From positions 1 to 29,621 of the IMG/VR virus record IMGVR_UViG_3300007276_000200: DNA of 29,621 nt; one strand, 5' to 3'. Below the pieces are notes generated by a model that had not been told where the DNA came from, made no database searches, and saw nothing but the letters and a program-made list of their open reading frames with translations. Origin of the DNA: a virus. Below, piece by piece: positions 1 through 29,621 of this stretch (the stretch's first letter is position 1; every line of letters starts with the position of its first letter). The position numbers were made by a program, and so were the translations under genes.

Positions 1-2
1 AT

Positions 3-122
3 GTTGGAATTGATAGTGCCCCAATTGAAAATAAGCTACTAAATCCTGAAGAGAATTTAGAGAAACTATCTAATCAATTAGGGACTAACAAATTTAAAAG
101 TAAGTTCACTAGTAAGTTTTAG
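3..122 (+). CDS. C-terminal end of a rightward gene (partial)
   Basis: The third forward frame is open from the first base to a TAG at 120-122 and encodes 39 residues rich in Lys, Asn, Leu and Ser. The beginning lies outside the window. It runs opposite to the genes that follow and meets the small minus-strand gene at 109-258 tail to tail with a 14-base overlap. The natural reading is that it is the last gene of the rightward late operon, reached across a circular or permuted genome end. No family is recognisable from so short a tail, and it could be a chance open stretch. Confidence 0.5.
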   Translation, partial: VGIDSAPIENKLLNPEENLEKLSNQLGTNKFKSKFTSKF

Positions 123-258
123 TAATATCAGATCTTAATGTATCTTTAATAGTCTTAACATCTTTCTCTAATCTACTTAGCTTTTGATTGATTAGATTTA
201 AGTATTCCATTATCTTATGATTGTTATTCTGAAACTTTCGATATACTTCTAATGCCAT
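109..258 (-). CDS. Small coiled-coil protein, 49 aa
   Basis: A short leftward ORF starts with ATG at 258, preceded by AAAGGAAT at a good distance, and ends with TAG at 109-111. The protein is charged and helical. Residues about 17-42 have hydrophobic residues (Leu, Ile, Val) at heptad-like spacing, so a short coiled coil is likely. It begins one base after the stop of the nuclease gene, so it is the last gene of the leftward operon. Its function is not recognisable. Confidence 0.6.
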   Translation of the reverse strand: MALEVYRKFQNNNHKIMEYLNLINQKLSRLEKDVKTIKDTLRSDITKTY

Positions 259-259
259 T

Positions 260-595
260 TTATTCCTTTATTAAGTTTATAAAATTATCCAACTCTATCA
301 CTGCATAGACCTTGCTGTGATTTCTTTTCATTACCAAAACAGGCGCTCTATCTGCACTGTTTTCTTCGGCTTGTGCTAAAGATTTCCATAGGTCTAATCT
401 CTCTACATTTTTACATTCGAAGCTGTACTTAATAATCTTACGAGCAGCAGGAGAAAGTACTATATCTTCTCCGCACATACCCATAGTTTGAGATTTAATA
501 TCATCTTCCTCTAGCTCAGGAAATGTTTCTCTTAGTATATCTCTTAGCATGTTTTGCAGTCTTCTGCCTTTAGCTTTCGCACTTTTTGCAGACAT
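260..595 (-). CDS. PD-(D/E)XK nuclease, Holliday-junction-resolvase-like
   Basis: This 111-residue protein has the core of a small PD-(D/E)XK nuclease: a basic N-terminal helix with KGRRLQ, then GEDIVLS with the first acidic residue near position 44, then FECKN giving the E-x-K pair near 59-61, and a following helix with a conserved-looking Gln (LAQAEE). Small phage enzymes of this shape (Hjc-like or generic PDDEXK endonucleases) cut branched DNA made in replication and recombination, which fits the primase and ERF genes in the same operon. The start is set by AAAAGGAGGGAATA before ATG. Exact substrate specificity cannot be read from the sequence. Confidence 0.75.
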   Translation of the reverse strand: MSAKSAKAKGRRLQNMLRDILRETFPELEEDDIKSQTMGMCGEDIVLSPAARKIIKYSFECKNVERLDLWKSLAQAEENSADRAPVLVMKRNHSKVYAVIELDNFINLIKE

Positions 596-797
596 TATTC
601 CCTCCTTTTAGTAACCAATTATCTACCACCCTGGCATCAAGCTCTATAGAAGCCTTAGACATCTCAGGGCTCGCATTGCTGTGGGCCGTAGAGAAGGCCG
701 TCACGTACGCTATCATTCTTGCTATCGATAGCATCACTTTTTCGTCCAAAACCATAGTCTTTGGAAAGCCTTTCAAGCGCCCTTTTAATGGTGTCAT
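570..797 (-). CDS. Hypothetical protein, 75 aa, in a long overlap
   Basis: The ATG at 797 follows GAAGGAGGAAATA, an excellent ribosome binding site, and the frame runs 75 codons into the start of the nuclease gene. The middle (MLSIARMIAYVT) looks helical and amphipathic. The end carries a Cys-x-x-Cys pair (VCKKCES). It overlaps the upstream gene 664-993 by 134 bases in another frame, which is long even for a phage. Either both genes are real or a frameshift joins the first half of one to the second half of the other. No family is recognised. Confidence 0.55.
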   Translation of the reverse strand: MTPLKGRLKGFPKTMVLDEKVMLSIARMIAYVTAFSTAHSNASPEMSKASIELDARVVDNWLLKGGNNVCKKCES

Positions 798-993
798 TAT
801 TTCCTCCTTCTAATATATAATTAATATCTTTTTGACTATCTTCTGTTTCTCCACCAACTACATCTAAAGCCCATTCTAAAGCTTCTATAGACCCTTGGTT
901 ATAAGACCATTCCATTTCGCTCATTGGCTTAGTGCCATCACGATCTGCATAGTCTTGGTTTAACGCTTCTATCATAGCTTCTTTAGATCTCAT
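664..993 (-). CDS. Hypothetical protein, 109 aa
   Basis: I chose ATG at 993 because AAAGGAG stands seven bases upstream; the frame is open farther up but without a better site. The first two thirds are acidic and helical (for example SIEALEWALDVV). The C-terminal part after about residue 80 lies opposite a second frame with its own strong ribosome binding site, so the true end is uncertain. It overlaps the stop of the zinc-ribbon gene before it by 11 bases, typical of this operon. No function is recognisable. Confidence 0.6.
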   Translation of the reverse strand: MRSKEAMIEALNQDYADRDGTKPMSEMEWSYNQGSIEALEWALDVVGGETEDSQKDINYILEGGNNDTIKRALERLSKDYGFGRKSDAIDSKNDSVRDGLLYGPQQCEP

Positions 994-1171
994 TAAAGAA
1001 CTCCTTTCTTTTTTTATTCTTAGATCCAAATTCTCTTATAGCGCACTTTTTACATATTGTATATTCATAGTGCTCTACTAAACCTTTAACTGCATTGTGT
1101 TGGTGGCGTATAAAATATGGTACAGGCTTCTTCCATACACCACCACAATCATCACAATTAAAGTTAACCAT
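983..1171 (-). CDS. Small zinc-ribbon protein, 62 aa
   Basis: Two Cys-x-x-Cys knuckles, CDDC at residues 6-9 and CKKC at 40-43, frame about 30 residues with several His and aromatic residues, the layout of a zinc ribbon. The tail is very basic (KNKKRKEFF). I take ATG at 1171 as the start. A TTG farther up at 1210 would overlap the previous gene by 47 bases, whereas 1171 overlaps it by only 8, although the ribosome binding site there (AGAAAG) is modest. It could bind DNA or RNA or a host protein. This is one of several small Cys-rich proteins in this arm. Confidence 0.65.
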   Translation of the reverse strand: MVNFNCDDCGGVWKKPVPYFIRHQHNAVKGLVEHYEYTICKKCAIREFGSKNKKRKEFFNEI

Positions 1172-1391
1172 TTTTCTTTCTGGGTTTCTTATACTGTTTG
1201 ACTCCTTCAATGTTTAACTCCAGTTCGTTTAACCTAAAGTCAAAGTCAATAATCCTTCTTTTGACCTCTTCTTTAAGATCTTCTAGTTCAGTTGCACAAA
1301 TTTCAGGAATATCTATTTTACTTTCTAATATATGCAATCTAGAAAATATTGCATCTATCCTGTCTTCGTGATCTCCTACTTTATCTCTCAT
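1164..1391 (-). CDS. Small coiled-coil protein, 75 aa
   Basis: The protein is almost wholly helical with heptad-like spacing (IDAIFSRLHILESKI, then LNELELNI) and ends in a basic tail (YKKPRKKNG). It starts at ATG 1391, which overlaps the TGA of the gene before it as ATGA, so translation is probably coupled. No catalytic motif is present. A structural or oligomerising accessory role is possible but unproven. Confidence 0.6.
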   Translation of the reverse strand: MRDKVGDHEDRIDAIFSRLHILESKIDIPEICATELEDLKEEVKRRIIDFDFRLNELELNIEGVKQYKKPRKKNG

Positions 1392-1792
1392 ACGGTTTCA
1401 TCTCCATGTGCTTGCATTTTTACCTCTCCTGTTTTAGGGTTAAATACTGAAGTTCTGTTGTTATCTAAGCTATGTTTAACCTTTTTTCTTTCGTAGTCTT
1501 CTGACATAGCCCACAATAAACATAGATATACTATAGCATCTTTAATTCTGCCACCTACATCTTCTCTTTGTGACTTATGCCCCTTAACCCATGCATTTAT
1601 ACCATCAATATGCTTCAGAAGATAAACCATTAATGCTTGTTCTTTAGATATATCTAAGCTGTTAGATACTCTTTCAAAGTTAGCAAATATATTATCTTCT
1701 GTATGTGCATATTCTTTCTGGCCGGAATCTCTAGTGCTTTTTACTTCATCTATAATAAGCTTAAAGAATGAATCAAACTCCGATTTCTTCAT
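1388..1792 (-). CDS. MazG-like all-alpha protein (nucleotide-pool type)
   Basis: This 134-residue helical protein has the order seen in a widespread phage family related to MazG-like NTP pyrophosphohydrolases: GQKEYAH near residue 24, an NxFANF segment, VYLLKHIDGI near 57-66, then GRIKDAIVYLCLLWAM near 82-97 with acidic residues that could hold a metal. MazG-type enzymes hydrolyse (d)NTPs or modified nucleotides. Its position next to the primase-helicase fits nucleotide metabolism during replication. The start at 1792 has AAGGAGAG just upstream. The family placement is from memory of pattern, so moderate only. Confidence 0.5.
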   Translation of the reverse strand: MKKSEFDSFFKLIIDEVKSTRDSGQKEYAHTEDNIFANFERVSNSLDISKEQALMVYLLKHIDGINAWVKGHKSQREDVGGRIKDAIVYLCLLWAMSEDYERKKVKHSLDNNRTSVFNPKTGEVKMQAHGDETV

Positions 1793-3557
1793 AACTCTCC
1801 TTGATTATTTGACTATTTTTAACTGTTAATTTAACATCTAAATGCTCACGTTCACGATTTGCTTCACATCGTACTTGTAGCTGCTCAATAAGTCCTGTTG
1901 TCCTGCTTTTAGAAGGAATAACAGATAGTAACTTATTGGTATTGTATGCAGTTCTGAATGAGCCTTTAGCTGATGCTATATTCATACTACCTTCATGGAA
2001 TGCAGACTTAGTTATCTCACTAACAGCAAATACAATTACATTATGCCTAACTGCTAGCTCCATCATAGCTTGAGATGCCTCTTCTGTCTTCATATTAGGG
2101 TCTCTTTGCTTAGATTTAAACAAACCCATATGATCTACTACAACAATCTCTGGTTTAACAGGCAGCATAGATATTCGCTTTTCTAGTTCAGCAGCATATG
2201 GACAAGAGTAATCTACAGTTAACCATTTAAATCTTTTATCCATGCCATTTTGCATGCTTTGATAATGATTTCTTAAATCGTCTTCTGACCATCCCATTTC
2301 CATTTGTACAAACCTAGACCATATCTGTCGTGGTGACATTTCCATTTCTATAAAGTATGTAGGTCTCTTTAAGCCATTGACTATATTCTGCAATAGCATA
2401 GTCTTCATAGATTTAGGTGGTGCTTGTATAACAACTACTTCACCGGGATATATAGGAAAGTTTTCACCTTTAAATATATCTCCTAAGTCTATAGGTTTAA
2501 TGTCACTTCTAAGGAAATTAATTAAACTATCTTCCATAGATTTTGAATCCATGACTGATTGGCTCTTCTTAGACTTATACAACTTGCATGTTTCACTGCA
2601 ATGTTTATCCATAAGAGTGTCATTGCATCCATATCTATTGCCCTGCCCTCCATGAGATTCATAAGCACTTTTAATTATGCTTTCCATCTCCTTGACAGTA
2701 AACGGACTTTTAGCGTCATCTACTTGTTGTCTCCACTGCTCCATGACAATACGTACAGTTGACTCAGGATAGAGCCACCGAAACCAAGCAGAGATACGTA
2801 AAGCAGTTGCGTGACGTTCACCTTGTGCATTACTAGCAAGCATACTAGATATACAGGGGTAATTAACTGGATCAGGATTCCTGCCTTGACTAATAAAAGT
2901 AGGAGCTTTGACTTTTTCATCTTTATTCCTTTCTAAGACATCAAACACTGGTTCACACTCTAATTCAAAATTAGGTATATCTCCAGGCTTGTATGCTATT
3001 TTCTTTATAGATTCAAGTACATTTTCTTCATGCAGCACACTAGTTGGAACTATACACTTCCAAAGGTTAGCTTTTAGATTTTTAGTATTATTTACACGTA
3101 TTAATCTTATCTTATCTGTAACTGACGGATCTGCATAGTCAAATACACCAGCATTAGTTAATGCATCTTTTACCTTTAAGTGCAGGTTTTGATCAGGCTT
3201 CCAACGAAATGCAGTTCCAGGTATACCAAAATGAAAGCCTTTATTTCCGCTAAAGTATAACCTAAATGGTATTTGCAAATCATCAAGCAGTATGCTTAAC
3301 CCTATAGCTTTTTTTCTAGCGCTATCTAGATCATCGTTATCTTTTCCATCTACATCTAATATAAATTCATCAGGTATATAAACAAGCCCATCAAATCCAG
3401 ACAGACTATTATTCTTACTGAAAAACTCTTTTATATTTTCATCAAAATCATATAATGACATATAAGTATCTCTGTCAATATTCATCCAATCACATACATT
3501 CCCTGCATCTTGAAAGTAGTGTCTTTGTGCTAATCCAAACGCAAATTCTTTAATCAT
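1773..3557 (-). CDS. Primase-helicase fusion (AEP primase plus DnaB-like RecA ATPase)
   Basis: The 594 residues split in two. The N-terminal half is an archaeo-eukaryotic-type primase: LDVDG at 67-71 gives the metal-binding D-x-D, SGNKGFHF at 103-110 the second motif, and DKIRLIR at 148-154 the third. A cysteine module follows (C235, C311, C320, C324, with GERHATALR between), resembling the iron-sulphur or zinc modules attached to phage and plasmid AEP primases. The C-terminal half, from about 355, is a RecA-fold helicase with Walker A APPKSMKT at 379-386 and Walker B VVVDH at 471-475. The usual Walker A glycine before Lys is Met. It probably unwinds and primes at the phage fork. Start ATG 3557 follows AAGGAGATAAA. 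Confidence 0.88.
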   Translation of the reverse strand: MIKEFAFGLAQRHYFQDAGNVCDWMNIDRDTYMSLYDFDENIKEFFSKNNSLSGFDGLVYIPDEFILDVDGKDNDDLDSARKKAIGLSILLDDLQIPFRLYFSGNKGFHFGIPGTAFRWKPDQNLHLKVKDALTNAGVFDYADPSVTDKIRLIRVNNTKNLKANLWKCIVPTSVLHEENVLESIKKIAYKPGDIPNFELECEPVFDVLERNKDEKVKAPTFISQGRNPDPVNYPCISSMLASNAQGERHATALRISAWFRWLYPESTVRIVMEQWRQQVDDAKSPFTVKEMESIIKSAYESHGGQGNRYGCNDTLMDKHCSETCKLYKSKKSQSVMDSKSMEDSLINFLRSDIKPIDLGDIFKGENFPIYPGEVVVIQAPPKSMKTMLLQNIVNGLKRPTYFIEMEMSPRQIWSRFVQMEMGWSEDDLRNHYQSMQNGMDKRFKWLTVDYSCPYAAELEKRISMLPVKPEIVVVDHMGLFKSKQRDPNMKTEEASQAMMELAVRHNVIVFAVSEITKSAFHEGSMNIASAKGSFRTAYNTNKLLSVIPSKSRTTGLIEQLQVRCEANREREHLDVKLTVKNSQIIKESYEEIGV

Positions 3558-3578
3558 TTTATCTCCTTACTTTAATAT

Positions 3579-3600
3579 AAAAGCCCACTGTTAAGCGGGC
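3579..3600 (-). terminator. Intrinsic terminator or attenuator before the primase gene
   Basis: Read leftward, 3600-3594 pairs with 3589-3583 to give a seven-pair stem (GCCCGCT with AGTGGGC, one G-U wobble) with a four-base loop, followed by four T at 3582-3579. On the other strand the wobble would be an A-C mismatch, so the minus strand is the intended one. It lies between the ssDNA-binding-protein gene and the primase-helicase gene of the same direction, so it may only reduce downstream expression. Confidence 0.65.
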
Positions 3601-3626
3601 CTTATATTATTTGATTATGTTATTGG

Positions 3627-4151
3627 TTATAGTGGCATATCACTAGTATCAAATACCTCTTCAGCAGGCTCATCCTTAATCTTAGGCTCTACCCATTTAC
3701 TAAAGAATGCTTCAGCTCTACCTTTAAAGTATACTACATCTTTATCGGTAAACTCTTCTACTATATTCTTAAATGGAGTAGGTGCTACTTGACTTAGGAT
3801 TCTAGTAAACTTACCATCTTTATAAAAATATGCATTGACAGATTTTCCTTTTAACTCAGAAGCATCATCATTCATTTTTATAACAGTTTCTCCAGTAGCG
3901 CTTTCTAGTGCATCAGTAATGCCAGCATTAGCATATCTAAATAAGTTACCAATTGCAAACTCTTGGTTGTCTTTACCTATTTTTGCATATACTCTTTGAT
4001 TAAAGTTGTCAGGATACCCATCAAACCAAACATCTATATACTTAGATCCATTATCTAGTTCTCCGTATTCAGCATTGCTTATTGTTAATGTATGCCATCC
4101 TTCATTCCATAATCCAGTACCTTTTTTAGGTAGTGTCATTGTTCTTGCCAT
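3627..4151 (-). CDS. Putative ssDNA-binding protein
   Basis: The 174-residue protein begins with a beta-rich body (WHTLTISNAEYGELDNG, then YIDVWFDGYP) typical of an OB-like fold in phage ssDNA-binding proteins of the DUF669 kind. It ends in an acidic tail with a hydrophobic tip (EEVFDTSDMPL), the usual docking tail of SSB proteins. It sits between ERF and the primase-helicase, exactly where recombination and replication modules keep an SSB. The ribosome binding site is AAAGGAG before ATG 4151. Family assignment is by pattern and context. Confidence 0.6.
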   Translation of the reverse strand: MARTMTLPKKGTGLWNEGWHTLTISNAEYGELDNGSKYIDVWFDGYPDNFNQRVYAKIGKDNQEFAIGNLFRYANAGITDALESATGETVIKMNDDASELKGKSVNAYFYKDGKFTRILSQVAPTPFKNIVEEFTDKDVVYFKGRAEAFFSKWVEPKIKDEPAEEVFDTSDMPL

Positions 4152-4161
4152 TTACTCTCCT

Positions 4162-4653
4162 TTATCTTTTATGAGGTGCTGTTTTTAATGCACCATTACC
4201 GTCGTCATCTGCTTGAGCTACACCTACCATAGATGATAGTAGATATCTACGACCATATGTAGTAGCAGCTCCAACACCATGAGCATCTTTCTTGCTTATT
4301 GGCATTCTTATTTCGCTTTTAATCCATTCACCTGATGAATGCATTAACATAGATGTAATATAGAAACCGTTATCAGACGTATCCCATCTATTACCTTGTA
4401 CTAATGCAATCTCATTAGCATTTAATGCAGGCATTGCTACTTCTAATACTGTAGCTAAACTAGCATATTTGCTATTAAAGAATGGATTAGTGCTCTTACC
4501 CTCAACCATAGTCATTTTTGATTGTGCTTTAGCTAATGCTCCAGCTAACTTGCCTATTCCTTCTGACATTGTTGGCTCAAACGTTTCATAGCCAAAATCT
4601 TCATCAGGGGGCAGGTAATCTTCCACGGTTGTGGTTCCTTCTTCTTTAGACAT
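4162..4653 (-). CDS. ERF-family single-strand annealing recombinase
   Basis: This 163-residue protein carries the hallmarks of the ERF superfamily: FNSKYASLATVL near residues 59-70, a beta-rich middle, and GAATTYGRRYLLSSMVGV near 126-143, followed by the acidic QADDDGN. ERF proteins anneal complementary single strands in phage recombination and end-joining, usually with an SSB and a nuclease, both present in this operon. The protein is shorter than P22 Erf (about 200 residues), with little C-terminal extension. It is separated from the E1-like gene upstream by a terminator hairpin, so its transcription needs readthrough or a weak promoter in that gap. Confidence 0.85.
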   Translation of the reverse strand: MSKEEGTTTVEDYLPPDEDFGYETFEPTMSEGIGKLAGALAKAQSKMTMVEGKSTNPFFNSKYASLATVLEVAMPALNANEIALVQGNRWDTSDNGFYITSMLMHSSGEWIKSEIRMPISKKDAHGVGAATTYGRRYLLSSMVGVAQADDDGNGALKTAPHKR

Positions 4654-4676
4654 ATTATGTCTCCTTTTAGGGGGTT

Positions 4677-4704
4677 AAAAAAGGGCCAGAGTTAACCAGC
4701 CCTT
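4677..4704 (-). terminator. Intrinsic terminator after the E1-like gene
   Basis: Read leftward, AAAGGGC at 4704-4698 pairs perfectly with GCCCTTT at 4686-4680 and is extended inward by wobble pairs, followed by a run of six T (4682-4677). It lies in the 94-base gap between the stop of the E1-like gene and the start of ERF. It is the clearest terminator in the minus-strand arm and would end the transcript carrying the E2-like, JAMM and E1-like genes. Nothing else is seen in this gap. Confidence 0.75.
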
Positions 4705-4747
4705 TCTATTACAAATAAGGATTTGCGTTCGAAATGCGTACTGTAAT

Positions 4748-5407
4748 TTACGCCTTCATGACTGACTTTTCCAATAACATTGTGGGGAAATTAAATGAGA
4801 ATGATCTGTTAAATGGCTGTCCTGTAACAAGTTTCCTTACTGTGTTTGCTATCATACTACCTGACAAATTAGAGCAGTAACTTGTAGCCTTTGCATTGCA
4901 TGGTTCTGGGCTACCGCTCTCATCTGAGTACCAGGTATTTTTGTATTTCTTAACAGTAGGCTTATCAAACACGTATTGCTGATAGTGTTCTGCACCCATG
5001 CGGCCATCGATAATATGTAATGGCTTTACACCTGGAATGCTAAACAATGCCTCTACTGCTTCTAGTCTTGATGCCATAGAATCAAACCCTAGTATTACAA
5101 TATCTTTATCTCCTTGTGGGTAAAACTCAGAGAACCTTTCATTAAAAGTCCCTACTGTGAATACGCCTAAGCTTCTGAGATGATCTGATAATGCATCTAC
5201 TTTAGGTTTGTCTATGTCGTTAAAGGTATACTGTGATACACCTATGTTTACCTCTTCTACTTTATCCATATCATATAAACAAAACTGAGTAGCACCCATT
5301 CTTGCTATCTGTAGGGCTGCAGAGCTACCAATAGCCCCACAGCCTAAGATATGAAATGTAAAGTCTTCCAAGTTATTTACTAGCTCTGATGATCTTGTAT
5401 GTATCAT
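4748..5407 (-). CDS. E1-like (ThiF/MoeB/HesA) adenylyltransferase
   Basis: The 219-residue protein has a Rossmann glycine motif GCGAIG at 22-27, an acidic strand end YDMDKVE at 45-51, VNIGVSQY at 53-60 (the N and Q of the E1 family), DIDKPKVDAL at 64-73 with the ATP-binding lysines, and FDSMASR at 108-114 matching the D-x4-R loop. Cys170 and Cys178 are candidates for the thioester or zinc cysteines. Such enzymes adenylate the C-terminal glycine of a ubiquitin-like protein. It is short compared with cellular E1 and lacks fused E2 or Ubl domains. It overlaps the JAMM gene by one base (TAATG), so the two are made together. Confidence 0.85.
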   Translation of the reverse strand: MIHTRSSELVNNLEDFTFHILGCGAIGSSAALQIARMGATQFCLYDMDKVEEVNIGVSQYTFNDIDKPKVDALSDHLRSLGVFTVGTFNERFSEFYPQGDKDIVILGFDSMASRLEAVEALFSIPGVKPLHIIDGRMGAEHYQQYVFDKPTVKKYKNTWYSDESGSPEPCNAKATSYCSNLSGSMIANTVRKLVTGQPFNRSFSFNFPTMLLEKSVMKA

Positions 5408-6342
5408 TAGTCTACTCCAAACGATTCGTTATAAGATTTATAGTCCATCCAATCGTCTATTTCAGCTTCAACTTGAGCTTCACTTGTAAGATCGATTGCT
5501 ATATATTCATGAGGTGTTGCTAACATAACTTGAGATTCTAATACAGGCTCAGTTACTAGCTCTACTCTGTATATACTATTGTAAGTATTGTCAAGTAGTT
5601 TATTAACATCTTTAGCCATCGTAATCCAACCCTCATATGTTAATCTACCATCACAATATCTTTTATTCATCTCATCAACCATATTATAAGTGTAAATATA
5701 ATCAGGAGAATCACCAGATAACTCTTGGCTATACTTTAGACCACCAACTTTGGTATCCTTGGTATCGATTAGAGTCATCTGATTCGACTTTCCCTGAGTA
5801 TATGCTCCTTTATTGTAATGAGTATATTGAGGAGTAATAAGAGAACATTTATCAGCAACTTCATCTTGTATTTTTTGAGGAACTTTCCTCTCTTTAGTTA
5901 TGATAGTAAGGTCTACATCTTCATGAACTTCAAATGGTTTCCATACAGATACTCTTAGCTTGTATTCTTCTTTTAGATTTACCACTAAAGCAAAGCTAAA
6001 GTCACCATCTGAATATTCTTTGATAGCAGTTAAGTCTGTACCTGACCAGAAAGCCTTCATTGTGTGATGACTATGCCACCATACAAAGCGAAAGTTTTTC
6101 TTTTTGAGCTTAGTCCCTACCCTTGTATAATATAGCGCCAGATCATCCTTATCTAACACACAATTACCTGCACTAATTTGTTGCTTTAAGATAACTGGAT
6201 CTTTTAATTCCCAATCACCTTCATCATCTTCAATAGCTACTAACATACCGCCTATTTCAGACTTTTCAGTACTATATGCTGTTTCAGCATAACTTTGGAT
6301 TTTATTCCAGTCTCTTTCACTTATGTAAAAGTCTTGATTCAT
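5407..6342 (-). CDS. JAMM/MPN metalloprotease (deubiquitinase-like)
   Basis: The N-terminal half is a JAMM domain with the complete catalytic set: Glu29 in EIGGML, then His90-Ser-His92, Ser100 and Asp103, exactly H-x-H-x7-S-x2-D. JAMM enzymes cleave after the C-terminal glycine of ubiquitin-like proteins, to mature them or to remove them from targets. The C-terminal half (about 150-311) is mixed alpha-beta, acidic at the end and not recognisable; it may recognise a substrate. The gene lies one base after the E2-like gene and overlaps the E1-like gene by one base. Start ATG 6342 follows AAGGAGATAGG. Lambda-type tail assembly JAMM proteins are an alternative family, but this gene is not in a tail cluster. 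Confidence 0.88.
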   Translation of the reverse strand: MNQDFYISERDWNKIQSYAETAYSTEKSEIGGMLVAIEDDEGDWELKDPVILKQQISAGNCVLDKDDLALYYTRVGTKLKKKNFRFVWWHSHHTMKAFWSGTDLTAIKEYSDGDFSFALVVNLKEEYKLRVSVWKPFEVHEDVDLTIITKERKVPQKIQDEVADKCSLITPQYTHYNKGAYTQGKSNQMTLIDTKDTKVGGLKYSQELSGDSPDYIYTYNMVDEMNKRYCDGRLTYEGWITMAKDVNKLLDNTYNSIYRVELVTEPVLESQVMLATPHEYIAIDLTSEAQVEAEIDDWMDYKSYNESFGVD

Positions 6343-6343
6343 C

Positions 6344-7645
6344 CTATCTCCTTACGTCTACTGTGTTTACGCCTTCATACATTCGTAGTAATTCAGCTTC
6401 TGTTAATTGGTTTAGTCTTTCACCCTCTTGATCAGCTATTTCTCCACTATCATCTACTGTTTCTTGCATATATAAAGATCTATATGACAAACAATTATTA
6501 CGTATAGTGCATTCATATCTATCACAATATGAAGTTTCTTGATCTGGCTGTTCTTGGTTTAATACATTAGCATATCCGCAATTATCCATTCTACTTATAG
6601 GACTCATATTCCCAGTTGATTCCCATACTTCTGTTTGCATTTCAGGCCATATACCATGAAACATTTTATTGTATCCATTTAATGGTCCTGTACTGCCTAC
6701 ATTGAAGTTCTTCGTCCAGCTATCAAGATATGTAAATAATGCAGTGATATCACCTGTCCATGCAGCTTCTCTTATCTCAGTATCAAAGCTACCAAAACAT
6801 ACGTTATCAAACCCAGAACGTGTATTTTGCCCTGCATTAAATTCAACTTGCATTTGATCTCTATCCCATCTTGAGTTAGATATATAAGGAAATAATATCT
6901 CTGGTTCTTCAGGATGATATATAGCGCCAGTCCAGGGATTAGTATGACCACCTCCCATAGCTCCTTGTGTTATCCTAACGTTTCTGATTCTGTTCATCAC
7001 ATTCTTAACTAAATCAACACAAATCATTACATCCATGTTACCCATTGGTATTGCAACAGACTCACCGCCTATATTTATACTAGTTGTTACACCTTCTATA
7101 TAAACATGAAATGAAATAGCATGATTAGTTCCATTATAAGAACGTGAACTCATACCTCCATTAGTATGTAGGCCATGATACACAGATAAGTGCATATTAG
7201 GATATAATTCTATTGCACTAACTATAGTTTCTTCTATTTTAGTTTTATACTCAGCAAGAACGCGATTAACATCATCAGTATTATCCTGAAAACAAATACC
7301 ATTATTCCTTAGGAAGTATAGTTTGGTATCTATTTCATCTACTTTAGTTAAAAATTGATCTATACTCCATCTACCATTAGCAATTTGGTTTCTATATGTA
7401 GATACTTTATTCTTTTGTACATTAACATTAGATATTCTACCTGATTCTTCTGTTAGCTTTTTATAGAATCCAGGCTGCCATCTAAATGTAGGTGTACATC
7501 TAAAGTTAGTATTAAATCTTGAGTTTAAGTTATCTATTAAACCTATTACCTCTTCTTGTGGACCTAATGCTACTCGTTCTATGATTTCACTCATATTACT
7601 CATTCCATCAAGAAAGTTGTTTCTTGCATCAAGCGTTGTGTTCAT
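6344..7645 (-). CDS. Possible E2-like (ubiquitin-conjugating) protein, 433 aa
   Basis: No full-length family is recognised. Residues about 215-310 read like a divergent E2 core: a strand ending in GGGHTNPW (234-238 stands where E2-like proteins have His-Pro-His/Asn), YHP at 243-245, a variable stretch, then NVCFGSF at 281-287 giving a candidate catalytic Cys283, and a helix DITALFTYLDSW. A second cysteine group (C356, C374, C379, C385) near the end may bind metal. The N-terminal 200 residues are helical, then beta-rich, and of unknown role. It sits directly before JAMM and E1-like genes, the strongest argument for an E2 role. Start ATG 7645 follows AAGGAGATAACGC. Alternatively it could be an unrelated E1 target or adaptor. 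Confidence 0.5.
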   Translation of the reverse strand: MNTTLDARNNFLDGMSNMSEIIERVALGPQEEVIGLIDNLNSRFNTNFRCTPTFRWQPGFYKKLTEESGRISNVNVQKNKVSTYRNQIANGRWSIDQFLTKVDEIDTKLYFLRNNGICFQDNTDDVNRVLAEYKTKIEETIVSAIELYPNMHLSVYHGLHTNGGMSSRSYNGTNHAISFHVYIEGVTTSINIGGESVAIPMGNMDVMICVDLVKNVMNRIRNVRITQGAMGGGHTNPWTGAIYHPEEPEILFPYISNSRWDRDQMQVEFNAGQNTRSGFDNVCFGSFDTEIREAAWTGDITALFTYLDSWTKNFNVGSTGPLNGYNKMFHGIWPEMQTEVWESTGNMSPISRMDNCGYANVLNQEQPDQETSYCDRYECTIRNNCLSYRSLYMQETVDDSGEIADQEGERLNQLTEAELLRMYEGVNTVDVRR

Positions 7646-7826
7646 GCGTTATCTCCTTGCATTTAGGGCACTTAGCCTTTATTAATCCGTAATGAGGGAA
7701 ATCATTATAGTAGCTTTCTCCTCCTCTATTGTTGTATGGATCTGTAAATGGTGTTGAATTTTGCCAAACTTTTCTACAAGTCTGACAACTTTTTAAAGCG
7801 TCATCAAATACTTTATTTCTGCCCAT
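7629..7826 (-). CDS. Small zinc-ribbon protein, 65 aa
   Basis: Cys14-x-x-Cys17 and Cys53-x-x-Cys56 form two zinc knuckles separated by a loop rich in Tyr, Asn and Gly; a His-rich end (THEHNA) follows. Start ATG 7826 has AGGGAGAAGTA upstream and overlaps the stop of the preceding gene by one base. The gene overlaps the E2-like gene by 17 bases, so it belongs to the conjugation transcript. Ring-type E3 ligases need eight metal ligands; only four cysteines are visible, so this is a zinc ribbon rather than a RING. Confidence 0.65.
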   Translation of the reverse strand: MGRNKVFDDALKSCQTCRKVWQNSTPFTDPYNNRGGESYYNDFPHYGLIKAKCPKCKEITHEHNA

Positions 7827-8077
7827 TACTTCTCCCTTAGATAATATGAAAATAATGGCCCACAGTCTGGATCAAAATCTTCCCATTCTTTAAATACATT
7901 TTCTAGCCCGTTCCCTAGGAAGAATTTATCATAATATCCTATCCTAAAGTATAGCTCTTCAGATCCAGCACAGATACCCCACTTAAAGTCTGTCACTCCC
8001 TTCTCCAGGAGTATTTGTGTCATTAATATCTGTACGTACTTGTGTCTTAAATTTCCAGACGTGTTCTCTTTTATCAT
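7826..8077 (-). CDS. Hypothetical protein, 83 aa
   Basis: I set the start at ATG 8077 because GAGGAGG stands six bases upstream; an ATG at 8098 has no site. The protein is rich in aromatic and acidic residues (YFRIGYYDKFF, then EWEDFD) and looks globular. Its first 95 bases overlap the end of the winged-helix gene in another frame. No family is recognised. Confidence 0.6.
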   Translation of the reverse strand: MIKENTSGNLRHKYVQILMTQILLEKGVTDFKWGICAGSEELYFRIGYYDKFFLGNGLENVFKEWEDFDPDCGPLFSYYLREK

Positions 8078-8333
8078 ACTTGCCTCCTCGTAACTCATTG
8101 GTTTTACTTAACTTATCCTGATCAGTTAAAGTAGATATAGATCTTCTTATACTAGTAAATGGCCAATTTTTATTATATGTGCCTATTAGTATCTCTTCTA
8201 CTTCAACAGGGCTTAGACCGTCAGCATGTCTCCAAGTGTTAAATATATGTAATATTAATTGGTCTTGTGTTTTTGCATTAGATCTTGATTCATTTAGTCT
8301 TTCACCTGTTTCATTATTTGTATTGTAATACAT
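7983..8333 (-). CDS. Winged helix-turn-helix protein, 116 aa
   Basis: After a polar N-terminal tail, residues about 23-95 read as a winged helix: LILHIFNTW, a turn with GLSPVEVEEIL, then FTSIRRSISTLTDQDKL as the recognition helix and wing entry, and a basic KYDKREHVWKF strand. This is typical of small phage DNA-binding regulators. Start ATG 8333 follows AAAGGAGATATA; an upstream ATG at 8354 lacks a site. Its start overlaps the previous stop by one base. It could regulate phage or host transcription, target unknown. Confidence 0.6.
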   Translation of the reverse strand: MYYNTNNETGERLNESRSNAKTQDQLILHIFNTWRHADGLSPVEVEEILIGTYNKNWPFTSIRRSISTLTDQDKLSKTNELRGGKYDKREHVWKFKTQVRTDINDTNTPGEGSDRL

Positions 8334-8737
8334 TATATCTCCTTTGTTTTCCAAACTCTATGTTCAAAATGACCAACAGTTTCTATTCTGTAGTTATCTT
8401 TCATTAACTCTTTATATTTCCATCTGACACTAAATGGATTTCTGGGAGTTTTATTCTCTTTAATCCTTTTAGCTCTCACTATATCTCTCGCAAGAGACAT
8501 AATCCAACCTCTAACTGTAGTACCAGATCTATCTTTTATAAGAATCGACTCACCTGGTTTCATTGACTGCATAGCCTTTAAGCAATAGGATTTATAATTG
8601 TATTTACTTGCTGAACATTTTGCTTGACTTATAGGTGCTGGTAGGGGTACATCTGTATCAACGTCATGTACCATTCTTATATCTATATCTCTACATCCAC
8701 ATTTACTGCATATATATGCTTGTTTTAACTCTACCAT
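8333..8737 (-). CDS. Hypothetical Cys-rich protein, 134 aa
   Basis: The N-terminus has C10-x-x-C13-x-C15 (ICSKCGC), with further cysteines at 41 and 52, suggesting a zinc finger. The remainder is basic and contains GTTVRGWIMSLARD, followed by Lys/Arg-rich segments and an aromatic end, as in nucleic-acid-binding proteins. It overlaps its neighbours by 7 bases and 1 base. Start ATG 8737 has GGTGGAT upstream. Its function is not recognisable. Confidence 0.55.
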   Translation of the reverse strand: MVELKQAYICSKCGCRDIDIRMVHDVDTDVPLPAPISQAKCSASKYNYKSYCLKAMQSMKPGESILIKDRSGTTVRGWIMSLARDIVRAKRIKENKTPRNPFSVRWKYKELMKDNYRIETVGHFEHRVWKTKEI

Positions 8738-9099
8738 ATTTCAAATCCACCAGATTCTTTACAGAAATCAACAAATTTTACTACATTATTAGAGTCAAAA
8801 GGATATTTACTTGCCCATTCATCGTTAATTTCATCAACAGTAGCATCATATCCAGCTTTATGTAGATCAACAGATCCATCTTTTAGTCTTTCCTCTAATC
8901 TTTTAGCTATCTTTTCAGCTTTTGCTTTACTTATTTTTACGCCATCATTATAAGTACCGCCTTCAGCCTCTTTAATTGTTAATATATCATCACACTCATT
9001 ACAGACATATGTCCACAATGGACGCCAATACCATACATTATTTCTAAAGTATTCGCCTTTTTTTGATTTTGCTTTTGTTCCTAGTAAATCAAATCCCAT
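8731..9099 (-). CDS. Conserved-type phage hypothetical protein, 122 aa
   Basis: The N-terminus (MGFDLLGTK, then GEYFRNNVWYWRPLW) matches my memory of a phage protein family of unknown function in which a small aromatic cluster is followed by a Cys-x-x-Cys (VCNECDD) and a helical Lys/Glu-rich region. The end (FVDFCKESGGFEIW) has the look of a C-terminal helix and strand. It starts at ATG 9099, overlapping the stop before it as TAATG. No activity is known to me. Confidence 0.6.
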   Translation of the reverse strand: MGFDLLGTKAKSKKGEYFRNNVWYWRPLWTYVCNECDDILTIKEAEGGTYNDGVKISKAKAEKIAKRLEERLKDGSVDLHKAGYDATVDEINDEWASKYPFDSNNVVKFVDFCKESGGFEIW

Positions 9100-9389
9100 T
9101 ATTCAACCCATCCTGTTTTGCGTTTTTGTTTAGTTGCCTCTTTACCTATATCTTCAGCATTATATCTTATGTAAGAATATAGATCTTTTTCTATTTTATG
9201 TTTGGGTATGTTAGTATATAACCACATTAGATAAGAAGGATCTTCCTCTCTTACATCATGAATAGTCATTCCTTTGTACTTACCAAACCTCATAGCGTTT
9301 GCACCATACAATTTCTTTTGATCAGCGCATATACATTTTTCTTTTTGTGCGCACTCTTGACAAGCACCACAACTCCAACATTTGCTCAT
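9099..9389 (-). CDS. ExoX-C/DUF3820-like small protein with Cys-rich head
   Basis: Residues 35-60 match the domain found at the end of exonuclease X and in many stand-alone phage proteins: FGKYKGMTIHDV followed by DPSYLMWL. Its function is thought to be nucleic-acid related but is not settled. The first 21 residues hold six cysteines (positions 4, 7, 10, 13, 19, 21), which is unusual and suggests a metal-binding extension. Start ATG 9389 follows TGGAGATAAT. There is no nuclease domain in the protein. Confidence 0.7.
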   Translation of the reverse strand: MSKCWSCGACQECAQKEKCICADQKKLYGANAMRFGKYKGMTIHDVREEDPSYLMWLYTNIPKHKIEKDLYSYIRYNAEDIGKEATKQKRKTGWVE

Positions 9390-9464
9390 ATTATCTCCAT
9401 TGATTATACTAACTGCTTAAGCTCGGTAGTTCTATTTCATACTGACGAGAGACTTATAAAGCAG

Positions 9465-10340
9465 CTAGAATATATATCTTATTGTGTTCCAAGGGATTAT
9501 ATTATTATGCAGCTCTTTAAACTGATTGATATATTTAGATTTATAAAATCTATTATATCTTATGTTCTCACTTCCATATTGAGATCTTTTTGTTTCCTGT
9601 TTCCCAGGCTGCCATAAATAGTTTTCACCTTTAGTATTATTTTGTACGTTGTAATTATGCATTTTGTGATTATGAGTAAGAAATATACATTCTGCTAATA
9701 CTTTGTCTCTTATTTTAACATCTACATAATCATTTACCATAACAAATAGCTTTTTGTAGTCATCAAGCCATCCATCATAATGCATAATAGGACTATAATT
9801 AATATGTATATCATATCCAGCATCATAAAAAGCATTAATAGCATTTAATCTATCTTCTATTTTAGATGTATTTGGCTCTAATTGATCTGATAAATGTTGT
9901 GGCATTACACTAAATCTTATACGTATACGTCTTTTATCTTGATCATCTATTGGGTTATAGTCTAGTAAGTCAGTATTTACATATTTAGTAGCCATTGTGG
10001 CAAATACAGGAAGTCCACACATTTTAAAGAAATCAAATATTAACTTCCAGTTGTGATACTTAGCATGCAATACAAAGTCTTCGTTACAGCTTATATCATA
10101 TGTCCAGAAATCATTATGTGTTTGATTAGATACTTTGGGCCCTAACATAAATGCATGATCATAAATTGCATCTAGTATATTACCAGGATTGTTTGCTATA
10201 GTTAAGCCATTTGGCACATGTCTACGCATGTAACAATAATTACATTTATACATACATCCAAAGCCAAAAGAAGGGCTAATATAGTCACTGCTACGTCCTG
10301 AGTCACGTATTATCATAGCTTTACGCTTTACATATTTCAC
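9465..10340 (-). CDS. Radical SAM protein, spore-photoproduct-lyase-like
   Basis: The 291-residue protein holds the radical-SAM cluster motif C29-x3-C33-x2-C36 in GFGCMYKCNYCYMRR. The tyrosine-rich context and following layout recall the spore photoproduct lyase (SplB) family, which reverses a thymine photoproduct by a 5'-deoxyadenosyl radical. Further expected features are an acidic N-D strand (ISCNEDFVLHA) and IRFSVMP, then a long C-terminal region. The start is GTG at 10340, fixed by AAGGAGTTACA six bases before it. Possible roles are repair of UV-damaged phage DNA or another DNA or protein modification; the sequence does not decide. It is the first gene after the gene-free structured region. 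Confidence 0.7.
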   Translation of the reverse strand: MKYVKRKAMIIRDSGRSSDYISPSFGFGCMYKCNYCYMRRHVPNGLTIANNPGNILDAIYDHAFMLGPKVSNQTHNDFWTYDISCNEDFVLHAKYHNWKLIFDFFKMCGLPVFATMATKYVNTDLLDYNPIDDQDKRRIRIRFSVMPQHLSDQLEPNTSKIEDRLNAINAFYDAGYDIHINYSPIMHYDGWLDDYKKLFVMVNDYVDVKIRDKVLAECIFLTHNHKMHNYNVQNNTKGENYLWQPGKQETKRSQYGSENIRYNRFYKSKYINQFKELHNNIIPWNTIRYIF

Positions 10341-10361
10341 TGTAACTCCTTGTTTTATTAA

Positions 10362-10792
10362 AATGCAAGGTGCGCTAGCTGTCTTAGTAGGATTTCGTTC
10401 ATGGCAAGGAATCTTTAAGATTCAATCAGTACCATGCAAACACCATACCTTGCATTAATTTAGTCCCCTACTCTCTGTTAATTCGTGGTCAACAGATAGC
10501 AAAAATCACTTGATATTAACTAGTAGGGGAATAGGAATGCACTCTGGAACCGAGCTTAAGAAGGGTTACTTAAGATTGATCCCCAGTTTTATGCCAGAGT
10601 GCGGTAAGAATACCATAGTAACAAATTATACAGTATGTCTCCTGGCATCGCATGCGGTTCACATCTCACCTGTTATGTTCAAGTCTAAGACCAGGCAGCT
10701 ATGCTATTCTACACTATCAGTAGATTTGGCTCACTATATCTTAGAAACTATGGTTAAATTTTGGGCAGCTTATTTTATATCTCCTACCCAAA
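10362..10792 (+). ncRNA. Candidate large structured RNA (or origin), no gene in 10341-10806
   Basis: This 466-base gap holds no supportable protein but many inverted repeats in series: 10362-10371 with 10447-10456 (10 pairs); 10464-10472 with 10522-10530 (9); 10539-10547 with 10594-10602 (9); 10612-10619 with 10747-10754 (8); 10760-10765 with 10787-10792 (6). Inside are smaller hairpins: 10400-10404/10432-10436, 10409-10414/10418-10423, 10474-10479/10491-10496, 10555-10560/10569-10574, 10708-10712/10720-10724. Flanking wobbles (10372/10446, 10538/10603, 10759/10793) are G-U only if the plus strand is the RNA, against the direction of the neighbouring genes. It is not tRNA-like. Size and nested form recall phage RNAs such as GOLLD and ROOL, but no sequence identity is claimed. 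Confidence 0.5.
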
Positions 10793-10806
10793 GATCGTGG
10801 AGACAA

Positions 10807-11019
10807 TTAAATAGTTTTGCCACCAGTTTTATCGTTATTTACAAATGCAACGATATCACCTTCTTGTAGTTGATATGAATTGTTTACATTCACACCACCT
10901 ACAGCTGCTGAAGCATTAGAGTTAATACTCATTTCTTCACGCAGTTCACACATTGTTTCAGATCGGGTTTCTTGTGTTACAAACCCACCACCTGATAGTA
11001 CTTTTATAGTTTTAGACAT
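10807..11019 (-). CDS. Possible ubiquitin-like (beta-grasp) protein ending in GG-KTI
   Basis: The 70-residue protein reads like a ThiS/MoaD/ubiquitin-type beta-grasp: a first strand KTIKVLSGGG, a helix around ETMCELREEM, then VNVNNSYQLQEGDIVAFV, which follows the family pattern of strand, turn, Leu-x-x-Gly-Asp, strand. It ends in TGG followed by Lys-Thr-Ile; removal of these three residues would expose a diglycine at 66-67. The JAMM enzyme downstream could do this, and the E1-like enzyme could then activate it. The start at 11019 is fixed by AAGGAGACAAAAA. It lies about 3.2 kb upstream of the E2-like gene on the same strand. Assignment is by pattern only; no ubiquitin identity is visible. Confidence 0.5.
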   Translation of the reverse strand: MSKTIKVLSGGGFVTQETRSETMCELREEMSINSNASAAVGGVNVNNSYQLQEGDIVAFVNNDKTGGKTI

Positions 11020-11278
11020 TTTTTGTCTCCTTATCTGTTGAGGACTTCTCCTCTTTATTGTTAACAACATCACCAGCTACATTTCGAATTGAAAACTGGC
11101 CTTTTACTTTAGCCTCATTGGCTTCCCCAGTGTGGTTTACTATAGCATCCACATATCCAAGAATATAAACTGATGCTTCTACCTCACATGAAAATGGTCT
11201 AAGTGGGAAATCATTTAACTTGCCATCCTCATCTTTAATAGACATATATACTATATAATGATTATCAGAAAGATCCAT
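11012..11278 (-). CDS. Hypothetical protein, 88 aa
   Basis: The body is beta-rich with a helix (YIVYMSIKDEDG, VEASVYILGYVDAIV), and the last 20 residues are polar, charged and probably disordered. It overlaps the candidate ubiquitin-like gene by 8 bases and the gene before it by 14 bases, so all three are co-translated. Start ATG 11278 has only a weak site (GGAA). No family is recognised. Co-translation makes it a possible partner or substrate of the ubiquitin-like protein, but that is conjecture. Confidence 0.6.
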   Translation of the reverse strand: MDLSDNHYIVYMSIKDEDGKLNDFPLRPFSCEVEASVYILGYVDAIVNHTGEANEAKVKGQFSIRNVAGDVVNNKEEKSSTDKETKNV

Positions 11279-11483
11279 TTAATGTTCCAGACCCATATAT
11301 TGAGTTTATGTCTAATTTAAGCTTACTGTTTGTTTGTAATTCAAATAGCCTTCTACTTGTAGCATAGATAAGACGATCACTTATAATAACTCCATGTTCT
11401 GTCTTTTTTCCTAAGCCTATTTTCTTAAACTTTTTAAGCTGTTCCTTATAAAACCTTATAATATCCAATCTATTCATACTCAT
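11265..11483 (-). CDS. Hypothetical basic protein, 72 aa
   Basis: The N-terminal half is a basic amphipathic helix (IIRFYKEQLKKFKKIG), followed by a small domain with HGVIISDRLIYATSRRL. It starts at ATG 11483 after AAGGAGCAAAA. It is the first of three overlapping genes that end with the candidate ubiquitin-like protein. Function is not recognisable; nucleic-acid binding is possible from charge alone. Confidence 0.6.
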   Translation of the reverse strand: MSMNRLDIIRFYKEQLKKFKKIGLGKKTEHGVIISDRLIYATSRRLFELQTNSKLKLDINSIYGSGTLNGSF

Positions 11484-11519
11484 TTTTGCTCCTTAGTTAT
11501 AAAGGGGGCTTGACCCTCG

Positions 11520-11579
11520 TTAGTGATAGTCAGATAGCAAAGTATCCCAGTTATCAGCTAAGTAGTACTCGCCTGTCAA
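11520..11579 (-). CDS. Possible 19-residue peptide with TTG start
   Basis: The gap 11484-11604 contains a short leftward frame starting at TTG 11579, with AAAGGGGATA immediately before it, and ending TAA at 11520-11522. The peptide (TGEYYLADNWDTLLSDYH after the initiator) is acidic and aromatic. An in-frame stop lies just upstream of the start. At this length coding cannot be shown, and it may be chance. Otherwise the gap shows only a weak GGG-CCC hairpin near 11504-11514. Confidence 0.25.
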   Translation of the reverse strand: MTGEYYLADNWDTLLSDYH

Positions 11580-11604
11580 TATCCCCTTTAATTATTTAAT
11601 TACA

Positions 11605-11712
11605 TTACCATACTATTATACTCTTAACTCCATAAATTATACCAAGCCACATAAGTATGTTTATTGATATTAATATTGCAAGTTCTAAATAGTCCTTGAC
11701 TGGTCTGAACAT
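11605..11712 (-). CDS. Small single-pass membrane protein, 35 aa
   Basis: ATG 11712 stands after AAGGAGATGAATAG and opens a 35-codon frame ending TAA at 11605. Residues about 9-28 form one hydrophobic helix (LELAILISINILMWLGIIYG) with Lys/Arg before it and Lys after it. Its ribosome binding site lies inside the end of the zinc-ribbon gene, an overlap of 28 bases that implies coupled translation. Small membrane proteins like this often alter the host envelope or exclude other phages; the role here is unknown. Confidence 0.65.
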   Translation of the reverse strand: MFRPVKDYLELAILISINILMWLGIIYGVKSIIVW

Positions 11713-11855
11713 CTATTCATCTCCTTTATTATTGGTATTAATGAATCTATAAAGTCAGGATGTCTTGACTCATATAGTATTAAATCTTTATTACAACAAC
11801 GCCTCTCTGTGACATTACCACAATTAGGGCATAAAGTTATATTAGTATATCTCAT
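11685..11855 (-). CDS. Small zinc-ribbon-like protein, 56 aa
   Basis: The frame from ATG 11855, after GAGGATAAG, encodes 56 residues with Cys9-x-x-Cys12 (CPNCGN) and a Cys20-Cys21 pair, a compact zinc-binding head, then a helical tail (SLIPIIKEM). It starts two bases before the end of the next upstream gene (11857) and overlaps the small membrane protein gene. Cys spacing is unusual for a classical ribbon. Function unknown. Confidence 0.6.
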   Translation of the reverse strand: MRYTNITLCPNCGNVTERRCCNKDLILYESRHPDFIDSLIPIIKEMNRCSDQSRTI

Positions 11856-11856
11856 C

Positions 11857-12258
11857 TTATCCTCGTTTCATTATATCAGGGTTATTATGAATAGCCTCAA
11901 GCTTAACTCTTTCTTTAGCTTGTTCAGGCGTTTCAATAAACTCTTCAGGTATATACCATAAAACTTCACCGTCTATCCTAACTTCCTTTAAGGTAATACC
12001 ATTCTCAGCATTCCATTGAATATACTCACTATTAGTCATACCATTTGTAAATTGCTCTCCAGTCTCTGGATCTGTATGAATATATAATTCATCTAAGGTA
12101 TGATCAACAGTAATTATTGTCTCAATCTCTGACACATCTAGCATATCAAATGCATCTAGACTTCTTTTGCCGTGCATATTGCTAATAGGCGTGCTCTCAC
12201 CGCTTAAATCTCTGCTAACTCTAGGCTTGCTATATTTGTGTGTTTTAGATCTCTTCAT
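11857..12258 (-). CDS. Hypothetical protein, 133 aa
   Basis: The first 35 residues are basic and low in structure (KRSKTHKYSKPRVSRD). The rest is acidic with beta segments (EIETIITVDHTLDELYIHT, LKEVRIDGEVLWYIPEEF) and an ending helix with ETPEQAKERVKLEAI. Start ATG 12258 follows AAAGGAGACGAT and shares ATGA with the preceding stop. No family is recognised. Confidence 0.6.
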   Translation of the reverse strand: MKRSKTHKYSKPRVSRDLSGESTPISNMHGKRSLDAFDMLDVSEIETIITVDHTLDELYIHTDPETGEQFTNGMTNSEYIQWNAENGITLKEVRIDGEVLWYIPEEFIETPEQAKERVKLEAIHNNPDIMKRG

Positions 12259-12455
12259 ATCGTCTCCTTTGTTATAGATTCTTTATGTACCTCTACTTCA
12301 TTTACATAAACTTCATCATCCCCATACTCAGGTAGCCTTTTACGCAATACTTCAGCGTGTTCTTCGGCTGCCTCTTCATTAGTATATAGGGCTTGGGTAT
12401 GCATTACTTTATCAAAATTTAAAGTACCATACACTGTTACCTCATAAATAATCAT
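12255..12455 (-). CDS. Hypothetical small protein, 66 aa
   Basis: The layout is strand-helix-strand: MIIYEVTVYGTL, a helix with NEEAAEEHAEVLRKRL, then DDEVYVNEVEVHK. Such ferredoxin-like mini-domains are common in phage regulators and inhibitors. The start at 12455 overlaps the stop of the gene before it (ATGA) and has an AGAGAGAG stretch upstream. It is followed with a four-base overlap by the next gene. Function unknown. Confidence 0.6.
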   Translation of the reverse strand: MIIYEVTVYGTLNFDKVMHTQALYTNEEAAEEHAEVLRKRLPEYGDDEVYVNEVEVHKESITKETI

Positions 12456-12730
12456 TGTGTCTCTCTCTCTTTAAAGTCTTCCCAGGCAGTTGGATATTGT
12501 CCATCACTAAAATAGCTACTGAAATTACCCATATGTTTTAAATTATTACCTTGACATGCTAAATATACTGACTTGGCTTGCTCATCAAATGTTGTTCTTG
12601 CCATAGCATAACTTAGTTCATTAACATATCCTGCTTTTTTAAACTCTCGCTCTAATATATCTTTATTGATCTTCATCCATCTATCATAATGTTCTTGTCT
12701 TTGTATCTTCCAATTTGTTGTAGTATACAT
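12452..12730 (-). CDS. Hypothetical protein, 92 aa
   Basis: I set the start at ATG 12730 because AAAGGAGACACA precedes it; the frame continues upward to 12835 but with no site, and would run through a repeat. The protein is helical and rich in aromatic and basic residues (HYDRWMKINKDILEREFKKAG), with a polar end. It is the first gene after the 200-base control gap, so it probably begins a transcript. No family is recognised. Confidence 0.6.
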   Translation of the reverse strand: MYTTTNWKIQRQEHYDRWMKINKDILEREFKKAGYVNELSYAMARTTFDEQAKSVYLACQGNNLKHMGNFSSYFSDGQYPTAWEDFKERETQ

Positions 12731-12826
12731 TGTGTCTCCTTTAATAATATCCCAGCACATAGCCCACACCAGAAAGCCATTGAAAACTCCACTCGAAGTT
12801 GCTTTATATGGGCTAAATACCAGGTC

Positions 12827-12848
12827 ACTGTCCACTGTCCACTGTCCA
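12827..12848. repeat. Tandem 7-base repeat, three copies
   Basis: ACTGTCC occurs three times head to tail (12827-12833, 12834-12840, 12841-12847) followed by one more A. Read leftward it is GGACAGT x3, within the untranslated leader of the gene starting at 12730 and about 15-35 bases downstream of a candidate start point. It may be a protein-binding array or the trace of slippage. Confidence 0.8.
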
Positions 12849-12868
12849 TAAGGTGTGAACTAGGTGTA

Positions 12869-12897
12869 TATATATAATAAGAGTAAAGAGCTCTCAA
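12869..12897 (-). promoter_or_regulatory. Candidate sigma70-type promoter, leftward
   Basis: Read leftward: -35 TTGAGA (12897-12892), a 17-base spacer, then -10 TATATA (12874-12869). Matches to consensus are 5 of 6 and 4 of 6. The -35 lies inside the stem of the terminator for the preceding gene, so termination and re-initiation occur at the same place. It would drive the genes from 12730 leftward. Confidence 0.45.
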
Positions 12898-12915
12898 TAT
12901 TACTACTGAAAGCTC
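12888..12915 (-). terminator. Weak intrinsic terminator after the 71-aa gene
   Basis: Read leftward, 12915-12907 pairs with 12896-12888 (nine pairs with one G-U wobble on this strand, mismatch on the other) with a ten-base loop, followed by a broken T stretch (TTTACTCTT). It sits 16 bases after the stop of the gene 12932-13147. Confidence 0.5.
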
Positions 12916-12931
12916 CCTACAATACACCAAT

Positions 12932-13147
12932 CTACTCTCCGTCTGAAAAGTCAACAGTATTACGCTCAGACTTAGATCCATTCAATAGGCTTAACACCAT
13001 TGCCTTGTCCTCAGAACTACCATCATTCATAGTAAGTTCTTCAAGTATTCTAATCCACCGCTTACGTTCGTTAGCAGTTAAGGTTAGCTTGCTTATGTCA
13101 GCTCTATGCTTAGCTCTGTCTTCATAGTTAGATAAGTTTAATGACAT
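12932..13147 (-). CDS. First leftward gene, hypothetical protein, 71 aa
   Basis: The protein is highly charged and helical (ADISKLTLTANERKRWIRILEELT) and ends with a polar acidic tail. AAAGGAT lies nine bases before ATG 13147. It is the first gene transcribed leftward from the divergent control region and is followed by its own terminator, the position in which phages keep early regulators or host-takeover factors. No recognisable domain, so the role is inferred from place only. Confidence 0.6.
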   Translation of the reverse strand: MSLNLSNYEDRAKHRADISKLTLTANERKRWIRILEELTMNDGSSEDKAMVLSLLNGSKSERNTVDFSDGE

Positions 13148-13210
13148 GTTATATGATCCTTTCTATTTTAATTGATCAAAAGGAAATAAATGAAATCAAA
13201 AATAACCAAA

Positions 13211-13240
13211 TCGTGATAACGAAAGTCCCCTGGTAAGGGG
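13211..13240. promoter_or_regulatory. Inverted repeats in the divergent control region
   Basis: The 198-base gap 13148-13345 separates leftward and rightward genes and must hold both promoters. It contains a palindrome-like TCGTgataACGA at 13211-13222 and, five bases on, a hairpin CCCCT-ggta-AGGGG at 13227-13240 without a T run. These may be operator sites. A clear leftward promoter could not be fixed; an AT-rich TATATA at 13250-13255 is the best -10 candidate. Confidence 0.35.
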
Positions 13241-13294
13241 GTACCATTAATATATAAGACCACATACTAAAATTCTACAATTTTTGAAACCTCT

Positions 13295-13322
13295 TTGAAA
13301 GTTAACGAAAATGTATTATATT
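13295..13322 (+). promoter_or_regulatory. Candidate sigma70-type promoter, rightward
   Basis: TTGAAA at 13295-13300 (5 of 6 matches), a 16-base spacer, and TATATT at 13317-13322 (5 of 6). A second TTGAAA at 13284-13289 precedes it by 11 bases, about one helical turn, which could be part of an activator or repressor site. It lies 23 bases before the first rightward gene and would start the late, rightward arm using the host polymerase. Confidence 0.55.
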
Positions 13323-13345
13323 CTAACAAGAAAAAGGGGGCCTAA

Positions 13346-13528
13346 ATGACATGGGCGGATTTAATTATAATTTTGGTGGCTGTGAGTCTAATTACGGTCA
13401 TGAAGCATTTGGAAACTATGCCTGGTTATACCTGCCCAGAATATTGCGCGACGGAGCACGATCATTTTTGGATTGTAGATCCGAGTCCGACCAGCCAGTC
13501 GGTAAAAAAGATAAGTTCAATAGAATAA
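13346..13528 (+). CDS. Small membrane-anchored protein, 60 aa
   Basis: ATG 13346 follows AAAGGGGGCCTAA. The N-terminus is a hydrophobic helix (LIIILVAVSLITVM, residues about 6-19), followed by a polar part with Cys-x-x-x-Cys (CPEYC) and several acidic and His residues. The topology suggests one membrane span with the Cys-containing part on one side. It is the first rightward gene. A different frame beginning at 13351 is open as well, but its product is less protein-like and lacks a site. Confidence 0.55.
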   Translation: MTWADLIIILVAVSLITVMKHLETMPGYTCPEYCATEHDHFWIVDPSPTSQSVKKISSIE

Positions 13529-13555
13529 GGTAGTTACATCTAAAATAAAAGTATT

Positions 13556-13572
13556 GCATATTTATTATATGC
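13556..13572. promoter_or_regulatory. Inverted repeat GCATAT-N5-ATATGC
   Basis: A perfect six-base inverted repeat with a five-base AT spacer lies about 45 bases before the acidic-protein gene. It overlaps a TTGCAT that, with TAATAT 17 bases later, could be a weak promoter. It may be an operator site. The rest of the gap 13529-13616 shows nothing else. Confidence 0.35.
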
Positions 13573-13616
13573 TTAGTAATATAGTGGGTATTCAATCTAA
13601 CCAAAAGGAGATAACT

Positions 13617-13805
13617 ATGAAAGGTATCAAGAGGTATATACTTACTATTGAGTATAACACTGATACTGAAGAAATAGAATATATCCAAGAGGAAATAGTT
13701 GATAATGAAGAGTTCTTTGAGTATGGTGACTTTATTCTTGATGACTACTTCGATGAAGAGACTCTTGAACTACTAGAGGATTCTTACATACTTGGGATAT
13801 CATAA
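13617..13805 (+). CDS. Very acidic small protein, 62 aa
   Basis: I set the start at ATG 13617 because AAAAGGAGATAACT precedes it; an open frame from 13554 lacks a site. After a short strand (IKRYILTIEYN) the protein has 20 Asp/Glu against three basic residues, for example EEFFEYGDFILDDYFDEE. Such strong negative charge in a small phage protein is seen in DNA-mimic inhibitors of host restriction or transcription factors, but also in folding partners. No family is recognised. It is followed by a large RNA hairpin and a strongly basic small protein. Confidence 0.65.
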   Translation: MKGIKRYILTIEYNTDTEEIEYIQEEIVDNEEFFEYGDFILDDYFDEETLELLEDSYILGIS

Positions 13806-13843
13806 TTCTTTCTTAACGCAAACAAGCGTTTGCTAAAAGAATT
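13804..13843 (+). other. Long RNA hairpin between two small genes
   Basis: AATTCT at 13804-13809 pairs with AGAATT at 13838-13843, TTA at 13813-13815 with TAA at 13834-13836, and GCAAAC at 13818-13823 with GTTTGC at 13828-13833 around an AAGC loop. It begins at the stop codon of the acidic-protein gene and ends about nine bases before the next ribosome binding site. There is no T run, so it is more likely an RNA-processing or stability element than a terminator. Confidence 0.6.
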
Positions 13844-13864
13844 GTTTAATATAAGGAGTATATA

Positions 13865-13978
13865 ATGGCATACGGAAAGAGTAAAAGTAAAGGCTATCCA
13901 AAACCAAAGAAATCAAGTAAGAGTTACCCAAAGGGTAATCAATCTTCTAATGGAAAAGGTTATAAAAAAGGAAGCTAA
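13865..13978 (+). CDS. Very basic Lys/Gly/Ser/Tyr-rich protein, 37 aa
   Basis: ATG 13865 follows AAGGAGTATATA, and the 37 codons hold 11 Lys with no acidic residue. The sequence is a loose repeat of K-S-K-x-Y-P-K units (SKGYPKPKK, SKSYPKGNQ). It is surely disordered and would bind nucleic acid or acidic protein. It lies directly after the very acidic protein and its stop touches the next ATG. Its role is unknown; a DNA-condensing or decoy role is conceivable. Confidence 0.65.
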   Translation: MAYGKSKSKGYPKPKKSSKSYPKGNQSSNGKGYKKGS

Positions 13979-14125
13979 ATGGATCAATATGAAATAGACA
14001 ACGCCATAAAGTCTTTAATTAAATCTATAGAGAGTCTTACATATAGATTATATACACTAGAAGATAGCATGGCCGAGATTAGCGCTTATATAGAAGAGAA
14101 AAAAGGAGAGTATATAGATGCCTAG
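13979..14125 (+). CDS. Small coiled-coil protein, 48 aa
   Basis: ATG 13979 begins immediately after the TAA of the preceding gene, with AAAGGAAG upstream. The 48 residues are a single amphipathic helix (AIKSLIKSIESLTYRLYTLEDSM) with acidic ends. It overlaps the next gene by eight bases. It resembles the next gene in type (short coiled coil before terS) but not in clear sequence. Function unknown. Confidence 0.6.
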   Translation: MDQYEIDNAIKSLIKSIESLTYRLYTLEDSMAEISAYIEEKKGEYIDA

Positions 14126-14303
14126 TTTAGATGGGTACTCGTTAAACGAGGAAATAAAAAAAGTTAGAGAAGAGCTCAAGACTGAATTGTTATCATTAAG
14201 AAATGAGTTCACAGATCTTTATAGATTTATTAAAAAGTCAGAAGAGATAGTTAAACCTACTGCTAAAAAGAAGGTTAAAAAGGTATTAGAACCTACAAAA
14301 TAG
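14118..14303 (+). CDS. Small coiled-coil protein ending at a slippery stop, 61 aa
   Basis: The start at 14118 follows AAAAGGAGAGTATATAG. Residues about 10-40 form a coiled coil (EIKKVREELKTELLSLRNEF), followed by a Lys-rich tail (TAKKKVKKVLEPTK). It ends ACA-AAA-TAG. The terS reading frame is open from just before this stop in the -1 frame and has no standard start codon of its own, so this protein may be extended into terS by a frameshift. Alone it could be a small regulatory or structural helper of packaging. Confidence 0.6.
   Translation: MPSLDGYSLNEEIKKVREELKTELLSLRNEFTDLYRFIKKSEEIVKPTAKKKVKKVLEPTK
14297..14303 (+). promoter_or_regulatory. Candidate -1 frameshift site A-AAA-TAG
   Basis: Here the P-site AAA codon can slip back one base and again pair with AAA, while a stop codon waits in the A site, a known setting for slippage. 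Reading then goes on ATA-GGC-AGA into the terS frame. A Lys-coding run (AAA-AAG) lies also at 14277-14282. No strong downstream pseudoknot was found by eye. Confidence 0.35.
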
Positions 14304-15004
14304 GCAGACTAGAGCATTACATATACGAAGATGTATCTGAGCTGCCTAAAGACCTTATAATTTATGAAGATTGGCGACAAGCCAAAATAGGCGACTGGGT
14401 AAAGGCCGATGATGGTTGCTATATAGAAATATTAAGATCAGGAGATATGAAGGATACCTCAGGTAAATCTCAATATTATGTAGGCACTTGTACTGGTACA
14501 TTTCCAGCTAGGAAATCTATGAAGATGGATACTAGCCGAAGAGAAAATATATACTCTTTTGGAGGAGTAATGGCTGGAGAGGTTAGAGAAAAGCTTAGCA
14601 AGAGCGAGTCTTTATTTGTAGCATATGTTACTGCAGGACTAGAGCATGATGAAGCTTATCTAAAAGCATTTAAAACTAAAAACAAGAGATATGCAGTAAA
14701 GAAAGCATCTTCTCTTATAAGAACGAGCAGGGTGAGGACAGCTATGAAAGAAGAACTAAAGCCAGTTTTAGAAGAGCTGGATCTAGACGAAACATTTGTA
14801 CTCAAAGCAATCAAGGAGGTTGTTCTCTCTTCCGATAAGGATGAAACTCGTCTTAAGGCCCTTTTTAAACTGGCTGATATTATGGATATGGAAGATAAAA
14901 ATAAAACAACAGTCACTCAGGTATCTGGTGCATTATTTCAGGGATTTACTCCTGAAGCATTAGATTCGGTAGAAAGACCAAAGGAGATAGAAGATGGCAA
15001 ATAA
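14300..15004 (+). CDS. terS: Terminase small subunit with N-terminal DWV-type domain
   Basis: The first standard ATG is at 14447, yet the 49 codons before it, from 14300, are clearly coding: EDWRQAKIGDWVKADDGCY continues across it to YYVGTCTGTFP and MDTSRREN. This N-terminal domain is followed by a helical terminase-small-subunit core: LSKSESLFVAYV, a helix-turn-helix-like GLEHDEAYLKAF, then VRTAMKEELKPVLEEL and SDKDETRLKALFKLADIM. TerS recognises phage DNA and hands it to TerL. No ATG, GTG or TTG exists in frame between the upstream stop (14276-14278) and 14447, and AGGAG lies too close to that ATG. The start is thus a frameshift from the previous gene, a rare ATT at 14285, or a sequence error. 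Confidence 0.7.
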   Translation: MGRLEHYIYEDVSELPKDLIIYEDWRQAKIGDWVKADDGCYIEILRSGDMKDTSGKSQYYVGTCTGTFPARKSMKMDTSRRENIYSFGGVMAGEVREKLSKSESLFVAYVTAGLEHDEAYLKAFKTKNKRYAVKKASSLIRTSRVRTAMKEELKPVLEELDLDETFVLKAIKEVVLSSDKDETRLKALFKLADIMDMEDKNKTTVTQVSGALFQGFTPEALDSVERPKEIEDGK

Positions 15005-15317
15005 AAGTGAAATAGGATCAGGTACATTTGAGGGAGAAGTATATTATTCTTCTACCATGCCTAAAGGAAAAAAAGATGATTGGCCTTTTAAATATGATCG
15101 AGAACTAGAAAAGACAATGGGCTCTGCAAGAACTGCAGATAATGATAGCTTAAAAGCTATACAAAAAACATTAATATCTATGAAGTTATTAGAACCTGGT
15201 CAAGATGATGGTTATTATGGAAACAGAACTAAAGGTGCTGTAAAAAGATACCTACTTAATACGCAGCCATCAATGTTTGATGCAATTAAAGAATCGGACT
15301 TTAATATATTTAAATAA
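14994..15317 (+). CDS. Peptidoglycan-binding-domain protein, 107 aa
   Basis: Residues about 52-85 match a PG_binding_1 module: LKAIQKTLISMKLL, then GQDDGYYGNRTKGAVKRY, with the DG-x-YG-x-x-T-x-x-AV signature. Such modules bind cell-wall peptidoglycan. There is no catalytic domain in this protein, but an M15 peptidase lies just after terL, so the two may act as a split lysin. The gene lies between terS (overlap of 11 bases, AAAGGAG upstream) and terL (shares one base), which is an unusual place for a wall-binding protein. Confidence 0.7.
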   Translation: MANKSEIGSGTFEGEVYYSSTMPKGKKDDWPFKYDRELEKTMGSARTADNDSLKAIQKTLISMKLLEPGQDDGYYGNRTKGAVKRYLLNTQPSMFDAIKESDFNIFK

Positions 15318-16873
15318 TGTCTAATATAAATTTACACAACGTCTCTGAGATGGAAGAGCAATTAAAGCTTGCATCTGAGGACTTAATAGCATTCGGTAAA
15401 TTATTTCTACCTGATGATTTTATGAGGAGTGAAACTCCTTTTTTTCATTATGAAGTAGGAGATGCATTAATGAATAAAGATTATAGGCAGTTAGGAGTAA
15501 TATTACCTCGTGGTCACGGCAAAACAGTTCTTACAAAATGCAATATTGTGCATGATTTTGTTTTTGCACAAGGCCCATTATTTTATGGGTGGGTTGCTGC
15601 GTCTTCTAAAATATCTGTTCCAAATTTAGATTATGTAAAATATCACTTGGAGTATAATGATAAAATACGTTATTATTTCGGAGATTTAAAAGGGAGAAAA
15701 TGGACAGAAGATGATATTGAGCTTAAAAACGGCTGCAAACTTATCTCGAAGTCAAACCTTTCAGGTATACGTGGCGGAGCTAAGTTGCATAAAAGATACG
15801 ATCTCATTATCCTTGACGATTTTGAGGACGAAAATAATACCGTTACGCCTGAGTCTAGGGCTAAAATCGCAAATCTTGTTACAGCGGTGGTTTTCCCTGC
15901 TTTGGAACCTGCTGACGGGAGGCTTCGTATTAATGGTACGCCTGTTCACTTCGATGCGTTTACTACAAGGATACTTAACGGTCATGTCAAAGCTAAAACA
16001 AAAGGTGAAGACTATTCTTGGAAAGTAATAACTTACAAAGCATTGCAAGAAGATGGGACACCCCTATGGCCTTCATGGTTTGGCCACAAGGAAATGGAGA
16101 GAAAGAAGAAGTTTTATTCAGACTCTGGGCAACCTCAAAAATTCTATCAAGAATATATGATGGAGGTTCAGAATGAAGAAGATTCTATCTTTAATAGAAA
16201 CCATATTAAATACTGGGATGGAAATTTTTATAGAGACGAGGACACAGGCATTAGTTATATTAAAACGGATCTCGGAGATGAAAAGCCGGTCAACGTTTTT
16301 GTCGGGGTCGATCCTGCTACGGATAGTCTTCGTAGGGATAGCGATTTCTCTGTTTTACTCGCTTTGGCTGTCGATAATGACAATAATTGTTATGTTCTTG
16401 ATTATCTACGGAAGCGGTCTTTACCTGTACTTGGTATACCAGGCGATTCTAAAAAAGGTATTGTGGACCATATATTTGACTATAACAAAATATATAGCCC
16501 AAGCTTATTCTGTATTGAAGACACTACTATGTCGAAGCCAGTTTTTCAAGCTATTAATGCAGAAATGCGTAGAAGGAATGACTTTACTGTCAAGTATACT
16601 GCAGAAAAACCAGGGAATAGGCAGTCTAAAAGGGATAGGATTCAAGAAATTCTTGCACAAAGGTTTTCTGTGGGCGGGGTACATGTTAAGAAAACTCAAT
16701 ATGACCTTCAGAGGGAAATAATGACATTTGGGCCTCGGATGGGACATGATGATACTATAGATGCATTAGCATATGCATGTAAATTTGCATATCCTTTAAA
16801 ATCTGTAAAGAAAGATAAAAGAGATGCTTGGAAAAAACATAGACCTAAGCCAAAGAGCTGGGTAACAGCATAG
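15317..16873 (+). CDS. terL: Terminase large subunit
   Basis: The 518-residue protein has the two parts of the packaging motor. The ATPase has Walker A LPRGHGKT at 63-70, Walker B LIILDDFED at 163-171, and the SGIRGGA loop just before it. The nuclease part begins with FVGVDPATD near 328-336 (first catalytic Asp), followed by CIEDTTM and near the end GHDDTIDALAYA. It cuts concatemers and pumps DNA into the prohead through the portal. Length is usual. It starts on the last base of the PG-binding gene. Confidence 0.95.
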   Translation: MSNINLHNVSEMEEQLKLASEDLIAFGKLFLPDDFMRSETPFFHYEVGDALMNKDYRQLGVILPRGHGKTVLTKCNIVHDFVFAQGPLFYGWVAASSKISVPNLDYVKYHLEYNDKIRYYFGDLKGRKWTEDDIELKNGCKLISKSNLSGIRGGAKLHKRYDLIILDDFEDENNTVTPESRAKIANLVTAVVFPALEPADGRLRINGTPVHFDAFTTRILNGHVKAKTKGEDYSWKVITYKALQEDGTPLWPSWFGHKEMERKKKFYSDSGQPQKFYQEYMMEVQNEEDSIFNRNHIKYWDGNFYRDEDTGISYIKTDLGDEKPVNVFVGVDPATDSLRRDSDFSVLLALAVDNDNNCYVLDYLRKRSLPVLGIPGDSKKGIVDHIFDYNKIYSPSLFCIEDTTMSKPVFQAINAEMRRRNDFTVKYTAEKPGNRQSKRDRIQEILAQRFSVGGVHVKKTQYDLQREIMTFGPRMGHDDTIDALAYACKFAYPLKSVKKDKRDAWKKHRPKPKSWVTA

Positions 16874-16882
16874 GAGAATAGA

Positions 16883-17275
16883 ATGCCAAGATTTGGGAAA
16901 AGAAGTAAAGAGAGATTATTGACATGCGATGAAAAATTGCAAAAAGTTTTTAATGAAGTAATTAAACATGTAGATTGTAGTGTTTTGGAAGGACACAGAG
17001 GTGAAGAAAGGCAAAATAAATTGGTTGACGAGGGGAAAAGTCAAGTTCGCTACCCTAATGGCAGGCATAACGCTATGCCTTCTAACGCAGTTGACGTTAC
17101 ACCTTATCCCGTCGACTGGGATGACAGAGAGCGCCAAACTCTTTTTGCTGGGTTTGTCCTTGGGGTGGCTAGTGGGATGGATATTAATCTTCGGTGGGGC
17201 GGAGACTGGGACCAAGACTTCCAAGTAATGGATAATAAATTTGATGACTTTCCACATTTTGAGGTAAAGGACTAA
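16883..17275 (+). CDS. M15 peptidase, endolysin-like (L-Ala-D-Glu type)
   Basis: The 130-residue protein has the zinc-site layout of M15 peptidases: HRGEERQN near 38, NGRHNAMPSNAVDV with His62 and Asp71, and DDFPHFEV with Asp122 and His125 near the end. These cleave peptide cross-bridges of peptidoglycan, so it is a likely lysis enzyme. There is no signal peptide or wall-binding domain; export would need a holin. RBS AGGAGAAT lies before ATG 16883. It is followed closely by the portal gene, and shares the packaging region with the PG-binding protein. Confidence 0.85.
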   Translation: MPRFGKRSKERLLTCDEKLQKVFNEVIKHVDCSVLEGHRGEERQNKLVDEGKSQVRYPNGRHNAMPSNAVDVTPYPVDWDDRERQTLFAGFVLGVASGMDINLRWGGDWDQDFQVMDNKFDDFPHFEVKD

Positions 17276-17276
17276 T

Positions 17277-19577
17277 ATGGCCAAGCAAGATAAAAAAGCT
17301 CTTAGAGTTAAGGAAGTTTATACTAATGCAAATTCTAGGACTAGACAGCAATGGGAGTATATAAACCAAAAAGGCTTTGATTTTGCAAATGACAATCAAC
17401 TTACAGAAAGAGAAGAAGCTGATTTAACTGAACAAGGTATGCCTACATTTACTATTAACAGAATACTACCTGTTGTAGAGATGTTAAATTTTTATGCTAC
17501 GGCAAACCCACCTAGATGGCAAGCTATTGCAACTGAAGGTTCTGATACAGACGTTGCTGCAGTATTTAGTGATATGGCTGATTATATTTGGAATTTATCA
17601 GATGGTATCTCATTGTACAGCAACGCTGTAAATGATGCTATTACAAAATCCATAGGATATTTGCTTGTCACTGTAGACCCAGATAGTGATAATGGCATGG
17701 GTGATGTAAAGATACAGCAACCAGATCCATTTGATGTTTATGTAGATCCCAAGTCAAGAGATATACTATTTAAGGATGCTGCATTTATTACAGTTAGAAA
17801 AGTATTACCTAAGTCTCATGTAATTAAATTATTTCCTCAGTTTGAAGCTAAAATTAAAAAAGCTAGCTCAGATGACAATACTGACTGGAGTTATACTGAA
17901 AAAGTTCAGGGAGGATCTCAAAAAGACTTTACATATAAAGATATAGGAGAGAATGAATCTGTTGACCCTTTAACTGGAGAGACTGATAAGCTAATAGAGT
18001 TATTCGAAATGTATGAAAAAGTAAAGGTAGCATACATGAATGTGTTTTACAGAATACCTCCAAATGAGCAAGAGCTACAACAAATACAGCAACAAGTTCA
18101 GGTTCAATTACAAGAAATGCAACAGGAGATGCATGTTCAATTAATGGAGCAAGATCAGCAAATGCAAGCAGCTGTTCAATCAGGAGAGATGCTACCAGAA
18201 AGATATAAGCTTGAATTAGAAAAAGCTCAAAAAATGATGCAAGATCAATTAGCTGCTGCAGAGCAACAATTTATGAGTGAATTACAGGCTCAAGCATCAA
18301 AGATTGAAAATATGATTATATCAGAAAAAGAATTTAAAGTATTTAAATCTGATCCAAAGAATGAAGCATTAATTGTTGATGCTATTAAGTTTTATGGAGA
18401 TAGGATTAAATTGACATGTGTATCAGGAGATACTACTCTATATGAAAATATCTTACCCGACAATATAACTGAGTATCCAATTATTCCTATACACTTCAAG
18501 TGGACTGGAACTCCATATCCTATCTCTGCCGTTTCTCCTTTAATAGGGAAACAAAGAGAAATAAATAAATCTCATCAAATAATGGTTCATAATGCTTCTT
18601 TAGGTTCTAGTTTAAGATTCTTGCATGAAGAAGGATCTATTGATACAGATTACTGGGAAAAGTATTCAAGTGCTCCTGGAGCATTACTTCCTATACGGCC
18701 AGGGGCCCAAGCTCCTACTCCTATAATGCCAGCACCTCTTGCTAATGCATTTTACACGATCGTGCAAGAAGGTAAGGGAGACATGGAGTATCTTGCTGGT
18801 ATATATTCATCAATGCAAGGCGATACAGGGCAACAGCATGATACATATAGAGGTATGCTGGCTATAGATGAGTATGGTACAAGGCGAGTTAAGCAATGGT
18901 TAAAGAATTGTATTGAACCAGCCTTAAGGCAAACTGGAGAAGTTGTAAAGCAGTTTTCTCAAGCTGTATACACAGCACATAAAGTTGTTAGAATAGTCCA
19001 GCCAAATAATATCAATGAAGAAAAACACGCTGAAATTAACATGCCAATATATAATGACCTAGGTGAAGCTATTGGTAAGTTTAATGATTATTCTGCAGCC
19101 AAGTTTGATGTAAGAATTGTTGCTGGATCTACACTACCAGTTAATAGATGGGCTTATCTAGAAGAGCTTAAGTCATTAATGCAATTAGGCATTGTTGATG
19201 ATGTAGCTGTTTTAGCAGAAACAGATATTAGGAATAAATCAAATATTATAAAAAGAAAGTCATTATATGCGCAACTACAAGGCCAGGTATCTCAATTATC
19301 CGAAGCTGTTAAAGATAAAGATGGCACTATTGAGACGCTTGAGCGCCAACTTGTACAAGCGGGCATTAAGCAAAAAGTAATGCAAGCCGAAGTTGAAGTC
19401 TCAAAGCAAAAAAGTGATTTAAAAGGAGCAGCTCAGCAGCAATATCTTGAAACTGAAGCTCAGCAAAAATTATTGAGGAATGTAATGAAAAACGAAGGTG
19501 AGACTAAAAAGAAAGAATTAAGTCTTGCTGCAGAAAGTATTAAAAATTCCTTGACTAATAATAACGAAAAATCGTAA
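17277..19577 (+). CDS. Portal protein, P22-like
   Basis: At 766 residues this is of the size of P22-type portals. The N-terminus has QQWEYINQKGFDF, then MPTFTINRILPVVEML and ATANPPRWQA near 63-84, then PDPFDVYVDPKSRD, all typical of the family. A Gln-rich coiled region (about 265-350) contains many Q-E-M repeats, and a second helical Gln/Lys-rich tail ends the protein. The portal is the ring at the head vertex through which DNA enters and leaves. Start ATG 17277 follows AAAGGAC; the gene before ends two bases earlier. Confidence 0.85.
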   Translation: MAKQDKKALRVKEVYTNANSRTRQQWEYINQKGFDFANDNQLTEREEADLTEQGMPTFTINRILPVVEMLNFYATANPPRWQAIATEGSDTDVAAVFSDMADYIWNLSDGISLYSNAVNDAITKSIGYLLVTVDPDSDNGMGDVKIQQPDPFDVYVDPKSRDILFKDAAFITVRKVLPKSHVIKLFPQFEAKIKKASSDDNTDWSYTEKVQGGSQKDFTYKDIGENESVDPLTGETDKLIELFEMYEKVKVAYMNVFYRIPPNEQELQQIQQQVQVQLQEMQQEMHVQLMEQDQQMQAAVQSGEMLPERYKLELEKAQKMMQDQLAAAEQQFMSELQAQASKIENMIISEKEFKVFKSDPKNEALIVDAIKFYGDRIKLTCVSGDTTLYENILPDNITEYPIIPIHFKWTGTPYPISAVSPLIGKQREINKSHQIMVHNASLGSSLRFLHEEGSIDTDYWEKYSSAPGALLPIRPGAQAPTPIMPAPLANAFYTIVQEGKGDMEYLAGIYSSMQGDTGQQHDTYRGMLAIDEYGTRRVKQWLKNCIEPALRQTGEVVKQFSQAVYTAHKVVRIVQPNNINEEKHAEINMPIYNDLGEAIGKFNDYSAAKFDVRIVAGSTLPVNRWAYLEELKSLMQLGIVDDVAVLAETDIRNKSNIIKRKSLYAQLQGQVSQLSEAVKDKDGTIETLERQLVQAGIKQKVMQAEVEVSKQKSDLKGAAQQQYLETEAQQKLLRNVMKNEGETKKKELSLAAESIKNSLTNNNEKS

Positions 19578-19595
19578 CTTAAATAGGAGAGTATA

Positions 19596-20459
19596 ATGGA
19601 AGAAGTAAGCAATAGCGGTAACTCAGAACAAAATGACTCCGCGGAAGACTTTTTCGAGCAACTAGAAGCTGAAGTAAATAGCGGTATAGTTGATGAATAT
19701 GAACAGTCTGATAATATGGAAACCCCTGAGGTTCAATCGGCCCCTGAAGCAATTCAGGCAACCCAAATAGATACTCAAGGCCCCACTGATACACAGGACT
19801 GGGAAAAACGGTACAAAGACTCAAGCAGGGAAGCGCAAAGAATGGCTTCTGAGCTCAATGAACTTAAACCTTTCGTACCAGTGTTAGACGCAATGAAACA
19901 AGACAGTGGACTTGTTGACCATGTTCGTAATTATTTTGAAGGTGGTGGAAGTCCCAATGCATCTATGACAGAGCAGCTTGGTTTAGATGAAGATTTTGTA
20001 TATGATCAGCATGAAGCTGTGACAGATCCAAATTCTGATTCTGCAAAGGTTTTTAATGCTTATATGGAAAAAGCAGTTGAACAAAAAGTTCAAGGAGCTA
20101 TTACCAACGAAAAGAAGCAAAACCTAGCACAAGCAAATGAATATGAGAGGCAAAGGGAAGAAACTTCTTTCAAAGAAAAGCACAAGATGAATGATGAGCA
20201 ATTTGCTACATTTGTAGGGCAAGCAAAAGCACACACTTTAACTCTAGATGATGCGTTTTATTTAATCAACAGAGGACAAGCAAGCGCTGAGGTTGCACAA
20301 AATACAAAGAAGGAAATGCTAGGTCAAATGAAGAATGTGCGGAACATCCCAACAAGTGTCGGTAACACCAACAGTGCTAAAGTAGAGAAGAGTATGGATG
20401 ATGGTATCTTTGATGCTCTTATTGGCAGTGATGGTAATATAGATGATCTATTTGGGTAG
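19596..20459 (+). CDS. Scaffold-like protein
   Basis: The 287-residue protein is acidic, lacks aromatic core regions and is mostly helical, with a Glu/Gln-rich start (EDFFEQLEAEVNSG), a central coil region (AVEQKVQGAITNEKKQN) and a C-terminal DALIGSDGNIDDLFG. This composition and its position between portal and coat genes are those of scaffold proteins, which guide coat assembly and then leave. RBS is AGGAGAGTATA. There is no protease motif. Confidence 0.75.
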   Translation: MEEVSNSGNSEQNDSAEDFFEQLEAEVNSGIVDEYEQSDNMETPEVQSAPEAIQATQIDTQGPTDTQDWEKRYKDSSREAQRMASELNELKPFVPVLDAMKQDSGLVDHVRNYFEGGGSPNASMTEQLGLDEDFVYDQHEAVTDPNSDSAKVFNAYMEKAVEQKVQGAITNEKKQNLAQANEYERQREETSFKEKHKMNDEQFATFVGQAKAHTLTLDDAFYLINRGQASAEVAQNTKKEMLGQMKNVRNIPTSVGNTNSAKVEKSMDDGIFDALIGSDGNIDDLFG

Positions 20460-20476
20460 ATAAATACTGTCTATCC
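20454..20476 (+). other. Hairpin at the scaffold-coat junction
   Basis: GGGTAGA at 20454-20460 pairs with TCTATCC at 20470-20476 (seven pairs with one G-U). It includes the scaffold stop codon and has no T run after it. It lies upstream of the coat gene ribosome binding site (CAGGAGG) and could affect the stability of the coat mRNA. Confidence 0.45.
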
Positions 20477-20507
20477 AAACTTAACGATAAAATCAGGAGG
20501 ATAGACT

Positions 20508-21983
20508 ATGTCTGATCTTTTTAACTTATCGAACTTAGGACAAAGTGATGTATCTGGTAATGGACCTGGTGCTGGTGCTGGCGGCAACGTCAATACTGGT
20601 GATCTGCGAAGAAAATATAACTTCGGAGACCGAGTGTCTGAACTATCTATCTCACAAGATCCTTTCTTTCGATTCGTATCAAAAGTAGGTAAAAAACCTA
20701 CGGATGATCCTCAATTCAAATTTACTGAAAAGAGGCAATCATTTCATAAGCGTTATGCTTATTTAGTAAATCATGGCTCTGCCTTTGCTACAGCAGTATC
20801 TGATAATGCAGACTCACAAGATGCAGCAGATGATACTTTTTATGGCAAGTTCGGAACAGACTATAAAAATAATGGTAACCTTGTAAACCGATTCGGTCAA
20901 ACTATTGACTATGCAGTTGGAGACCCTAGTACAAAGCCTTTATTTTTCATGGAAGGCCAACTAATAAAAGTTCCTGTAGCAGATACAGAAGCTTTAGCAA
21001 CAGCAGGTACAACATACGGCTATCAAGTAGTTAAAGTTACAAATGTAGCTGATAATGGCCAGTATGTAAATATCACTGGTAAAGTTGTTAAAAACTGTGC
21101 ATCTGGTTCATTTTACATGGGTGTTCCTTCAAGCGTAGCGGTTGGTGCAAGTTCTACAACAGGTGCAAATGAAGAATCGTTAGCTGCATTTAAATGCTAT
21201 GTTATCGGTTCTGCTCATGACGAAGGATCTGGTTATCCTGAGTCTTGGAAAGACCAACCTTACTCAACCAACTATGGACGTACTCAAATCTGGAAGACTT
21301 CAATGGCAATGACTAATACAGCTCGTGCTACTGTATTGAAGTATGACAAAAATGAGTGGGCTCGTACTTGGAAAACAAAGCTTGTTGAGCATAAATTCGA
21401 TATTGAGCAATCATTATTGTTTGGAAAGCAAAATGAGACTTACTTTACTACACAGGGTGCTGTTGATTACATCTCTCAGTATGGTAATTTATTTGAACTT
21501 AACACATCAACAAAAACCGCAGATGACTTCTTAGATGATATGTCTGCATACCTTGATCCTCGTTATAATTCATCAAGTGCTACAGTTTACTTTGTAAGCA
21601 CTGCTGTTTATAACTGGATGCATAAATTAGGTGGATACTTTAAGAACAATCTTGAAATATCTACTAATATGCGTGCTGATTTTGCTATGACTGGCAAGAA
21701 AAAGGTAGCTGGTGTCGATATTACTACATTTAGTACTCCTTACGGAGATATGAATGTTGCTAGAAATATCCACCTTGATGGAACTGATATTAAAATGCTT
21801 GGTCTTAATATGAAGTATTGTAGCTATCGTCCATTAGTAGGTAACGGCATTAATCGTGATACTTCAGTATATGTTGGTGTTCAAACTCTAGAAAACAGCG
21901 GTATTGATCGCAGAGTAGACTTAATCCTAACCGAAGCCGGTATGGAATGGTGTTGCCCTGAGACTCACGCTGTTTGGAAATAG
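20508..21983 (+). CDS. Major capsid protein (SU10-like)
   Basis: The 491-residue protein follows the scaffold and has the traits of a HK97-fold coat of the SU10/DUF5309 kind: a Gly-rich flexible start, YNFGDRVSELSISQDPFFRFVSKV, a long beta-rich insertion, then the helical WARTWKTKLVEHKFDIEQSLLFG, a loop with TTFSTPYGDMNVARN, and ending with GMEWCCPETHAVW. It forms the head shell. A strong Shine-Dalgarno (CAGGAGG) precedes ATG 20508, fitting high expression. Long for a minimal HK97 coat, owing to the region about 110-240. Confidence 0.85.
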   Translation: MSDLFNLSNLGQSDVSGNGPGAGAGGNVNTGDLRRKYNFGDRVSELSISQDPFFRFVSKVGKKPTDDPQFKFTEKRQSFHKRYAYLVNHGSAFATAVSDNADSQDAADDTFYGKFGTDYKNNGNLVNRFGQTIDYAVGDPSTKPLFFMEGQLIKVPVADTEALATAGTTYGYQVVKVTNVADNGQYVNITGKVVKNCASGSFYMGVPSSVAVGASSTTGANEESLAAFKCYVIGSAHDEGSGYPESWKDQPYSTNYGRTQIWKTSMAMTNTARATVLKYDKNEWARTWKTKLVEHKFDIEQSLLFGKQNETYFTTQGAVDYISQYGNLFELNTSTKTADDFLDDMSAYLDPRYNSSSATVYFVSTAVYNWMHKLGGYFKNNLEISTNMRADFAMTGKKKVAGVDITTFSTPYGDMNVARNIHLDGTDIKMLGLNMKYCSYRPLVGNGINRDTSVYVGVQTLENSGIDRRVDLILTEAGMEWCCPETHAVWK

Positions 21984-21993
21984 GAGGTAAATG

Positions 21994-22419
21994 ATGTCAA
22001 ATCCTTTATATGGACTAAACAAATCTGACGGTGCTTTAGATCACTGGATTAAAACCTTAAATGCTCAAAAGAAAGCTGACAGTCCTGATCAATTACAATT
22101 TCAAGTATTTGAAACTGTAATCCCTGCATCAGGAACAGATGATGTCACCTTTACTGATACAATTGACGTTGTAGAAGTTTGGGGCGGTTACTGTGAAGTA
22201 TCTGGCGCTAATGGTGACTTTGAGTTTGACTTAGGTTATACTGGTGCTACAGCTGTCTTAATCGATGATATTGGCGCTGGTCAAAATGGTCTTTTTGCAG
22301 TGGATGCAGATTATATAGACAATTCTGAGGATGTTATCTTAACATTAACATCTAATGCGTCTACGCTTCCAATAACTGTAAAAATCGCCTTACTGACAGT
22401 TAAACCAGTATCATCTTAA
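21994..22419 (+). CDS. Beta-rich virion protein after the coat
   Basis: Two ATG codons lie in tandem at 21991 and 21994; GGAGG stands at better spacing (seven bases) before the second. The 141-residue protein has a short helical start (LDHWIKTLNAQ) and a long beta-rich body (FTDTIDVVEVWGGYCEVSG, FEFDLGYTG, VILTLTSN). It follows the coat gene closely. Likely a head decoration or cement protein, inferred from place and form only. Confidence 0.6.
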   Translation: MSNPLYGLNKSDGALDHWIKTLNAQKKADSPDQLQFQVFETVIPASGTDDVTFTDTIDVVEVWGGYCEVSGANGDFEFDLGYTGATAVLIDDIGAGQNGLFAVDADYIDNSEDVILTLTSNASTLPITVKIALLTVKPVSS

Positions 22420-22430
22420 GGAGGTAACTC

Positions 22431-22922
22431 ATGTCAAGTAAATACTGGGTTGCTAATAACCCTAATAGTGAAATCAATGATGCTAAAGCACAAAAGCTAG
22501 CTGAATTATCGGCAACTTCTGTAACTTTGGCTGAATTGAATGCACTTGATGCTGACTCAACTTCAGTTGCTATTGGACTTAGTGCTACTTCTGTAGCAAA
22601 CGGTGCTACAATAGCGACTACAGTGCAGTTTAAAGACGCAGCAGGTGCAAACTTAGCTTATCCAGTAGCTTTTGATTATTATATATCATCAGATGCTGCA
22701 GGACTCTTAGCTGATGCGGCTATAACAACAATAGCAGATGGTGGTGCAGGGAGCCTTATAGGCCCTTATACTGCTCATCAATCTGGTAAAGCGGTAACTA
22801 ATGCGGCTGGTTTATGTGATTTAGATCTCACAGAAGCTGGAGCAGATGTGATCTACTTAGTAATAGTAAGCCCCAGTGATGGGCGTCTTACTGTAAGTGG
22901 CTCAATGACGTTTGCTGCTTAA
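22431..22922 (+). CDS. Ig-like virion surface protein
   Basis: The first 30 residues are polar and helical with LAELSATSVTLAELNALD, a short segment often seen in phage head-fibre and tail proteins. A beta sandwich follows (VANGATIATTVQFKDAAGANL, VTNAAGLCDLDLTEAGADV, IVSPSDGRLTVSGSM), the pattern of a Big/Ig-like domain. LSATSV occurs twice. Such domains decorate heads or tails and bind cell surfaces. RBS is AAGGAGGTAACTC. Ends at a terminator. Confidence 0.65.
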   Translation: MSSKYWVANNPNSEINDAKAQKLAELSATSVTLAELNALDADSTSVAIGLSATSVANGATIATTVQFKDAAGANLAYPVAFDYYISSDAAGLLADAAITTIADGGAGSLIGPYTAHQSGKAVTNAAGLCDLDLTEAGADVIYLVIVSPSDGRLTVSGSMTFAA

Positions 22923-22949
22923 TAGCTAACAGTAAAACAAATAAATCTG

Positions 22950-22997
22950 CCCCCTCTCGTCTAGGAGTATTCTCTCCCCAGGAGGGGGGGTGGGTTT
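22950..22997 (+). terminator. Intrinsic terminator after the head-protein genes
   Basis: CCCCCTC at 22950-22956 pairs with GAGGGGG at 22982-22988 around a 25-base loop that can fold further, and GGTGGG then TTTT (22994-22997) follow. The G/C-rich arm is striking in AT-rich surroundings. It would end or limit the head transcript before the adaptor genes. The large loop lowers certainty. Confidence 0.6.
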
Positions 22998-23013
22998 TGA
23001 TTAAAGGAATCAT

Positions 23014-23868
23014 ATGGCAACATATCAACAATTAATAATGGAAAAGAGTGGACTTAATATCGGCTCTGATGCTAGCACTGATATAGTAGATGCTACTCGT
23101 GCAGGCATACATATGGCAGAAGGTTACAAAGATATAGTTAATAAATTAGCTGCATCTTCGCCAGAAATGTTAAAAAATTTTGCTATGAGAATATATTCTG
23201 GATGGGAGAACAATAAATTTAAATTAGAAAATCATTATATTTTTAATGTGTTTAGGAAGGGTGATACTGCTCCTGCGAATGTATTTAGAGAATGCAGAGA
23301 GGTGCAGCCATCTAAAAAACATTCTATTTCTGACCCTGGCAGTATTTATGCAGCAACAGAAATGGATCCTGTATACTTTATTGAAGATAGATATTTAACT
23401 GTCATTCCTGATCATAGTGTCAATAGTGGTGAATTTGAATATCTAGGAATAGTAGCCCCAGATACATTAACTGCTAGCGATACTTACCCCTCTGGACCAA
23501 TTACAGATGGTGATATTATAATACCTCAAGATTTTTGCATATATATAGTATTATATGCCGCTATTAAGCTAATAGAAATTAAACTATCAAAAATGAATGA
23601 TGGATTATCTACAATGATAGATGAAGATGATGCTCCTGTAGCGCCTACTTTAGCTGGAGTTGGTAGCCCTAAAGGAGGATGGGAAACTGTTAGATATTAT
23701 ATACATGATGAAGAAGATCCTGAATTAGCTGGAGCTAAACTTCAGGAGCTAACAGCAGAGCAACAGCAATGGACATTAGAGTATCAATGGTATCAGGAGA
23801 AGCTACAAAGATTAAGGTCTGAATATATGGAACCATTTGCTAGTGCTGCTGCAAGCGAGGGGGCATAA
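23014..23868 (+). CDS. Virion protein, adaptor-region, 284 aa
   Basis: The protein is a mixed alpha-beta one with ATRAGIHMAEGYKDIVNKL near residues 28-46, a beta-rich centre (VYFIEDRYLTVIPDH), IIPQDFCIYIVLYAAIKLIEIKL near 170-192, and a long helical end (LTAEQQQWTLEYQWYQEKL). This outline (beta part, YAAIKLIE helix, C-terminal stacked helices) is common in head-to-tail and SU10-like virion proteins placed right before the adaptors. ATG 23014 follows AAAGGAATCAT. Its exact role is not certain. Confidence 0.6.
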   Translation: MATYQQLIMEKSGLNIGSDASTDIVDATRAGIHMAEGYKDIVNKLAASSPEMLKNFAMRIYSGWENNKFKLENHYIFNVFRKGDTAPANVFRECREVQPSKKHSISDPGSIYAATEMDPVYFIEDRYLTVIPDHSVNSGEFEYLGIVAPDTLTASDTYPSGPITDGDIIIPQDFCIYIVLYAAIKLIEIKLSKMNDGLSTMIDEDDAPVAPTLAGVGSPKGGWETVRYYIHDEEDPELAGAKLQELTAEQQQWTLEYQWYQEKLQRLRSEYMEPFASAAASEGA

Positions 23869-24419
23869 TGATATTGAGGGAAATGATTGAATTTGTTAAA
23901 CAGCATCATCCTGAAATGGGTGAAGCAGAAATTATAATTCTTTTAAATGAAGCTATGGATGATTTTTCTGCAGAGACTAGAGCTGTAGAAGGATATGTAG
24001 ATTTTGATACAACTATAGACAAAAGATATTATGATTTATCTGATGATGTTCTAGAAATTAAAGAAGTTAATTATGATGCTGGTTCTACTATTACTGCAAC
24101 AATGTCATCTACTAATAGCACAGGAAGTGCTGGAGCTTTGTATACATTTACATTAAACTCAGGGCACGGGTTAGTAGCTGATAATATTGGAGACACTGTA
24201 GTATTGTCGAACTTTACTGAGCTTTCTGATTTAAATGGTTTAACTACTCAGTTAAAATCATTAAGTACAAACGCTATTACCTTAGAGGGGATTGTAAGTG
24301 ATGGCTCTACTCAAGAAACTTCTGAAGGAGCTACATTTGCATTTACAGGAACAGGGACTTCAGGAGGTAAACGTATACCAAGATTAATTGGATTACCAGA
24401 TGAAAGGGATATTGGATAA
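23868..24419 (+). CDS. Head-tail adaptor N-terminal part with beta insertion
   Basis: The first 70 residues (LREMIEFVKQHHPEM, IIILLNEAMDDFSAETRA, DKRYYDLSDDVLEIKEV) match the helical start of SU10-like adaptor proteins. The last residues (RIPRLIGLPDERDIG) are also adaptor-like. Between them, about 75-165, is a Ser/Thr/Gly-rich beta stretch (TMSSTNSTGSAGALYTFTLNSG) foreign to the family core. The gene ends TAATG, sharing one base with the next gene, which carries what looks like the remaining half of the adaptor. Confidence 0.65.
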   Translation: MILREMIEFVKQHHPEMGEAEIIILLNEAMDDFSAETRAVEGYVDFDTTIDKRYYDLSDDVLEIKEVNYDAGSTITATMSSTNSTGSAGALYTFTLNSGHGLVADNIGDTVVLSNFTELSDLNGLTTQLKSLSTNAITLEGIVSDGSTQETSEGATFAFTGTGTSGGKRIPRLIGLPDERDIG

Positions 24420-24928
24420 TGTCACAACCTACATACCCACACGATATTAAAAAAGATTATGCCTGGTGGATTGATAGAGGTAAGATTGCAATAGCATACG
24501 CTAAAGATACTCCTTCTGGAGATAGGCTGCTAACTGATGGATCTTATAACTCTACTGATGGCATTAGGCAAAGAAGTTATTCAGGAGAATGGTTATCTCC
24601 TCATGAAGCTACTAAGATAAGAATATTTTGCATAAAGAAAGCAGAAGTATTAACAGAGGCAGAAAAAACTTCTGGCATTGCTGCTTCAGGTAAGTTTCAT
24701 AAAGGTGAAATGAGTGACATGCCAGAGTTTCCTAGTCAATTTCATAGAGGATTAGTATATTATGCTATAGCTAAAGGATATGAAATTAAGCCTGATTTAA
24801 TAAAATTAAATGAAGTATTTGGAGCTAAATATAAAGAGTATAAAGATAAAGCTCATAAGTATGTTGGTAATAAAAGATTTTATGGACCCAAGCAAGTAAA
24901 AGCAGGAAGACCTTGGGGTATTATGTAA
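24419..24928 (+). CDS. Head-tail adaptor C-terminal part
   Basis: It starts YAWWIDRGKIAIAYAKD, a strand pair found in the middle of adaptor proteins, and later has PEFPSQFHRGLVYYAIAKGYE and a last helix with KYKEYKDKAHKYVG, the usual adaptor end. Together with the gene before it, it reads as one adaptor split into two genes by a TAATG junction. No strong ribosome binding site exists for this gene (GAAAGGGATATTGGATA is modest), so re-initiation is probable. Confidence 0.6.
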   Translation: MSQPTYPHDIKKDYAWWIDRGKIAIAYAKDTPSGDRLLTDGSYNSTDGIRQRSYSGEWLSPHEATKIRIFCIKKAEVLTEAEKTSGIAASGKFHKGEMSDMPEFPSQFHRGLVYYAIAKGYEIKPDLIKLNEVFGAKYKEYKDKAHKYVGNKRFYGPKQVKAGRPWGIM

Positions 24929-24948
24929 TGAACAATAAAGGAGAGAAC

Positions 24949-25146
24949 ATGAGAGAAGGAACTTTAACCCTAACACAAGAAGAAGGCAGTGCAATGATTG
25001 ACTTAATAGACATAGCATTAAAAGCGAACGGATTAAAATCTGCTCAAAATTGCTTAGTTTTAGTTAATAAAATACAACTAGCTTTCCAAGCTCAAGTAGA
25101 TGAAACACCTACAGAGTTTCCTACACCTAAAAAGAAAAAAGGATAA
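24949..25146 (+). CDS. Hypothetical small helical protein, 65 aa
   Basis: Start ATG 24949 is fixed by AAAGGAGAGAAC; an upstream in-frame ATG at 24928 (touching the adaptor stop) has a poorer site. The protein has LTLTQEEGSAMIDLIDIALKA, a helix-rich core with NCLVLVNKIQLAF, and a disordered Pro/Lys tail. It resembles small phage proteins of unknown role placed between neck and lysis genes. Sequence does not suggest a function. Confidence 0.6.
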   Translation: MREGTLTLTQEEGSAMIDLIDIALKANGLKSAQNCLVLVNKIQLAFQAQVDETPTEFPTPKKKKG

Positions 25147-25149
25147 ACA

Positions 25150-25296
25150 ATGAAAGATTCTTTAATTACAATTACTCAGGGGGGTGGAGCTATTATGATT
25201 AGTTGGTTAGATTTTATACCAGAAATTGTTAGATTAGGAATATTAGTAGCAACCTTTATTCACATTGTAATAAAAATTAAAAAAGACTTAAAATAA
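25150..25296 (+). CDS. Small membrane protein, holin candidate, 48 aa
   Basis: ATG 25150 follows AAAAAGGATAAAC. Residues about 18-40 have one hydrophobic span (WLDFIPEIVRLGILVATFIHIVI), then a Lys-rich end (KIKKDLK), typical of short holin-like phage proteins. A second in-frame ATG at 25195 has its own site (GGTGGAG at nine bases), so a shorter form is possible, as with dual-start holins. The M15 lysin would need such a protein to reach the wall. One span rather than two or three makes other roles possible. Confidence 0.5.
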   Translation: MKDSLITITQGGGAIMISWLDFIPEIVRLGILVATFIHIVIKIKKDLK

Positions 25297-25305
25297 TGCA
25301 ATCAC

Positions 25306-25320
25306 GGTCCCGTCAGGACC
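25306..25320 (+). other. Short hairpin in the intergenic gap
   Basis: GGTCC at 25306-25310 pairs with GGACC at 25316-25320 around CGTCA. It lies in the 51-base gap between the membrane-protein gene and the next gene and ends 16 bases before the ribosome binding site (AAAGGAG). No T run, so not a terminator. Confidence 0.35.
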
Positions 25321-25347
25321 TTCAAGCATAACCGAAAGGAGTTAAAC

Positions 25348-25716
25348 ATGGCAAATAGAGGAAGACATGAGTTTTCAGTACAGGAAGCAGTTAACATGGA
25401 TAGTTTTGTTGATTGGAATTATGAAGAGTTAGACTTAAATGATACAACTCCGGATTCAGAAACAGCTAGTTATATTACAGCTCAAGATCCAGCAAAAAAG
25501 GTAGTTATTTACGATACTCCTGGAGCAGCTACAAGTTTTATGGATGCTACTGATGTATTAAGCTTAACTGTTAATGGAGGGACTGGTGCAAAGATAATTA
25601 AGATTGACGCTACAGATCTTCCATTTACATTGTCAGGATTAATGGTAACATCACTTGCTGTATCTAATAGTGCTGGAGACAATAATAATAAAGTATCCGT
25701 ATTATCATTCCACTAG
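25348..25716 (+). CDS. Virion protein, first of a duplicated pair, 122 aa
   Basis: The N-terminus is acidic (FSVQEAVNMDSFVDWNYEEL); the body is beta-rich (KKVVIYDTP, AKIIKIDATDLPFTLSGLMVTSLAVS) and ends VSVLSFH. It is similar along its length to the next gene: FSVQEAVN/FAIHEAYN, LPFTLSGLMVT/LPFTIEGLLIT, LSFH/ISYH. It is probably a small tail or base protein with a beta sandwich. RBS is AAAGGAGTTAAAC. Confidence 0.6.
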   Translation: MANRGRHEFSVQEAVNMDSFVDWNYEELDLNDTTPDSETASYITAQDPAKKVVIYDTPGAATSFMDATDVLSLTVNGGTGAKIIKIDATDLPFTLSGLMVTSLAVSNSAGDNNNKVSVLSFH

Positions 25717-25723
25717 GAGTTAA

Positions 25724-26110
25724 ATGGAATCTCTAAATAAATTTGCTATACATGAAGCATATAATAGTCATAAGTATGGTGAAGTAGAACTATACGAATG
25801 GGACCCTTTGCACGTAAGCGCTCAAGTTTTATATTGGACTTCAAGGCCAGCAAAGAAGGTAATCTTTAAAATGAAAGCAGCATATAGAGCTGCTTTTCTT
25901 GGAGATCCATATGAAAATACTGACTATATAGTAGCAGAAATTAATGGTATTGGCGGTGATGGCAAACAAATACATATAGATGTTACAAATGGTCTTCCAT
26001 TTACAATAGAGGGTTTATTGATAACTCAATTAAACATTCTTATGGTTTCAGGATATAGTGACCCTGCGGATACCTCTAGAGATTTCATAGATATCATTTC
26101 ATATCATTAG
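25724..26110 (+). CDS. Virion protein, second of a duplicated pair, 128 aa
   Basis: It matches the preceding gene in order and motifs (FAIHEAYN, AKKVIFKMKAAYRAAF, KQIHIDVTNGLPFTIEGLLITQL, ISYH), though identity is low, so the duplication is old. It has more aromatic residues and a longer middle. It starts at ATG 25724 after TAGGAGTTAA. Role as for its paralogue; perhaps the two form a hetero-oligomer ring or stack on each other. Confidence 0.6.
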   Translation: MESLNKFAIHEAYNSHKYGEVELYEWDPLHVSAQVLYWTSRPAKKVIFKMKAAYRAAFLGDPYENTDYIVAEINGIGGDGKQIHIDVTNGLPFTIEGLLITQLNILMVSGYSDPADTSRDFIDIISYH

Positions 26111-26118
26111 GAGAAAGT

Positions 26119-27072
26119 ATGTTTGGTCAAAGAAAAAAATTAATACTTAACAAGAAAGACTTAAAGCAGGCTGTATTAGAAAAAAACAAATCAATTGAGA
26201 AAAGCAATAAGAAGTTAGCGAATGAAATACTTTTAAAGAAGGATGAGATAAAAGATTATAATAAGTCTATTAAACTATTAGATAAATCATTTGATAACAA
26301 AAAAAGTAATCTTGATACTTTATCTAAAAAAGAAGATTCAATGTTATTGTCTATTGAAAAATCTAGTGATAAGCTGAAGAAGTTAAATATTTCGTTAGAC
26401 GATGCAAAAAGCAGTATTTCATTAATTGCTGCTGAAAAGATTGAGATAGAAGATTATTTAAAAAAGCTAAATAAAGATGTATCTGATTCTAAACTATTGC
26501 ATGATAAAACTTCTAAGTATATAGAAAAAAACAAAAGTGTTCAATCAGACTTGTATAAGGCTAATGCTAAATTAAGAGATTTTAATAATAAAATTGAAGA
26601 GGCTGAGGCTAATTATGCATCTTTAGATATATCCTTAGATATGAAAAAAGGCGATCATGAAGAAGAGTTAAGTAATCTATCTTTTGAGAAAGATAAATAT
26701 CTTGATCAGCATAAAGATGTAAAGAGTAAGTATGACAGTTTGCTCAAAGAATATAATGCTAAAAACGAAGAGCTAGAAGCAAGTATTGAATATTCAAATA
26801 GTCAAGTAAAAGGATTGAATTGCCTTGTTGAAGAAAAGCAAAATACTTGCATAGCATTAGACAATCAAATTGCAAATAAAGAAGATGATATAAAAAGAGC
26901 AGAGTTTAAAGCTGAAAAAATAGAGTTAGAAGCAAAAGAGAAAGTAAAAGATATCAAGAAGAACTATCAAGCGTGGAAAACTAATATGCTAGCTGAAGTT
27001 GCAAAAATACAATTAAAAGGTAAGGTAGAGAACATAGATAAAGCTGGTTTGTCGGAGATTTTAAATGGCTAA
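26119..27072 (+). CDS. Long coiled-coil protein, 317 aa
   Basis: Except for a short basic head (MFGQRKKLIL), nearly all residues from about 10 to 300 form a charged coiled coil, Lys/Glu/Asp/Ser/Leu-rich with heptads (LSKKEDSMLLSIEKSSDKLKKL, LDQHKDVKSKYDSLL). Three Cys at most. There are no globular domains, membrane spans or catalytic motifs. It may be a trimeric or dimeric rod or spacer in the virion, or a tape-like or chaperone protein. RBS AGGAGAAAGT precedes ATG 26119. Overlap with the next gene is eight bases. Confidence 0.6.
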   Translation: MFGQRKKLILNKKDLKQAVLEKNKSIEKSNKKLANEILLKKDEIKDYNKSIKLLDKSFDNKKSNLDTLSKKEDSMLLSIEKSSDKLKKLNISLDDAKSSISLIAAEKIEIEDYLKKLNKDVSDSKLLHDKTSKYIEKNKSVQSDLYKANAKLRDFNNKIEEAEANYASLDISLDMKKGDHEEELSNLSFEKDKYLDQHKDVKSKYDSLLKEYNAKNEELEASIEYSNSQVKGLNCLVEEKQNTCIALDNQIANKEDDIKRAEFKAEKIELEAKEKVKDIKKNYQAWKTNMLAEVAKIQLKGKVENIDKAGLSEILNG

Positions 27073-27436
27073 TACCATCGGGAATGGAAAAGATAGAAGG
27101 TTAATTGATAGTGATGGTGATCCAATTGATAATGGATCGGGAAGACTAAAAGTTGCTGCAAGCATTGACCCAAATAGTAGTGTTGGTCAATTTGCTTTAT
27201 CTGTAGCTAGTGGCAGTGCTACTAGGCTAACAAGTGTATCCTGTTCTCATGTAGATATTATGGCTAATCTTTCTAATACAGGAATAATCTATATAGGTAC
27301 TAGCGCTGTATCTGCAACAGAAAGCATGGCTTTGTATGCAGGAGATGTTTATAGTATAAGTATATCTAATGCAAATCTTTTATATGCTTTGGCTACAGTA
27401 GATGGCGAAGATATTAATGTTGTATATTATGTTTAA
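27065..27436 (+). CDS. Beta-rich small virion protein, 123 aa
   Basis: The N-terminal 30 residues are polar (GNGKDRRLIDSDGDPIDNGSG) and the remainder alternates hydrophobic residues and Ser/Ala/Thr (ALSVASGSATRLTSVSC, DIMANLSNTGIIYIG), as in small beta-sandwich head or tail decoration proteins. It overlaps the coiled-coil gene by eight bases, so the two are co-translated. The first ATG lies in the end of that gene. Function is not certain. Confidence 0.55.
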   Translation: MANTIGNGKDRRLIDSDGDPIDNGSGRLKVAASIDPNSSVGQFALSVASGSATRLTSVSCSHVDIMANLSNTGIIYIGTSAVSATESMALYAGDVYSISISNANLLYALATVDGEDINVVYYV

Positions 27437-27449
27437 TAAAGGAGTTTAA

Positions 27450-28484
27450 ATGGGAAGCAGTATAACAAGAAAGTCAAAACCCATAACAGTACAGACAAAT
27501 GCACCGACTTCAATAAGTGAGTTTGCATCTAAACCATTTATATATGCTACTGCTACTAATAAGCTATATCATAAAGTAGATGAAACTACTATGGCTTCTG
27601 AGCTAATGACTGAAGAATCTTTTGCATTCTCTATCAATGCAGTAACATTTAGAACTGCTACTAACGGTACTACTGAGTCTGACAATACAACTCTTGTAGG
27701 TATAGCTGATGATTTTTTTGCTAAAGCTACTTTTAATAATCATGACGGAACTTTAGACTCCGCTCCACAAGTAGATTATAAATTAAACGGAAGTAATTTT
27801 GTTACTAATGAAACTGGCCATATGGCTACTGATGATTTTATATCGGATACTGCCTTAGCTGTTGCCGCTACTACAAGTAGCACAGACACTTCAGATGACA
27901 GTGGAATGTCAAGAAATGTAAGTGAAGGCGAGTATATATCTTGTAATGTTGCAGTTACAGAAGGAGGATCTTCTTCTAATCAGAGTAGCGGGAGATATTA
28001 CTTTCTTAATAAGATAATATGGGGAACTTGTGATGCTACTACTGGCCCAACTCAAGCAGAACTTACTGCATGCATGCAAGCTGCAAATACAGCTACTCTC
28101 GGGTCACTACTTCCTGACCAATCCTCTAGGTCAATAAATATTTGCGGTGCAGGCACTCAAAGTGTTTCTGGATATGGAAGTACATGGACAGCATCAGAAT
28201 ATCATAGTAACTGTCCTGACTTAACAATTGCAGGGGAATCAGGTCATTATACATTTTTTGGATGGCCTAAGAATGGCGGTACAGATAATGAAGCTTCCAC
28301 TATTAAGCAAGCAGATAATGCATCAATACATCCAGATGATGTAGCTACTGATTTACGTGCTATACAAACAGTTAGTGGATTGCATAATGCTGCTGTTGAT
28401 GCTAGTAATGGCTTTACACAAGATTATAATGTTTATGTTTCAGTTAATCAAGCTGTAACATTTTCAGGTATACAAATTACTTAA
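27450..28484 (+). CDS. Virion protein, tail-region, 344 aa
   Basis: The protein is Thr/Ser/Asn/Ala-rich and beta-dominated (FATKATFNNHDGT type patterns, TESDNTTLVGIADDFFAKA), with Cys and Trp scattered (IIWGTCDATTG, ICGAGTQSVSGYGSTWTASEY). Near the end YHSNCPDLTIAGESGHYTFFGWP looks like a compact domain, possibly carbohydrate binding. It follows AAAGGAGTTTAA at 27450. It may be a fibre, receptor-binding or surface protein; no specific family is recognised. Confidence 0.6.
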   Translation: MGSSITRKSKPITVQTNAPTSISEFASKPFIYATATNKLYHKVDETTMASELMTEESFAFSINAVTFRTATNGTTESDNTTLVGIADDFFAKATFNNHDGTLDSAPQVDYKLNGSNFVTNETGHMATDDFISDTALAVAATTSSTDTSDDSGMSRNVSEGEYISCNVAVTEGGSSSNQSSGRYYFLNKIIWGTCDATTGPTQAELTACMQAANTATLGSLLPDQSSRSINICGAGTQSVSGYGSTWTASEYHSNCPDLTIAGESGHYTFFGWPKNGGTDNEASTIKQADNASIHPDDVATDLRAIQTVSGLHNAAVDASNGFTQDYNVYVSVNQAVTFSGIQIT

Positions 28485-28493
28485 GGAGCATAA

Positions 28494-29084
28494 ATGCCAA
28501 AGTTTACAGGGAAATTAATACGAGATGATGCTTCAGATTTTAAGCTCATGGATGGACACGATGTTAATCTTAGGAATTGTAAAGATTTAACTAGTATTAC
28601 TATAGCTGCTGGAGATACATTTTTAATAGATGATGTTTCTGTTGCTGGAAGTGCAGCTGGTGAAGTAGCTGCAGGTAGTGAAGACTCCACAGGTAAAGTA
28701 ACTATGTCTCAATTAGCAACTTATATTGGAGCTACAGCTAGTTCAATTACTATGCCAGAGATAACAGATGATGCTGCAATAACTATAACTAAAATTCAAG
28801 ATAGTAACACAGACTTAGTAGATAATGATACTTCAATATTAACTGCAGCTGCTGTTCAGGATGCTATTGACGCAAGTGTCAGTTCAGCTGGAGGTGGAGA
28901 TATTACTGGTGTTACTATAACGACAGATACTGGTGGTGGATCAGCTGCATCAGATACTGACGGGTCTGCAGACTTTACTATAAATGGTGGAGGTGGAGTT
29001 GCAGTAACTAACAGTGGGCAAACGATAACCGTTACAGGAGCGAGTGAAGGATTTTCTGTAGCAATGGCAATAGCGTTAGGATAA
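28494..29084 (+). CDS. Fibre-like virion protein, 196 aa
   Basis: The N-terminus (FTGKLIRDDASDFKLMDGHDVNLRN) is followed by a TSITIAAGDTFLIDDVSVAG stretch and a Gly/Ser/Thr/Ala-rich repeat-like second half (GGGDITGVTITTDTGGGS, INGGGGVAVTNSGQTITVTG). The pattern is common in fibre shafts and their attachment parts. RBS AAGGAGCATAA before ATG 28494. It lies directly before another repeat-bearing fibre-like gene, so the two are probably parts of one tail fibre. Confidence 0.6.
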   Translation: MPKFTGKLIRDDASDFKLMDGHDVNLRNCKDLTSITIAAGDTFLIDDVSVAGSAAGEVAAGSEDSTGKVTMSQLATYIGATASSITMPEITDDAAITITKIQDSNTDLVDNDTSILTAAAVQDAIDASVSSAGGGDITGVTITTDTGGGSAASDTDGSADFTINGGGGVAVTNSGQTITVTGASEGFSVAMAIALG

Positions 29085-29085
29085 T

Positions 29086-29621
29086 ATGAAAAAACTTATA
29101 ACAACTTATACATTTGATGCTTCAGCAAGAACAGTAGAACTCTCTGATTATGGTTCAGATTTTGATATTAAGGGATTACTTTTAATTGTTAATGTCACAG
29201 ATAACATTGCAATATATAACTTTGCAGTAGATGGGTTAGGCCATACCGGAGTAGCAGATGATGTTATTACATTAGAACATGATACTACAAGCATGGCTGA
29301 TTCTGATAAATTACTTGTATATTATGATGACCCTGCAGGGACTCAACTTGTTGACCTTGGGACTAATAATGACATTAAAATTGCATCTGGACAGGTAGCG
29401 AGTGGTGCTTTTGCTAGCGGCTCTATAGCTTCTGGCGCTGTTTCTTCTGGAGCTATAGCCTCTGGAGCTATTGCAAGCGGAGCAATAGCCAGTGGGGCAA
29501 TTGCTAATGGAGCTATAGCAAGCGGAGCATTAGTTTCGGGATCAGTAGCAGATGGAGCTATGGTAACACTAGGAGCAAAAGCTGATGCAAAGAATAGTGC
29601 TACAGATACTACTAGTATTAC
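29086..29621 (+). CDS. Pentapeptide-repeat fibre-like protein (runs off the window)
   Basis: ATG 29086 opens a frame that reaches the window end without a stop (178 codons visible). Residues 1-98 form a beta-rich head with ELSDYGSDFDIKGLLLIVNV and an EHDTTSMADSDKLLVYYDD region, typical of small phage tail proteins. From residue 100 to 159 the sequence is a 5-residue repeat (A/S)-S-G-A-(I/V/other), 12 copies. After it come a Lys/Asp-rich helix start (GAKADAKNSATD). This is likely a shaft solenoid of a tail fibre or spike, with the receptor-binding part beyond the window. Confidence 0.65.
   Translation, partial: MKKLITTYTFDASARTVELSDYGSDFDIKGLLLIVNVTDNIAIYNFAVDGLGHTGVADDVITLEHDTTSMADSDKLLVYYDDPAGTQLVDLGTNNDIKIASGQVASGAFASGSIASGAVSSGAIASGAIASGAIASGAIANGAIASGALVSGSVADGAMVTLGAKADAKNSATDTTSI
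29383..29562 (+). repeat. 15-base repeat encoding 12 pentapeptides
   Basis: Twelve consecutive 15-base units encode variants of A-S-G-A-I (first unit ASGQV, later ASGAF, ASGSI, ASGAV, SSGAI, ASGAI, ANGAI, ASGAL, VSGSV, ADGAM). Codons for the same residue vary between copies (GGA/GGT/GGC/GGG, GCA/GCT/GCC), so the array is old enough to have drifted in sequence while its protein pattern is kept. Confidence 0.9.

Follow-up and report, generated by a model that had tools for sequence, protein, structure and literature searches.

Does this phage encode a ubiquitin-like conjugation pathway of its own, and if so, what would it tag? The question arises from the window, that is, the whole stretch of 29,621 nucleotides of viral DNA analyzed here (IMG/VR record IMGVR_UViG_3300007276_000200). 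There, an initial annotation made from sequence alone had proposed a set consisting of a ubiquitin-like protein (Ubl), an E2-like protein, a JAMM peptidase and an E1-like enzyme.

A conserved four-gene set

The ORF check confirmed the coordinates of the four genes, which occupy one strand (-) between 4748 and 11019 (Table 1). All four, co-oriented, were present in 44/44 non-redundant viral contigs that extend far enough upstream (36 clusters at 90% JAMM identity), in identical order in 43 of them, and thus their grouping is not due to chance. Related phages keeping E1 and JAMM without the other two would have refuted the proposal; this was checked and is not the case. Purifying selection acts on each of them (dN/dS about 0.06-0.44). 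Strong AAGGAG-type ribosome sites precede the Ubl, E2 and JAMM genes, and the JAMM and E1 genes overlap in TAATG, as initially described. The Ubl gene had been placed farther upstream, which is true of the window but is not a rule, as it lies at most about 180 bp from the E2 gene in most relatives. The claim of a four-part set therefore held, supported by four ORFs, their domains or motifs and their co-occurrence. Based on the predicted beta-grasp fold of the Ubl, on this co-occurrence and on two-step profile evidence for the E2, a complete ubiquitin-like conjugation set is the best reading of the window. We consider it likely, although it is inferred from sequence and models, without biochemical data.

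Table 1. Coordinates of the conjugation genes and of neighboring features in the window.
Feature	Coordinates	Strand	Basis
Primase/DnaB-like helicase	1773..3557	-	PHROG 19 and 16345, Pfam DnaB_C; homologues in 75 loci
Erf-like single-strand annealing protein	4162..4653	-	Directly downstream of the set; PHROG 2324 5e-36; homologues in 47 loci
E1-like activating enzyme	4748..5407	-	219 aa; PF00899 1e-16, profile matches, Cys motif
JAMM/MPN+ metalloprotease	5407..6342	-	311 aa; invariant catalytic residues, archaeal Rpn11 profile, Prok-JAB
E2-like protein	6344..7645	-	433 aa; Cys283 invariance, hhalign link to bin E2s, null control
Zinc-ribbon-like ORF (CxxC ... CxxC)	7629..7826	-	65 aa; directly upstream of the E2 gene; homologues in 11 loci
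Ubl	10807..11019	-	70-aa beta-grasp modifier; AlphaFold2, Foldseek, invariant K-x-G-G, AAGGAG before ATG

The AlphaFold2 model of the Ubl (pLDDT 84) showed the beta-grasp order E-E-H-E-E-E, and Foldseek matched it with probability 1.00 to Mth1743, MoaD, TtuB, and archaeal and human ubiquitin, Caldiarchaeum ubiquitin being among the fold matches. The structural check on this protein was thus passed, and the description of a 70-residue beta-grasp-like protein ending in Gly-Gly plus three residues held, the fold being a model prediction. Its C-terminus reads K64-T65-G66-G67 (about 10819-10830) followed by the tail K-T-I. The K-x-G-G motif was present in all 50 distinct Ubl sequences, followed by 0 to 60 residues; the Ubl of seven relatives ends at Gly-Gly itself and needs no trimming. 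The 60-residue tail found in loci L001 and L003 had no counterpart in the window by tblastn.

The JAMM protein carries the zinc site E29, H90-S-H92-x7-S100-x2-D103 (6034-6075), in which E29, H90, H92, S100 and D103 are invariant. The H-x-H-x7-S-x2-D motif was found in 86/86 viral loci, including all those with a tail-less Ubl, so that the claim of a JAMM peptidase with every catalytic residue held. Family scores were modest (Prok-JAB 3e-4, narrowly missing the Pfam cut-off; PADLOC JAB 2e-6), and the best PDB profile match was archaeal Rpn11 (5e-4). The ThiF/E1-like identity of the last gene product held as well: it contains a GxGxxG Rossmann adenylation domain, with a single ThiF domain over residues 9-207, and its profile matches were UBA6, UBA5, MccB, ThiF and Cap2. 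The candidate catalytic Cys170 (codon 4898-4900) lies in E-P-C-N-A-K-A-T; P-C-x-x-K-x-T was conserved in 84/85 viral E1 loci, the lone exception being a truncated ORF. Cys170 also aligns with the only conserved cysteine of the E1s of crAss-like phages. By homology and from this conserved motif, we infer a cysteine of the transthiolating kind, the thioester chemistry itself being inferred.

A first alternative is that the Ubl is a ThiS/MoaD-type sulfur carrier, thiocarboxylated by the ThiF-like enzyme to supply sulfur to a metabolite or tRNA, the E2-like protein being something else. In databases, the label "thiamine biosynthesis protein" points to such a role, the best sequence families are ThiS/MoaD for the Ubl (ThiS was matched by 24/39 Ubl relatives, best 1.9e-5) and ThiF for the E1, and MoaD-like proteins and TtuB are among the top fold matches. 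Nevertheless, an E2-like protein with an invariant cysteine and a JAMM are always there, the E1 motif is of the transthiolating kind, and ThiG, MoaE, rhodanese and cysteine desulfurase were not recognized among the window proteins scanned (part of the ORFs). A sulfur carrier thus appears very unlikely.

The E2-like protein

Before the profile link described below, the E2-like protein was the weakest part of the set. It has a putative UBC-like core at about residues 120-330 and a cysteine cluster at its C-terminus (C356 to C385). The candidate catalytic Cys283 (codon 6797-6799, context P253-Y-I...C283-F-G) and Gly285 were the sole invariant residues among 46 relatives, in line with the E2-like Cys motif initially noticed directly upstream of the JAMM gene. 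The His and Asn of the eukaryotic HPN motif are not conserved, F/H-P-Y/F-I being found there. Alone, the protein gave nothing meaningful against Pfam, PHROGs, NCBIfam and PADLOC, and the alignment of phage E2s, used as a profile against the PDB, returned chance matches only. For its model (pLDDT 78), Foldseek found no significant fold match in the PDB and mostly unnamed viral proteins in BFVD. Neither a single Synechocystis E2 nor crAss gp78 was linked to the phage E2 by hhalign.

Known E2s were reached only through the E2-like proteins of bacterial and archaeal bins. hhalign linked these to the phage E2 with probability 96.6 (E 6e-10), Cys on Cys. The score was 76.7, whereas 100 column shuffles never rose above 18.4, and an unrelated profile pair gave no signal. 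The bin E2 core, searched against 177,635 PDB sequences, returned 27 matches, all ubiquitin- or SUMO-conjugating enzymes, the best E being only 0.045; HPH...C was aligned over HPN...C, and the E2 of bin locus L119 touches UQ_con at the matching place. Cys283 is thus placed in register with the catalytic cysteine of real E2s, on two-step profile evidence without a direct fold match. The check for a UBC core in this protein thus had a divided outcome: Foldseek recognized nothing in the PDB, and the two-step profiles aligned Cys283 with the E2 cysteine.

Alternatively, this ORF could encode an unrelated cysteine protein, the system consisting of Ubl, E1 and JAMM only. The lack of any Pfam, PDB or Foldseek match for the phage family alone is in favor of this view. 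Against it stand the null-controlled link to HPH...C E2s, the UBC-like strand-helix order around Cys283 in the model, and the strict co-occurrence in the 44 contigs, and we regard it as unlikely. As an E2, the protein represents a family missed by family libraries, and its relatives are useful for tracing the origin of E2-dependent tagging.

Relatives and known systems

The same four-gene order recurs in Flavobacterium phages and in eleven crAss-like genomes, almost all of them from Steigviridae; there, the genes are annotated as thiamine biosynthesis, metalloprotease or hypothetical. Their E1 and JAMM are homologous to those of the window. Their Ubl and E2 are identified from position and motif only, profile scores being weak for the crAss-like phages, as for their Ubl against that of the window. 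The assignment of crAss gp79 as the Ubl relies on its position, its beta-grasp-like start and its K-K-I-x-S-G end. Primase, uracil-DNA glycosylase and exonuclease genes surround the crAss set. Operons in bacterial and archaeal bins (loci L118-L128) share the Ubl-E2-JAMM-E1 order, with homologous E1, JAMM, E2 core and Ubl, but they differ by a classical HPH[VI]...C[LWF]G E2 motif and, in several, by longer Cys-rich E2 tails. Whether these contigs belong to hosts or mobile elements is unsettled, and no published name was found for the operons. E1 sequences formed three clades (window group, crAss-like and Flavobacterium phages, bins), with gene order common to all.

The set had been described as the complement of Bil and PRTRC-type systems; its gene content agrees with both, but the membership features of both failed. 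In the operon type 6d described by Iyer, Burroughs and Aravind (2006), which we take to be the PRTRC plasmid system, a small Ubl ending in Gly, an E2-like protein, a JAB peptidase and an E1 are likewise encoded by genes of their own (PMC1779556). However, the 6d JAB is extended by a further N-terminal domain and a helical gene accompanies the four (PMC1779556), and the E2 motif and phage location of the window set also differ. Scores were far below NCBIfam cut-offs (PRTRC_A JAB, 13.9 vs 101.8 bits; PRTRC_ThiF, 20.5 vs 144.75 bits), and no other PRTRC model matched. The Bil anti-phage system (BilABCD) also unites Ubl, E1, E2 and JAMM in one operon, with two Ubl domains in BilA, a CEHH motif in the E2 BilB, and inactive plus active adenylation domains in BilD (PMC11354881). 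None of these was met, as the Ubl of the window is single, no conserved Glu/His/His follows C283, and the E1 has one ThiF domain; moreover, Bil is a host defense whereas the window set is phage-encoded. By the features tested, the set is a member of neither system.

Type II CBASS Cap2/Cap3 and other E1-E2 defense fusions share the E1 adenylation fold, the E2 catalytic cysteine, a JAB partner and weak E1 similarity, but the window has distinct genes for E1 and E2 and encodes a free Ubl, and no cGAS-like gene was recognized. The Caldiarchaeum ubiquitin/Rpn11 cassette likewise contains Ubl, E1, E2 and an Rpn11-type JAMM; unlike it, the window set is phage-borne, and no small RING E3 gene was recognized in the window. 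To date, complete prokaryotic E1-E2-Ubl-JAMM sets have been discussed as host defense or plasmid systems, and what had been attributed to phages was the pairing of a Ubl with a JAB in tail operons (PMC1779556). No report of full sets in phages was found in the open-access literature searched (subscription journals and preprints were outside the search). Here, the full set is fixed in phage replication modules. These include the modules of cultured crAss-like phages, with Ubl and E2 assigned there by position and motif; database entries call their genes "thiamine biosynthesis" and "hypothetical".

Possible function and targets

We think it likely that the phage encodes a complete, reversible Ubl conjugation pathway, for which there are no biochemical data, and that the set performs true protein conjugation. 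In the proposed mechanism, JAMM would trim the Ubl, where a tail exists, to expose ...K-T-G-G; the E1-like enzyme would adenylate the Gly-Gly end with ATP and bind the Ubl to Cys170 through a thioester (a step deduced from homology and the conserved motif); the Ubl would then move to Cys283 of the E2 and onto a target lysine or other nucleophile. As no E3 gene was recognized, parts of the E2 itself may select targets, perhaps its N-terminal helical part and Cys-rich C-terminus. JAMM is also predicted to remove the tag, since its catalytic residues are invariant even in the seven relatives with a tail-less Ubl. Reversible tagging of proteins by these viruses during infection is likely, as suggested by the four-part set lying beside DNA-replication genes in the window phage, in many relatives and in a crAss-like human gut family whose set is more diverged. 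It would be directly testable in the crAss001/Bacteroides intestinalis pair.

Tail, replication and defense proteins had all been proposed as targets, without target evidence so far; location favors replication and recombination. The placement in a phage replication arm held (primase/helicase and Erf counts in Table 1). As the set lies inside this module in several phage and bacterial branches, replication or recombination proteins, of phage or host, are the likeliest class, although as the main targets they are a proposal from location for which our confidence is somewhat below even. The Erf-like protein and the primase/DnaB-like helicase are possible substrates.

Modification of virion or tail proteins in assembly would recall the lambdoid tail proteins I and K, which pair a phage-borne Ubl-like domain with a JAB peptidase (PMC1779556). 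However, these belong to a tail operon, have extra fused domains and are described with Ubl and JAB/NlpC parts only, without E1 or E2 (PMC1779556), whereas the window set sits in the replication arm, and the head genes (14447-29084) occupy the other strand. This reading is unlikely. A closer competitor is real conjugation directed at a host protein, for takeover or inactivation of defense. Phages need such functions, bacterial kin act in phage-host conflict (CBASS Cap2, PMC10097602; Bil, PMC11354881), and among the four proteins the E2-like one changes most quickly (dN/dS 0.23-0.44), as would be expected of a surface that follows varying targets. The placement in the replication/recombination module, conserved across several lineages, and the absence of any defense homologue found beside the set speak against it, and we lean mildly away from it.

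Returning to replication and recombination proteins as targets, a bolder reading, no more than possible, is that Ubl conjugation is a core replication-module function in two or more phage groups that are only distantly related (that of the window; Steigviridae and Flavobacterium phages), a divergent E2 with built-in target selection reversibly tagging such proteins. If true, viruses would exert ubiquitin/SUMO-style control of the replisome without an E3. Also, RusA was found near the set in 38 loci, and the zinc-ribbon-like ORF may be an accessory confined to close relatives.

Layout and conservation of the quartet

All four genes proposed in the initial annotation, encoding a ubiquitin-like modifier (Ubl), an E2-like protein, a JAMM metalloprotease and an E1-like activating enzyme, were present exactly as stated in the 29.6-kb viral record, and the TAATG join between JAMM and E1 also held. 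AAGGAG-type ribosome sites precede the Ubl, E2 and JAMM genes. On the minus strand, the quartet is immediately followed by the Erf gene; the plus strand carries terminase, portal and capsid genes. A radical SAM gene resembling spore photoproduct lyase (Pfam SPL, 2.6e-23) lies between Ubl and E2; it was found in 14 related loci, at variable positions around the quartet.

Coordinates of features in the window and in numbered comparison loci (L)
Feature	Record	Position	Strand	Remark
Ubl	window	10807-11019	minus	
Radical SAM gene	window	9465-10340		
E2-like	window	6344-7645	minus	
JAMM	window	5407-6342	minus	
E1-like	window	4748-5407	minus	
Erf-like annealing protein	window	4162-4653	minus	DNA metabolism
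Primase/DnaB-like helicase	window	1773-3557	minus	DNA metabolism
RusA-like resolvase	window	260-595	minus	DNA metabolism
Long-tailed Ubl	L001	674-1111		
Long-tailed Ubl	L003	6013-6450		
Four-gene set	L127	1719-4887		Lokiarchaeota bin
Split JAMM gene	L089	2677-4969		Flavobacterium phage Fpv1
Interrupted gp79-like gene	L113	195-1398		crAss-like phage cr106_1
Divergent E1 and neighbors	L116	2028-5127		MT835544
gp75	L088	6651-7463		crAss001

Scanning with the JAMM protein gave 258 related viral stretches, of which 80 loci were kept; an E2 query added 5 loci, 4 of them duplicate contigs. Co-occurrence was assessed on non-redundant contigs that extend more than 4.5 kb beyond JAMM on its upstream side; there were 44 of these (36 JAMM clusters at 90% identity). 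E1, E2-like and Ubl genes were present and co-oriented in all 44, with the order Ubl-E2-JAMM-E1 in 43. Against four near relatives, dN/dS of the window genes was 0.06-0.09 for E1, 0.13-0.22 for JAMM, 0.07-0.20 for Ubl and 0.23-0.44 for E2; therefore each gene is maintained, E2 changing fastest. The parts of the quartet, their conservation and their joint inheritance are established at the sequence level.

Identity of the four proteins

The predicted model of the 70-residue Ubl (pLDDT 84) has the order strand-strand-helix-strand-strand-strand and a disordered tail, and its closest solved folds were Mth1743, MoaD, TtuB, Caldiarchaeum ubiquitin and ubiquitin. ThiS was matched by 24 of 39 relatives. 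All 50 distinct Ubl sequences carry K-x-G-G; 7 have no residue after Gly-Gly, 32 have one to three, and two have tails of as many as 60. The 60-residue tail (L001, L003), without counterpart in the other loci searched, could conceivably be a fused peptide freed by JAMM.

The full JAMM catalytic set claimed initially was confirmed, E29 and H90-S-H92-x7-S100-x2-D103 being invariant in relatives, and the JAMM profile search finds archaeal Rpn11. The site is intact even where Ubl has no tail, which argues for a role beyond maturation. E1 is a single adenylation domain matching UBA6, UBA5, MccB, ThiF and Cap2; its E-P-C170-x-x-K-A-T motif is kept in 84 of 85 loci of the window group (the window and its viral relatives), the exception being a truncated ORF.

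Alone, the E2-like protein matched nothing known in family, PDB profile and fold searches. The only residues conserved without exception across 46 relatives are C283 and G285; P253, I255, W310 and P321 come close to this, as does a C-terminal cluster of Cys residues. Its predicted model (helix, three-strand meander, another strand, Cys loop, two helices) follows a UBC-like order. A JAMM-profile scan of bacterial and archaeal genomes yielded 11 bin loci (Myxococcota, other proteobacteria, Verrucomicrobia, Calditrichota, KSB1, a Lokiarchaeota bin and a Natrialbaceae bin). In every one, an E2-like ORF with H-P-H/P...C-x-G adjoins JAMM; E1 is present in 10, the remaining contig stopping within JAMM, and the nine aligned Ubls mostly end in G-G plus 0-2 residues. 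The phage E2 family aligned with the bin E2s, Cys over Cys (hhalign probability 96.6, E 6e-10), scoring 76.7 against at most 18.4 for 100 column-shuffled profiles and 28.9 for a reversed profile. Searched against 177,635 PDB sequences, the bin E2 core matched 27 entries, all ubiquitin- or SUMO-conjugating enzymes (best E 0.045), with H-P-H-x-x-x-x-G-x-x-C over H-P-N-x-x-x-x-G-x-x-C. Each step is moderate by itself; on the combined phage-to-bin and bin-to-PDB links, the phage protein is likely an E2.

The Lokiarchaeota locus, on an 8-kb Asgard archaeal contig whose viral or cellular origin is unsettled, encodes Ubl (ending KGGRA), E2 (HPHV...CLG), JAMM and E1, with the gene order unchanged. Several bin E2-like proteins (L119-L128) carry long C-terminal repeats of CxxC-type clusters, which might be built-in E3-like or metal-binding modules, unlike the phage E2s with only one such cluster.

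Sets in crAss-like and Flavobacterium phages

A tblastn search with E1 returned 75 annotated phage records, chiefly Bacteroides crAss-like and Flavobacterium psychrophilum phages. Eleven crAss-like genomes (nine Steigviridae, two unclassified) share the order primase, gp79-like, gp78-like, metalloprotease, "thiamine biosynthesis protein", gp75-like and uracil-DNA glycosylase, and the Flavobacterium phages carry a crAss-type set. The crAss E1 and JAMM are homologous to those of the window (hhalign E 3e-35 and 5e-11). At the position of the E-P-C170 motif, crAss E1s have C-S-Y-K-Q-T. Canonical E1s carry P-x-C-T-x-K/R, which this resembles. H-S-H and C-x-G are invariant in the gp78 family, and gp79 has a beta-grasp-like beginning and K-K-I-x-S-G. 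Because gp78 scores weakly against bin E2s and gp79 gave no good score against the window Ubl, their identification as the crAss E2 and Ubl is probable, not shown. The E1 tree, which carries a warning of some long branches, separated the window group (93/99), crAss and Flavobacterium phages (97/99) and bins (99/96). The set is unmentioned in the literature checked on these phages, subscription papers and preprints being outside the search.

In Fpv1, an opposite-strand endonuclease gene, gp55, splits JAMM into two ORFs, apparently a homing insertion; JAMM is unbroken in another Fpv record (L093). An HNH endonuclease gene interrupts the gp79-like (probable Ubl) gene of cr106_1, and both flanking halves match the gp79 family. 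In the human gut phage contig MT835544, a highly divergent E1 lies downstream of two ORFs, one JAMM-like (HSHVNM...SGVD) and one with PQPHI...QCFRG, which hints at one more branch of the set.

Known systems, putative pathway and targets

Operons of the Ubl-E2-JAB-E1 type have been known in prokaryotes since 2006, with experimental work in Bil and CBASS; what had been ascribed to phages was the Ubl-JAB pair found in lambda tails (PMC1779556; PMC11354881; PMC10097602). The Bil/PRTRC-type comparison made initially extends to gene content alone; features specific to Bil and to PRTRC fail in the window set. The phage set is a new version of an already known kind, within a search that excluded subscription papers and preprints.

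By inference, Ubl would be trimmed, activated on E1, transferred to Cys283 of E2, conjugated to an unknown target and removed by JAMM. We favor replication and recombination proteins as targets because the gene setting recurs: primase/helicase (75 loci), Erf (47) and RusA (38) accompany the quartet in the window group; primase, uracil-DNA glycosylase and exonuclease surround the set in crAss and Flavobacterium phages; and ParB, RadC or PD-(D/E)XK genes are found close to three of the bin loci. This remains a tentative preference, more apt to prove wrong than right, and the main rival reading is that host proteins are tagged.

In the Steigviridae genomes viewed, E1 is followed by a gene of unknown family (gp75 in crAss001), whose product could be a fifth component or a target.
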